NCBI GenBank assembly: GCA_019055375.1
Contig: JAHQIW010000960.1
Span: 1 to 64,000, forward strand
Direction of reading: 5' to 3'
Source: Parelaphostrongylus tenuis
Lineage: Eukaryota; Nematoda; Chromadorea; Rhabditida; Metastrongylidae
Length of the DNA stretch: 64,000 nucleotides
Under the pieces are notes generated by a model. The model had not been told where the DNA came from and searched no databases. It was given only the letters and a program-made list of their open reading frames with translations. A program made the translations under genes and the position numbers. Within the stretch, counting starts at the first letter, position 1, and each line of letters starts with the position of its first letter. Of this stretch, positions 1 through 64,000 are shown one piece after another.

Positions 1-3000
1 TTTTAGATCGTAGCAGGGGAGCACAAGCTCCTTCCTAAGGGAAATTGGCCAATATCTCGGATCATCCTTCGTTGAGTCTAATTGCCAGTTGCAAACCATA
101 GGTCATTGTACCGGATAGTGAACGAGATTTTTGCACAATCATATGCAACTAGCAACAACATTTTTCTCATTTATACATTACATATCGATGGTTTTCTTCC
201 CGTTGAGAGACCATAAGGAAAATTCGTTCTTGATTAAATGGGTACATTTCAACGCTAAAACCACTAAACTCAAGCTACCATGGTTAGATCCCAGTCTTTT
301 CATGGGTCCTTTTTGACAATATCCACTGCATTAAAACCCAGTTGCACACACGACAGTGTACTTACTGTCTTTAATGAGTGTTTGTGTGGTTGTGCTCTTT
401 CGTTTTGCGTAACACTCCTGGAAGCCGGCTTCCGCTTCAGGATATCAGCGTGTCTTGCGGCTTGTGGAGGACGTGCGGCGGGCAAAGCGAGGGTGGTGTC
501 GCTATCTGGTACTATCACGCTTTGTTATCAATCGGAGAACTGGTTAGGTGCCTGAGGTGTTCTCTTTCGATATCGTCGGCGATGCTTTCGCAGCGGATAT
601 ACGTTCCGTGACGAACATGATGAAATGATACAGTAAATTACTATCACGTACTCACAGGGGGGGGGAGCATCCAAACATGGGAAAGTTGCTTCCGTGTCAT
701 ACGACAGATATCATCCAAGTTTCCAAACGAGAAAAAAGCAGATTTTTTAAACCAGGGGTAACTTTTGCATTCGCGATGCTGCTATCACATCTAAATGAAT
801 GTAACTCTTAAATGTGCCGAATGTGTCATTGGCGCTTCTATCTTTTCTTTCCATGTCGTAGCCAAGATGCGGGGGGGGGGGGGGGGGGGGGGGGGCGCCT
901 ATAATACCTTACTCGTTGGCTCTTGTGGAAAACACTTATTATTAGCCCTGTACATTCGGTCATATCAACACGAAAAAGCGACATTTGGAACGGACACTTT
1001 CTGTACACCAGTGAAGTGTTTGGGGTGAGTAGATCAGTTCGCACGTTTTTTATCAACTTCATAGGACAGCGATTTCTGTCTGTGGACACTTGATTTTTCA
1101 TGATTAGGTAAAATCTTTTGATTCCCTAAAGAAAACTCGCAGATAAAAGATCATAATCATTGTGATGCATAATACATAAAGAGTTAGCTATAGAAACGTG
1201 TCAATCTGAGTAGAAAAGGATTTATGAAGATCAAGAGAATGCACTATAGAAATGCTGTCGATAGTATTCAAAGGCGATTAAAGGTAACTATAAAAACCGC
1301 AATGCCTACCAAACAAGGGAATTCAACCGATGGCGAGACATTTTAAGATAGGGTTTATCTCGTTAAGTTCTCTGTTTGCTAATTTCATGCTGTAGACTTT
1401 TCTATTGCTTTACACATTTTTCACTGTACCGGAGCACATCGATTGATGTTTGTTTAATCTGGTCGCATGTATTTCTTCTCGATATCCGCTAAGTGAATCG
1501 AACAATTCGTACGGCTTTGATCTAGCGATATGCCTGGTATCCCTGAATATGGAGGGTCTTCATAGTACTACTCATTTGAAGGGGAGGGGCACGATCTAAA
1601 TCAACCGGTAAAAGACAAGGTTGGACGTTCCGCCCTTCGGACGAATGGGCGTTGTTTTCAACTTTCACGACATGACAATTTTTTTACTGGTATCCTATTC
1701 ACGATATATTGACAACATTACTTTCTGATTGTGAATGCAAAGTTTTTGACGACAGTTGAACTATTGGTCATCCTAAAGCGATAGTCTTCATCGAGATCGT
1801 CAGAAGCGAGAATTTCCTAGTAAATCACTACTTTGAGCGAATGCATCACGCCTCCATGTCAGTCAATCATCTCTTGACCATCAAAATTTGTGTGGACTCA
1901 CCATTCTGGATTGGTGTGGTGACACATAAGTACGTCACGGAATGAGTGGCTTGGGTACATATTATCCAAGCAACCAGCCCACATAAATCGTCACTATAGA
2001 CTGCCTATACTATTATATCATTTATATTTAATAGTTTATACCTATACTATATCTAACATCGTATATCAGGTAAAGATATTACTCTTCTACGCTTATGTAC
2101 TTGCACCGCTCTATGGATCATTGTTAGACAACTTACCAATCACATACTTAGCCAATATGAGTCAGGCCGTAGCGATTGGAGGTTGGGGGGGGGGTTGGCA
2201 TATATACATTATAAAACATATAACTAGTCAATGATCATCATGATAATATTTGACACGTCTAGCATAAGGTTTTATAAAGCACGATAAGAACTTCCTCTAA
2301 TGTTGAAGTGTTATGTCATCAAATTTCATGAGTCAGGTAGTTGGGAGTCGGTTTCCAAACAAAAGTTGGCTGTTGATTCTGTTTTCCACTGACTGTGTCA
2401 CCTAGCACGTCTATTTTTAGCATGATCTGTTAAACTAACTAGTAACCTATGCGAACGGCTTTAAACGGTTTTTCGGGAGACTGCTATTGTCATAACGTGA
2501 GACCAGATCTCGGGGTAGTGTAGGATTTTGGTCGTTGAGAAAGGTAGGTGAACTCAAATTGGCCATTTGGCCTACTTAACATGCGATGAACTAATCAGAT
2601 TTGTTTTTCGCTATGGACCGGGCGGTTCACAGTATCCATTGAATTCATGGGGAATATGTGCTGATAAAGTAAATAGTAGTGTATCGTTAGTCATTCCTAG
2701 AGGACGAAATGGTAAATACGAAGCTTGAGGAATGAAACGATCATTCTAACAGCACGTATTGATAGTTACTGTATTAGTACGCTGCCTAGGCCCTTGAGTG
2801 AATAAGGATGTAGTACTAGGTCATGCTGATCATCTCTTGGTCAGCACAGAAGACTCTTCTGTGGTCCAGATCCCTGGTAGATCATCGTTCTTGTCGGTTA
2901 TGGGGGGGGGGGCGGCAGCGTTTCTCGGGAAGCTATATGCGTATACTTCAACTTCTCGACGACAAAAACGTTTGATAATCATTTGGGGTCCTTTGCAAAG

Positions 3001-3249
3001 GAAAGATATTTAGTGGCATATTCTACTGAATATAAAAAGGGGTTAGAAATGAGGCTGTTGCTCTGAATCTGGTCTTTAAATAGGGGAGTGAAAAGCATGA
3101 GCTGGGACAAGCTCTCTTTTTCGGTTACCGTTGATTACGAATCGCAGTAAGCCTTAACTAAGCGACACGCAATTTCTTGATATCCAGCATTAGGCTTGTC
3201 TCTGTCACTCGGGGGGCAAGCCACACCACCACTACTTACGGGCTGCATG
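1..3249. other. Abnormal, gene-free sequence (probable low-quality assembly)
   Basis: No exon, transposon protein or RNA gene could be supported here. The stretch has long plus-strand G runs (657-665, 871-895, 2185-2194, 2902-2912) and no coherent reading frames. It adjoins 3,250-8,205, which is a noisy inverted copy of sequence near 20-21.4 kb. I suspect that this part continues the same artefact (a weak similarity exists between about 2,265-2,300 and the reverse complement of about 21,520-21,550), but I could not anchor it firmly. Short open frames here should not be annotated as genes. Confidence 0.5.
871..895 (+). repeat. Homopolymer G tract (25 G)
   Basis: An uninterrupted run of 25 G on the plus strand, the longest of about ten G runs of at least 9 nt in the first 7.8 kb. 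Only one comparable run (34,257-34,267) exists in the remaining 56 kb. Confidence 0.95.
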
Positions 3250-6200
3250 TGGGTGGATCGGAGCACTCTCGACGCCCTTCACGTGGAGCAGGTTGCCAGT
3301 ACGGTAGGGCGCAGTTCAAGATGTTCTGAATCTCTCATTTTTTCTCTCTATTCTCGAAATCCATGTCGCTTCATCAAGTCCATTCCTAGTGACATTAAGG
3401 CACTTAAAATTCCAGCTCATTCCTGGTCTATGGGTTGGCGTGGCGACGAACAGATATGATATCTAGCTTGTGTAGCAGCAGTACGCTCTCGGTAAGCAAG
3501 GAGGAAATACGAAGTCTGAGCACAGCAGATGGAGAGTGGTCGGCAATAGTAGGTTCGCTTTCTTTTTTCATAAATCCTTCGTCAGATCCTTTACGAAACA
3601 ACTACTCTAATGTCGTCTTTTTCTGTCGGTTGGTGCGCCGGGTATTTTTGCAAACACCTATGTACAGACCATGCCTTTTGTAGGCTGTATAAACCTGCTT
3701 TTTCAATCACTAAAGTTCAGTATACGTTAGGATCCACAATTTCAGAGTTGCTTCTACAAGGGTTACATCCTCTCTCAATGCAACCGATCAACCTCTCATT
3801 CGATACCACCGCGCCGGGGCCATCCGGCGGTCCCCCCCCTATGACTTGGTTGATATGTGGCTCCTGTCAACAATTCTTATCTACAAGTATCTGCCCAGCA
3901 TAATCTGGACGGTACTTATTTTGGTATAACTTTTCTCATTGATCCATCCGTGATCCATATTGTCTACTACGCGGTATATCCACTACGCAAGTAGGGTCAT
4001 GAGTCTCGAAGAAACGACGCCAATCGACATAAGATAGCACCGACGTAACTTGAGAACCTCCCACGAAAGATCCATCGACTCATGTGGCTCGACGGTAAGT
4101 CTGTAGTGCCAAATCACATTTTGCGTCAACTCGTATACATGGGGTGGGTCTATGTAATGCAAAGACACATAGATACGGGGGAGTGACATCAAAAGGCTTT
4201 TTTATCGGAGCCCAAAGAAAACAATCTTCATTCTTGCTAGTCAATCAATGTGTACCGGTTTTTCCGTTATCTTTCCTAGTCTCTTTCGCTCACGGGGGGG
4301 GGGGGGGGGGGGGGAGGGAGGGGGGGGGGGCAGTGATATTAGTTGGGGGGTCCTGGTCAACATCAACTTCGAACGGACCGGGTGTCTAAGACAGTCCATG
4401 GGAGATTCGGGCACTGGAGTTCGTCACGGCTCCGAGCAATGCCAAATTCTGAACCACCATTCCTCCCGTCAAAAAAGTGCTTACCCTCGTGGGGCGAGAC
4501 TCTGGATTATATAACCACAGATCCCTATACTCATTATCAGTTGCTATACTTACCCACCCCATCATTATTTATACTAACCTTTTTATTTTCCTCTCCCCGT
4601 ATCATCTTTCTTTCCTTCCCTTGAATCACCCTTGGTAGGCGGGGGGTGGTGTGGTGTGGCGTAAAATTATTGATTCAAATCTTACTACAGACAAGTTTTG
4701 AATATCGACATTACAATAGCCCCCTAGCCAGGATTGTTTTGTGCTTCTAGGGCATTTAAGATATCTTAGCATAGAAGGTATTCAATCCTAGCATGACATA
4801 CCACCACATATCTTGAATTGGCATACACTATATACAAAAGAAAGTTATCATACATTATTGTCCATGCAGTTCTAGTCCCGACGGACGAAGCTTCGAAAGA
4901 CAGGGGCGGCCCATGTTTCTCACTCATTGTCGTTTTGGATGAATTTCGTAAACCACCATGGTCATCGATCTTTTGATTGAGTAGACAGGATCGTAGAAAT
5001 ACAGGAAACGCTGTGGTGGGAACGGGAGCACCAAAAATTAGTCCTTGAATAGAGGTGCGCCGAAAAAAAATCAACTGAGAATACCTAATATCGAGGAGTG
5101 TCACTAAGGTGGAATTAGTTGTCTATTTCTTGGGGGGGGGGAGTGTCATGTAACTTCACGTACTTGTAAAATATGAGACACTAGTAGTGTTCCCGACTTG
5201 ACAATATAAACAGGTTTTCAATGTTTAACATATCATCATGGGATATCAACGCACATCGTATATAACTGCATAGCAGGGGTCACGAGTTGCCATTTTCTCT
5301 CTTTTTTCACGTCATTTAATAATTCATTGTGGTTTTGGTATGAAGATGAGTTTTGTTTCTCTGATGAATATTGACTCGGCAATATTCATGAATGAATACA
5401 ATATAGCTCAATAACATACACGATGTTCAGACGGCTAAGCTGTTCAGAAAAGAGCGTCGGTTTTTATGCTCGTAACTGCCTGTTTTCACTTTCTCTCCAA
5501 GATCTTCGAAGCTCTTAGAAGGAATTTATTGTCATTGTTTCGGTGCGGCCCCGTGAGCTTTAATCCACGGACACCCACTCCATCGAGGGGGGGGGGGGAT
5601 TAATGATAACAGGAGGGTGTTCAGGAGATAGGTGGGGGTCTTCTTTAATGGGGATGTCTGTCCGTGGGGCAGGGGGCTCATTAGCACTTTCTTTCCTCAC
5701 ATGTCCCTGCTTGATAACACCCTTTTATCAATCTTTGTTCGGTTTTTCTCTGCGGTTACGAAATTTATCCTTTTAGTCAAATTACGATAAATATTTCAAT
5801 TCGGGGGGGGGGGGGTGTTTTCTTTATTTTCTGTCCCCATTTAGCAGATACCGTACCCAAACTTGTCAACTTTCTGCTTCTAAAGTAGCCCCATTGGTGC
5901 TCGAGGCCAGGGGGTCTGACTTGGGCTTCATGTGGCTTCGGTCGGGCTCTGGACGGGTCAGGACTGCAGCGTTTGAACAGATATTACTTCACACAGCAGG
6001 GCTTCCACGTGAAACGGTTCTCGTTTGCCGCAATACCCAGCTGTGGCCTCACATACTCGGCCGTAGGTTTTTTGGTACAAGCAGGCCGCAATATCGACAG
6101 GGGGGATTCTAGTCTGCTGAGGAGGGAGGAGGGTGCCGGATGTCCGTTGTCGAGCTACACTAGCGTGGACTAGATTAGCACAAATTAAATCCGCCATTAA

Positions 6201-7795
6201 AAAGACGATAAGGTCAGGGGAGATCGACTGAGACGGCGTGAGAGGGAGAGACATACTGACCTTAAGGTTAAACCAGCAATGTTGAGCTCAATTAGGAAAA
6301 TTCAGAGTGTATTTAGAGATAGTGATGATGAGAGAGCAATGCGACCTTCATGTAGAACGAACAACCACACCCTCGAGCTTATGAGGGTCCTTCTACAAAC
6401 TGGCGACCATTAAGAAAATTTTATAACATTCCTAAAGATCATAGCATATCAGTTGCTCAGTTCTTGTAATGTCGTGGGAAGTAGAGTCTTGGTGAGTGAC
6501 AAAAAGCTCGATGAAGGTGGGGGGTGTGCACATCGATTTCAAAAAAACATCTGTTTTTTTTTTTGCTTGGTAAACGGAGTTCTCTTCGTCTTAGTCGCTG
6601 ATTTCGTCTAGAGAGTGCTACTTAACGTGTCGCGGGAACTTCTAACCGTGAAAATTAAGTCGCTTCCTTTTGATAGCCTGGAAGTCGCTAATCAGACGTG
6701 GCATCCTTGATGCATGAGCTCATAATGTTCGTATCCTGTTCTCCGTTGCTATTTCATAATTAGCAAAATAGACAATACTCAATCTCTGGCTCTGTCCACG
6801 ATGATAACAGAGACGTACGAATGAGCAGATGAAGGGACAATCGGCGGATATACCTATTCATAATCGACTAGTAATAATTCTGATAAATTCATAATAAAGC
6901 CCATCACTCATAAAGGCACAATATGTTCACTACAGACTCATCCTCTACTGGGGGGGGCGTGGGGCATCAGAGTAAAGATCAGGCCCTATAATTGTGGTGT
7001 TCGTTTCAAAACGCATTCATAATTAGGCCCGGGAACTCAACCTAAAGTCGGCACTCGCTATTTGGCTAATGTTTTCGACGGGGGCTGCGCATTTGCTACC
7101 AGCATCTTCTCCACTCCTGACTTAAATTTCTGTTCGAGTAAATCCATCAAAGCCATCAGTTCCGCTAAGGCGCGCATAGTTAACAAGATTTTTGAGTACA
7201 TTGGTGTCCATACTATCTTTTCAGAAAGATGCTTGTCAGACTTGTCTTCTCCTGAATGTTTAATAGCTAGAATCGATGGCTCAAATTGACTTCTCTATTC
7301 TCACGTTTATGTACGATATTCTAGTGCCGCAGTCGAGCTTTTGAGTACGAACCGGCATGGTGACCGTGGTTAGTTTATCAATAAACGTAGATGTTGTCAG
7401 TCAGACAAGATGTAAGTGTTAGTCTTGATGGCGATTGCACATGTCACGCAAGAAAGTTCAGAAACCCTACCGGACAACGGAAGTGTTATTTTTTAGAAAT
7501 TCCAATAAAACCCGTATGGCTTTCCTAAAAAAAAGCTATGCCTATGCAAAATAATGCGGCGAGAAGCGGGACTATGGATTCATTCTAAGGCAGGTTTCAT
7601 TATGGACCGATAAAGTAGGGGGGGCAAAATTTTCTGGCGGGAATTAGTATCGGAGAACAGTGTTTATGTGGCTTTTTAATCTCTCTGCAAGTTATTTCAT
7701 TTATACTGAGGAGGGAACATGAAAACATCATGTACTGTATCGAGGAGGAACAAGGGCTGCAACACCTCATGGGGGGGGGAAGCATGGGGGGGTTG
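3250..7795 (-). repeat. Insertion-inflated inverted copy of ~19,965-21,380
   Basis: Read as the reverse complement of the 20-21.4 kb region, this stretch keeps the same short blocks in the same order but with much extra sequence between them. Anchors seen: 7,126-7,186 with 20,124-20,183; 6,920 (ACAATATGTT) with about 20,251; 6,977 (AAAGATCAG) with about 20,233; 5,998-6,056 (CTCACATACTCGGCC) with 20,722-20,756; 5,880-5,900 (GTAGCCCCATTGG) with about 20,800-20,825; 3,300-3,350 (AATCTCTCATTTTT) with about 21,330-21,375. About 4.5 kb here corresponds to about 1.4 kb there. Inflation by insertion with conserved islands is typical of raw single-molecule read noise, not of an ageing duplication. Confidence 0.75.
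4294..4330 (+). repeat. Double G tract (21 G + 11 G)
   Basis: Two G runs, 4,294-4,314 and 4,320-4,330, separated by AGGGA. Similar runs occur at 5,132-5,141, 5,587-5,598, 5,803-5,815 and 7,771-7,779, all on the plus strand. If genuine they could form G-quadruplexes. Their confinement to the noise-inflated block argues that they are sequencing artefacts. Confidence 0.9.
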
Positions 7796-8205
7796 GCTCT
7801 TTATTGCTCGTTTTTCGTTCCCGACCATGAACAACAGCTTTGCCGCACTAGTACTTCCTCTGATGACGACGACGCTGTTTTGAAGTAACTTTGGATCATT
7901 AGTTGCTAAACAAAAGCAACGATTAGTAAGCTTCTCCCAAGAAAAGGGTTTGTTTGAACTGTATAACGATTTGTACAATGTTTTTACGCCTATGTATTAG
8001 TCTTATCCAGTAGTGAACGATGTTAAATTGAGGCAGGATATGTCCACGCTATTTCTTAATGTTCGCCAAGAGCTTCTCCGACTTCGAACATAATAGATTC
8101 TGCTTTGTTTATTTCTCGAATGACACATTGAAATCGTCGCTAGCCGCTGTATTTAAAGGCCTATTGAAACTATATTACGACCGATGCTTGAAGCAATTTT
8201 CGTTG
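7796..8205 (-). repeat. Well-conserved end of the inverted copy of 19,548-19,965
   Basis: About 410 bases match the reverse complement of 19,548-19,965 closely and at nearly equal length. For example, TTATTTCTCGAATGACACAT at 8,111-8,130 is the complement of the block at about 19,625-19,644. Similarity stops abruptly near 8,205. This is the cleanest part of the inverted copy that extends toward position 1, and it fixes the pairing of the two arms, which are separated by about 11.3 kb of unrelated sequence. Confidence 0.85.
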
Positions 8206-8344
8206 GGCGTCAATGTGATTTAGTGGCATTGTGCTGACTATTAGACACTCATGTGATTTGCCATTTTATTGCCACTAAAATGCAGCAATAAACCTTCGAT
8301 AGAAATATATGTCCGGAATACATCACAGTTCAAAATTTTCAACT

Positions 8345-9641
8345 TCAGCTTCCTCCAAAAGTGACCGATGCAGAAAAGAAGTGTGATCCTAAAGGATTCA
8401 ATGCCAACATTAGAATTGCACTATTTATAACACCTTGCCACATCGCTTTCGACCAATTCGCCATAATGATGTTGGTGGTCTGCACAGATTATTCTTTATG
8501 AAACGAAGTTGCAAAAAAAGAAAGCAATTCTCACCGATAGTGTTCCTGAGAGTGACGTGTGGCTGGAAGGAATAACCCACTGCCATGCCTGCCATACATC
8601 CCATAACTGCATCTGCTTGAGTGCAACTCCCCGTTACCGCGTTGCCCACAATGATGCAGTTCTGTAGCTACATGTCGTTCGACTGAAAGCTACGAGAAAA
8701 ACAATATCGTCTACTAATTTAGGTCAGCTATGTTTGGAATCCTCCATGCGAATGTTCAAAAATCAAACCCACGTTCGATGGTCTTATCTTCTGGGCCATT
8801 GAGAACTTCTTGGCATTGCATTGGTACATACATAATGGTAACAGTAAGTTGACCCAAAATGGCTGAGATTACAGTATCAGGTAAAAGTGCGCTACTACCT
8901 TGACGTTCCAAAATATCGAAGATCTGAAAAATAAAATTTCCACAAATCCGTATAGTCTATTCGGGATTGTATCCAATAAAATAATGCGAAGCTACGGAGG
9001 CCACATTAATGTTAAGATGCTGACGAAATGTGAACATTGAAGTTCACTACCTAAACATGCTCAAAACTCGCAAAAAAAAGCCTAAAACATAAAAATGCAG
9101 CTTCACCGTTCGCATCATGGGATGTTCTACAAACGCTTTAGCTGCCACCTCATTCGCTGCAATGCCAGGAGCCCGCATAGAAACTTCAGGCTTTTCAGCG
9201 TAAACCATGGAAACAGGCAAAGTCGAAAAGTCTTTCACGGTGAACATTCTAGTACTTGCTGCAACGCGAATCCACATCATTTTTGTAAATAACTGGAAAT
9301 CAAATCACTATTGTCCTTAAAGCTGTTTTTAATACTCAAAATTGGAAAGTTTTTATCAAAAATCTCCTATGGCAACAGATCTAGAGATTAGTGTTACATC
9401 TTTAGTACTAGATCTTCGAAATAGATCTGGAATTTTGATGAAATGGTAATTAGTGCGTTTTGACTGGAGTAAATAAACTTACATTTGGGATTTAGAACAT
9501 TCGTAATATGATAAAATTCTTCAACTTATTACCTTGACCTGCAGGCATCACACCACACCCAAGCACTATCGTTACTGTGAATAGCAGCGAAATGATAAGG
9601 AGATCGGTGCGATGTTTTGCTACGTTCGCAAGAATATTCAT
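8345..9641 (-). pseudogene. Copy A of a five-exon secreted nematode protein family, two frameshifts in exon 4
   Basis: The exons on the minus strand are 9,641-9,533 (signal peptide: MNILANVAKHR then a hydrophobic core, ending GCGVMPAGQ), 9,258-9,107, 8,923-8,773, 8,682-8,535 and 8,479-8,345 (TGA stop). All introns are GT/AG. Exon 2 reads STRMFTVKDFSTLPVSMVY; exon 3 begins IFDILERQGSSALLPD; exon 5 reads TTNIIMANWSKAMWQ and ends FGGS. Exon lengths 109, 152, 151 and 135 fit the family, but exon 4 (148 nt) is 2 nt too long. One extra base lies just before CIIVGNAVTG and another just before HTSLSGTLS, so the frame is broken twice. It is either a young pseudogene or a consensus error, since it adjoins the noisy 1-8.2 kb block. 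Function is unknown; a secreted protein is inferred from the signal peptide. Confidence 0.8.
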
Positions 9642-10129
9642 TTTTATTGTCGAAAATTCCTGAAATATTACACTGCAACTGAAAACAAGTTTGTATATTA
9701 TACATCAAATCATTTACAATGAAAGAAAAGTTTCAACTTTCAGCCACTTATGTGTTCACTACGTCGGCATGACTGGTCCTCGACATTATCAGGAGCTTCA
9801 TAATTTTCAACTAACTCAATTCGTGGCATGAACCTTCGAACGTTTTGTGACATATTGTTTTACTCGAAGCACAGGGAAGTCGATTAATGAGGCGAAAAGA
9901 ATGTCAAATGTTCAAGGACAATGTGCTAAGTGGAAGAGACCATTTTGACAAATATTACAGTGAACCACTTCGTCAAAAGAAGCAAATCAAACTCTGTTTC
10001 CACTTTCTCGTTTTTGATGCTGACGGCTTTCCCACAACAAAATAATCGCAGCCGGCAAAACTCGATATTGCAACTGACTTTTCTGGAGGGACTGAGTACT
10101 TTCCCCTTATTTTCATTTGTTTGAGCATT
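9642..10129. other. Intergenic; upstream of copy A
   Basis: This stretch holds the presumed 5' flank of copy A. I see no clear promoter motif and no other gene. A 64-codon open frame at 9,930-10,124 has no recognisable similarity. Confidence 0.5.
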
Positions 10130-12400
10130 TTCATAAAGACGTGTTTTTGCCTTTGTGATACGTTTTAGTCATTCAATAGCTAAAACCTAATAAAGTTCAA
10201 GAATGCATTTTAATTCCTGAATGGTCCGTTTTTTTGCGCTGTAACTTTCGATGATATTTGTTTCACATCCAAGCATTTCTCGCCAAATAAAGTGTTATTC
10301 ACAAAAAATCAACAAGTATAAGATACGCAAATCTTAGCAATTTCAATAGCGTACTTGGTTTTTGATGATACCTTTCTGAGAGATGTAACAGTCGAAAGAA
10401 GATTATGTCTCGCAATTTTCTATCCTTTTCGATGTCCGCATCCGAAGAACGCGTTTTTTGATTTTTCCTAGAGTATTATCCATTCAGTCTAAAATTTAAT
10501 TTCGATAATTTTGAGAGTATACCTTGTTATTAGAATGACATCCTTGTGCGCTCTAACATTAAAAATAGAAATGTCTTCCACACTCAAGCATTTTTCGTTA
10601 CCAAAGCTTTACCTCCAGACTTTTAATAATCATTCGATAGCGCAAAATCTTAAAATATTCAAAGATTCAGTTGATTTCTATATGAACTTCTTAAGGCTCT
10701 GTAACAGTGAAAAAAATTATGCTTCGTTTTCTTTTAGACATTTAGTAACCATTCAAAAGCTTAAATTTTTGCGATTCCAACGATATGTCTAATTTTTCAA
10801 GAAGCTTTCGTTTCGTTAGAAAAGAGAAAATAAAATTATGTTTCGCACTCAATCTGCTTCATTTGCCCAACTTTGATATGGCTCACCACCACAAGTTTCA
10901 CAAATCACCAGATAACCCAGATCTCGAGATTTTGGTGGTGTAATCGGTTTTGAAAGGTTGTTAAAGAACACGGTAGGAGCTTAAAGAAGATCAAGTTTTA
11001 CAGGTGGTAACTACGGATAGATTTTGTACGTCAGAGGTATCTTCTTGCTATACAAAGAGTGGAATATCACGGCTAGATCTTTTTACAAAGGTTTTTTGAT
11101 GTTAAGAATGACTACTTATCCTAAAATTTATCCATTTTTTCCAGCGTAATAACGTCATCTTAGAAAAAAAGCAGGGAAACTTACAGCTCCTTCTGTGCGC
11201 TTGTATCGCTTGTCTTCAAAACGTAGCTTGAAAGAACATCTTCTACAACTATCATCTCTGATAGAGGTCTGTGAGGAGGTAATTCTAATATGTAGCTTGA
11301 AAAGTGTAGAAAGAGAGCCCGTTCATCAATGCGCATGATAAGTGCTTCCTCCATGAGCACCCTTATTCAAAAAAACGTATTTCCCGCTCTATTTAGACAT
11401 TTTCAGTGGCTATTCGATAGCTAAATCTCAAAAATTCGAAAGGCAAATATAATTTTTTTTGAAGGTATTTACATTACGCTTTAATAATGGGAAGAAAATC
11501 CTACTTAAACACTCACAAGCATCTTTCGATAAGCAAAGCTTTCCCTCAAAAAATTTGAGCCAATTCATCGACAGCAGAAAATTTCGGAAAATTTTAAAGT
11601 GTGTTTTCAGTTTTCAAAGAAACCTTTTTTGTTGCTCTGCAGCACTGAATTAAGATTGATTTTTGCATGCGGTGCGTATCTTCCATCGCTATGTGATGGA
11701 TGTTGCAACATTGACATCAATGCCGTCGCCGTTCAATAGCCAGCCGATAGTTCAAAACTTTTATGATACGGTACTTCACCCTATAAGCAACATATTAAGA
11801 AAACGCATTTTTTCGCCTTTTTAGACACTTAAGTAATTATTCGATTGCTGAGATCTCGAAAATTTAAAAGTGTGTATTTTATTTTCTAGAAGTTTTTAAA
11901 TTGCACTGTAAGAGTGAGAAGGAATGTTATTTATCTCTCAAGCATTTTTCAATGGATAACATTTTTCTGAAAAATTCAAAAATTTTTGACAACACAAATC
12001 TCGATAAGTTCAATAGTGTTCTTGGTTTAGAAAAAATATTTCTGTCGCGCTGCGACATTAAAATTGAGATTGCATTTACATTTGCGCGTATGCCTTCCAT
12101 CGGTATGTGCATGTATATTGCAAAGTTGTCATCAAAACCGGTGCCGTTCAATAACCAACCGATGTAGGTCAAACATCCACGATTTTCAATAATGTGCTTG
12201 TCTTTGGGAAAAATTCTCTTGCCAGCTGTAGCAACAACAATAAATCTGTGATGCACATATGAGTACTCTTGGCTAACACGGATTTTCTCCAGGTTTCCAG
12301 ACCCATTCGATAATGCAAATCTGAACAAACTCAAGTATATGCTTAGTTTTTTGACAAAACGTCCTAATTTGTCGTTACAGCTAAAAGAATATTGATTTTA
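10130..12400. repeat. Diverged tandem repeat, period roughly 425 nt
   Basis: A motif of the form TTTTAGACAnTTnAGTAA, then CATTCGATAGCTnAAATCT, then a T-rich block and CACTCAAGCATTTTTCGAT recurs near 10,160, 10,480-10,640, 10,735, 11,390-11,540, 11,815-11,960 and 12,290. Another block (GCCGTTCAATAnCCAnCCGAT) recurs at about 11,728 and 12,143. The copies are strongly diverged. A 135-codon minus-strand open frame at 11,927-12,334 lies inside the repeat and has no protein-like conservation. Related pieces appear at 36,290-36,560, next to copy B. Confidence 0.6.
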
Positions 12401-15290
12401 CGCTCGTCACTGCGTCGCACGCCACAATGTAAATTGCGCTACGCGATCGGGAACGGCGTCGAGTGTGTAACTCCACGATTCTTTTAGCTGCAACAAAACG
12501 CATTGCAACGCTTTTCTCAAAACAAAGTCTATCATTGAGTACAAATGGGAGTTGTGCTAGCATTATTACTGAAAATTTGAACGAAGACCTCTGTCCAGGC
12601 GAAGATGCCTCAGTGTGAACGAAATTTGGGACTTATATGCTATACGGGGGGGCGACATATTTTCAAACCGATCTCATTAGCTGGAAAACAGAATTTTAAA
12701 TAACGTTAATAATTTTTCGAAAGCAAACATCTCTAGTTATCAGTTCACGACACCGGGTTTTTCAAAACATAACTCTCATAATACTGTAGCATTGAGAAAA
12801 GAAATTTGTTTTCACTCTCTTCGTCTTCATTTCACCAAGAGTATAGATCGCTGGAAGCACGATAAGCATATCAGCATGTAGATAGGTTTCCCTGTGGTAT
12901 CAAAAATCTGCGTTTTATATCTAACTTCTGTCGATACGATAAAACATCCTCAATAAAATAACAATAATTGCGGCCGCATTCCAGAACATAGTGCGACAGA
13001 TTACTATCGAGTTACGCGGTAGATCAGGCGATCACACGTGCTAATAAAAGTCGTTGCTGAGTGGCTTCCTTTCTCATTTTCGCTTAACTATGTACCTCTC
13101 CGGCGATTTTTGATTACCGATTTAACTTGCTGGGCTGAGGGGGTGGGGTGAGCGACACCGACCGCGTTTCAACTAATCCTAGTCAATTAGGGACTTCCTT
13201 ACCACATCACCACATCGACAGAACCTTCAAGGGAAAACGAGACTCTGATGCTAGCAAAACTGTTCTTTACACTGATATGCTCTTCGTGCTTCCAGCAATT
13301 TTTACGAATGGCATACATGTGAGAAAAAAAGGAGAGTGAGAGACATAATGTTATTCTGGGTGATACAGCGTTAGAAAAGGGTGTTATGAAGAATCGGCGA
13401 CGTGGAGTTGTATTCAGAGATTTAGGCTATCGCATGATCACTAACATATTCGGATGAAAAGTTTCAATCCAAACGAGTGAGATAGGCCTAATATTGATCG
13501 CTGTTTAACACATATCCACCCAGAAATTTTTATTTCACTTTTACAGTATAATGTAGAAACCCATTTGGAAAACAAAACACTACTCCTTCCAAATTTCCGA
13601 TATTCAGGCACGATCGATATTTACCAGAACCATCGAAAAGTATCGAAAATACCCTTCTAAATATAGAGTGCGGATAGGAGAAAAGTACCAAGTAATGTTT
13701 TCTGGAAACAGCATCTTTCTGACCAATTGAACACTTAGGAGACTTAGATAGCCCGTCCTCACCTAGTCTTGCGGACCCCCAGCACTCCATTTTTTTTTGC
13801 ACAGATCATTTGCAGCACAGGGGAGCTTGATGGTACCAAGCACATATTCAAATGGTGTATTACTGTGTAGTGCATATAATTTTCCTTGTAGTATCGGCCG
13901 CTTTCTTATAGACCCGCTACAGGCGCCTGTATACCACTATAGACCTAGGCAGCGTCAAAACATGTTATATCCATTACCAGATAATATTCCTTGTGTTTCC
14001 TGACGTAACACTTGTAAGGGCTCTTCCAGGTCTTCATGATGTGGCCGGCCTCCAAGAAATGGATTTTTTGGCGGTGGGTTCCTCGGAAGGGAATTCTACT
14101 TGTTGATTCCGAGATGATTATTTAGGGCTGAAATCAAAAGCAGAAGTAGGAAAGCAAATCAAGCGACTGCTGCCCAAATGACGTAAAAATCCGAACTTTC
14201 TGATCAGTAGTTTTCATAACGCCAAGTTTCAAGCCTCTTTTATTCGAACGCGGTGTTGATCGCGGAATTTTTCCACTAATCATAATACTCAATGCACGTA
14301 ATACTCTGAATAGCTGGAAGTCAAGAAATAATTTTATATAAACTTGGTTATAGTGAGAGTTTTCAATGAAAAGGACATCACATAGAGCATTCCTAATCAT
14401 TTTTGAAAAATTATTAGCTGTTTTCCCAATTTTTTATTTACTATGATGGCTCGAGGGATTTGCATAAAACTAGGAACGAGCACAATTAAAAATTTCTTCT
14501 TGTGATTCCCTTTGTAGAATGCCAATACATCTGGTTGAAAGCCAAGCTCAGTGCGATTACGTGGCAAACGAGTGTCTACAGAAGACACGTATAACTAAAC
14601 CAGGAAGCGTATGAGCAACTAGGAAAATCTTATTCTATCAAAGTTTTGCTTTGAAAATTCCGAACATTTTGCCGAAAGGAAAAATCCCTAATAGAAAAGC
14701 CAAATCCAACAATTCGCTTTGTACGCATTCGATTCTGTAGCCGTACGTCAGGGGTTAGGTGTAATATGAAGCTGAGAGAAAAAAGCAGCTAAAGAATTCA
14801 TTTTTATTCAAAACTATCGCGAGGTTGTTATTCTTTTTGACGATTAATAATTCTTTCTTTCACAGCCTGGTGCCCACGGTTGATAGGCAAAAGGCGTCGC
14901 GCAGTCGCGTTCGCGGCACTTGCTAGCAGGGGGCATGTGGCGTCTGCTACGCGAAACTGTCCGTTGTGTCTGAGGCTCTTTTTTGCAGCAAGCGCCTTTC
15001 ATTCCACGCCGCCGTCTCGGTAGATTGATGACAAAGCATGCCTTTTTTGAAGTTCAACGTTTGCTCCGGTCGTGGATTAACCAATAAACCCACCTCTCAT
15101 ACCGCAGCACAATCCGCTCACACAAATCGATTATTCAACGGGTTTTGCAACAAGCGAGACGACAAACTTCAACGCGGTGATTGGCTTTAAGCTTCAATCA
15201 ATTCGCGCAGGTCTCGAGGAGACTTCTTGTGGAAAGTTTAAGTTTGTTGGAAATACTACTAGAATATCTATCAGAATTCACATTAATTGA
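12401..15290. other. Intergenic; no gene recognised
   Basis: I found no transposon protein, exon of the local gene family or RNA gene here. The segment 14,860-15,010 is more GC- and CpG-rich than its surroundings (several CGCG-type words), with no identifiable feature. Short open frames at 13,148-13,339, 13,530-13,802 and 14,134-14,588 carry no recognised motif. Confidence 0.5.
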
Positions 15291-15292
15291 CC

Positions 15293-15428
15293 GCGTATTG
15301 CGGTGGCATGATGTTACAATAATAAAAACCCAATATGTAGAGTGATGTGCAAAACACAAAAACAACAAAGAAAAACATCATCTCGGCATGATGCAAATGT
15401 TTTGCACACGCCACTCTACAATACTGGA
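15293..15428. mobile_element. Short terminal-inverted-repeat element
   Basis: The core at about 15,338-15,421 begins TGTAGAGTGATGTGCAAAAC and ends GTTTTGCACACGCCACTCTA, an imperfect 20-nt terminal inverted repeat around an A-rich centre. The preceding segment (TGACCGCGTATTGCGGTGG, near 15,289) also precedes the larger related elements at 54,640 and 56,725. This makes it a small non-autonomous member of that family. Confidence 0.65.
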
Positions 15429-15709
15429 TTTAACTAGACCATCTTTTGGTTGACGCTAAATTGTGTTGCCAGTTTACGAGTGCTTGATAACTGCTCCACA
15501 CAACCAAAGCTGCTCACAGATCTCACATCATCCAATTTCAGTGACGCAAACAAAACGAGCTTGGTCTCTGAGATTGTTAGAAACACTTTCAACTCGTTTG
15601 CACCACTTTGCAGAAGTCACATGGCAAACATTTCCTTCATCCTATCCACCTCAGATATCCTTTGCAGCATCTCTTATCAAAACGTTATTACTGTACTATC
15701 TACCTTTGA
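15429..15709. other. Intergenic; unassigned open frame
   Basis: A 108-codon plus-strand open frame (15,450-15,776) runs into the adjacent transposon arm. It has no recognised domain, and I do not consider it a gene. Confidence 0.4.
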
Positions 15710-15770
15710 AATAATTCCTGATTTCGCTTTTTTTAGGCAAAACACGAGGTGTTACACTATTTTATTTCAC

Positions 15771-15803
15771 AGCTGACGTTTCGGCAGTTGTCTTTTCAGA
15801 GCC
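15771..15803 (-). ncRNA. Minimal hammerhead ribozyme motif (Penelope type)
   Basis: On the minus strand: GGCT (stem I), CTGAAAA core (consensus CTGAAGA), stem II region GACAACTGCC, GAAAC, GTC cleavage triplet, AGCT. Stem I is GGCT/AGCT (three of four pairs). Stem III is a single C-G pair. One core base differs from consensus, so activity is doubtful. Confidence 0.55.
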
Positions 15804-16385
15804 TGGAAAGATCAAATTGTCCCAATCCAATCAGTCAAAAACCTCCATTACTTCTTTTGAAAAAATCACCAAGGCCCCAGATTTTGATCGCATCAAGCAC
15901 AAAATCAACTCTCAACATACTCACCGCTTTCCATATGTGTTCCACCGAATGATTAAAGTAGAGACCACCGGAAGGAAATCACATAGGCTCGTAATGCACC
16001 CTAACATCAAACAACAGTCTTATATACTGATTCAAATCACGTGTGATAACGAAGCATTCCTCTCTGGCGGTTTATAGTTCGATTGGTGGTATTAATCCAA
16101 AGTGCTTCAAAGATTTTTCGTGCTGATGTTTTTTGTTTCTGCGCAAGGATGGTGACTTCGATCTCGAAATCAACTCCGTCGTGGGTGTCATTACGAGCCT
16201 GTGTGATCCGCTTCCGGTGGTGTCCACGTGAATCATTCGGTGGAACACATATAAAAAGCGATGAGTATGTTGAGAGTGTGATTTTTTACTTGACGCGATT
16301 GAAATGTGGGTCTGGTGAATTTTTCTAAAGGAGCAATGAAGGTGTTTGTGAATGATTGTGATTGCGGTACAATTTGACCTTTCCA

Positions 16386-16421
16386 GGCTCTGAAGAAGGC
16401 AAATTGCTGAAAACGGTCAGA
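16386..16421 (+). ncRNA. Minimal hammerhead ribozyme motif (Penelope type), degraded
   Basis: GGCT, intact CTGAAGA core, AGGCAAATTGCT as stem II region, then GAAAACGGTC instead of GAAACGTC, and AGAT. Two extra bases interrupt the GAAAC-GTC part. It is the mirror-oriented partner of the motif at 15,771-15,803. Confidence 0.5.
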
Positions 16422-16475
16422 TGGCAAATAAAGCTAACTGTAATACCTCGTGTTAGGCTCAAAGAAAAATCAGGA

Positions 16476-16893
16476 ATTGTAATGAAGCATGTCCGAGGTT
16501 AACTTAGGACGGTCAATCCCTGGGAATTATTATTACTATCATCAGTCATTTTCATTATGTTATCATTTAGAGATGTAGTCTTGCAGCTGGAACATAAAAA
16601 TGTAGATAAAAAGTGGAAGATATAGATGTTTCTTGCTGAAATGTCACTATAGGAAGTTTTTCAATGAAGTTCCATCATTTCATATGAAAAGTGCCCTCTC
16701 AAGACCATCTGGCTCGTGTCCCCGCATCCCACCATGCTGTCTGGAGGCTCCTCTCACGAGATTCGCCACCTTTCTGACGGGGCGGGACGCCGCCATTTCA
16801 CTAACTGAAGAGATTTGACGTCGCGCAGTGTGGACAAAACGTCCCACATGGTCTTCAGCGGTTTTAATGAATAGCATTATATGTTTACTTTCA
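16476..16893. other. No gene; locally GC-rich segment
   Basis: The segment 16,700-16,860 is markedly GC-rich for this window and has overlapping open frames on both strands (16,633-16,818 plus, 16,680-16,877 minus). I could not assign it to a protein family. It may be part of a dispersed repeat, since transposon motifs lie on both sides. Confidence 0.4.
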
Positions 16894-16930
16894 GGCTCTA
16901 AGAAAGGCTAACGTGCCGAAAACGCCAGCC
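16894..16930 (+). ncRNA. Penelope-type hammerhead motif, decayed
   Basis: GGCT, CTAAGAA (core altered from CTGAAGA), GGC and GCC blocks able to form stem II, GAAAACGCC and AGCC. Stem I (GGCT/AGCC) is fully paired, but the catalytic core is mutated. It marks the end of another Penelope-like fragment. Confidence 0.45.
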
Positions 16931-17097
16931 ACCGATCTTCAAGAAACCACCGACAGCCAAAAAGAACCGTCGATTGTCGTTAATGGCTACCGTTGGAACG
17001 TATTGCTTTTCTGACCTACATGATATTCTGACAGTGTGCCGTTGACGCAGGCTAGACTCTTTAGACCCTATCTTCAATTTGGCAGAACTATGGATCA

Positions 17098-18350
17098 CCT
17101 AGCATCGACCTTTCGATTGTGCGTACGATTACGCCAAGGTGATTCTTTCGGCTTGCACAGCGACAAGATTTGTAAGCGGGTTGCTAAGCAGGAATAATCG
17201 TTGAGTCAAAAGCATGTGCGTGGTTCCGGGTGTTCATTGTTTTCTCAGTATATAATCAGACGTCATAATTGACTTCCATCTCCGTATAGACGTAACAAAA
17301 ATTTGAAGATACAATTTCGTCAAGCGTGGATAGGCTTTCAAAACTGATCCTTTCGTCATTAGCACCACAAAACGTTAGGTACATAAATTCGTTTATAATA
17401 AGGTTACAAATGGATCTGTTAGCAAGACAAATTTCACAGATTTGTTTGTCGTGTGGATGTGATCTAAATATTAAATCCTTTTCAGAGCAAGCTGGTTCTC
17501 ATAGCTGTCCCGCAGCCTTATGCACCGTCAATCTTGTTTTGAATGACTCGACTGAAAAGTTTGGAGACGTAGTTGCCGGTGTAGTGATGAACTTTTCCAC
17601 TGAATAACATCACGGTTTTGCTGGTCTCCACTGACTTCGCACCCTGGTAGGTGAAGTGTAAAGAGTTGAATCCATTGCGTTATGAAAGCAGGAGAGACAG
17701 TGCTTGGGAAACTTTTGAGGTGCTCAGATCTTAGCTCTCTTGAGAAAGTGTTGTTCATGTTCTTCACCAACCAAACCCTGTAATGGTTGGCAAAGGAATC
17801 AGCGAAAAAACAAACCTGCCCTCCTTTGTTTCATAGACGGTCGGAGGACGTGAATGTTGAAAGGATCTAAATAACGATCGTGAGCCTATCTTCATTTCTT
17901 TGCTAGAAGATGTAACTGTTCCGTTAGGATGTCAGAGAGTATTGATCTTGGTTCTGTAATGATGAAACTTTAGTGCGTTTGCGAATGCTTTTTCTAGTTC
18001 TCTGCTTTTTTTAACAACACCGACTGCTTTTCACTGCTCAAGATATTCTTAATCGCACCCTGTAGTGTTTTGGAAGCGCAGGTGTGTTGTGTTTCTTGCT
18101 TGAAAATGGTGCGCTCTTTAGTGATTTTCGGACTTTCGGCTTTCATAGCGGTGTCGCGAAAATGTTGTATGAGTTGGTTGTGATCTTCAGCGTAGAGGTA
18201 ATGATGGTGTCCTACTAAAGCCAACTTTGATCTGCATAAAATCTTGCTTTTGATGATTTGGCAGCAGCATCGACATTGTTGGACAGAATGTTCAGTCTCC
18301 GAAGATGTAGCGTATTTCGATATTTTACTCATCAGTGGAAACTTCCAAGC
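17098..18350 (-). mobile_element. RTE-type non-LTR retrotransposon, degraded copy
   Basis: Minus-strand pieces lie in the order expected of an RTE polyprotein. From 18,332 to 17,994 is the linker (DHNQLIQHFRDTAMKAESPK, then KTLQGAIKNIL). From 17,770 to 17,528 is the start of the reverse transcriptase (RSEHLKSFPS, LPGCEVSGDQ). Around 17,490-17,400 a degraded EPACSEK...SHPHDK corresponds to the EQAGFRKG...DHIHT stretch of the larger copy. From 17,245 to 17,098 is the C-terminal part, matching DNA at 23,905-24,060. Many stops and frame changes are present, and the catalytic region between the last two pieces is deleted. Extension beyond 18,350 is uncertain. Confidence 0.75.
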
Positions 18351-19547
18351 CCATTGTGAGAGTGGAGTTGATGAAATTGTGAGCTATTTCCACTAGATGG
18401 CCAGTGGTGCGCGTTCTCCAGAACATGCTGAAGAGTTTTACCTTGTTCGCCAATCGTGCGAATCAATCTGAGTTTGATACAGGCTTTGTTCTAAGTAACT
18501 GCCTTGAAGCCTATGTCTTGTTTTCTCAATTTCCCTTGTCTCAAAATGTATTACGAGTTTTGGTTGTTGGAAAGTACAATGTCTTTAGCAGCAAAATAGA
18601 GAACGAGAAAATGCGCATTGGAATGATATGTGACACCCAACCTCTTTTATTTGGACTGATGGCCAAAATTGCAACAGTGCATACAACAGCATTTACTTCA
18701 CATCACTCCTAACAGTTCCCCCAAAAAGTTTTAAGAGGCAAGAAAAAGGCAAGCGACCCCGTGAAGCGTTGAGTATCGAGGACTAGTGAGAAATTAATAG
18801 AAAACAGACCGATTCCGTGCCCACCTTACCTTGTTCGCCTGCGACGGCTATTCTTGTTCTAGGAGTAGATACATCAGAAACGTAGTCGTTACTAGTATAG
18901 GATGAAAAGATTTGAACGTTTATCGGGGGGGACATGCTGTCGATACGTGCCATATGATAGAAGTATCTCGATTGTTTCCCTAACAGGAGGAAGGATATAA
19001 AGTTCCTGAGCCTACGCTCAGCCCCCGTAAATAAAACACGGCTCTTGCATGCCAGTTGGAGTATTAGGTGAGCCAATAAGGTAATGCGTTCCAACAGCAC
19101 CCAAGCAATTGGAACCTTTACCGACCGTATTCATACGAAATGTTCCCCCCAAAAGCAATAATAGGCTGAGTACTTTAATTCGTTAAGTTGTTTTTTACGA
19201 AAAATCTTGCCAAAAGATATAATATCGAAAACGCATCACTGCAGTTACGAAAAACCTAGTAGGTTACCCTCTCACGCATTGTGAGAGAAAATGTGAAAGG
19301 TTGCTGACATCCGCTCGAGTTACATGGCCATCAGCAAGAAAATGTGATTACAAATGGATGGCAATCGTGCAGAAACTCATGCTGTGTGAAAACAATTCTA
19401 TTGACATGGTCAGCTGACAGGAAGTAGTTGGCTTGAAAACAGTGGTATGGAAAATCGAGGACGTAGTACAGTACCGTGTCAGATGTGCAGAAGACTACTG
19501 TATCGGAAGTGCTTCTTGCTCAGCAAATCAACTAAAAACGACGAGGA
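18351..19547. other. No gene recognised
   Basis: Open frames at 18,404-18,712 (plus) and 18,783-19,100 (minus) have no recognised motif. The first could be a shadow of the 5' part of the neighbouring RTE copy. No RNA gene or repeat was identified. Confidence 0.4.
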
Positions 19548-21380
19548 CGTTGTGCAGCACGAAATTGCTTCAATCATCGGTCGTAATATAAGTTTCAAAA
19601 GGCCTTTAATTATACAGCGCTAGCGCGATTTCAATGTGTCATTCGAGAAATAAACAAAGAGAATCTATTATGTTCGAAGTCGGAGAGCTCTTGCGAACAT
19701 TTAAGAAATAGCGTGGACTCCTCCTGCCTCACATTACATCGTTCACTACTCGGATAAGACTACTACTATAGGATAAAAACATTGTACAAATCGTTATACA
19801 GTTCAAACAAACCTTTTTCTTGGAGAAGCTTACTATCGTTGCTTTGTTTAGCAACTAATGATCCAATTTTACTTTCAAAACAGCGTCGTCGTCAATTCAG
19901 AGAAGTACTAGTGCGGCAAAGCTGTTGTTTCTCATCGGGTCGGTGAACGAAACGAGCAATAAAGACCAACTGCCCCAAGACTGGATGACAATCTAGTTTA
20001 TGAAACACTCACCATGCCGTACTCAAGCTTAGAATATCGTATAAACGTGTGGAATATTTTGAGGCATCATTTGATTAACATTACGAGTGAAGCTTTCTGA
20101 AAGAATAGTTGGCATAACAAAATCTTGTTTAACTATGCTCCGGAACTGCCTGGTTTGATATTTAGAAAGAAATTTATCAGAAGTGGGAATGTGTAGATGC
20201 GTGATGGATGAGTTGACGACACACAAGGCTGATCTTTCATCCACGCAGTAACATATTGTCTTTTAGGTGCATAGAATTACCTATATAGTCATTGATGTTT
20301 ATCCGATGTGTTTATTGCTCATCGTATTTGTTTCGTGAAGAGATTGATTAACTTGGCTATTTTGTAGATATGAAATATCAGAGAAAGGATACGAAATTAT
20401 GAGCTATGCATCAAGGATGCAGTCTACACTCCAGGCTATCAAAGGTAAGGTGAGCCGGACACGTAGTACACTTCAACGAATCCGATAGACGAAACCGTTA
20501 CCGAGTGAATTTCTCGAGCTGTCAAGATCTCCACATAAAGAACACCAACTGATGATTAGATCTGGGAAAGGGGAGGTGTGTTTTCTCTTTTCCTCTCTCT
20601 CTCTCTCTCTTTCTCTATTTCTTTCCCTCTCTCCCTCTCACTTGTACCCCCTCCATACATAGTAATTGACGACCCCTCCCTCCTCAGCAGACGCGCCTGG
20701 CCGACAAACAAATAGGCCGAGTATGTGAGACTGTGGAAGAAAGTTTTCACGTGAAGCCTAGATGAAGGTTATGTTCAACGTCTTCCTGAAGCGAAGAGAG
20801 CCCAATGGGGCTACTTTTAGACGTGATGGGAAAAAGTGGAAGTGCTACTGGGCGCACACCCAAGACACTCATCGATCGACGGGAAAGCAAGTGATATAGG
20901 TGATATCCCTTTGATCGTATTTGTCTTCCATATAATACAGTCTGCTCATATCGGTAGTGTAAGTCTACGTCTAAGCATCCGAATGGAAGCTCGTCAAGCT
21001 AATGAGTTTGGATGTTCTCAAAAAATTCTTGGCGTTAATTGGGTATTGTTATTTTATTTGGTATTACTCCGCTAGCAGAGGCTAATAAGGCTTACTCGGA
21101 AAGCCTTTTGACATCATCGTCTTGTTCAGGATAGCAATGATTCACGTCGGCGTGGTAGTTCTTGGCTTGTGGATAGTAGTTGCTGTTCGAGTCAATCCAG
21201 TAAGTGGGGAAAACTCAATTGTCAGTTCATTAGATTTGCCAGAGAAAAGTCAGAAACTACTGGATATTTCTCTTTATAACCGGCTACAATAATTTATGTC
21301 GACAAGATGAATTTTATCCAAGCAGATGTGATGAATTCAAAAATGAGAGATTCTGAACGTGGCAACCTGTAGTGGTCGAC
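19548..21380 (+). repeat. Clean arm of the large inverted duplication
   Basis: This is the low-noise partner of 3,250-8,205. The stretch contains no recognisable gene. It includes a pyrimidine microsatellite at 20,584-20,640. Matching ends abruptly at about 19,548, beyond which 19,500-19,547 and 8,206-8,260 are unrelated. The other limit is at least about 21,380. Confidence 0.75.
20584..20640 (+). repeat. CT-rich microsatellite
   Basis: A run of TC dinucleotides with CCCTCTCCCT interruptions. The purine strand creates a low-complexity open frame (20,556-20,750 minus, rich in E, R and K) that is not a gene. Confidence 0.9.
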
Positions 21381-23004
21381 TCCTCACACAGAATAGCTGT
21401 TTGACAACGTGGATTCGCTAACTACTGGTAATAAAAAGTGTAAGAAGATGGCTTTACTTTTATATTCGACTTTTTCCTAAAAAATAATAGTTTTTTTTAT
21501 GTCAAAACGAACTACAGGAAAGAAAGTTTCTCTTATAGATGCTTTACAGGCGTTTTGACAACTTAGAAATAACTCTTACAGAGGTCGTTAGTCGCGAGAG
21601 TGTTTAAAGTAAATTGAATCTTGTCAATTATAAAATTTTTAGTGGAAAAGGTTATTTTCATTAGATTAAATACTAGAGCTGCGATTAGTGGTTCTGGATT
21701 ACCCCTCATTACACACTTTGGTGAAATGAATGAAGTGAAATTCAAGAAATTCTTTACCGGTGTTTTGAGTTCAATGTATGAAAACAAGTGCATATCCTAG
21801 AATTTTCGTAGATAATAGCGGTCTGTGCTAGAAAATAGTATTGTGTAACACTTTTTCTGGGATTTCGTTTATACCTATTCCTCTTCACTTTGATTTTTTC
21901 ACTTTCTTTACTTTATTTAAGTGCTTATTTCTTTTAGGAGTTATGAAACGCCGCAAGTCTAACACTGCGAATCTCAAGGTTAATGTGATGAAGCACCGTG
22001 ATGAGCATGAACATTGGCCATTTGTCATTCATTTTGATGTGACGAAGGAATGATCAGAAAATGGGTTGTTGATATGGAAAACCTCAGACAGATACCAGCA
22101 TGAGAGATCCTAGCGTTACCAAAAAAGCCAACTTTGAGGTTGTTGAGATGAGATCTACAGTTGAGTTTCTTGAAAGGTGGATGACAAATGAGGTCATTGC
22201 AACCTACACGAGAAGTAATATCAGGGAAAGGATGACTTATCGAGAAGCTGCATGTTTGTTAAACGAAGTTTTCATTCTATCTCTTTCAAACACTAACTAC
22301 ATAGCATCGAAAATGCATTGTGTTTATTTTTGGAAATCCTGATTGAAAAGCCATTTTTGTCGTATGATGATAACCGATAATGCCGAGGTAGAAAATGAAA
22401 TGGAAAGTGAGCTACCCGGTTTCTTGTATTTTTACATGTTATTCAAAGAAAGAGATGAAAACTTGAAAAGTAACATCATTGCCGAAAAGAGCGCATGCTC
22501 GCGATTCCTTTTTTTTTGCAAAAAATTTCATCTGTGAAATCTTAGGGTAATTCAGAATCTTTCATTATTCGCTCGTTGACGCGGTCACAACTTTAAGATT
22601 GCAGGCATTGCACGTCAAAGTTCACAACGTCTCAATCGGCTAAGGCTTGTTATTTGTGATTACAGAAGCTTTTCAGAAAATTTGAGTTTCTTCTATAGAA
22701 ACACCAAAACGCAATGCTTTTTATTTACGATCATAATCACCAATTTTTATAGAGGTATCAGAGAACATCTTTACAAGCTCGCGACGATCTTATAGGACTC
22801 AATTTCGAATTTCTTGGTACTGATTTGAGATATAATCCTCTCTGATGTCCTTTGTTTATTTCACCCACCAATACGCCACATCGGGTAAAATTCCAGCTGA
22901 AACTTCAACGCTTTTTGTGCTTTAAACGGAATTCTGCTAAGAAATTCTATTAATTTCGTTTTTCTTATCGCTTTTATAAAGACACGTGATGATAGGGCAT
23001 ATAT
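21381..23004. other. No gene recognised; unassigned open frames
   Basis: Plus-strand open frames at 21,841-22,053, 22,100-22,342 and 22,343-22,537 follow one another. They contain charged peptides such as MKRRKSNTANLKVNVMKHRD, but I recognise no family and see no paralogue in the window. They could be exons of an unknown gene or old transposon coding sequence. Confidence 0.35.
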
Positions 23005-23312
23005 AAAAAGGATAAGGATAAGCTCTCGGCGTTGATCAATGCCTGAGGGATGGACCATGCATTCGACTTCATTTTTAACTTCGTTTGAGGTGATTGAATG
23101 CATATCTGGCCTTTACAATGACTCGCGGAGGCCTTCCGCTGAACCGAGTCAGTGCTGCTTATCCTCCCATACAAGTCCTGAGACCTGTCCTGGTACCAGT
23201 TTACCGACGCCGGAGGGATGGATGGCTTGGTGAGTCATGAGCGAGAGATCGAACCAGTGACCTCGTGTGCGACGCAGGGCACCTCTAACCACTGCGCCAC
23301 ATGCGCTCATAG
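23005..23312 (-). mobile_element. tRNA-derived SINE, copy 1
   Basis: The minus strand starts with a tRNA-like head: TGGCGCAGTGGTTAGAGG fits an RNA polymerase III A box and, about 30 nt later, GGTTCGATCTC fits a B box. A non-tRNA body of about 230 nt follows, ending near CAACGCCGAGAGC and TTATCC repeats. A second copy lies at 27,683-27,967 in the same orientation. Open frames here on both strands are incidental. Confidence 0.8.
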
Positions 23313-23499
23313 GGCTATATATCCACGAATAATTAGTGATATGCAAGACTGTGAGCTCGGGTGTGCCTAAAGCCCGCTTGCATTTTTGCAATTTAGCTAC
23401 CACTAGTTTCCTTCATAACTAGTAATAGGGTCTGGAAAAGTGCCGTCAAAATCTGTCTCATTATACTGTTCCGCTGTCCAACGTTGATGAACGAAGATG
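23313..23499. other. Junction between SINE and RTE element
   Basis: A short stretch with no gene. A minus-strand open frame (23,403-23,609) begins inside the RTE end and runs out into this spacer. Confidence 0.4.
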
Positions 23500-23690
23500 G
23501 CATCACGAAAACTCCCCGTCATGATCACCTGCCGCCTTTTGCCCCTTTGATAGACGGGTGACTCGAGCGGGTACCAGCAACACCTTCGTTTTTCCCCTTT
23601 CACGTGCAAGAGTAGCCAGTGAGCCCTCCGCGCTTTAAGGATTCGCTGAGCATCATATTTTTCCTTTATATCTTTCGTGAAGAAATCTGA

Positions 23691-24137
23691 TCACCAGGTC
23701 GGTGGTCTTTCTGTAGAGTGCTTGATGTCCTGTGGATTCCGTTCGGTAACGACTCTAGTCCATCGGCTGTCGTTGAAGCGCATCAGGTGTCCGGCCCACC
23801 TCAATTTCGATATCCTGGCGTCCAGAACGGCGTCTCTGATTTTCAATCGTTGGACGTAGGTCGAACTTCGGATCCTTTCTCTCATTTGCAAGATACGGGA
23901 TACTCCTAGCATCGACCTTTCGACTGCGCGTTCGACAGCGCCAAGTGATCTTTCATTCTGCTTGCGCAGCGACCAAGTTTCTGCTGCATACGTTAGAGCA
24001 AGGATAATCGCCGGGTCGAAAAGGTGGGCACGGAGTGGGATGTTCTTCGTCCTCTTCACTACATCTTCGATGCACTTAAACGTTCCCCAAGCCGCTCGTT
24101 TCCTCGTGCTCAACTCTGGAGTTAGGTCGTTTATCAT
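23691..24137 (-). pseudogene. RTE polyprotein C-terminal domain fragment
   Basis: At 148 codons this is the longest open frame of the element. It carries MINDLTPELSTRKRAAWGTF, LTYAAETWSLRKQNE, ERAVERSMLGVSRI, SKLRWAGHLMRFND and RPPTWWSDFF. These are the conserved blocks downstream of the reverse transcriptase in RTE elements of strongylid nematodes. Related DNA is seen at 17,098-17,245, 29,040-29,400 and 45,560-45,890. Confidence 0.9.
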
Positions 24138-24257
24138 ACTGATTTCACGACCTAGACAGGCGCAAATGGAGCATTCGGAGATGTTCGTTCAAGTGAGCGT
24201 GAATGGGCATTGAAAACCCATTCGTTTTTCCATGTACAACGTTTTCGTTAGATTTAG

Positions 24258-24548
24258 TTAGAGATAAATATTTCCACAGGCGTTATCGAAATCAGTCAAC
24301 ATTCGTTCCGCTTGGCTGATGCTTGGTGATTTGAGGAAGATATCATCAACGAAGCGAAGATGGTTTAATTGACGGCCGTCAATTTTCACTCTCATGTTGT
24401 CCCATTCTAATGCTCGCATGACGTTTTGGGGGGTGGCGGTGAATAATTTTGGCGAAATTGTTTCGCCTTGTGTAACCTCTTGTACCGTCGATGATGATAT
24501 TGTTTTGAAATGGAAATACGTTGGTCGTAAAATCTTTATATAGCTCAC
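24258..24548 (-). pseudogene. RTE reverse transcriptase core fragment
   Basis: The open frame contains VTQGETISPKLFTATPQNVM, RALEWDNMRVKIDGRQLNHL, then RFVDDIFLKSPSISQAERML. The FVDD box is the reverse transcriptase active site, usually FADD in RTE elements; both aspartates remain. The frame breaks on both sides. The same element supplies the C-terminal domain at 23,691-24,137. It has no independent function. Confidence 0.85.
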
Positions 24549-26118
24549 GAAGGAACATTAAATATTGAGTGGAGACGCCCTGGTTATCCAGAGCCTATAT
24601 AAGCGCTTCCGTTTTCACTGAATTAGAGGCTCTGTTCAGATCGACGGAAGTGAGATAGAGTGGTATTTTGTACTCTTGTAAAACTTCAATGAATCTTGTA
24701 ATTGTGTGGATGTGGTCTATGGCACTAGATCCTTTCGGAACCCTGCTTGTTCGCATAGCTGTCCTACGCCCAGTGTTTTCTGTCAGTCCTGTTTAGGATG
24801 ACTGGAGTGAAGCAGTTTATAGACAACGAACAGCAAACAGATTGGCGATACTTGCCTAGGTCGTGAAGATCCCCCTTTCTGAGCAACAATGCGGTCTTGC
24901 TGGTTTCCATTGAAAGGGGACCTTGCCATTCTGACAGGTAGCGAGTGAAGAGCAGAGCCAGGATTGATGAGGACTGCCGGCAGGTTCTTCAGGAGTTTTG
25001 GTCTAGTCCACCGTCTGGACCGGGGTCACCCTGTTCTTCACCGATGATATAGCATGTCGGAATTTTGCAAGGGAGGACCTGTGGAACGACATATTCATCC
25101 TCTTTCAATTTATATGAGGGTGGGGAGGACATGGCTAGCGAAGAGATTTGAGTAGTTACTCGTGGATGATTTTTTTTCCACTCGCCCTTCTGGATGCTGT
25201 AAACTGTCCCGTTAGAGCATCGGAGTGCAACCATCTTGGTTTTATAACTGCAATGCCTCGCTGGTTCCTGCAAACTGCCCTTCCCAGCTTCTGCAGGTTT
25301 TGCCAATAACTGCTGATCTTCTCTCTTTGAAGTCTTCTTTTATCGCTTCTCTACAGCGTTTCGCATGTTCGGACCTAAAGTTTCGGTTTCCTTGTAGTTC
25401 GTGCGATTCCACGTTTGACATATCACCTTGAATTCTCGACTTTCAGGTGCTTAGGTGAAGATATTCACTGAGCCGGTCGTAATCGCCGCCGATGTTGTCC
25501 GATAACGGCATCTTCCCAGGAGCTGACTAATGGTTTAAATACATCCCAGTTTATGGCGGTTCTGGGATTTTTGTTGTTTGAATTCGGCGGCTTTCTCCTT
25601 TTTCAGGCGAGAAGGAAATGTTGTGCGAAGAAGCAATGGTCTAATCTCGTGTAGAACTTGGAACAACAGCGACATCTGTTAGACAAAACCTTCAATTTAC
25701 TAAGACGTGCCCTATTTCGTTATGGTACTCTCCTTTGGGAGACTCCCACATTTATGGTTAGGAGTGAAGCTTTGGAATTGTGAGTTGCCATGGATCGCTT
25801 GCCGCGTCTGATAAACTCAAGTAGCCTTTCACCCGTCGTTCCATTCTCTTTCGGGGGTCCCAAGGTGACTCTCTTCAGACGTTCTTCTAAATCCAATTTT
25901 CGCATTAAAGTCTTCAACAATGATGCTGAAGAAGGCATGGTCTCCTCTGAAGAATTTTCCGGGGTCCAATATAAAACGCTTCGATTTCCTCTTCGTCATA
26001 ACATGATGTTGGTGCGGAAGCAACGAAGATGGTGAAAACCAGGCATTGAATCACATCGTTTCAAACCGTAGTCGTCTGATACAGGTTGTTAGTTGTTCAA
26101 ATGAATTGATGTTTACGG

Positions 26119-26349
26119 TCAAATTCGATTGACGAGGACGCCAACGACGCCAGCGCCTCCAACACCTCTGTTACCGCAAGCTCCAAGTAGCAGCTTTTGT
26201 CCGGTGTCATAAACAGTATGAAAAGGATGGCGTCTTCTCGTCCCAACCAGGCCAATGGCATCGTACCTTATCCTTCTCACTTGAATCAATAGATCTTCTA
26301 TAGCGGATTCCTGAGCAAGTGTTCTTGCATTGGAGGTGCAGATTGTCAT
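26119..26349 (-). pseudogene. RTE endonuclease N-terminal fragment
   Basis: The frame reads TICTSNARTLAQESAIEDLL, then RYDAIGLVGTRRRHPFHTVY and GVLVNRI. It is the first part of the apurinic-like endonuclease domain of RTE elements. In the family the residue after IGL is normally in a T-E-T-R motif; here it is VGTR, so the catalytic glutamate appears lost. Confidence 0.8.
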
Positions 26350-27118
26350 TTAGTCCGTCTCGATTTTCGCAGCCTAGTTTGACCCTAAGCTTCAGCAACC
26401 TCTCCGTACTCGTCCTACCCAGCGGTGCCGTAGTGGAGGCTCTTTTGGGGTCAGGGGAATGAGGCCCATATTTTTTGGTATTTTCAGCATTTTGATACAC
26501 AACGTAGGCTTGCTAGGTTTTAAATGACGGCTGGGTACTCTCGAGTAGCTTGCCAGTCTCTGCTGAAGGAATATGAAACGCTTATTTGTTGGAGGCGACT
26601 CCAAACTGCCTCCCGTGTACTTCCCAGCCGCTTGATTATAGGCTTTTGTCGATATGACTCGTAAGAAATAGAGTTTCGTTAAGTCGCCGCTGCAGTAGCA
26701 TTAAGCTTATTCCCTGAATTCACCTGCGTCCCTGGAAGCACGCGCGCTTTTGGTTCGCGTTTGTTTCCCTATCCACCACCTAGGACGACCTAGGGACGCT
26801 TCTTGTGGCCTCGATACCAACCCCGGCGGGAAGCCCTCAAAGAGGGAGATTCTCGTCATGATATGGAATTAATAACGGAAAAGTTCTACATTATTCTTTC
26901 TTTTTCCGTCCCCGTCTCAGACTCCGCAATTCCACTAAAGAAAAACCCACCAAGATTCTGTCAAGAATTCTAAAGTTTGAGTTGCGATAGAAAGCATGGA
27001 AGAATTCCGCTCTCCGCAATGAGTCTGACATCTCATCTTGGAAAGGAAAAAATTCCAGTCCAGTGGAGGACATTTCGCACAGTCATCCTCCACAAAAGAG
27101 GTGGCCGAAGGATCTTCT

Positions 27119-27245
27119 TAATCCATTGAATCGATTGTTTCTAAAACCTCGTAGTAAACATTCAAAATCAAGTCCAAAAAAAACTTTTGGACTTGATTTT
27201 GAATGTTTACTACGAGGTTTTAGAAACAGTCGATTTAATGGATTA
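27119..27245. repeat. Near-perfect palindrome, 61-nt arms
   Basis: The arms 27,119-27,179 and 27,185-27,245 are reverse complements at 59 of 61 positions, with a 5-nt loop (AAAAC). As a result, open frames on opposite strands here encode the same peptide. Confidence 0.95.
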
Positions 27246-27370
27246 GTTTTTGGTCTACCAGCCGAAACCATCGATTGATGGTGATGGACCAGTGTATTGT
27301 ACACTATGCCATCACCACATACCACATACGCCTCCCTCCTTGCTACAATGCAGGGCTTAATGTAGGGCGG

Positions 27371-27419
27371 GGGTCACTGACGAGGAGGACGAACCTCCGA
27401 AACACCGGTGTATGGAACT
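27371..27419 (+). ncRNA. Hammerhead ribozyme motif, family A
   Basis: Order: GGGTCA (5' strand of stem I), intact CTGACGA core, perfect stem II GGAGG/CCTCC closed by ACGAA, intact GAAA, palindromic CACCGGTG as stem III, TA (cleavage expected after A), then TGGAACT. All conserved catalytic positions are present. Stem I is short (A-U, C-G, U-G). The very short, self-complementary stem III suggests activity as a dimer, as known for small mobile-element hammerheads. Confidence 0.75.
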
Positions 27420-27462
27420 GGCGTACCAACCTCGTTTTAGGCTAAAAACATGCTTTTTTGGA

Positions 27463-27682
27463 CTTGATCTTCTTAATCATTGTCCGATTTGCTTTTTGAG
27501 TGTACTCTAGAATCCATTCATAATATTGCGCGATGATCATCCTTTTGCGCATAACGATGGTTTTTCATGAGGTAAAGCCAGTTGAACAAGCACGATTCCG
27601 TATGGAATTCTGTTCTTATGAATTCTGGATATTTTACACATTCATTTTATGTTTTGTGATTTATTGAGAGGGATTAAAAGAT
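27463..27682. other. Spacer between transposons
   Basis: AT-rich with no feature recognised. Confidence 0.5.
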
Positions 27683-27967
27683 AGAGCTCTCAGCGTTGAT
27701 CAATCAGGAGGGATGCGTCGTGCATTAGGATTCAATTTTTGATTTCGTTTTGCGGTGATCGAATGCATATTTGGCCTCTGCAATGACTGGCTGGCTCCCA
27801 GCTGTATCAGTCAGTGCGCTTATTCTTCCAGACAAGTCGGGGCCTGTCTGGTACCAATTTACCGACCCGGGAGGTATGGATGGCTTGGTGAGCTCATGAG
27901 CGCGAGATCGAGCTAATGACCTTGTGTGCAACTCAGAACACCTCTAACCACTGCTCCTATTTGAACC
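27683..27967 (-). mobile_element. tRNA-derived SINE, copy 2
   Basis: Same orientation and same body as copy 1 at 23,005-23,312. Shared blocks include the reverse complements of GTTTnnGGTGATnGAATGCA, CCTGTCnGGTACCA and GGATGGCTTGGTGAG. The tRNA-like head is damaged (CACTGCTCC in place of CACTGCGCCAC on the plus strand), so the A box is weakened. Confidence 0.8.
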
Positions 27968-28003
27968 AGCATGTCATGTGCTCTGATAATGGGCTCTTGT
28001 ACA

Positions 28004-28046
28004 GCCCGATACACGTGTTTCGTCCATGCAGTCTCGTCAGTCGGGC
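28004..28046 (-). ncRNA. Hammerhead ribozyme motif, family B (left arm)
   Basis: On the minus strand: GCCCGA (stem I), CTGACGA, GACT-GCAT-GGAC (stem II, one mismatch), GAAA, CACGTG (stem III palindrome), TA, TCGGGC. Stem I is six perfect pairs. All core residues are intact; stem II is weakened. Confidence 0.75.
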
Positions 28047-28313
28047 AGAACTCATCGTCTTTTAGTCTATTTAGCCAATACTCTCTGGGTGCTCGAGCCC
28101 ACACTAAGTTAGCGAAGAACGATTTACACCGAAAATCAAGAAAAAAAATCACCGAATTTACAGTATTGTACACTCGACTGCGCCTTGGCTGGTGTTTTCA
28201 TAATATTATACCTTTATTTCAAGTGTTTTCTAAGACCACGCTCAAATTTCATATTTCTCACAAGTATTATTTGAGCCATCATGTCATGTGGTCATGTAAT
28301 GGGCTTATGTATA

Positions 28314-28356
28314 ACGCGATACACGTGTTTTGACCTTACAGTCTCGTCAGTCAAGG
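28314..28356 (-). ncRNA. Hammerhead motif, family B, decayed
   Basis: CTGACGA and the stem II sequence GACT-GTAA-GGTC are intact, but GAAA has become AAAA and stem I (CTTGA/TCGCG) is largely unpaired. Expected to be inactive. Confidence 0.6.
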
Positions 28357-28525
28357 TATGATAATGTGAATATACCTGCCAAAAACAATTGAGTGTACAC
28401 CTCTGCAAATTCAGTTGATATTTTCACTTGATTTCCGATGTAAATCGTTCGCCTCCGCTACCTCTTAGTGTGGGGCTGAAGTACTACAGAGGATTGGCTA
28501 AAAAAAACTGAAAAACGACGGGTTC

Positions 28526-28568
28526 GCCCGACTGAAGAGACTGTAAGGTCGAAACACGCGTATCGGGC
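28526..28568 (+). ncRNA. Hammerhead ribozyme motif, family B (best copy)
   Basis: Order: GCCCGA, CTGAAGA, GACT-GTAA-GGTC, GAAA, CACGCG, TA, TCGGGC. Stem I is six perfect Watson-Crick pairs. Stem II is four pairs (one G-U) closed by the GTAA tetraloop. Both core strands (CUGANGA and GAAA) match the hammerhead consensus, and self-cleavage would fall after GCGUA. It lies at the inner side of the right arm of the element. Confidence 0.85.
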
Positions 28569-28743
28569 TGTACAAGAGCCCATTACCAGACCACATGACA
28601 TGCTGGCTCAAATAATAATTATGAGAAACATCAAAATTTGAGCGTGGGTCTCAAAAAACACTCGAAATAAAGGAAATTTATTTATTCGTGCAGTATTTTG
28701 TACTGTGAATTACCTGAAAACTTGACGAAACTTTTTGCGCCCT

Positions 28744-28818
28744 ATATATATGTGTGCATATATATATATATATATATATTGGATTAGGTTGATATATATA
28801 TATATATATATATACATA
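28744..28818. repeat. AT dinucleotide microsatellite
   Basis: Two blocks of (TA)n separated by TTGGATTAGGTTGA, between the family B element and an RTE copy. Confidence 0.95.
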
Positions 28819-28829
28819 TATATTCATCA

Positions 28830-30400
28830 CCTGTCACCTGTCGTCCCATTGATCCTTGGCGCGCATGAGTAGTCCAGTGGGCCCTCTTCGCTTTAAGGAT
28901 CGTTGGACATCATACCTTTCTTCTAAACTTTTCGTGAAGAAAGCGGCAGCTCTGGGGTCGGTAGTCTCTCCATAGAGCGTTTGATATTCCGATGAATCCA
29001 TCGTTTTTTAAAGCGTTATTACGTGTCCGCCTCACCTTATTTTTGATAATCCGGCGTATGCAACGGCATTTTTGGCCTTCAGTCGATGACGTTTGCTAAA
29101 ATCTTGGATCCTTTGTCATTTGTAAAATACGGGATACTCCCGCATCGACTATTCGACTGCGCGTTCAATAACGCCAAGTGATCTTTCATCTTGCCTGCGT
29201 AGCAACCAGGTTTCTGCTGCGTACGTTATGACAGGGATAACTAAATAGTCCAAAGGTGGGCGCGGAGTCGGATGTTTTTCGTTTTCTTCACTACGCCCTC
29301 GATGCTCCTAAACGCTATTTCTTCGCCGCACAAGCTGTTCGTTTCCTCCTGCTCAATTCTAAAACTAAGTCGTTCATCATATTTACTTCACGACATAGAC
29401 AGATGTAGGTAATGCACTCGGAGATGGTCGCTTCATTGGGAGTGAATGAGGTGTTCAAAACCCATCCGTTCTTCATGAACATGTTTTCATTAAACATAGT
29501 CGAAGATCAATCTTCCGCAGGCGCTGTCGAATTCGGTCACCCTAATTTCGCCTGGCTGATGCTTGATGTTATGAGGACGATGTGATCAGTGAAGCGAAGA
29601 GGTTGGTAATTATGTGTATATCCATTTCATCGACTATTCTCAATACCTCTCTATGAAACATTTAATTTCCTGCAAAACTGCTTCGAGCCTTACCGAGGTC
29701 GTTATCTGGAGTCAAAGTCAATGAGATGGATTCAAACATATTCACTACCAGCTGCAATCCATTGACTGAAAGAAACAGGATAACAGAATATCATGTGTTA
29801 TCACCATAACGCATCCCTACTACTACTAGAGAGTAGGTGAGAGGCAGGGCCAGTGATGAAGAGCGCGAGACCTCCACAACTTAAATATGTCTTTGGGGCA
29901 TATCCTTGAAGAACGGCCATGCTTTTTTGTTAAACCTTTGTATACCTCACGAAGGATCGATATGCCGAGTAGGGACGCCCTGGCGCCCAAGGTCTCTATG
30001 AGCGCTTCTTTTTCCAATGTATCAAAGTTTTGTTCAAATTGATGAAAGTGAAGGCAGCTCGGTTCTTTTATAATCTTATGAAACTTCAATGAGTCTTCTG
30101 AACGTGTGGATGTGGTCTACAGTGCTAAATCTTTTCCGGAACCTTGCCTGTTCGCATGGCTGTCATTCGTCAAGTGTTTTTGTCAATCCTTTGTAGGTTG
30201 ACTCGGGGTGAAGAGTTCACAGACGGCGGACAACAAGCAGATTGGGCAATAATGCCCATGTCTTGAAGGTCTCCCTTTTGAACAAAGACACGGTCTTTCT
30301 GGTTTTCGATCGCCTGGGAACCGTCATTTTAAAAAGGTATGAGTGAGGAGCCGAGCCAGGGTGCTGAAGAGAACTGTGTTGATTACTAAGGTGTTATTTT
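28830..30400 (-). mobile_element. RTE-type retrotransposon, 5'-truncated copy
   Basis: Minus-strand peptides in RTE order: a reverse transcriptase piece at about 30,089-29,826 (KEALIETLGA, SILREVYKGLTKK; compare EALI...GVPTQYIKVLRELY in RTE elements), then MKNGWVLNTSFTPNEATISE, CREVNMMNDLVLELSRRKRT (29,497-29,315), then DNA matching the C-terminal block of the 23.5-26.9 kb copy down to about 28,840. The copy lacks the endonuclease and is full of frameshifts. Its 5' end stops about where a Penelope-like fragment begins. Confidence 0.8.
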
Positions 30401-30486
30401 CACTACAGTTACTCATTTCAAACCAAAAAAACTTCTCTCGATTGGCTGAAACGAGGTTATTAGACTGCGGTAACAGTGATAACTTC

Positions 30487-30521
30487 ATCCAACGTTCCGG
30501 CTAGTCACCTTCTTCAGAGCC
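30487..30521 (-). ncRNA. Minimal hammerhead ribozyme motif (Penelope type)
   Basis: On the minus strand: GGCT, intact CTGAAGA, stem II GGT-GACTA-GCC, GGAAC (GAAAC expected), GTT as cleavage triplet, GGAT. One core substitution (GAAA to GGAA) probably lowers or abolishes activity. It lies just downstream of the endonuclease reading frame. Confidence 0.55.
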
Positions 30522-31407
30522 TAGATTTATATAGTATGTTACTATTTAAACAATTCTGATGAATTTATGTTTAAATCCTAGGTCAAGACAAAAGCTTAAG
30601 CTAAAAAAAGGCGTGAGCTCTCTTATGATAGTGACGCATTCGCCCTTTCGGTTCATTTTGGAGTTTTCGCGTTTATCCAAATGCTCCAAGATTTTCAGCA
30701 TTGATGCCTTTGGTTTCTGCGCTAAAATCGTGACAGCCACATCGAAATCGTTATTGCTGCGCTTTTGTGCCCCATGTAAACTTCGAAGTTTGTTTTTATC
30801 GATTTTAGATCAACTATTTACATATTATTATATGCTGATAATAGTGGTCTACCTTGTTTTGCCTATAAATTGCTCCACATATGTTCTTACAAGGTATCAA
30901 ACAAATTGTGCCCAATCTCATACAATCCTTCTAATTTCCGGCAGACTACACAGTTTTTGGTATGCACAATCAATAGTAAAGCTTGTTACAGATCTGCTAC
31001 TGGCGCATTGTGGGAGGGGGGAAGTTCAATAATTACCACAGAATTTCCAAGACTGCATCTTTTTTAGACACCTTCTATCGGCGCCACTAATTTCGCTTAA
31101 TAATAAATGGCAGTTTGAAAGGGATCTCATTTAGCTGTGAAGTATTGCTATTTGCGGACTTAGTTCTTTTTGAAATTTTCACAGTGGCTAATGTTTTGCA
31201 GGCATTGGAATGGCTATTTTTCGTGCCAAGTTTGATTAAATCATTGATTGGCTCTTTCCTCTTCTCTTGTGCATACATTTCTATCCATTCGGGTACATGT
31301 TTTTGATAGGCGCTTTTTCTCATGTGTGAAGGATGAAAAGAAAGGAAATGGAGTGAAATGTTTTTGCTACTTGGTGGTTCGGTACATGAATTTTGCATTA
31401 TAGCCAC
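30487..31407 (-). mobile_element. Penelope-like element, 3' part (linker, GIY-YIG endonuclease, hammerhead)
   Basis: The linker at 31,407-31,090 reads HVPEWIEMYAQEKRKEPIND to IPFKLPFIIKRN. The next segment continues AIRRCLKKM. The region to 30,860 carries degraded sequence corresponding to the LVRNRLYDR and C-x-x-C part of the 46-kb copy. Then EEF-like VEQFIGKT (YIGET motif, degraded). The open frame 30,740-30,546 reads AVTILAQKPKASMLKILEHL, GECVTIIRELTPF. A hammerhead motif follows immediately. The reverse transcriptase core is not present. Stops and frame changes show that it is dead. Confidence 0.8.
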
Positions 31408-31739
31408 AATCTAGAAGCTTCAGTTGGATGTTTGAACAATGGAAGCCAACCCCCTGCTTGGATTGCCTCGTGTAAATCAATATATACTCTGACTGTCAAT
31501 TCAGATTTCGACATTTGCCCATTTCACTTTGTGTGGAACAGACAATGAAATAGTTGTCTATATGTCGACAGTAGAGCAATGCGAAGTGAACAAGAATAGG
31601 AGCTTCAACCTTATACATAAAGCCGGTGGCAAGGGTAAGCGCAACGGATGACCTTTTCTAACCCCTGAGTTGGTGAACTAATTCCCGACCACCAAAATAC
31701 TGAGGCAAATAAGACATTAGATCTGTTCATTAATATTTG
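31408..31739. other. Spacer; no gene recognised
   Basis: No similarity to the other features and no open frame of note. Confidence 0.4.
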
Positions 31740-32110
31740 AGTCAACATGCCATGTGGTCTTGGTATTTAGCTCTTATACATCCCGATACACGTGTTTTCG
31801 ACCTTGCAGTCTCGTCAGTCGGGCAAAACTGTCGTCTTTCAGGCTTTTATGAGCTAATATTGTCGGAAGCCTGCTCTCCGCACAAATGAGCATCAAAGAC
31901 GAACAATTTACAATGCATGTCAACAAGTGTATCGAGCTGTGCAAGAGTCCATTACCAGACCACGTGACATGTTGCTACACATAATAACGAAAAGATCTGC
32001 TAAAATTTGAGCGTTGGTCTTGATAAAGCATCGAAATAAAGGGCATAATATAATAAAAATACCAGCCATAGAGCAATCGAGTATAAAACACTGTAAATTC
32101 GGTGATATTT
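31740..32110. mobile_element. Inverted-repeat element, family B, copy 2
   Basis: The left arm (31,741-31,850) carries CATGTGGTCTTGGTATTTAG and the hammerhead. The right arm (31,920-32,110) carries GAGTCCATTACCAGACCACG, TGACATG and the ATTTGAGCGTTGGTCTTGAT end. The right-arm hammerhead core has been lost; only CAAGTGTATCGAGCTGTGCA remains. Confidence 0.7.
31781..31824 (-). ncRNA. Hammerhead ribozyme motif, family B
   Basis: On the minus strand: GCCCGA, CTGACGA, GACT-GCAA-GGTC, GAAAA (one extra A), CACGTG, TA, TCGGGA. Stem I has five perfect pairs. Stem II has four pairs with a GNRA loop. The added A next to stem III is the only departure from consensus. Confidence 0.75.
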
Positions 32111-33647
32111 TCACTTGACAGTTCTTTTTTCGAATACATACGATTATCGAACATGGGTCGACTGTGTCGAAGTGGTTTTCCGCTTGCCGTCCGGCGCGTT
32201 CCGATTAGATGATTGACGTTATCGGATATGTGTCAACTGTGTCGGATGCCAGCCGGCGCATCGATTGTAGGTTGACTTAGTCGACAAAATGGCTTGCAGT
32301 GCAAAGTTATTTGATGCGCTTGTATTAATTAAGGGAGCAATCCGAAAGCCTTCATTACGTGAAAGTTGGTTTGATGCGCGCGCAACGTGGGTGATCTAGA
32401 AACATATAAGTACTGGCAGTTAGGTTGTTATAAATTTGAGCATCCTGAATGAAGATTTATCATGAGAAGTCATCGGACCGGACAAATTGGATTATAGTTT
32501 TTTGAGTCAAGAGATAACTAAAATTTCCAAACCCACTGCCTTTGCCGTGCTCACCCACTCTTTGTAAATTTCGGTATTGTTGTTTATATTCCTTCTCTCA
32601 GGTTGGCCGATAGAGGGAAACATCCTAAGATGTTTCTCAGCTATTTCGACATCCAACTGATTAGGAATTACTACAAATTCTCACCTTTATCACAAGCGGA
32701 TAGGCGGATAGACTTTGATCTTATGAGCTCCCTGATGATGTGTGAACGCTGTTTTTGTGTGTGTGTTAGGTTGGAGCTGATCTTCTGTATCGAATGTGAT
32801 TATTTGTAGAACTGCACTAGAAAATATGCGAAAAACGGGTCGATTTTGCTATTTAACCAAAGGTTTTCCTACTCTGAAAAAAGGTTGCAGGAAGGGATTG
32901 AAGTAGTGCCCTTTTGCTCTTCGCTACCTAGCTCTCTGATGTAGCCTTGTGGCGCAGTTGATTTCGAAGTTCTAGTAGAAGGCATACTATTTTGGGACTC
33001 GGATCCAATTCTAATAAGATCCAGCATTATCTGGAAGCGTTACGCCACCCAACACAGTGATCTTTGATAACCTCTAGCGCGCCGTAATTTTCAGATTCAT
33101 ACATGTTATCGCAAAATCGGCTATACTACGTTTTGATCTTATTTGTAGGCTTCTGAGATCGCCAAACTTCTTTTTCGAATTATTTTGATATTGCGCCGAT
33201 ATCGTTGCAAATAGCTAGTGATTCGTTTACTATTCTCCTCCAAAGGCGTTTCTTCAGATACCAGCACAATGATGTTCGCTGGCACACATTTCTTTATGTG
33301 AAAGAACATTTTGCTCTGTACTCATCGCAGAGAGACGCGAAGTAGTGTGTTCAGATGCTCAGTATTTTTGGACAGTACTTTGCTAAGCCGCATACGTGTA
33401 GTTCCTTAAAATTCATAGAATTAAGGGAAGAAGTTTATATTTTAAGCAGCGTGGAAAAAGTAGATTTTTTGTCGCATTGAGATAATTTCTGCTTAGTGAT
33501 AATACACCCTTAACAAGTCAAGAAAATCCTGCTGGTACAAACTGCATAATTCAAAAGTCCAACTTCCGTAAACTCGGCAATAACAACTGATAAGTGGAAA
33601 TCGAAAGAATTCATCTGATGTGGTAGAGTTGCTGCAGTAATAAATTT
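32111..33647. other. No gene recognised
   Basis: A 68-codon plus-strand open frame (32,603-32,809) has no recognised domain. No repeat of the classes described elsewhere was found. Confidence 0.4.
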
Positions 33648-33975
33648 GGCCGTCAGTCAATCAAATACCTTCTTCAGAGCTTGAACATATGTTACATTAT
33701 CCTATTTTAATGATTCGCAGGATTTTTTATATACCGCTCAGGTAGGATCAAAGATTGAACGAAGGAACGGCGCTAGGTTTCGTGTGTGATGGTGAACGCC
33801 ATCCGCCCTTGTCTGTTGCTGTGCTTTCAGAGTTTTGGTGGCGTTCATCCATAATGGCCTCAAGGAGTTTTTGAAACGTTGATGTTTTGTGTTAGTGCCA
33901 ACTAGGGATCGTGACAATCACGTCGAAATTTGCTATTGCTGTGTGTTTTTTGTGCCCTTATGTAAGACCTAGAGA
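33648..33975 (-). mobile_element. Penelope-like element 3' fragment, strongly decayed
   Basis: The minus strand at about 33,940-33,800 reads FDVIVTIPSW, then KTSTFQKLLEAIMDE, corresponding to FDVAVTILAQ...KASMLKILEHL of the 30.5-kb copy. The end of the fragment (33,648-33,682) has GCT, CTGAAGA and a scrambled remainder of the hammerhead (CTGACGGCC in place of GAAACGTCAGCC). Confidence 0.6.
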
Positions 33976-35599
33976 TTTTCTTCTGAGCGGTTTAAGGATC
34001 CTAATTCATTTGTTCTCATAGAATTGTTTTTTATATTGCGGATGAAGAGTGGTATCCTAGTTTTGGCGTACTATGATTTTTTCCCGCAGAATCTTACATT
34101 TTATCATAAGTCTATGCGCGTGCGCTGCTGCGGAACGGAAAAGGCCTACACATGGTGAACCGTCCATGTGAAATTTTTTAGATATGGTGCTATAGGGGGT
34201 ATGCTTAATTGGTGTACTATACGGGCAAACTATCGTAGCCAAAAAAATTTTGGGGATGGGGGGGGGGTCGATTACCTTTATAACTCATGATCTTCCCCAC
34301 GTAAATAAACGCTCATAGAAAGCAAGTATCGGAACGGCTGAGAATGTGTGTACGGAGGAGAAGAGGGAAGGAACGTAATAGCGAAACGTGGAGCGAGAAC
34401 TAGTCATCAGTCCTTAAAACACTCAACCACCTCGTAAAAATTCAAAAGGAGAACTAGGTTTCCAAAACAGCGAAATACTCCGCATCTGAATACCATCCCC
34501 TTCAAGCGCTGCCGTTTTACATTACGCGAAGTTAGTGAGCGCGGTAAAAGATGGTATTGGTTTGATGTAGAGATGCTCGGATTCTGGTGCTGCTGCTTGC
34601 GTTCATTGCTGATGTGTGGCATAGGTGCCTGCCACGCAGATTATTTATATTTTATCGCAAGAGAAAAATGACAAACAATAATTACTTAATAATACACCAT
34701 TGACATATACAAATAACGGTTCACAGTATATTACGCAACGAACCCGATCGATGAACTGTCGTAGTCCGTTCAAACATAACTGAACTTTACATGAGTGATG
34801 TGTCCCTCGTAGAAACGCATGAGCCATGTGGAACGACAATCAGCAGACGTTCACGAGAAGTTTTAACCCTAATTAGAGTTGTTTGAAAACAGAAAGCAGA
34901 AGACGGGGCTTGGGGAGTTACCATGGTCGCCTAGGAAAGACGAACCCTCGAATGGTATGCAAGGTTCATGACTTGTTTTACATATACAAGTCGTATTGTG
35001 TGTCAGCATAGTATGTGGTTAAGACCAATTTTTCGCGAGCCTGATACCTGTCCTTCGGGGGTGGGTCGCCCATGACCCTCACTACACTGTTCTCGAGATG
35101 GTATGAGTTGCAATTTACAATTGTCAGTGATACATCAACAATTGATAGTTCATGAGTCAAAGGTGGTAAACAACCACACGTCATATATAGTGGCTTAGCG
35201 GTAGTCACAAACCAATGTTATGTCCGACGGGCTGCACATGGCGATGAACAACTTGGTATTGATAACGAAAAAAAATACGGTGAAGGAACGACGAAGGCAT
35301 GTGAGAGACAAGCAATGACGCAATGACGCAATGGACTGGTCCAAAGACCTCCTGTCTTCCGCTATGCTGCTTATCACTGCCAGTTCCTGCGCATCTAACT
35401 GACCATCACTCTACGTGCAAGACCCCAACGTCGCATTCGCTTTTCCGCCCTTCAAAGTTGCCCAAACAATCTGTTGTCTTATGTTGTTACTCATTTAAGT
35501 AGTAAGGTAAATAAAGAAAGTGTAACGAAAGCGCTGAAGTTGCTAAGAAAGGTGCCTAATAAGATGCGATCTTGAAAATTAATCTGCCCTAATGGAAAG
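33976..35599. other. No gene recognised
   Basis: Contains an isolated G run (34,257-34,267) and short open frames on the minus strand (34,057-35,377) without recognisable similarity. Confidence 0.4.
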
Positions 35600-36050
35600 A
35601 AGAGTGACTATGAAATCGGGGTCAATTTTTGGATAACGTGTAAGACATTCTGGAAAGAATATATAGGCGAAACAGGTGTACCGCTTCTCATCCTCATAAA
35701 AGAACATCTAGATGATAGATCTAGAATCGATAAAAGCAAACTGCTAGGTATACAAAGGGCACAGAAACACTCAGAAACAATTCTGATGTGACTGTCGCGC
35801 ATACATGCGCAGGAACCAAAAACATCAACGCGTACAACTTCTAAGATTCTTGATAAACGTCAAGAACTAGAATGAACCGGAAGGACGAATATGTCACCAT
35901 CACGCGAGAACCTCGCGTCCTTTTTTCGTTCAAACTTTTGGTCTAACCTTGGTCGGTACATATGAACTTCTCCGAAATGATCTAAATAGTATAATACTAA
36001 ACATACGTCCAGGCTCTAAAGAAGGCGAGTTGCTGAAACGTCAGCCGATC
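35600..36050 (+). mobile_element. Penelope-like element 3' part, plus strand
   Basis: The plus strand from about 35,637 reads CKTFWKEYIGETGVPLL, IKEHLDDRSRIDKSKLLG, QKHSETILM; after a stop come AQEPKTSTRTTSKILDKRQE and a shortened end. YIGET with the following R/K-x-K-E-H is the GIY-YIG nuclease signature. The hammerhead motif lies about 110 nt after the last coding piece. This is the only Penelope-like coding fragment in plus orientation. Confidence 0.8.
36012..36046 (+). ncRNA. Minimal hammerhead ribozyme motif (Penelope type)
   Basis: GGCT, CTAAAGA (one G-to-A change in the CTGAAGA core), AGGC...TGCT stem II region, intact GAAAC, GTC, AGCC. Stem I GGCT/AGCC is fully paired and stem III is one C-G pair. 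The core change probably inactivates it. Confidence 0.6.
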
Positions 36051-36989
36051 TATCACTGCCACATCTCCATCACCTCGTGTCAGCTAATCAAGATAAGTTT
36101 TTTTCGATCTCCAGTATCAGTTAATAATGTTGAGGTTTATAATTTCAAGCACCAATCGTTATTTTAATTTCGTAATATTCGCAACTATTGGCCTGTGGCT
36201 AGTAGTGAGGCAACTATTCTTATGGACAACATGAAATTCCTCTGCAACTTTTTGAATCACTTCTGTTATGTGCGCATCTATCAACTCATTGGAAAAGCGC
36301 ATTTTTTTTGCCTTTTAGGACCTCGATAATCATTCAAAAGAGTACGATTCGAATTTTAATGGTCTTGTTGATTTTTTGGCAGATACTATTTCAGAGCGCT
36401 CTGTCAAAAAAAGTAAGATCGTGTTTTACATCCGGGCTCTTAACCTTTTCTCTGAATTTTAGCAGTCACTGAATAGCTTAAATTTTAAAAACGTAATTGG
36501 AGCACATGGCTTTGAATAGAAAAACTTCCCAATAAACTGTGGCAGTGAAGAAGTGAGTTCGCACATGGTGTGTTTTTCTTGTCAACTAAGTTGCGTAGAT
36601 AACTGTGTAACGAGCGCACCGTTGATTCCCAGCTCATCGTGATTCACATGTGCGCGCAATTTTTGTTAATGATAATTTCAAGTGTACCACTGCAATGCAT
36701 TGACAGTTTTTTTTATTATGCACATGGTTGGGATTTTGAGGTTCAAGCTATGGAATTGTAGCCGAAATCCTTGAAAAACAGAAACGCTTTTTTTCGAATG
36801 TTCAAGAGAGCGCGAAGAGCGGAAGAGTACCGATTTTTTGCAAATTTCTCGCTTGTTCAATGAAAGCTCTAATCGAAATTGATAGCATTTGTACATAATC
36901 AACATGTAACTCGAGTTTATTCATGCTGTAATACCGCAATAAATTTTGGTTGAACATAGATGTTTATTTCAGCTGCATCACATTTCACT
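36051..36989. repeat. Pieces of the 10-12 kb tandem-repeat family, 3' of copy B
   Basis: At 36,290-36,560 the motifs TTTTTTGCCTTTTAGGACCT, ATAATCATTCAAAAG and CACTGAATAGCTTAAATTTT resemble the unit seen repeatedly at 10.1-12.4 kb near copy A. The rest shows no gene. Confidence 0.45.
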
Positions 36990-39900
36990 TCAGTTCCCAC
37001 TAACAGTGGCAAATGCGGAGAAGAAATGCGATCCAAACGGGCCCGATGCCAACATTCGAATTGCTCTGTTAACCACATTTTGCCACATCATTCTCGACCA
37101 TTTCGCCATGATAATGTTTGTGGTCTGCACAATATTTCTTGTCAAAGTAGTTTGCATAAGAAAAATCAGTTCTAACCGAAAGAGTTCCCATAATTGTCAA
37201 TTGTGTGACATTGATAGTTGTTATTGTCGCCATGGGAGAGCTTCCATCACATTTCGCCATATCTCTATGTGTACTGATGCAAATTCCCGTCACTGCATTG
37301 GAGACAATGATGCACTTCTGTTCCATTTTCTCGACTGCAAAGATTTATGAGACTTAGAAAAACATTTATTTACTACATGAAGGAACTCAAAAGTGCTAAA
37401 ATACTTTTTCAAAGTTTTTTTTATTCTTCAGAACCTTTTGAACCATCATGTGACACAGTGAGCACTATGTCCTTTCTACAAAAAACAAGAGATGAAAGCT
37501 GCTCTAAATGCTTTGATAGTCTGAGGTATCACTCTGATAGTTTTCCTCTCGAATCTTTTTATGTGAATTTTCTAGATGCTGTCCATTTTTTCATCAGCAT
37601 CAAATAATCTGTAATTTTTCAATTATCTACGCTTCAGATTGAAATCATTCGAATGGTTTTTGGTATTATAGACCCACCCATATCCGCTGCTAGATTAAGT
37701 ACAACTTCCTGGCATAACAATGGCTCGTAACTGATCTTAACAGTAAGTTGACTCAAAATGGTCGAGATTACGGCATCAGAGAGGAGTGCGCTACGACCTT
37801 GGCTTTCAAGGACGTCCAAGACCTGAATAATCAATCTAGTCATTAGCTTAAAAGTTTATCTGTAAGTGATCTCAACCAAATTGTAAAGTTATGAAGTCGC
37901 ATTGACACCAGGAGACTGATAAAATGTTTCAAAATTTGGACACACTTTCTGCGTTTTCCAAATTGTTCCAAATGGAAAAATATGTGCAATTTCAAAACCG
38001 CAAACTCACTGTTTGCATTACAAGACGTTCTACAAATGCCTGAGCTCCTTCTCTACTAGTTGCAATGCCGGACACCTTAACAGAAACTTCAGGTTTTCCA
38101 GCGTAAACCATAGCAACAGGCAAAGTTGTGAAGCCTGTGACGGTGAAGTTCCTAGTGCTCACTGCAAGGAGATCTAGTAGACTTTTAGCAGACAGTTGAA
38201 CACTAAATCACTATCCAAGAGTGCAGTGCTGTACCCAAGGAATAGGCTCGTATCTTGAGCATAACGTTCCCACCCATAGCATGGGGCGCGTGCTACCATA
38301 TACAAACGAGGTCACCGATTTGCTCTCACTTTTCAATATCCCATGTTAGCGTCAGGAACAAAATTTTGACGAATTTAAGGTGAAAAATATCGCCCTCAGA
38401 CCCCACTTAAGCCTACAGTCATCTAAGACGAATAATTCTTTGAGTTCTGCCTGCATCCTACGTGATAAACCAACTGGAGCGCTGTGTGCCAAAAAATTTG
38501 CATTGGCAATTCCCTCAAAGTAATAAGTCTCCCACTAAGTTTTCGAACATGATTTAAGAAATAGAATTTTCTCACAAATTTTTCTTTTAACTATTTTGTG
38601 CAGAATTTTCTTGAGCATCGTTTGGTATATTTTCGCACATACTTATCCAACAACAACAGACGAGCAGATCCGAAGATTTTGAAAGATGCAAGCAAGGAAT
38701 GGCGCAAGGACAACTGGATTCCGCACGATTTCACACAAGTTCGAAAGAACAAGGAAAGCAAATTGCGCAAGTTCGTCTACGTCGTCATCGTCCGCTCTTC
38801 GTTTTGAACAGAATTGTCACCATTGAAGAGAAGTGGGCCTTTTTCATGAGCCAGCGTCGTCCAAATCACTAGATGGTCACCAGGTCAGCAAGGAAACACC
38901 AACACCGAGACTAAATCGATTTACGCCAAAAGCAATGTTGATCATTTTCTGACACCCAAGTGGGCCATCGATTGAGACTTGTTGCTGATCGATAAGACCA
39001 TCCGTTGAGAGATATTGTTAGCAACTGAACCGTTGCAATCAAGCAATTTCACGTCACTGCCGTCGCCAAGTCTTTTTGCTTCAAGACAATGCAAAGCCAC
39101 ACGTTGTCACGAAACAAAGGAGAACTTGATCGATTTAGGCTGAAAGCACTTAGATCATCCGCCGTATCCGCCAGATATGTCTCCATCCAATTTTTCTCTT
39201 CAGATTATTGGAGCACTGGTTGGACATGAACAAGATTCGAAAATCAACCATTTGCGCCGAGAATTGAATGGCTGGTTTTCATTGGAGAATAATGAGTTTT
39301 ATGAGCGCGGAATTGATTTGTGTCCCGGAGCTTTGGCAGAACTGCACCCAGGCAGACGGAGAACACTTCAGTTAATGTTTACTTGATACTTTCGATTACT
39401 TGGATAATAAAGTTTCTGGACCAAATTCGGAACTCATTTGGAGACCTAATATAAAATTTCGTGTTCAACGAGACATTAGTGTGATTGATGATGATACCTT
39501 ACTGAAAAGACTCTCTAAAGGGTTTTCAGTAGAACGTCGATGTTTGGAAAATATCCTTATGATACAAAGAGAAAACCATATCGTTTTGTGAAGTACTTAT
39601 TTTAATCTACTACGTATTCTTTTTTGATTTATTTATGTCCATATAGATTCAACAAGTTGAGATATGGTGATTTGGAGCTATGCTTCGCTTGTAAAAAGAC
39701 TTCCATAACAAGTTCTACTAACGGAGAAGGTAAGTTGTTATCACAGTACTTAGCAGGTTATTTCAACATTACAGTGGATTCTTGGTACAAAATTGATCCA
39801 TGGCATCGACTGTTTTCCAAATCTCCCAATAAACATTTAAAATTATTTCAAAAAGAATGTTCAAAGCCTAATCGAGGTTGATACGCCAGGCTTATATACG

Positions 39901-42900
39901 CGTGTTTCGGAGGTCTCGCCCTCCTCGTCAGTGACCTACGCCCCATATTGAGGCCATGCATTGTAACAAGGAGGGAGGCCTATGTGTGTGACGGCACAGT
40001 GTACAATGACACCAGTCCATCACCACTTCCCAGTCGATTTTCGAATGTAAACATTCTTAAGATTAGATTGATTATTTATTGCGAGGTTTTAAAGACAGTC
40101 GATGTCATGGATCAACTTTGTTCTAACCAGCCGAGATCCATCGACTGAGAAGTGGTGATGGCACAGTGATATTGCACACTGTGCCGTCACCACATAGGCC
40201 TCCCTCCTTGCTACAATGCATGGCTTAATGTGGGGCGTAAGTCACTCGAGAAGGGCGAGGCCTCCGAATAACACGTGTATGACTCTGGCGTAACAAACTC
40301 GTTTCGGCTTTGGAACATTCTTTTCGAAATTATTTTGGATTTGCTAGCACTTAATTGAAAAGTTTTGACTTCAAACAAATTTATCACTGCCAAAGGTTGT
40401 ACTATTACAGAAGAAACTACCAAAAAGTTTTTTCAGAAATAAAAAGCCCAGTTGTTTCTCGGAAGCTTCAATTTTCGTTACAAATTGAGCAGAATGAAGT
40501 TGCATCCTTTTGAAAATGCTTGTGAGCTCTAGCCTTTTTAGAGTTTTTCGTTGAACTAATAGTAATATATCTTAATATTATTACTTTAGCCAGCATGTCA
40601 TGTGGTCTGTTAATGGATCGATCTTGTATACCCCGATACATGTGTTTCGACCCGACACTCGGGCAGAGCCTGTCGTCTTTCAGCCAACTCTCTGTGGGCA
40701 CTCCAGTCCCCACTCTAAGAGGTAGCGTCGACGAACGATTTACAATGTAAGTCAAGCGAGAAGTATAATATTACACAAATACCAGCCAAAGAGCAAGCGA
40801 GTGTACAACACTGCATGTTAAGTGATATTCTCACCTAACTTACAGTGAAAATCGTTCGCCGACGCTACCTCTTAGTGTGGGGACTGGAACACCCACAGAG
40901 GACTGGCTAAAAGACGACGAGTTCTGCCTGACTGACGAGACTGTGGGGTCAAGACACGTGTATCAGGGTGTACAAAATCAGGCCCACTAACAGACCACAT
41001 GACATTCTGGCTCAAATAATAATTATGAGATTATTGAAATTTGAGCGTGGTCTCAAGAAAACACTCGAAGTAAAGGTCTTACAGTGATATTTCGATAACG
41101 AGAAGAGCGAAATTCAGGACTCGGTTTGATTACTGGAAAAACTTTCTTAGTGCGCAGTACCAACGAGCAGAAACGCCTCACCTTCGGGGCAGTAAGCGCG
41201 CTGTTCAAACTTCATAGCTAATTTCGTACTTGTATAGCATAGTTTGCATGATGGGAGCACTCCATCGGTACATGAAGATGGTGTGATACTAAATAGATTT
41301 CTATATAAAATCTTTGCAAGAGTAACGCTTGCACTTCAGTAAAATCCGTATCTATCAGTAGGAAAACAAGCTCTTTCGAAGATAAAAATATTATATTCTA
41401 TTATCGGTTGCTTTTTATACACCCGCTCAAAATGATATGATTTGATAAGGATATCATTTGCTTTGAGCTGATAGGTCTAGTGGCATACAGGTTTCGCATC
41501 TGTTTCGCCTATTGGGATTCATCAGTACCACCATCCTTCTGTTCAGCCAATCCCCTGGGTCAAATAATCCTCTAAAGAAATTGATGCCGATTGAAAAATT
41601 ACCACAAGTCAGGCGATGTACTTACCTGACATTGTGGGGACCGGTAGTCGAGTACATAGCTGTTAGAATGAATCAAACCTCTTTTATTGACCGCTTTTTA
41701 TAAACCCGTTTTATATTTTCGACTCTGCGTATTCTTGTTGCCTATTTTGTCAAAATGAGATCATTTTTTAGATTCATCATACTTCTTATCACCAAAGACA
41801 TTTGTATGTCCTAAGCAACTCTCAAACAAAGTGTATATAGAATTTGTGGAGGTAGATGAACTTTTGCACTTAAACATAAGCCTTCTTAAACGCATGCCGT
41901 CGTTTATCACCATAGAGTACCTTTTCATTTTGTCCAATTATCAACTTTACAGTAGTGTGCAAATATTTGATAACTTATGTATCAAGGGTGCAGGAAATCG
42001 TCTTGAAAGTCCTCAATTCAAGGAAGTGCGTAATTCACGTATATTTACTGTCTTGACCAGTGACAAAGGTTGCAGCGATGGATACGTTTGTAGTAGAGTA
42101 CATGGAGAATAATGATGAATGCCTAGAATACGGTTAAACAATGTTTGCTCTACAATACTATGAGGATTTCAACTCCTAAGTTTTACAAATGATTAAAAAT
42201 TGATGAGAGTCATCGATGATTGGCATCGCATGCAGTGCACAGCATCATTTTTGCCAAGGTACTCATTGCCTTGAATTCTCAGTCACTATAACGACTTTTT
42301 AGTACTGTATGAAATGAGAAGATAGCAGAGCAGTGACGTTTACATTGTAGTACTTGACTTCATCAGTAGAAAATAATAATAATTAAATCTATTACATCTG
42401 CGACCACGTACAAAGATCAATTGTTGTGGACAGACGTTAAAAATAAAACTGGTTGGATGTAAATAATCATATGAAAAATAGCATCGAAATTTTCAATAAC
42501 ATTCGTTTAATGACCTTTGCTTGAGCATTTCCTTTTGCCCTCGAGAAATGCAGGAAAACATTCCCATTGTCATTGCGACAGATGTCTTACAAAAGTTTAT
42601 ATCATGCCCTACCATTTACTGACGACAAAAAATTCAATTACGATAAAAATCCAAATTTGATCAGAGAACCACCACATGGTTATCATAGCGTGCTTCACAC
42701 ATCCTCAGCCGCTTCGCGTATCACTCAAAGTTTTAACGGGATAGTTAAAGGGATAATTTACTGAATTCATTATTTTCACTCTTTTTCCTGAAAGAAGGAA
42801 AGAGATAGAAGAAAGAACGGTTGCGAAACAATGGCCTTGCTCGTGTCATGGTAGCACGTGTCGCTGGGGTGATAGGCGGATTTAACTTCCGTCTAAGGCC

Positions 42901-43339
42901 GAATTTTAACCTACCGATATATAGTCCTTGGATGATCATTAGCATCTTACCACTGCTATTAAAGCAGATAATGAGGAAAGCTTTCAAGCCATTTTTCTTG
43001 CAAATATCTTAAATCTGAAGCACTTTCAATAAACGTTTTGGCTAACGACAGCTTTACAGTACTGCTAAAGTGATAAATATGATCATTTTGATTAGAGTTC
43101 ACAAAATTCTACATAACTTTGCATTCGACTGTTTCACATGTCACGCTAAAAATAATATATTATCTGTTCACATATGCTGAACCAATTTGAGATCTCCTAC
43201 ATAAGGTTGACAGTTTTTACAACACTTTAAAGGTCATCTATTCCTCACCTTGACCTGCAGGCATCACTCCACATCCGAACGCCGTCGTTACTAAGGCAAG
43301 GAACGAAGTCATAAAGAGAATGGTCAGAAGTTTCGCCAT
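36990..43339 (-). CDS. Copy B of a five-exon secreted nematode protein family (intact, 226 aa)
   Basis: Exons on the minus strand: 43,339-43,249, 38,161-38,010, 37,822-37,678, 37,334-37,177 and 37,124-36,990 (TGA). The spliced length is 681 nt with no stop or frameshift; all junctions are GT/AG with phases 1, 0, 1, 0. The start MAKLLTILFMTSFLALVTTA gives a signal peptide with likely cleavage near FG-CGVMPAGQ, so the product is probably secreted. Conserved blocks: NFTVTGFTTLPVAMVY (about 35-50), GAQAFVERLVMQT (about 69-81), LDVLESQGRSALLSDAVIST (about 83-102), YEPLLC, KCIIVSNAVTGIC (about 138-150), SGTLS-like MGTLS and TTNIIMAKWSRMMWQ to FGSHFFSAFATVSGN at the C-terminus. It has five cysteines. 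Intron 1 is about 5.1 kb and full of transposons; the other introns are 52-343 nt. I cannot name the family or function. Joining the distant exon 1 is inference from phase and paralogues. Confidence 0.85.
38600..39410 (+). mobile_element. Dead mariner-type DNA transposon
   Basis: Plus-strand fragments in transposase order: WIPHDFTQVRKNKESKLRKF (38,718-38,777), IVTIEEKW-like DNA at about 38,813-38,840, then about 39,080-39,170 LLQDNAKPHVVTKTKENLID, HPPYPPDMSPSNFSL (the PPYSPDLAPSDYHLF motif), and NNEFYERGIDLCP near 39,290-39,330. Many stops and frameshifts are present. It lies inside intron 1 of copy B, on the opposite strand. Confidence 0.85.
39411..39784. other. Intron 1 of copy B, unassigned
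   Basis: A 63-codon open frame (39,400-39,591) with no recognised family. Confidence 0.4.
39892..39936 (-). ncRNA. Hammerhead ribozyme motif, family A (left arm)
   Basis: On the minus strand: GGTCA, intact CTGACGA, perfect five-pair stem II GGAGG/CCTCC with a GCGAGA loop, intact GAAA, CACGCG, TA, TATAAGC. The core is complete; stem I is not paired in this copy (TATAA faces GGTCA). Confidence 0.65.
40240..40284 (+). ncRNA. Hammerhead motif, family A (right arm), decayed core
   Basis: AGTCA and TGACT form a perfect five-pair stem I, and CACGTG plus TA are retained. The core has changed to CTCGAGA and GAAT, and stem II has lost part of its 5' strand. It shows what stem I of the family looked like. 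Confidence 0.5.
40575..41080. mobile_element. Inverted-repeat element, family B, copy 3 (most complete)
   Basis: The left arm (40,585-40,760: GCATGTCATGTGGTCTGTTA, then CCCCACTCTAAGAGGTAGCG) and right arm (40,850-41,020: CGCTACCTCTTAGTGTGGGG, then ACAGACCACATGACATTCTG) flank a centre of about 90 nt. The outer boundary carries ATTATTACT/AATAATTATGAGA-like AT-rich sequence. It is inserted in intron 1 of copy B. The left-arm hammerhead core is deleted (40,634-40,665); the right-arm one is mostly preserved. Confidence 0.8.
40926..40968 (+). ncRNA. Hammerhead ribozyme motif, family B, compensated stem I
   Basis: Order: GCCTGA, CTGACGA, GACT-GTGG-GGTC, AAGA (GAAA expected), CACGTG, TA, TCAGGG. Compared with GCCCGA/TCGGGC in the other copies, C-to-T on one side is matched by G-to-A on the other, preserving the pair. 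The GAAA strand has mutated, so this copy is probably inactive. Confidence 0.7.
41081..43248. other. Remainder of intron 1 of copy B
   Basis: No exon of the local family, transposon protein or RNA gene recognised. Open frames at 41,512-41,703, 41,831-42,112 and 42,821-43,012 (plus) lack known motifs. Confidence 0.45.
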
Positions 43340-45539
43340 GTATGCAAGAAAACACATTTTTGGCTTCTAAAAATCTAGGAAGACATTGTAAACTCAGCCG
43401 TCGGAAAATCTTACATCTCTTGAATCAGATGTGCATAAAGCAACAACGGATATCACACCCAGCACTCATACGTGACTGAAGTCGGTGTGGAAGTTTTTTA
43501 ACTTTTCCAAGAGTTTCAGAGGTTACCAGTTTGCTTAATTCAGAAAAAAAAGAACTTTATGAGCACGATCTGTGACAGATTTTGCTATTCCTTAGCACAG
43601 GAAAATCGGTTAGCAGGTTCAAACGCATATCAAAGATTGAATGCCAGCGAGTGCGTAGAAGAGGCGTGACACTTTGCTGACGGCGGCCTAACTTCGGCTC
43701 TAAGGCGGTTCGGACACCCAATAGCACTGTAGGGTCGGGCTTCAATGACAGTGTGGCAGTTTTCTGACAAAATTTATATTTTGATCGCCGCTAGTAGCGG
43801 TTTAATCGTCGGCATAGAATGAAATTTTGAAGAGACTTTATTAGGACTATTTCTGGTTGCTTGATTAAAGAATACCAAGACAGTTGCAGAGAAAATACAT
43901 ACAAAAATGTTATTGCGCACGTGCATGCGGTGCCACTTCATTGATTTTTTGCACTAATTTTTTACCATTAGTTTACTTTGAAAGTTTAAATGCCTATTGA
44001 GCTGCAGAAGAGGATTCGTTCTATTGCTATGCGAAAAATTCATTATAAAACCATTTTTTATCAGCTATTAACATTATTTTATTGCTGCAACCTGGAAACA
44101 GCGCCACTCATCCTGTAAAATTACGCATTTGAGAAAAAGAATCAGATTCTTGCAATAAGGCTATCTTTTAAACCGTTATTGAACAATTGTATGATATTTT
44201 TTGTCAGCTGTCACTTTTGTTACACTTCAAATAAATAAATCTCCAAGTAGTCATCTGCATATCATTTTGTGTTTTTGACGTCAATTATTATGACTACGTT
44301 GTTCCAATCTTGTGTACGCTCATTACATACAATGCCTAAAAGTCCTAATATTGTTTATATATCAAAAAACATTGAATGGTTTCGCCGAAATTATGCTGCA
44401 CACTGCATGCAATGGCTCTTCATCGCAAGCAATCAAATTTTTTTCAAATTATTGGTGCACGTCAGAAGTTCGTATCTCTGTAGTAATATGCAAAAGATGT
44501 TTCTAGCTCTATTGTTTTTAGCTATTGGAAATTTGCAACCTTATAAAGGACTAGGTCTTGTCGTGATGTCGTGTTGTGTTGCACAACAATAGCACACTCT
44601 ATTGGATTGACACCGCATCGAGATGGGAAAGTAAAGTTGTTATCTGAATAACGTCACTGAGCAGACACTAAGCAGAAGCTTAGTTGTTTATCTTCTCAAA
44701 CGCTCCACGTTTTCTACTAAAGGAGGGTGCTAATGGGGATCTGTTAACCTTGCACAAGATCTCCACGATTTTCTGGCAAAGCAAATCTGTTGTTGCACAC
44801 TTCGCATAGGATAGTCTCATTCCATATGTTCACCGGTTATAAACTCCTCGTGGCTTATCTCGTTTTACAAATCTTTTGGAAAGATTATCTGAAAGGTGTG
44901 AATCTTTGTTTTGTTACTACAAGTAATCAATTCAACTAATTTAGTATTCGACGTTCTTGAAAAAATTCTCATATTGCCACCTAAAATAAACTGTGAAACA
45001 AATATGCAGTTTCAAAAAGAGAAAAAACGCTGCATTTAATGGAATCCTGACCTTCCCGTAGTAGATGGCACTAACCACCAGTTTTCCACTTCCTGGAATC
45101 TCTGTGTGGCAGAGGGTGATTGCAGTTTGAATTTTGAAGAGTCATTACTGAGGACTGCGCCTCTGACGTCGCAATACGTCCAGAAAAAATTTTTCTCCGC
45201 TGTTTGAAGCTCGTTTCATAAGTGAACGACATAGTGCTTGGAGAAGAGAACTCCGTTATACAAAATCTTAGCGGCAATTCTTCAACTTTGAAACGTATTG
45301 AAATCTCGTGTATTTTAACATTAGGAAACAAGTGGCACCATTATCACTGCAAAATTATGGGCCTGTTATGGGTTTTCTACGAATGATGACTAAAGCTAAT
45401 TAAGCAGTTTCGTGTTGAAGCGATTCCGCGTTGCTGCACTTCCGCGTTACAACACTTCCGCGTTTCAGCAGCTGCGTATTGCACTAGTTCAACTATAAAC
45501 GAACAGTTTTAATGCAGTATTTCCCCATCACTTACAATC
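43340..45539. other. Upstream of copy B; no gene recognised
   Basis: The region includes the presumed promoter of copy B, with no motif I can defend. A 107-codon plus-strand open frame (44,269-44,592) contains two hydrophobic stretches but has no paralogue here and an unremarkable context. A minus-strand open frame at 45,071-45,331 is also unassigned. Confidence 0.4.
45418..45478 (+). repeat. Short tandem repeat, ACTTCCGCGTT type
   Basis: Four imperfect units (ATTCCGCGTTGCTGC, ACTTCCGCGTTACAAC, ACTTCCGCGTTTCAGC, and a shorter GCTGCGTATTGC). Confidence 0.75.
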
Positions 45540-45900
45540 TGAACTTCCCAGAATATCGTCTTAGACTTTGATCGTTGATGAAGATCAGGGCATCGAAATC
45601 CTTCTCCCATTTGTGAGATATAGGATACATCTAGCACTGATATTCATTACGCGTTGGATGCCACCAAGTGATCTTCCGTACTAACGATCGGCATTTTGTA
45701 GCATATCTCAGGCAGGGACAATCGCTGGGTCAGAAAAGTGAATCCAAAAGGGCTATCTTTCTTCTCTTCATTATATTTTCGATGCTCTTTAACGCTCTCT
45801 CAGCCGCTTTTTTCATTCTTCTTAATTCTAGAGTTTTCGTTGATCACGTTGACTTCACGAGCTTAACAAACATAGGTGGCAGTTAATATGATAAGGAAAG
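45540..45900 (-). mobile_element. RTE-type retrotransposon fragment
   Basis: The minus strand has DNA and degraded peptides (REVNVINENSRIKKNEKSG) matching the GREVNMMNDL...RRKRAAWG block and the following C-terminal region of the 23.5-26.9 kb copy. No reading frame survives. It abuts the 3' end of a Penelope-like element. Confidence 0.7.
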
Positions 45901-45989
45901 CTCAAGAACTAATCTTTATCTTGTTGGTATCTTATTCCCTATCGATGGTTCTTCTTCTTTCCGGTCGATGGGTTCCCTTGGCTGCTTGG

Positions 45990-46026
45990 GGCTGACGTTT
46001 CAGTAAACACCACATTCTTCAGAGCA
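45990..46026 (-). ncRNA. Minimal hammerhead ribozyme motif (Penelope type)
   Basis: On the minus strand: ATGCT, intact CTGAAGA, a longer stem II region (ATGTGGTGTTTACT), intact GAAAC, GTC, AGCC. Both core strands match consensus; stem I retains GCT/AGC. It lies about 210 nt downstream of the endonuclease frame. Confidence 0.6.
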
Positions 46027-46237
46027 TGAACGTACTATCCATTGTAACGTTATTTATGTGGCTATGTATTGAGGGAAATGGGATCTAGAGAATTAATAAG
46101 CGATAATTGATTCAGAGAAAACCACTCACCTTGTGATGTAGTCTAGGGACTATTCATGTTGTTAGCCCACAGAGACGTATGAACCCGCCCCCAAGTCACT
46201 AGGTCAAATTAGCGATAGATGCCAGCCAATACCTAGA

Positions 46238-46567
46238 CTAGAAAATCAACCTGAGATAAGGTGCCATGTAGTTGGTGATGTTAAGGCACTCTTCCATTTT
46301 CTTCATTTGCGGGTTTCTGGAATTTATCCTGAAAGCTTCCAGATTTTTGGGCCGATGTTCAGATTTGTGCCCTAGTATTTCAACTACTACCTCGAAGTCG
46401 TTTGTGCCTTCGTATTCTGTGGTGCCTAGAGGTTTATTTGAATCTTTCTTTGTTTTCCAGTCTAGGTGTTCTTCTATGCGGATGTGAAGTGGTCTGCCTG
46501 TTTCGTTAACGTATTCATCACCATATGTCTTACAGAGATAAGGTATATTGTACCTACGCTCATTCAA
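46238..46567 (-). pseudogene. GIY-YIG endonuclease domain of Penelope-like element
   Basis: A 109-codon open frame. Residues about 9-24 (YLCKTYGDEYVNETGRPL) match the GIY...YIGETGR part of GIY-YIG nucleases. RIEEHLDWK supplies the conserved R-x-x-E-H; TNDFEVVVEIL and RPKNLEAFRINS follow, then EECLNITNYMAPYL as the C-terminal tail shared with the copies at 16.0, 30.6 and 35.7 kb. This domain nicks target DNA for retrotransposition in Penelope-like elements. Confidence 0.85.
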
Positions 46568-47306
46568 TCGCCGTCTCTATCGTGGGACAAATAACGCAGT
46601 CCTTTGTTTTACACGGACGGTCGTACAAGCGGTTTCGGACTAATTGACGTCGCAGTGTTTTTAGGGGAATTTCTACAATTCCTACAGAATCTTCTAGACC
46701 ACTCTTTTTTAGACACTTTCTAATAGCGGTACTGAGTTCGTCTTATAAAAGGTAGTATAAGAGGTACCTTATTGTTTAGGTGTGGCAGACTGTTGTTCCC
46801 GTTGCGAGGCTTTTCGCTTCCTTTCGGCTTAACGTTAGCTGATATTTTTTTGTACCCATTGGAAGTGGCTATTTGTAGCGTTGAGTATAGTGATTCCCTC
46901 CTTTCATCGTCTTCCGTGCAAACACTTGAAGCTATTCGATTCATATTTCGAATGCGTGCTTTTTTAGTAGTGAAGGATAAGAGAGTCGGTTTTTCGAGTT
47001 ACTACAAAATAGCTTGAGCAATCGAAAATAAGCATTACGTTAAATGCGAGTAATCACTGAAAGACAACACATCACATCGTTTTTATAAGGTTTCATAATC
47101 CATCATCGAAGTTGACCTGATATCAGATGCCTATACGGTCTACAAATAGAATAGCATTGTTTCTTGCCTGATACTACCCAGTAATCAAGATAAATGTTAC
47201 TGAGTTCCCTATGTAACGCGTCTCTTAACGAAGTAAGCGTAGCGGAGTTCTTCGATGTTACTTTTTCTAATACTATCGTGCCGATTGAATCTACATCACA
47301 GGCCAT

Positions 47307-48602
47307 CCTCGAGCTCCTTTAGAACACCAAAGAGCAATGAGCATGTACAGCTTGTCGATAGCAGCCTATCGTTCTTCTATTGCGAGCCTCAATTTCTCAA
47401 TGTTTGAATGGTCCGTGATTTGCGCGCAAAGAGAAGATAGTCATGAGTTTGCGAGTAGCATCAGCTCTTGCTATTGCTCTTATGCCCAAAGTGGAAGCCC
47501 AATAATAATCTTCGACCATGACTCTACTGTAGATACATATATGATAGCTTTGCTACCTGTTGGGCAAATATTTGGAATCTTTTCTCGTCGACTGCTTCTG
47601 AGACCTCATTCAAGTAATGTAGTCTATTAACATATTTCAAGCCTTTGAGATTTAGCTTAAAACAATACAATCTGGTTAGAAACTTCGAGCCTTTCATAGT
47701 TCTGCTGTGACACCTGTGGTGTAAGATTTTCGGCGTAGATTCGTTTAGCGGTGGCCTACAATTGAGTGTTTGGTAGTTGTTAAAACGACAGCTCAGACAT
47801 GATGAGGGAGTTCCAGTACCCCTTTACAAAATGCTTGAGATGGTACTTACTCAAACAATCGAAGTCTCTCTGCTTTTGACATTCTTGTGTAGTTGCCGAA
47901 TGTTTCTTTGAAGAGCTTCAGGATTGTCGACTTTCGAAGGTGAAGATTTCGAACTCTCTAGTGCAGAACTTTGCAATCTGACGAAGAATTTTTTTGACAG
48001 GCATATGACAATAATAATGTCCTTATAATGTCCACAAAGTTGGACAGGGAGCATTGGACATTCACTCACCCGTTAAAGAAATTTGATAGGATATTTCTTA
48101 TAATTGTCTCGTGAACAAAAACGACTTTCAGTATGGTACATATTCTTTCTGGGAGACTTGTCAAAATCTTTCAGCACTCACTTTTTCGATCTGACGGTAA
48201 TGATATTAGTTATTGGAAGAAGTCTTGCTAGCATAGTTGCATTAGTCTTGAAGAAACCGCCGAAACGCGCGTATGCCTCAATGTCATGAAATGTAACGTA
48301 ATAAGCCTCAAAAAATGGCTAAAAACATTCTTAAGGAATACAAATCAATTTTTCTTGAGCTGTTTCCTCCTTTCAGACTTGTACATTCAAAATAAGAGAT
48401 TCATAGTCGTTGATGTTCTTATATATTTAGTACTTTATTGTGATTTGACAATGAACGTCGTATCAGACAAATAGTATGACCCACAATCAACAGTGAAGAA
48501 ACGATTATTAGACACTGACAATATGAACACTAAATAATTTTAAAAAACTGCTGGATTTTATGTCATCTTTATTTTTAAATATAAGACTCAATTTGATTGC
48601 GA
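47307..48602. other. Unassigned; possible 5' remains of the Penelope-like element
   Basis: Minus-strand frames such as GLKYVNRLHYLNEVSEAVDE (about 47,660-47,600) and LQRNIRQLHKNVKSRETSIV (about 47,910-47,851) continue in the same orientation as the element at 45,990-47,306. They could be its N-terminal part, but I cannot confirm this. No catalytic reverse transcriptase motif was found. Nothing is recognised between 48,070 and 48,602. Confidence 0.35.
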
Positions 48603-49085
48603 TGAGCTCAAGGACCTTTGATGTTAGCGGCTTCGCCTTGCCAGCGGCCATGGGTTTTCTCTTATACAGCCGGTGTAATTTCTCAGATTGCTAGTCTCTC
48701 AACGAATTCAGAGACAGCCAAAGCACGTGTCATGCGCGCTAGTATGCAGGCAATCAGTTCATTCTTTCTCAAATGAACTGATTGAGAGAATAAATTTTCA
48801 AAAATTCACCGACGTTTTGAGGTTTATACTGATGACTTTACATAATTCCAATGGAAACGTCCGTACAAAATTTTCCAGTTACCGTGTACTCTGTTCTTGA
48901 AGTGATTGATGCTCTCGAACAACAGCGCCGTGCCTCCAACCTCCCCTACGTTATAATCGCAGCCATCTTGGCAGCTCGATGCCACTGTCAACTGCCAACC
49001 ATTGGAATGCAAAGACGTGGAATTGGACAAAGTTGAATCTGCAGGAGATATGGGCGATACAGATTATATAACATCAACTTGGAAA
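48603..49085 (+). pseudogene. Copy E of the secreted protein family (two-exon relic)
   Basis: An exon-2 equivalent at about 48,603-48,753 reads SSRTFDVSGFALPAAMGF and, after a one-base shift, SYTAGVISQIASLS to ARVMRASMQAI. The AG acceptor before it and the GT donor after it are missing. An exon-3 equivalent at about 48,893-49,040 reads VIDALEQQRRASNLPYVII, AAILA, then after another one-base shift DATVNCQPLECKDVELDKVE, with the family C-x-x-V/L block. I found no exon 1, 4 or 5. It lies in plus orientation, like copy D and opposite to A, B and C. Confidence 0.7.
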
Positions 49086-50150
49086 AGTAAATTCGTAAGC
49101 CCAGCAAGGACCGCTCCATTACCAAGAAAACATTGAGAATCATTTAGCCTTTTGGTACTTTTCTTCATAGGGCAAACAGATTCTTGAGTATAGCGTGGAC
49201 CTTTGCCTAATCAGCTTTTCGTGGAACAATTTTGTTGATTCATGGAATAAGTTGCGTTTCGACGTCTTCAAAAAAGGATCTACGAAACTGCTTCTTGTAA
49301 ACGAAGTTAAATACGTTTAAGCTATTTCAAACAGTGCCTGTCTGACAACGGAGTTGTAGCGACTAACATTATGATGACGCTTTTCTCCTTCTTCAGTGCT
49401 GATCGCTTTAGTCCGATATCCTAAGCGTCCGACCTCGATTTGACCTTCGTTTCTGTTCGAGTCGGATATAACGTTGATCGAGAAAATTCGTTTCACCCAT
49501 TTTCGTAAAACTAATTCAATAAAATAAGGAGGCGGAATATACCTTTACTAGAAGTTTATCCGTAACTACATTCTGATGCTCATCGTCGGCAGAACTGGAA
49601 GAAATCAAGTACATACAAGGGTGCTGAGTAGAGACAAAACTATCGAATCCAGCCCGATGTTGAACTCAGCTGAACTATACGACTGTACCACAGCGGTAGC
49701 ATGCGTGCCTGATATGGATGAAGCGCGGATTCAGCTCCCGCCTAGGCTCAACGCTTTGTATATCCCTCAGCATTGTGTAAATAATTATAGCCCATTCGAA
49801 ACGAGGTGTACCTCATTAGGTACATGATCTCGAAGGCTTTTTTTGCTGAGCGCATCTTTTGCTTTATTTTCAAAACTGTGCTTGAATTCTTAAAAGGTCT
49901 TTTTCATGAATTCAAGCAGCCGATGTATAGTTAATTTCATGCCTTTTGCAGGTATTAAGAAGATTATTTACTTTTTCTTTGTTCACTCGGTCAAGTGTTG
50001 TGGATGACTTTTCGCCAAACTTTCAAAAGTCATCCGATAATTGAAATTTTAGTCATTTTAAAATTATTAGGTCGTTCCTTGAGTTCTAGTACTGGAGCAA
50101 TAAACACCAATTTTGATACCAGAAGTAAGTATGACTCTGCGTAAAGTGAT
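49086..50150. other. No gene; tRNA-like segment inside
   Basis: Contains a tRNA-like segment at 49,686-49,745. A minus-strand stretch at about 49,500-49,340 is open for about 55 codons (includes GQIEVGRLGYRTKAISTEEG) but has no start, splice context or recognised family. Confidence 0.35.
49686..49745 (+). repeat. tRNA-like segment (decayed SINE head or tRNA pseudogene)
   Basis: CCACAGCGGTAGCATGCGTG resembles an A-box region, and GCGGATTCAGCTCCCG at the proper distance resembles a T-arm/B box. It resembles the segment at 59,924-59,986. No full cloverleaf is convincing. Confidence 0.4.
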
Positions 50151-50290
50151 CGTGGAGCAATGACACGGCTGCGGAAAGGACGGCCAGGAAGTGGTTCGCG
50201 AGGTTCAAAGCTGGAGAATACAGTTGGATGATCAGTGGCGCTCAAGCCGTCCACAAGAAGCTCCATTGATCTTGTGCGCTTCTTCACTAG
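50151..50290 (+). mobile_element. Mariner transposase N-terminal fragment
   Basis: The plus strand reads NDTAAERTARKWFARFKAGE (from 50,158) and, after a one-base frame change, LDDQWRSSRPQEAP. This matches the helix-turn-helix W-F-x-x-F-K/R-x-G-D and the following D/E-D-x-x-R-S-G-R-P motif of mariner transposases. I could not follow the rest of the element. Confidence 0.65.
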
Positions 50291-52096
50291 CATTTTCCCA
50301 TACGCGATATTCGTGCTGAGTAGCAGCCAGACATGCGGCAGCATAGGGAAATTCGCGGCGGTTGAACTCGCAACCCTTGTACGACGAATGCCAGCATTCA
50401 AAACGATCCATTGTCAATTTGTGTTGGACCTATTAAACTTCAAGCAATGTTTACGGTCTCCTAAAGAATGTGCCAATTCTTCATTGGATCAGAATTGAAC
50501 ACGACGACTGCTTAACGATCGACTTCTTGCAAACGCCCTCCTTGGCTCGTGTATTAATCGGCTTTTTTTTATCACGAAAATGTCTTGAATCAACATTGAG
50601 CTGCACAAACATCGCAAATTTCATCACCATAGGCTTTGCGGATAAGTCGATGAGTCTCAGATGCGTTGATACTCAATTTCTAGTGGAAGTGGCACGGTAG
50701 TCGAATTTCATCCTTGGACAGTTCCATTCTGAATACTGTAGGCAAATATCGCGTAAGAGAACAAGCTTTGCAATGAGCTCAAATTAGCACGAAAAAAACA
50801 TGTGTTAAAATCATTTTCTGAGGTAACACGGCAATTCTTTTCCAGCAACCTATTATGTCAACGCCAAGTTTGGGGATAACAACCCTAAGCAAAGTAGCTT
50901 TTTCTTGTTAAATCAATTGTAATCGTATCCATAGTGACCCTCCTCCTGTAATCAGAGAGAGACTTACTACTTGAGAATTAGGAAATTGATGAATGTCCGC
51001 CATCGTTCATTTCAAGATTGCTCGACTATTAGAGTTTCTAGATTATGTTCCGAAACACTAGAAAAATTAGATTAATTACTCAATCTTTTCCACTCATTAG
51101 ACCACTTGAATGAGAATCACTATGCGAAAGGAGTCAAAACTTTTTTATTCGTCCGTGCGTTTTCGACAGCTGCGCAAGGAATTGGTAGCGTTTCATTAAA
51201 CATCCACTTCGAACGAAAAGCATTGAACGTTTGTGAAAGTGACTCAAGATGCCTCAGTTTAGTGCCACATCAGTCGCTCTTTGAGCATCGTCCAGTTCGT
51301 TTTGTTATCTCGATACACTGCCATCTGTAAAAACTGACATTCATGTGCTCCACAGTAAGATTTCCTTGATTTGACGCAGTAATTTTTTCCAACGACCAAT
51401 CCAAACACGGTTCTATCCTTCTACCCTTTACTGGCGAATTTCCGGCACATCTCATTTCCCGCTTCTATTTGATTCCTTCAGTTAGATGTTGCAAAAGTTT
51501 TAGCTCACGCTACCAGTTAACCAGTTGCCCTCTTCGTTAACAAGAGAAGTGTAAAAGAGGACAACGAAAAAAATTGGTGCACAGCAATCACAAGTTGTGA
51601 TCCTTAGAATCTTATTGTCAGAGTTGTTTAGAATCGTCACATACACTTCGTTTTTACCAATCTACACACTTCTTTACAGATTTCTCTTGAATACGCACTT
51701 ATAAAGCTGGCGGTTTCTCGATGACCAGAGTTTCATTCTTGGAAAAGTCGGAAATTTACGTCACAGCACAGAAATGGGAGATCCGTGCACCAAATCCAAC
51801 CACAACGTGTGGAATCGTCGCATTTACTGGAATTTTTTCTTTACTAAGACCTTCAATGCGCCTCATACTCATCCAGAACTTGATTTCATTTTATTTAGAA
51901 CTCACAGGCACATTTTGCATTAAATAAAACGGACTGAGAACCTCTGATGCAAGTTGTAGTGCTGACGTGCTGTTGTCACTCACATATGAGTGCTGAATGT
52001 TGATTCCGCCCTGTCGATCGAATAATCTGATGCAACAGATCTGAAACTTGTTTTCAATCAAATCTACAATGTTTGCTAGAAATTTTAGGGATAAAA
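50291..52096. other. No gene recognised
   Basis: Open frames on both strands at 50,030-50,498, 50,470-50,700, 51,106-51,330 and 51,721-51,927 have no recognised family. The most protein-like is the minus-strand frame 50,232-50,417 (RFECWHSSYKGCEFNRREFP), which I leave unassigned. Confidence 0.4.
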
Positions 52097-53638
52097 ATGA
52101 ACATGACAAGGCATTCGACTGATTTCATTATAGTTTCGCTGTTAGCCACGATCTCGAAAGTGCTGGGATGTGGCGTGATACCTGCAGGACAATGAATAAA
52201 CAGGAGACTGATTTTTCAACTGCATATGCTATCGACCGCAGATGAAACTTTGGACGTAATTCAGATCAGATATATCAGATCCTTCAACACTATTTGAAAA
52301 TATAGTAGTCCTAGGCTTTTAGAGGAAGAATTTGAATTCAAGACAAGAACAAAAAAATACCTCGAAAAACTTTTAATATGGATAAATCAATCTATAATTA
52401 TAAAAAGCTACAAAATCTCGTTATAGCGAGCTCCAGAACTTTCACTGTCATGGGGTTTCTTTGCCTGTAGCGATGGTTTACACTGGAAACACAGGAGAAT
52501 CTGCTCGGGTTTCTGGTATTGCCACGTGACAGAGGAGGAGCTCAGACATTTGTGCAACGTCTTGTGATGCAAACAGTAAGTTGTCAGCTTTTAGAATTTG
52601 AATGATTCCTTCCATGTATTTCAAGAATCCTAGAAATGCGTACGAGGGTTCAATTTCCGACAATTCTGCAGCTTCATAGTGCTTACATGATTTATTATAC
52701 TTTCACATATTCTGATCGAAAACACTGCAAAACAAATTCGGCGAAATAGAAGAGAAAAATTGATCACCAGGTCTTTGATGTTCTCGAGCGCCAAGCTCGT
52801 AGAGCACTTCTTCCTGATGCTGTAATCTCGGTGATTTTGTGTCCAACTCACTATTAACGTCACTTACGAACCATTGGAATGCCAAGGAGTTGCACTTAGC
52901 CTGATGGAAAAGGGTGGGTTGTCATGATGAACGCCTATGTGAAGAAATATAAGAAGAGATATAACAAGCACCAAGTAGGCGGATATGTTTTATTATCGTC
53001 ATGGAAAACATCTTGCAGAAATAGCTGGAAATGTCTTAGATTATGAAAAAAAGAATCACAATAGTACTAAAGTTGAGGCTATCAAAGTTGAACGTTTTTC
53101 CATAAGCACGCTTCTGTGCTCTTTTCTGAGAATGATACAATAGTTGATTTGTAAGGTGATAGTTAAAAGAATCTTCTCAAACGAAAAAACTCAGTGCTCA
53201 GAACAGTTCTTAGATTGTTTCAGTTTCTGTTTTCATGTAAGAAAGTGACATTTCGAAGACTTTTTGTATTTTTTTGCAGTAGCAATGGGGGCGGGGAAAA
53301 TTTCACAGCGCTGCATTATCGTTGGTGGTACGGTGACGGGAATCTGCACTTACGTAAAGACGGCCAGAAACCGACGTGTTCGGCAAAAAACGGTGACGTG
53401 AGTATAATGGATCCCACTAATTACAAGTCGATTTCCGGAACCCTCTCGGTATGAATCACATTATTCTCTATGTAAGTTATTTGATAAAGAAAAATTTGCT
53501 TAGACCACGAACATCATCATGGCGAATTCGTCGAGGCAAATGTGGCAAAGTGTATTGGACCAAGCGGTTCGAATGTTGGCATCGGGTCCATTTGCATTGA
53601 ATTTCTTCTCTGCATCGGCCAGTGTCTCTGGAATCTAA
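52097..53638 (+). pseudogene. Copy D of the secreted protein family (all five exons recognisable, disabled)
   Basis: Exon equivalents: 52,097-52,192 (MNMTRHSTDFIIVSLLATIS to CGVIPAGQ), 52,427-52,575, 52,771-52,913, 53,280-53,448 and 53,504-53,638. The exon 1 donor is lost: the sequence after GGACAA is TGAATAAAC, giving an immediate stop. Exon 2 has a 4-nt loss in FTVTGFTTLP and a 1-nt gain before GGAQTFVQRLVMQT. Exon 3 (VFDVLERQARRALLPDAVIS) has a 1-nt gain before the YEPLECQ block. Exon 4 begins AMGAGKISQRCIIVGGTVTG and shifts frame before SISGTLS. Exon 5 is intact (TTNIIMANSSRQMWQ to SGI, TAA). Other splice sites are kept. Confidence 0.85.
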
Positions 53639-54639
53639 GTTTTGAACTCTGTACATTGGAGACGAACATTTCAATGAAGATATATACATATGTATCATAA
53701 CCGCTTTAATAAACTGGCAAATAACATGACTGTTGAGTAGCCGAGAGTAGCGCAGTAAATTGCAGTGTAGTATTTGACGTGGCAGACTTCGACTTGGTGA
53801 GTCTTCGAAAAGATGACTAAGAATTTTCAAACAAAAATTTCCACCTAAAATTACTCTTCGCTCATGATGGGAGAAATTGTTACCCCAATTCTGGCCACAA
53901 TGGTGCCAACTAAAGAGCTACAAAAAAAGAAAACGATGAAGGTCTTAAAATAAAAAAACTAGAATTGATTTTACAGATTTCACAGTTACTAGATAAAATG
54001 CTGTAATTGATTTTACGACTCAACTCTGCAGCTCACATTGAAAATCTGCTCGCTCGTCCATTGAGAAAGACCTTATCTTGTAATTGGAGTGAACTAAATG
54101 ATATCGAGGACTAGCAACTTAGGAATTTGTATATTCTTTCATTCGGAAATTCTAAGTAATATAGAATTACTAAAAATTAATCCGATCTCTTGTAAGAATA
54201 TTCCTTTATACCCCCATGGCAATTGGTGGCTGGAAATAAAACTAAGAAGCCTCGAACTTCGCGAATTAGTGATTCCCTGGTGGAGCTAATACATATCTCA
54301 TGAACCTCCGTTGAAGCAATAAATAAAAGAAGCGTCAGTTGTCTAAGGCTTGTCGAATATTTCTTCTTCTGAGACCTGCCAATTGTAAAAGGTTGTAGCT
54401 TTACCTAATAGCCAATGATAAACCATTCTGAAACTGTATATAAATTCGACACAGTATACCCAAATCTGTTTTGATTGGTTATATCGGATTTCATGAAATT
54501 TATCACAGCTGAGTGGTAAAAAGCCGTAAATCAACATCTATTGAAAAAATCACCAGTCAAGCCAATTAATATGTAACGTTAACGAAGTCTCAACTATTGA
54601 AGCATCTTCAGATGAATCCCGTTGATTCAATGGCATTCT
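53639..54639. other. No gene recognised
   Basis: Downstream of copy D. Short open frames at 53,477-53,830 (minus; partly antisense to exon 5 of copy D) and 54,098-54,289 are not supported. Confidence 0.45.
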
Positions 54640-55070
54640 TTTTATTAACCGCTTTTAGCGGTGGTTATGATGTTATAGATATACCCAAAAGATGTAGAGT
54701 GAGTGCAAAACTTCCGCGTCAATCGGGACCAAAACCCACATCCCACACTTTACCCAGGAGCGCGTGCTCTAAACCGTTGCACTACTACACTGTGCCCATT
54801 TTGCACGCCACTCTTTCTACGCTACAACGTATCTGTCTATCAGCCGGCAACCGTCAACGGCCTGACCCGGGCAGTCGGTGTCGACATTGAACCCATTCAC
54901 GCTGACAGATCACTCTGCATCATTAGGTATATCTAAAACATCAAATTTCTGTTAGGAAGGGTGGTGTGCAAAATGGCGTCAGTGGTGGAGCCGTTAGCAC
55001 ACCCTCCCGGATAGAGTGAGATGTTGTTTGTGTCCCGTTTTTCTCGAAGTTTTTGCACATCTCTCTTACA
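54640..55070. mobile_element. Inverted-repeat element with two tRNA-like segments
   Basis: It begins with AACCGCTTTTAGCGGTGG. At 54,690-54,815 the sequence GTAGAGTGAGTGCAAAA...TTTTGCACGCCACTC brackets a minus-strand tRNA-like stretch (GTGCAACGGTTTAGAGCACG as A-box region, GGGTTTTGGTCCCG as T-arm/B box). At 54,963-55,065, GTGTGCAAAATGG...GTTTTTGCACATC brackets a plus-strand counterpart (GTGGTGGAGCCGTTAGCACA). The internal block 54,830-54,912 reappears inverted at 56,840-56,930. Confidence 0.65.
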
Positions 55071-56720
55071 TCACTGGGTAAATACCGTTGATTGTTGACG
55101 GCACCAGGAAAATAAAATTATGACGGAAAGAAATGTTTGGAAAGTTTGTCATAATGTGGTTTAGAATCTTGCTCTTCTTGGTTACGCTATAGAAATGTTT
55201 CACTAAGTAGACTACGACTCAATAGAAACGCTGCATGTTGAATATGATATGCAAGGTCTTGAATCACATCAGCTGAGATACGTCGTTTTTTGTTTAAGAT
55301 GCGAAAAATCAAGTGAGAATCACAAGGTTGTTGTACTATCTAAGCCTGGATTCAGATGATGCTCATGCATTACGATCTGATATCAGTGATAATGCGAAAG
55401 CTTCATGCTCAACTTTTACACGAAGCTTCTCACTATTAGGCTGGAAAAAAGTTCTGAAGCACTTGTAAAAGATTGAGAAATTATGCATAAATTGCAAACA
55501 AAAGCAGTGCTAACTAGTCTCCAAAATGAAAGCATCGGTTTCGACGACTTTCTACCATTGGTTTGCCAAGTTTTGGATGCACATCCGCTTCCAAAATCGG
55601 TCATTCAGTGGATTGCTAAGCAGTTGACGACAAATTTCAACTCTTTTGACGGCTTGTGCCTCACTGAATCTGCGGGATCTGCTCGTGGCTTCTTGTGGAC
55701 AAAGTTGAGGTGGTGGAAATGAGCTAACACAGTTGTATTAGAAGCATCAAGTTCGGTTGTCAATTCGGGAGCACTTGAGACGGTTCATCTTCCAAAACAG
55801 CAATCAAACGTGTACACTTCGTTGGACATTGCAAACAAGCTTGTCCCCAAAGTCACGATCGTCCGGTATTGAGATGCCTTAAAACCACAGCCCAGTAGCA
55901 GATTTGCTGTTGTTGTGCCTTCTCCTTCAACTTCTTTGTTTTCTTCGACTATACCTCGCTCTCAAGAACCCTTTCTCCAATAATTGTGCAATAAAGCACG
56001 GACTTTTATTGTATCGTTGAACATGACGAAGGGTTGTAACAAAGTGAAAATAAAGACGAATAATAACTAGGTCTTCAGTGGGAAAATCTTACATATGAAC
56101 TGCAATATTCGCATGATAATCAGGAGAGTCATCTCATGCTTATTGAAGTGCCCCTGTAATATCTTTCCATCAGTAGTAAATGCTGACTTTCATTAATCTT
56201 ACTTTCCTTAGTACTTCTTTTGCGCAAGATGCGTGACTAAAGGGGCTCGTTGCTATTACAAATGCTCCAAATGAACTTGTGATGTATTGTGTTTGCCTCT
56301 CTCTGCCATGGTTATCAAAAACTCTCTGCGTAGTTTTCGTGAAAAGGAAATTCCCTTGATTCATGTTCAGGTTGCTTCTATATACTCGCTTTATCTGCTG
56401 TATCAAGAGGCTTACAGCAGCCAATTTTTGTGAATGAATTCAATGAAATAGTCAATTAGCGGAAGATTCAAAGAGTGGCATAGATTCAGACGCTGGCCTG
56501 CTCTGTTCTCGAACTTTTCCCCGTCGATTTTTTTTTCAGCTAAAGTGTCTCGATAAATGGCCGATTTACAGTGTTTTTCTCCTAGAAGTAAGCTTGTTTT
56601 ACATCATTAGGAACATTGATGCGGAGTGATGATAATCTGTCGTGATCGACGCATCATATAAAGGCTGTCAATTTTTTCTATTATTGAGTCTTTCAAGACG
56701 GAATGTATTTATCGGCATTC
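55071..56720. other. No gene recognised; one open frame of interest
   Basis: The plus-strand frame 55,483-55,722 encodes VLTSLQNESIGFDDFLPLVC, QVLDAHPLPKSVIQWIAKQL, a soluble, protein-like sequence. It has no paralogue here and no family I recognise. It could be an exon of an unknown gene or transposon coding sequence. A minus-strand frame at 56,170-56,424 is unassigned. Confidence 0.35.
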
Positions 56721-56724
56721 ATTC

Positions 56725-57072
56725 ATTTGACCGCTTATTGTGGTGATATGATCTTGTAACAAACTCAGTAAGGTGGGAGTGCTGTGCGAAAAGTCAAATC
56801 AAAGTCAAAAAGTCAACAAGCAATCAAATAAGTGAATCCCAATTGATGTCAATATCTGTCAGCTCAAGTGGGCTCAGTGGCGATGCTGCCCAGCCAGACC
56901 GTAGACGGTTAGCTGTTGACAGATAACGCGTTGTAGTGTAGAAAGAGTGCTGTTGCAAAACGAGCGTCCGTGGGTGCAACGGTTAGCATACGCTCCCGGG
57001 AAGAGTGAACTTGGGTTGGAAATCTCGGCTGACGCAAATGTTTTTGCACAGCACTCCACATTATTGGAATGC
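56725..57072. mobile_element. Inverted-repeat element with one tRNA-like segment
   Basis: It starts with TTGACCGCTTATTGTGGTG, the same type of end as at 15,289 and 54,640. The terminal box 56,945-57,062 has AGAGTGCTGTTGCAAAA...TTTTTGCACAGCACTCC around a tRNA-like stretch (GGGTGCAACGGTTAGCATAC, then TTGGGTTGGAAATCTCG). The block 56,840-56,930 is the inverse of 54,830-54,912. Confidence 0.65.
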
Positions 57073-58439
57073 ATCAATTTGAATACACGGATTTCTAGAG
57101 GCTTTCCTCTCTGAAAAAAAAAACTTCCTCCTCAAACTTTGGCAAACATTCCAAACCTTAATATCGGCAACTTTGAAAGTCTTTTCATTTATACAGAGGT
57201 GCTTACTGTGTAGTAGCAGCAAAAATAAAATTTTATGTCACACACTAGTTTGGTTTTGCTGCTCGACCAGGGATCCTTGGCTAGCTTTCGCCGAATTAAG
57301 TCATAAAATAGCCCAAATCTCGAATTTTCGATGTTGACATTGGTCTATTGGAAGACTTCTCATAGAATGCTGTTAGTTTGAAAAAGATTACTTATCTTTG
57401 GATTGACTATCCCGCAGGTTGAACATAATAGCTCATTTGTTTGGCAGTGCGAACCGAAAGAGTGCACCTGTAGAAAGATAGAACAACTTATCTTACAATT
57501 TTCTTACATAAGAGAGAACTAGAAATTTTTCCGAAACCGATCAAAATTTCGAAAAATTAGTGACGAAAAAACTGCGCACCTCTTAAATAAACTGTAGTGA
57601 GCAGCAATATCAAAAATGTGAGAACGAGTCGTGTGTGTTTTCACTCGATAGCTGATTGAAAAAAAGGGCTCATAATAGGAGAAGCGAGAGACAAAGAGGG
57701 GCAATTTTTGCGCTTAATATTTTACGGGAAGACCCTTGCTTGGAACTTTGAGCCAGTTTCTCATCAACGTATTGATTTGGCTCATCGCACGATCTCTGTC
57801 AGTGCATTTCATTCTCGTGGAAGACGCGCAAGGTCATGTTCATACTCAGGAAATATACCTCCACTGACATCGTTAACTATGGCCAAACCAGCTTGCTGTC
57901 TACTCTTTATACCTTCATTTAAGATTCGAACAGTACTGATGGTACCCTGGAAGAAGGGTTTAAGCAAAAGAGCGGAATTTCAGAGAAATTTCTCTGTCAA
58001 TAGATCAGTTTCTACCATAGCAAGGCCTTACTGAAGGGTAGCTAGAAAAAGAGGTGTTCTTTATCACTTTTATCAATTTGAAAAAAGGCTCAAATTTGAG
58101 TTGAAACAGAAGCACTCAAAGAAGCATAAGAATGAAGATCGTATATCTGAACATATTTTCACGACAATGTGTTATTTCATCATAAAAAATGAAGCTGTCA
58201 TCAGTGGCGTTGTTCGTGCACCTTTGCATTATTACAAAGCCTTTCATGATTGTATTTGAAAACAATTCTTACAGATATGGGAGTTATGGGAAATATCTAT
58301 AACAATACTACAGTCTCACCCTGAAAACTGAAATGTGCTTGTAGCTACAGGGTGCGAGAAAATGTTCTGGAAATTTTTTATTTTCTTAGCTTTAGTACTG
58401 ATCTGGTGTCTTTTCATCAAAATCGATAGTTTCGTAGAA
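57073..58439. other. No gene recognised
   Basis: A 108-codon plus-strand frame (57,708-58,034) and a minus frame (57,519-57,704) have no recognised motif. Confidence 0.4.
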
Positions 58440-59560
58440 TCATTTGTTTAATTTTGGTCCAGGACTTGTTTTGGTTATTTGTCTATATTTGGCTGTGTTC
58501 AAGTTATGGATCATAAGAATGAACGTATCACAGTAGTTAAGTTGCACAAGGCGGGAATGAAAACAGCGGACACTGTTGAAATCGAGTGGATTAAATTAGC
58601 AAGTGCCTGTAGAACCGTGAAACGCTTCAAAGAGACTGACGGATTTGAAAACCGCTTTTGAAAATAATGTCCAACCACCTCGTCTGCTCTAGAAAACATT
58701 AAGAAGATCCGTTTCCGTATTCAACTAGAATCAAAACGCTTGATAGGCAAGATGCCACAGAATCTCGGGGTCAAAGAGACGAGGAGAGTCTGCAACATTG
58801 TTGAAGCAAGCTGAAACTGCGCAGCTATAAGATCGCTCGTGTTCACTTTTGGGCAAAAGAAAAAGCGGCTTCTGGAGGCTCGTCGAATGATTCATTTGAC
58901 ACCTGGCAGTCGTTGTCGAAGGTGCCTTTTACGGCATGACAGGATATTCACGGTCGAACTAGTCCACAATTGACAAAATAGCCACAAACTTCTTTAGAAG
59001 GATCAGAAAAAGTCTGAAGTAACAAAAACCATGAGCCGCAGTTGTTTCCCTACCTTTTGTGGTGGCCTGGGCGGCATTTGCGCCTCCAAGAGGACGCTGT
59101 TGGTCCTCATTAACGAAAACGTGAAAACCATTGCCAGCCAGCTATTAACCAGCAAGTTTTACGGGGGCGCACTATAGCCTTGAAGTACACAACACTTTGA
59201 CAACGACAAATATTTGCACTTCAACAGGTCTGAGCTCCTGCACAATCGGCCCGCTGTCGAACGATTGCCAAATTGTCAAGAGTTATTCCCAGGCGTTTGA
59301 GCAGGTCATTTGGTCGTCACTGGCCAGATCCAAACTCAATGCTTACTTCATTTGATCCAAACCCGGAGGAAAAATTCGCTGCTGATTGCTTCACTACTGT
59401 AGGCGCGCTTAAAACGGCTCTAAACACGAGCTTAAAACGAAGTTGCGGTAAAAACATGTGGTGAGCAACGTTGGATTTTCTTGCAAAAGAGTTCATAAAT
59501 GTAGAGGATAGAGGAGACCAATTTTAAGGATTTGCTATAAATTTTTTGTTCATTGTTATA
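58440..59560 (+). mobile_element. Dead Tc1/mariner-type transposon
   Basis: The plus strand from 58,504 reads MDHKNERITVVKLHKAGMKT, then CRTVKRFKETDGFENRF: the helix-turn-helix DNA-binding part of a Tc1/mariner transposase. Later pieces in order are ENIKKIRFRI (about 58,698), YKIARVHF (about 58,829), DIFTVELV-like DNA (about 58,946), RKDQKKSEVTKTMSRS (about 59,000), VVAWAAFAPP-like DNA (about 59,060) and LARSKLNAYFI-type DNA corresponding to WPASSPDLNPMDF (about 59,317-59,350). Many stops and small indels; no catalytic triad can be read through. Confidence 0.85.
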
Positions 59561-60416
59561 TATGTTGATCTAGTAAACGTAATGTAACACTCAGAATTTG
59601 CAATGTTTTTACTGAAATTTCGCAGTGTCATGATGTTTCAGATGAACCTAAGAGAATTGAATGGTGAGCAAAAATTCGACCTCAAACGGAAATTGAATCC
59701 GCATAAGTTGAACAGTTAAAAAATTCACCTTAAATGGGAATTGGCATCAAAGCACTGTGAAAAAATTTGATAAAAACATTACAGATAGTGAGCATCAATA
59801 TCACAATGGCTGGCAGCTTAACTGGGTTTACAAGCGATATCGCATACCCGACGAGACCTGTTAAAAGTTGGTGGCTGATAGCGATCATGGAGATATTGAG
59901 AAGAGTGATGGTGCAAATGTGCCTCGCTGGTGTAGTGGTAGCACACGCTTCAAGTATGGTGTGAAACGCGGATTCAACTCCCGTCTGAACTCATGTTTTT
60001 CTCTTAATTTTAGGCAAACGCAATTATTTCTTCAGTTAAGGAAAATTATGTCTTTATGCATATTTTTTTCTACTGTTAGAATGTCCAAGAAAAGTAGCAG
60101 AGCTTTCCTTGTACAATATATATTTGGATAAATCCAAACCATTAATTTTTGAGGAGCGCAGTGAACGCGGACTTATCATTTTCTATCCTTTCACATGACT
60201 TACTATGCTAAAGGGTCGAACAAGGGCAAGTTTTCCTAGAATTGAAACTTTCCAAATTTCGAGATAGAATTTTGGAGCAAGCATCAAGTTGAAATTCAAC
60301 ACATTGCACACGTTAATGCCGCTTGTTGCTCTGATCAATCAGCACTCACGTGATTTACCAGTTTATTGCTGCTTATATGTTGCGACAAATTGCCTCAAAC
60401 AAATCTTTTTGCATTT
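59561..60416. other. 3' flank of copy C; tRNA-like segment inside
   Basis: No gene recognised apart from the tRNA-like segment at 59,924-59,986. Open frames at 59,767-59,964 and 59,868-60,131 are produced across that segment. Confidence 0.45.
59924..59986 (+). repeat. tRNA-like segment (SINE head or tRNA pseudogene)
   Basis: TGGTGTAGTGGTAGCACACG is a good A-box/D-arm sequence, and GGATTCAACTCCCG a good B-box/T-arm, with about 20 nt between them. The acceptor stem does not pair convincingly, so a functional tRNA is unlikely. Confidence 0.6.
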
Positions 60417-61964
60417 TCAGCTTTCGCCGACAGTGGCTCTTGCAGAAAAGAAGTGCGATCCGAATGGACCAGATGCCAGCATTCGTATCGCTCTGTCCAC
60501 AACACTTTGCCACATCATTCTCGACCAATTCGACATGGTAATATTTGAGGTCTACACAAATTCTTTTAGTTGCAAAACAAAGTTGAATCAGGAAGAGAAA
60601 GCTGTATTGACCGAAAGAGTTCCTGAGATTGACGTATGATTGACGGGAATAGGTTCCACCATTGTCATTGCTGCCATACATTTCGCGGCCGCATTCGACA
60701 TATTGATGCAAATTCCTGTCACTGTGTCACCGACAACGATGCAACCACTATCCATCATCGGGACTGCAATAAACTATTTCTCTCAGAAAGACAATTTTGT
60801 TTCATACAACAGAATATTAAGAACAAAACTAGAACGAATTGTGCAACCATTTTCCATTATTTTTCCTGCTCTTTTAACCACTTCCTCCCATATTGGATAC
60901 TGCGTCATTCTTCAAAAAAATATGCGAGAAAACCCCGTTTAGAAAAAATCGTCGGTTTTGGAGGTCTTAATTTCAGCTGTATCATGAATATATTCCTCAT
61001 TTAGAACATTCTGCAATGATTTTTGATATTTGTTACTTTCTTAGCAATGATAAAACAGTCCCGCTTTTTGAAAGCTGCTATATATCAGTTTGGAAGCTTC
61101 TGAATAAATGTTGATTATTTAAAAACCAACTATCAGTCATCGCATCTGTTGGACCATTAAGAATTGTCTTGCATAGCCTTGGTTCGTAAGTGATTGTAAC
61201 ATTAAATTGATCCAGAATGGCCGAGATTATAGGATCTGGTAAAAGTGCGCTTCGACCTTGGCGTTCGAGAACATCAAAGACCTGAAGAATAGAGGTTTTG
61301 GTCAGTTAGTAAAGCAAAACTTTGAATATTTTTATCTACATTATGAAAACAACAAAATCCTGATGCTAGAAATTTGACGAGTTGTCAAAAAATGAAAGCT
61401 CATTTCCTACGCCTTATTGCGAAAGAATATCGGAATTCAAGGTTGTCAACTTACGGTTCGCACTGCAAGACGAGATATAAACGCCTGAGCTGCTCCTCTG
61501 GTAGTTGAAATACCAGGAACCTGAGCAGCTGCCATTTCAGTGAAAACCATTTGAACAGGCAAAGTTGTGAAACCGGTGACAGTAAAAGGCCTAGAGCTCG
61601 CTATAACAAAATTTTATAGTGTTTCAGATTGATTGTTTCTGTTTAGTCAAAATTGTAAAATCGCTTTTCTTCAGAACTCTTTAGTTAATCAAAGTTGAAT
61701 CACTCCATCAAATAATCACTTTTGCTGTTTGAAATGCAAGATCTTTCCATCGGAGACTGGGATTGCTCCGGCTTCAAAGTCCTGATAAAATGTTAGAATA
61801 TATTCATTTTACTAAAGTCTATGAACTTCCACTTTAAGAACGAAATAACTGTAGTGAAATAACAATGGTATTACTTTGTCCTGCAGGCATCACCCCACAA
61901 GAAGACGTTGTCGACATTGTGGAAAGAAGTGAAACAGTAAGGTATCGATCGACAGTCTCACCAT
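60417..61964 (-). CDS. Copy C of the secreted protein family (exons 2-5 intact, frameshift in exon 1)
   Basis: Exons on the minus strand: 61,964-61,875, 61,600-61,455, 61,281-61,131, 60,763-60,612 and 60,551-60,417 (TGA), all with GT/AG introns and the family phases. Exon 2 reads SSRPFTVTGFTTLPVQMVF; exon 3 VFDVLERQGRSALLPDPIIS, then TYEPRLC; exon 4 CIVVGDTVTGICINMSN to HTSISGTLS; exon 5 TSNITMSNWSRMMWQ to FGSHFFSARATVGES. Exon 1 is 90 nt, where 88 or 91 would keep frame. The ATG at 61,964 starts MVRLSIDTLLFHF but runs into TGA, while the CGVMPAGQ end is in another frame. The site aligned to copy A's start codon is ACG. It is either a recent pseudogene or a one-base consensus error. It would be secreted if repaired; function unknown. 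Confidence 0.75.
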
Positions 61965-64000
61965 GCTTGTAAAAATATTCGTTATTGGCTCTCAAAGATC
62001 TAAAAATTTTAGTAGTGAATTGTTAACAATTCCCACCTTTGCATTACTCCATTCACATGTAAACAACGGACTTGGCACCGTGCACTTGATAGTGAGTGAC
62101 GCCAGTGTAAGAGCTTTTATTCTTTTCAAGAGCTGTGAAGGATACCAAACATCCCACATAGAAAGATTCTTGTAATAATCAAATGAAATATCCTAATCTA
62201 GTGTACGAGGGGATCGGTTAATGAGGTAGCATGCATGACAAACGTTAGATGGCAATAAGGTGCGTAAGACTTATCTCTTAATAAAAATGTCAGCAAATGC
62301 TTCAAATCAAGTGGAGTGGCTGTAATTTGGTTCCCGCCTTCCGTTCTGAAGCTGCGACGTGTAATTTTGACTTTCCCATAAATAAAATAAATGAGAGCGG
62401 CAGAACGCCGAAATGACAAATATTTTCCTATTAGAGAATCTGCACAAGAGGAAATCAGTTGACGAAAACGAAACACATTAATCGGAGCAAAACTTTTTGG
62501 CAACGAAATTTTGAGAAACAGAAATTGTGATAATGTGGCTTTGAAGTTTTCATTAGTCTCTCACATTTAGTACGCTTATGAAATCTCTTTTGTTGATGGA
62601 GGATCCGAATGATACACAAAACGAGCTCTTACATAGTTTCAATGGATTATTTGGAAACAAGTGAGGAATGCGGTCTCACCTTGATCCCACCAATATAAGA
62701 AAAATAAAGAGAAATCGCGACAGATTTGGGCTTCGCGAGAGGAAATTTCTATAATTCATCAAATAATGTTGCCAGGCGTCAGAATGCTACACTTTCATAG
62801 AATCGCCCATGAATGCAATGAGAAAGTACAGTGGACGTTTGTAAGAGCGCATTTAATGTAATGCTGAGTACAGGCTTCCTTACTCACTTTTTGAACGTTC
62901 TAACCATCGCATTAAGTGGAACGCCTATGGAAAACCTCTAATTTTTTGCAAATTCTCTGCAATGTGCAGACAAATCATCAAAGACTGTATTGGTAATAAC
63001 GAAGCTTTCACTCTTCAGTGAATTACTCAAAAATCAGCTTCGGAATAGATTACCAGAAAACTCCGATATGCTGATTTTTGAAACAAGAAGTTGTTTTGAG
63101 ACATTTTGCATCTTAAGCTTTGAAGTAATCGCAAAATGATGGCGCTTTGAGGTAAACAACGTTGCTTATTATATAAAAACATTGCAGCTTGAAACATCGG
63201 CTGATGCTTTCAGTTTCTAGTGCTCACTAATATCAGTGACTACTCTGCTCCAACAGTTTGCTGATTAGATAGTAAAAGAACTCCTCATCCTTTCCCAGAA
63301 TTACTTTTGTTAGCGCTGGTTTGGATGTTTCATTCTGGAAAGCGTTTCAGTAGTTGAAGAAAGAAATGCCTCGCTTTACTCCACTATGTTACCTTTCTAA
63401 CCTATAACGTAATAGTTCTCTTTTGTCGTTCGTTAAGTAACACAATGAAAGCACCGTTAGCTCTGTAGAATAACTGGCTCTGTACTAATTTTAATGAAGG
63501 CCGAACGGAGCTGGATAAGAATTTCTTGTTGCAGTAGTCTCTTGCTGCTCTAGCTGAATTCTGAGCGCTGCCCAGTTTCATTGCAACATCGTCCTGCACT
63601 ATACATGCAATGGTATCCTATTTAGAGAATTTTCAATATTTTTGTAAAAACTGTTCTATCATAATCCATGTCAGCACGACTGCCTCACATTCCTACTTCG
63701 GACTGCAGTATACTATTCATCACGTCACCTTAGCGAGGCAGGAGTCCGATATAGGAGTCCAATATAGGAGGGTAACGGGTGATGCACTACGTCATTCGTA
63801 CGTTGCTTCACCATACTTGATTTCAGTCATTATGACTGCAGTGAAGACCAAAATCGCAAGAAGAATATTCAGTTTGGGCACTCGACTCAACTCGCCGTGA
63901 CTGATGAATTCAGAACCGTTGTTTTGTTAGCCACAATTAGATTTCACAGCAACCTTAAGTAAGGTCATCAATAAAACAAACTGACAATAAAATATAGTAC
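61965..64000. other. Upstream of copy C to window end; no gene recognised
   Basis: A 101-codon minus frame (62,198-62,503) is unassigned. Near the end, the minus strand at about 63,880-63,800 reads VPKLNILLAILVFTAVIMTE, which looks like a signal-peptide core, but no start codon or following exon can be fixed within the window. Confidence 0.35.

Follow-up and report, generated by a model that had tools for sequence, protein, structure and literature searches.

The DNA examined was a 64,000-nt window of Parelaphostrongylus tenuis contig JAHQIW010000960.1 (assembly GCA_019055375.1, forward strand, positions 1-64,000). The window contains five inserts of two families of non-coding repeats, A (A1 and A2) and B (B1, B2, and B3), which share a hammerhead ribozyme motif (Table 1). 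The family B unit is 310 nt long with a GC content of 40%. The family A unit is approximately 271 nt, a period based on one exact 13-nt repeat in A1 and a similar distance in A2, and its GC content is 46%. Beyond the hammerhead, the two families have no similarity to each other at E 1e-3.

Table 1 Inserts, units, and hammerhead motifs of families A and B in the window.
Feature	Positions	Strand	Description
Insert A1	27,124-27,465		short (-) arm 27,124-27,182; (+) unit to 27,455
A1 flanking 13-bp direct repeat	27,111-27,123 (left, +); 27,466-27,478 (right)		candidate target site duplication (TSD)
A1 hammerhead	27,373-27,418	+	core intact, weak stem I; B-derived model 14.9 bits, E 0.052
Insert A2	39,787-40,336		(-) arm extending into next unit, head-to-head with (+) arm
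A2 minus-arm hammerhead	39,896-39,932	-	core intact, stem I broken; B-derived model 20.8 bits, E 6.7e-4
A2 plus-arm hammerhead	40,240-40,284	+	decayed; core deletion; stem I of five pairs; missed by B-derived model
Insert B1	27,958-28,673		tandem pair of (-) units, joined head-to-head to a full (+) unit
Unit B1a	27,958-28,211	-	5' complete, 3' end without tail; equals B3 plus 40,763-41,018
B1a hammerhead	28,004-28,046	-	intact core; stem II with an A.A mismatch; RF00163 23.5 bits
Unit B1b	28,210-28,353	-	5'-truncated beside ribozyme core; tailed; tandem to B1a, period 310
B1b hammerhead	28,314-28,356	-	decayed; G of GAAA (G12) missing, stem I weakened
Unit B1c	28,356-28,673	+	full length, tailed
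B1c hammerhead	28,526-28,568	+	intact core; stem III with an A.C mismatch; RF00163 27.7 bits
Insert B2	31,721-32,119		(-) arm 31,721-31,921 without tail; (+) arm 31,923-32,044 tailed
B2 minus-arm hammerhead	31,781-31,824	-	extra A after GAAA; RF00163 17.7 bits
Insert B3	40,558-41,076		left boundary 40,558 or 40,569, depending on reference sequence; (-) arm 40,558-40,762 without tail; full tailed (+) arm 40,763-41,076
B3 minus-arm hammerhead	40,631-40,664	-	half-deleted (sixth B motif); B-derived model 20.7 bits, E 7e-4
B3 plus-arm hammerhead	40,926-40,968	+	GAAA changed to AAGA (G12 missing); one stem I pair C-G changed to U-A
B unit tail, B3	41,037-41,076	+	start approximate
Other B tails	28,634-28,673; 32,003-32,042		also inside B1 at end of B1b

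Architecture of the inserts

All five inserts contain units joined head-to-head. A first-pass annotation of the same DNA had placed the three B elements close to the boundaries in Table 1, and the outward-reading, head-to-head arms that it described are real in all three. It had regarded a tandem arrangement as missing; however, tandem units are found in B1, with a period of 310 nt, and in B2, where the sequence beyond the tail (32,045-32,119) is the first 75 nt of a next (+) unit. The tail-to-start junctions of B1 and B2 are nearly identical. Head-to-tail junctions are present in both families: the A2 minus arm continues approximately 67 nt into the next unit, and A1 continues 13 nt, as a copy of the unit start that begins at 27,456 and partly coincides with the flanking repeat. 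Among the five inserts, arrays never exceed two units.

At its outer ends, each of the three B inserts has a tail solely on the plus side (with the 75 nt of the next unit after it in B2), and in each of them the outer ends of the two arms are unlike. The positions of the tail-less ends are spread over about 20 nt, and in B2 the plus arm ends 75 nt past the tail. The arms of B3 have three common indels that are missing from the B1 and B2 units covering those sites; therefore, the two arms belong together. The head-to-head junction of A1 is a near-perfect palindrome, and this insert is flanked by a TSD candidate of 8-13 bp; the other four inserts have no flanking direct repeat longer than 6 bp.

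Hammerhead motifs and covariance models

By their core and stems, the A and B motifs are type I hammerheads, for which self-cleavage is predicted. The core positions and numbering used are consistent with the Rfam alignments of the B copies, which cover positions 1-45 in three of them. The features of RF00163 (CUGANGA...GAAA...UH core, stems I-III, open at stem I) are complete in B1a and B1c with one mismatch each. The five B hammerheads of the first-pass annotation lie where it had located them, and the half-deleted motif in B3 adds a sixth. Its description of a consensus-perfect copy did not hold, as every B copy is flawed by a mismatch, an extra A, or loss of G12, and core bases are intact and free of insertions in two of seven arms. 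The palindromic stem III that it noted is present, without a loop, and is likewise loopless and self-complementary in the RF00163 consensus. The variant CACGCG is not a palindrome and gives the A.C mismatch in the 28,526 copy. In B1c, position 37 of the 43-nt motif is the A preceding the predicted cut (28,562/28,563), in agreement with the product start at 28,563 that had been proposed.

In the Rfam scan of the window, no match reached the gathering threshold; the best RF00163 score was 27.7 bits against a cut-off of 34. The proposed check with the Rfam hammerhead model matched three B copies, all below the cut-off. A permissive RF00163 search of 14.5 kb gave 27.7 bits (E 0.003) for B1c and 23.5 bits (E 0.074) for B1a, and a search of a short stretch gave 17.7 bits for the 31,781 copy. 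The B1b copy at 28,314 was overlapped solely by a 14.7-bit RF00008 match, and neither the B3 copies nor A1 had an Rfam hammerhead match. We also built a covariance model from five of the seven B arms, omitting B3 minus, which has a deleted core, and B2 plus, which lacks its 5' half. This model recovered the family A hammerheads in A2 (E 7e-4) and A1 (E 0.05), and these and the half-deleted B copy outranked every unrelated match, the first of which had an E value of 0.23.

The level of chance matches was estimated with our own sequence descriptors, all of which were defined after the copies had been inspected. Among 400 dinucleotide shuffles, the descriptor fitting 28,004 and 28,526 matched at least once in 3 and twice in none; with one stem I pair fewer, these counts rose to 26 and 3 of 400. 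Another descriptor matched 28,004 alone and had matches in 5 of 300 shuffles. An earlier strict descriptor detected zero family B copies, and a loose pattern, used without a shuffle control, matched at 18,422 and 41,480 as well as at three B copies. Exact-pattern scans of viral contigs with two patterns gave no matches for either. Covariation within family B was no better than in shuffled alignments (one double change, equalled by 266 of 500 shuffles), and the B ribozyme exceeds the rest of the unit in conservation by only a modest margin (77.6% vs 70.5%), the stretch immediately downstream being higher.

That the hammerheads are chance matches within ordinary repeats might be argued from the Rfam scores below gathering, the weak covariation, and the decay of most copies. 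We consider this very improbable, as the post hoc two-copy descriptor was matched in so few shuffles and the model built from B finds the hammerheads of A.

Predicted folding and coding content

In the folding models, a stem III that is palindromic and has no loop makes the dimeric hammerhead more favourable than the monomeric one. The dimeric form was lower in predicted energy per ribozyme in all three copies evaluated: B1a (-11.9 vs -4.3 kcal/mol), B1c (-14.0 vs -10.3 kcal/mol), and B3 plus (-14.8 vs -7.2 kcal/mol). The best predicted dimer fold was the double hammerhead in one of the three, B3 plus, whose core is dead; it was a register-shifted version in B1c and a different fold in B1a. 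Self-pairing of the monomer as a circle was not unusual for B (z +1.2) and was unusual for A (z -3.8). In whole-insert folds (five transcripts of the four inserts A2, B1, B2, and B3), the hammerhead never paired internally, and 39/43, 38/43, 31/43, 25/44, and 47/56 of its nucleotides were paired outside the motif, mainly with the opposite arm. These predicted pairings suggest that copies in the head-to-head arrangement probably have no ribozyme activity. The truncated-arm 5' ends miss the predicted cut site, lying upstream of it by approximately 34 nt in B1b, 9 nt in B2 plus, and 135 nt in B3 minus; the breakpoints were therefore not considered ribozyme-made.

An open reading frame spans the ribozyme in some copies, yet the three codon positions vary evenly (26, 22, and 21 variable sites of 49 each) with no codon periodicity, and a coding unit was rejected. 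In the tailed units B1b and B3 plus, a short open frame starts at about an ATG-equivalent lying 3' of the ribozyme and continues to the end of the tail. Three-frame reading of the unit copies revealed no reverse transcriptase (RT) or GIY-YIG endonuclease ORF in the inserts, and no Penelope RT or endonuclease was present among seven proteins screened in the window. The ORF at 46,238-46,573 (-) was considered as a remnant of a Penelope-like element (PLE) endonuclease and set aside: its GIY-YIG likeness was by eye alone, without database support, and it had no match in Pfam, PDB, or a set of 5.8 billion proteins.

Relation to Penelope-like elements and retrozymes

Passages on Penelope structure in PMC3846280 describe a typical arrangement of two direct pseudo-LTRs (pLTRs) with an adjacent inverted one, head-to-head as the commonest orientation, palindromes at the junction, and an optional tail on one inverted repeat. 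These passages do not mention hammerheads; minimal type I hammerheads are known from the pLTRs of PLEs (PMC11167929, PMC7761336). The A and B inserts have the PLE repeat layout (tandem and/or head-to-head copies with a tail at one inverted repeat). As in PLEs, the ribozyme lies in a repeated terminal unit and has a minimal stem III, the junctions are palindromic, the tail is optional, and copies are 5'-truncated. PLE TSDs vary and are sometimes absent, and the inserts may be alike in this, with a candidate TSD at one of the five. Unlike PLEs, in which a single frame encodes the RT and usually a GIY-YIG endonuclease, an RT/endonuclease frame was recognized in none of the five inserts, and the periods are short and precise (310 and approximately 271 nt). 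The inverted layout had been taken in the first-pass annotation as a possible sign of an undescribed class; since the same arrangement is in print for PLEs, in those passages of PMC3846280, this proposal was dropped. Its second suggestion, inverted dimers of retrozyme-like units, comes close to the structure found, that of non-coding, hammerhead-bearing mobile repeats whose arms lie head-to-head. We read families A and B as a variant within the known kinds of hammerhead repeat rather than as an element class of their own.

Metazoan non-LTR retrozymes are described in parts of PMC7229834 and PMC7761336 as tandem non-coding units of 150-450 bp with a GC content below 45% or below 50%. Their features (head-to-tail units of approximately 150-450 nt, with a type I hammerhead in each) are present in both A and B, whose junctions recur and whose units are likewise non-coding and low in GC, and the same parts of these papers suggest PLEs as the mobilizing partner. 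Unlike metazoan retrozymes, the A and B inserts consist of one to two units plus an inverted arm, and the word "inverted" does not occur in the main text of PMC7229834. Stem III is minimal and palindromic in A and B, whereas the retrozyme ribozyme is canonical with loop-loop contacts.

We propose, with a probability of roughly 0.65, that Penelope-type machinery inserted A and B, which we interpret as non-autonomous hammerhead repeats of retrozyme size, now decayed, in a strongylid nematode. Head-to-tail units would be transcribed into a sense RNA, in which adjacent ribozymes would pair in the dimeric fold and cut the RNA into unit lengths; circular RNA may form as well. A Penelope-type RT/endonuclease supplied in trans would nick the target, and copying would begin at either of two sites within the unit, so that ends come out tailed or tail-less. 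Two copies could become joined head-to-head, one of them 5'-truncated, if synthesis proceeded from each side of the break or if the new strand folded back. For the comparison of fold-back with two templates, arm identity is 79.8% for B1a-B1c vs 78.4% for B1a-B3 plus, and 93% between the arms of A1. The head-to-head structure of all five inserts, the one-sided B tail, and the palindrome and 13-bp repeat of A1 match the Penelope anatomy in the structural passages of PMC3846280. In PMC11167929, the PLE tail is traced to the use of two internal sites for starting synthesis, both strands of the target being cut and extended, and the one-sided tail and head-to-head join of A and B match this account. 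Priming from both target strands was observed in vitro in that study, which in 2024 presented its full-length PLE protein as the first to be purified in active form.

The same anatomy could be read as solo or tandem pLTRs left by an autonomous PLE that lost its coding part or inserted without a copy of it, with no separate non-autonomous lineage. Solo pLTRs are mentioned in PMC3846280, whose passages also describe an Adineta pLTR plus tail containing the first 22 codons, comparable with the open frames that reach the tail end in B1b and B3 plus. We regard this as unlikely, because the near-identical tail-to-start junctions of B1 and B2 and the run-on in A2 and, by 13 nt, in A1 fit a short, precise multimer as the source, while a coding piece was recognized at none of the five inserts and codon periodicity is absent. 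Still less probable, and in our judgement very unlikely, are DNA transposons (MITE or foldback) with terminal inverted repeats and a hammerhead-like sequence present by chance or as a passenger. The long inverted arms, the lack of recognized coding capacity, and the one 13-bp candidate TSD would suit such elements, but matching terminal repeats were not found, the outer ends being non-identical in all three B inserts with a one-sided tail. One arm is 5'-truncated, B1 and B2 contain tandem units, and the ribozyme is common to two otherwise unlike families.

For animal retrozymes, PLEs have been proposed as the source of the mobilizing enzyme because both have type I hammerheads, a tandem layout, and co-existence (sections of PMC7761336 and PMC7229834), and a portion of PMC11722881 suggests that retrozymes are reduced PLEs. 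With insertion by Penelope-type machinery as the preferred reading of A and B, ORF-less, retrozyme-sized hammerhead units with a Penelope signature would make the question of the mobilizing enzyme answerable by genome-wide junction analysis, and the one-sided tail and head-to-head join provide a footprint by which priming on both strands of the target can be tested. More tentatively, and at somewhat less than even odds, retrozymes, short circular-RNA parasites with hammerheads, that bear a Penelope insertion signature may represent a physical missing link, formed when target priming from two sides acts on RNAs of one or two units. If true, this would directly demonstrate that PLEs mobilize the retrozymes of animals and that a retrozyme is a PLE terminal repeat in stripped-down form. 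Among the titles and abstract openings searched, which leave subscription literature mostly uncovered, neither hammerhead retrozymes of nematodes nor nematode PLEs with hammerheads were found, and such missing-link elements in nematodes would be unreported within the same literature. Another comparison is offered by the terminons of bdelloid rotifers, which, in the passages of PMC6431247 that describe them, are PLE-related and carry PLE-like hammerheads, as do A and B, but are giant, telomere-attached, and gene-carrying.

Arrangement of the repeat inserts

Self-comparison of the window revealed five inserts: three of family B (B1, B2 and B3) and two (A1 and A2) that form a second family, A. 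The hammerhead-bearing repeats described in the first-pass annotation are present, with a full-length motif in five of the seven B arms. Its element set holds for family B, and a second head-to-head family carrying hammerheads, family A, had been left out. It had also set the head-to-head layout apart from a tandem arrangement; tandem units are nevertheless present in B1, where two minus units (B1a and B1b) follow each other and stand head-to-head with a full plus unit (B1c).

Units and arms of the family A and family B inserts, as located by self-comparison
Feature	Position	Strand
A1 insert, plus unit and short minus arm	27,124-27,465	both
B1 minus units in tandem, period 310	28,353 to 28,210, then 28,211 to 27,958	minus
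B1 full unit, head-to-head with the two minus units	28,356-28,673	plus
B2 minus arm	31,921 to 31,721	minus
B2 plus arm, directly followed by 75 nt from the start of another unit	31,923-32,044	plus
A2 insert, two long arms, head-to-head	39,787-40,336	both
B3 minus arm	40,762 to 40,558	minus
B3 plus arm, full (reference unit of family B)	40,763-41,076	plus

In each B insert, the minus-side outer end lies about 40-60 nt short of the end of the tail, an extra 3' segment of the B unit. On the plus side, B1 and B3 finish at the end of the tail, and B2 continues for another 75 nt. The tail-to-start junction of B1 is nearly that of B2, a likeness that copying of a precise head-to-tail RNA multimer should leave. 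In the alignment, three indels are common to both B3 arms and absent from the B1 and B2 units covering those columns, so the arms of the B3 insert have one origin. Pairwise identity of the B copies is 68-87%; the copies are thus old, and most of their decay is expected to have followed insertion.

Family A has the same plan; its sequence is distinct, and its unit measures about 271 nt. This period is given by a 13-nt repeat of the A1 unit start 271 nt further on. Where the two A1 arms join, they form a nearly perfect palindrome (61-nt arms, 97%, 5-nt gap; 54/58 in another alignment), and the insert is flanked on both sides by a 13-bp direct repeat (27,111 and 27,466), a TSD candidate of which about 5 bp may be unit sequence. 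The A2 minus arm extends beyond its own unit and takes in the start of a second one (about 67 nt), whose distance from the ribozyme is similar to that in A1. Outside the ribozyme, families A and B have no similarity at E 1e-3, so the common ribozyme is the best sign of its importance to both families.

Hammerhead motifs and their predicted folding

The core bases of the B hammerhead are intact in B1a and B1c; the B1c motif (28,526-28,568) has a mismatch in stem III. One A is inserted in B2 minus, G12 is lost from B1b and B3 plus, half of the motif is deleted in B3 minus, and the B2 plus arm starts within it. Within family A, A1 and A2 minus retain an intact core, and that of A2 plus is broken. 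In the Rfam covariance check proposed in the first-pass annotation, no Rfam family reached its gathering threshold in the window (34 bits for RF00163, the type I hammerhead). Permissive searches gave RF00163 scores of 27.7, 23.5 and 17.7 bits for three B copies, and neither B3 nor A1 had a hammerhead match. A covariance model (R1) built from five B copies, whose E-values are rough, detected three motifs outside its training set: A2 minus (20.8 bits, E 6.7e-4), B3 minus (20.7 bits, E 7e-4) and A1 (14.9 bits, E 0.052; next match E 0.23). It missed A2 plus. Exact-pattern scans of viral contigs with two patterns gave no matches.

Two results speak against an importance of the ribozyme to the families: covariation within family B was not above that of shuffles, and the motif is conserved only modestly better than the rest of the unit. 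The most conserved 43-column windows lie directly downstream of the ribozyme (about 40,981-41,035 and equivalents), and this stretch could be a reverse transcriptase binding or priming site.

Stem III is ACACGUGU; it has no loop, and nor does that of the Rfam type I consensus according to its alignment lines. Folds were evaluated for B1a, B1c and B3 plus, but not for the 44-nt B2 minus, and none of the three adopts the hammerhead as its lowest-energy structure when folded singly. In each of them, the predicted energy per ribozyme is lower for the dimeric than for the monomeric hammerhead: -11.9 vs -4.3 kcal/mol (B1a), -14.0 vs -10.3 kcal/mol (B1c) and -14.8 vs -7.2 kcal/mol (B3 plus). As its best dimer fold, B3 plus gives the double hammerhead and B1c a register-shifted form of this structure; B1a folds differently. 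Minimal hammerheads of Penelope-like elements (PLEs) arranged in tandem may cleave through dimers, according to PMC7761336. In the predicted folds of five insert transcripts from four inserts (B1 on both strands, B2, B3 and A2), the motif is tied up in pairs with sequence beyond its own bounds, chiefly in the opposite arm; therefore, cleavage would be predicted on tandem sense RNA and not on the head-to-head inserts.

Probable Penelope-type insertion and possible origin of the units

The first-pass annotation had considered a new element class. We replace this reading, since the head-to-head layout, the tail and the palindromic junctions are described for Penelope inserts. According to PMC3846280, a typical Penelope insert consists of a pair of direct pseudo-LTRs next to a shortened inverted one. 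One of the inverted repeats may carry a tail at its 3' end, the TSD measures 8-10 bp or is lacking, and the junctions, mostly head-to-head, contain palindromes. In vitro, a PLE protein acts on both target strands, cutting each and extending it; copying begins inside the RNA at two adjacent sites, the sequence between them being the tail, and insertion is unaffected by hammerhead mutants (PMC11167929). The arrangement seen here would result if copying were primed from both sides, once at either of these sites, and the two products were joined in the middle. Alternatively, the new strand may fold back, which would best fit A1.

We consider it probable (roughly 0.65) that these nematode inserts are hammerhead repeats of retrozyme size, non-autonomous and bearing a Penelope-type insertion signature. 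This combination fits an existing hypothesis, in which PLEs are proposed to mobilise animal retrozymes (PMC7229834) and retrozymes are suggested to be reduced PLEs (PMC11722881), and would allow a direct genome-wide test of it. A terminal-inverted-repeat transposon was rejected because the outer ends are unlike in all three B inserts, and a coding unit because codon periodicity is lacking. The units might instead be PLE pseudo-LTRs, left as solo or tandem copies by an autonomous element rather than forming a separate non-autonomous lineage, which we regard as unlikely. Downstream of the ribozyme, B1b and B3 plus (unlike B1c and B2 plus) have an open frame of some two dozen codons reaching the end of the tail. 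In a PLE pseudo-LTR the tail holds the ORF start, and the open frame is a weak hint of descent from such a pseudo-LTR. For a PLE protein, the window yielded one candidate ORF, picked by eye and without support.

Other features of the window

This 111-aa ORF (46,238-46,573, minus strand) resembles by eye the C-terminal GIY-YIG part of the Penelope protein and had no library or database matches. A protein search with the ORF at 23,691-24,185 (minus strand) gave 350 proteins at E 1e-3 or better. Among the best 120 of these, the best matches are named endonuclease-reverse transcriptase or reverse transcriptase and come from Parelaphostrongylus, Angiostrongylus, Haemonchus and Necator, the top match (78% identical) being from Parelaphostrongylus tenuis (Metastrongylidae). 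Judged from this single retroelement, the window is animal DNA of a strongylid nematode, probably one related to the lungworm group.

Another dispersed repeat has four copies about 75% alike (36,983-37,188; 60,430-60,623; 8,337-8,546; 53,437-53,625) and overlaps in part with similar-looking ORFs. A further inverted-repeat element spans 15,728-16,467; its arms are nested (89 nt at 88%, 29 nt at 93%, 29 nt at 79%), and the A and B queries did not match it.

A third hammerhead may lie at 41,480-41,531 (minus strand); it would be of canonical type I with loops, although Rfam reported no hammerhead there. The candidate has a six-pair stem I, intact CTGATGA and GAAA, a four-pair stem III and a decayed stem II, and fits a post hoc descriptor that was matched in 1 of 400 shuffles. 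It sits between 29-nt direct repeats (41,397-41,425 and 41,680-41,708; 283 nt apart, 79%), which a gapped search did not extend; in a retrozyme unit, the hammerhead likewise lies between direct repeats.
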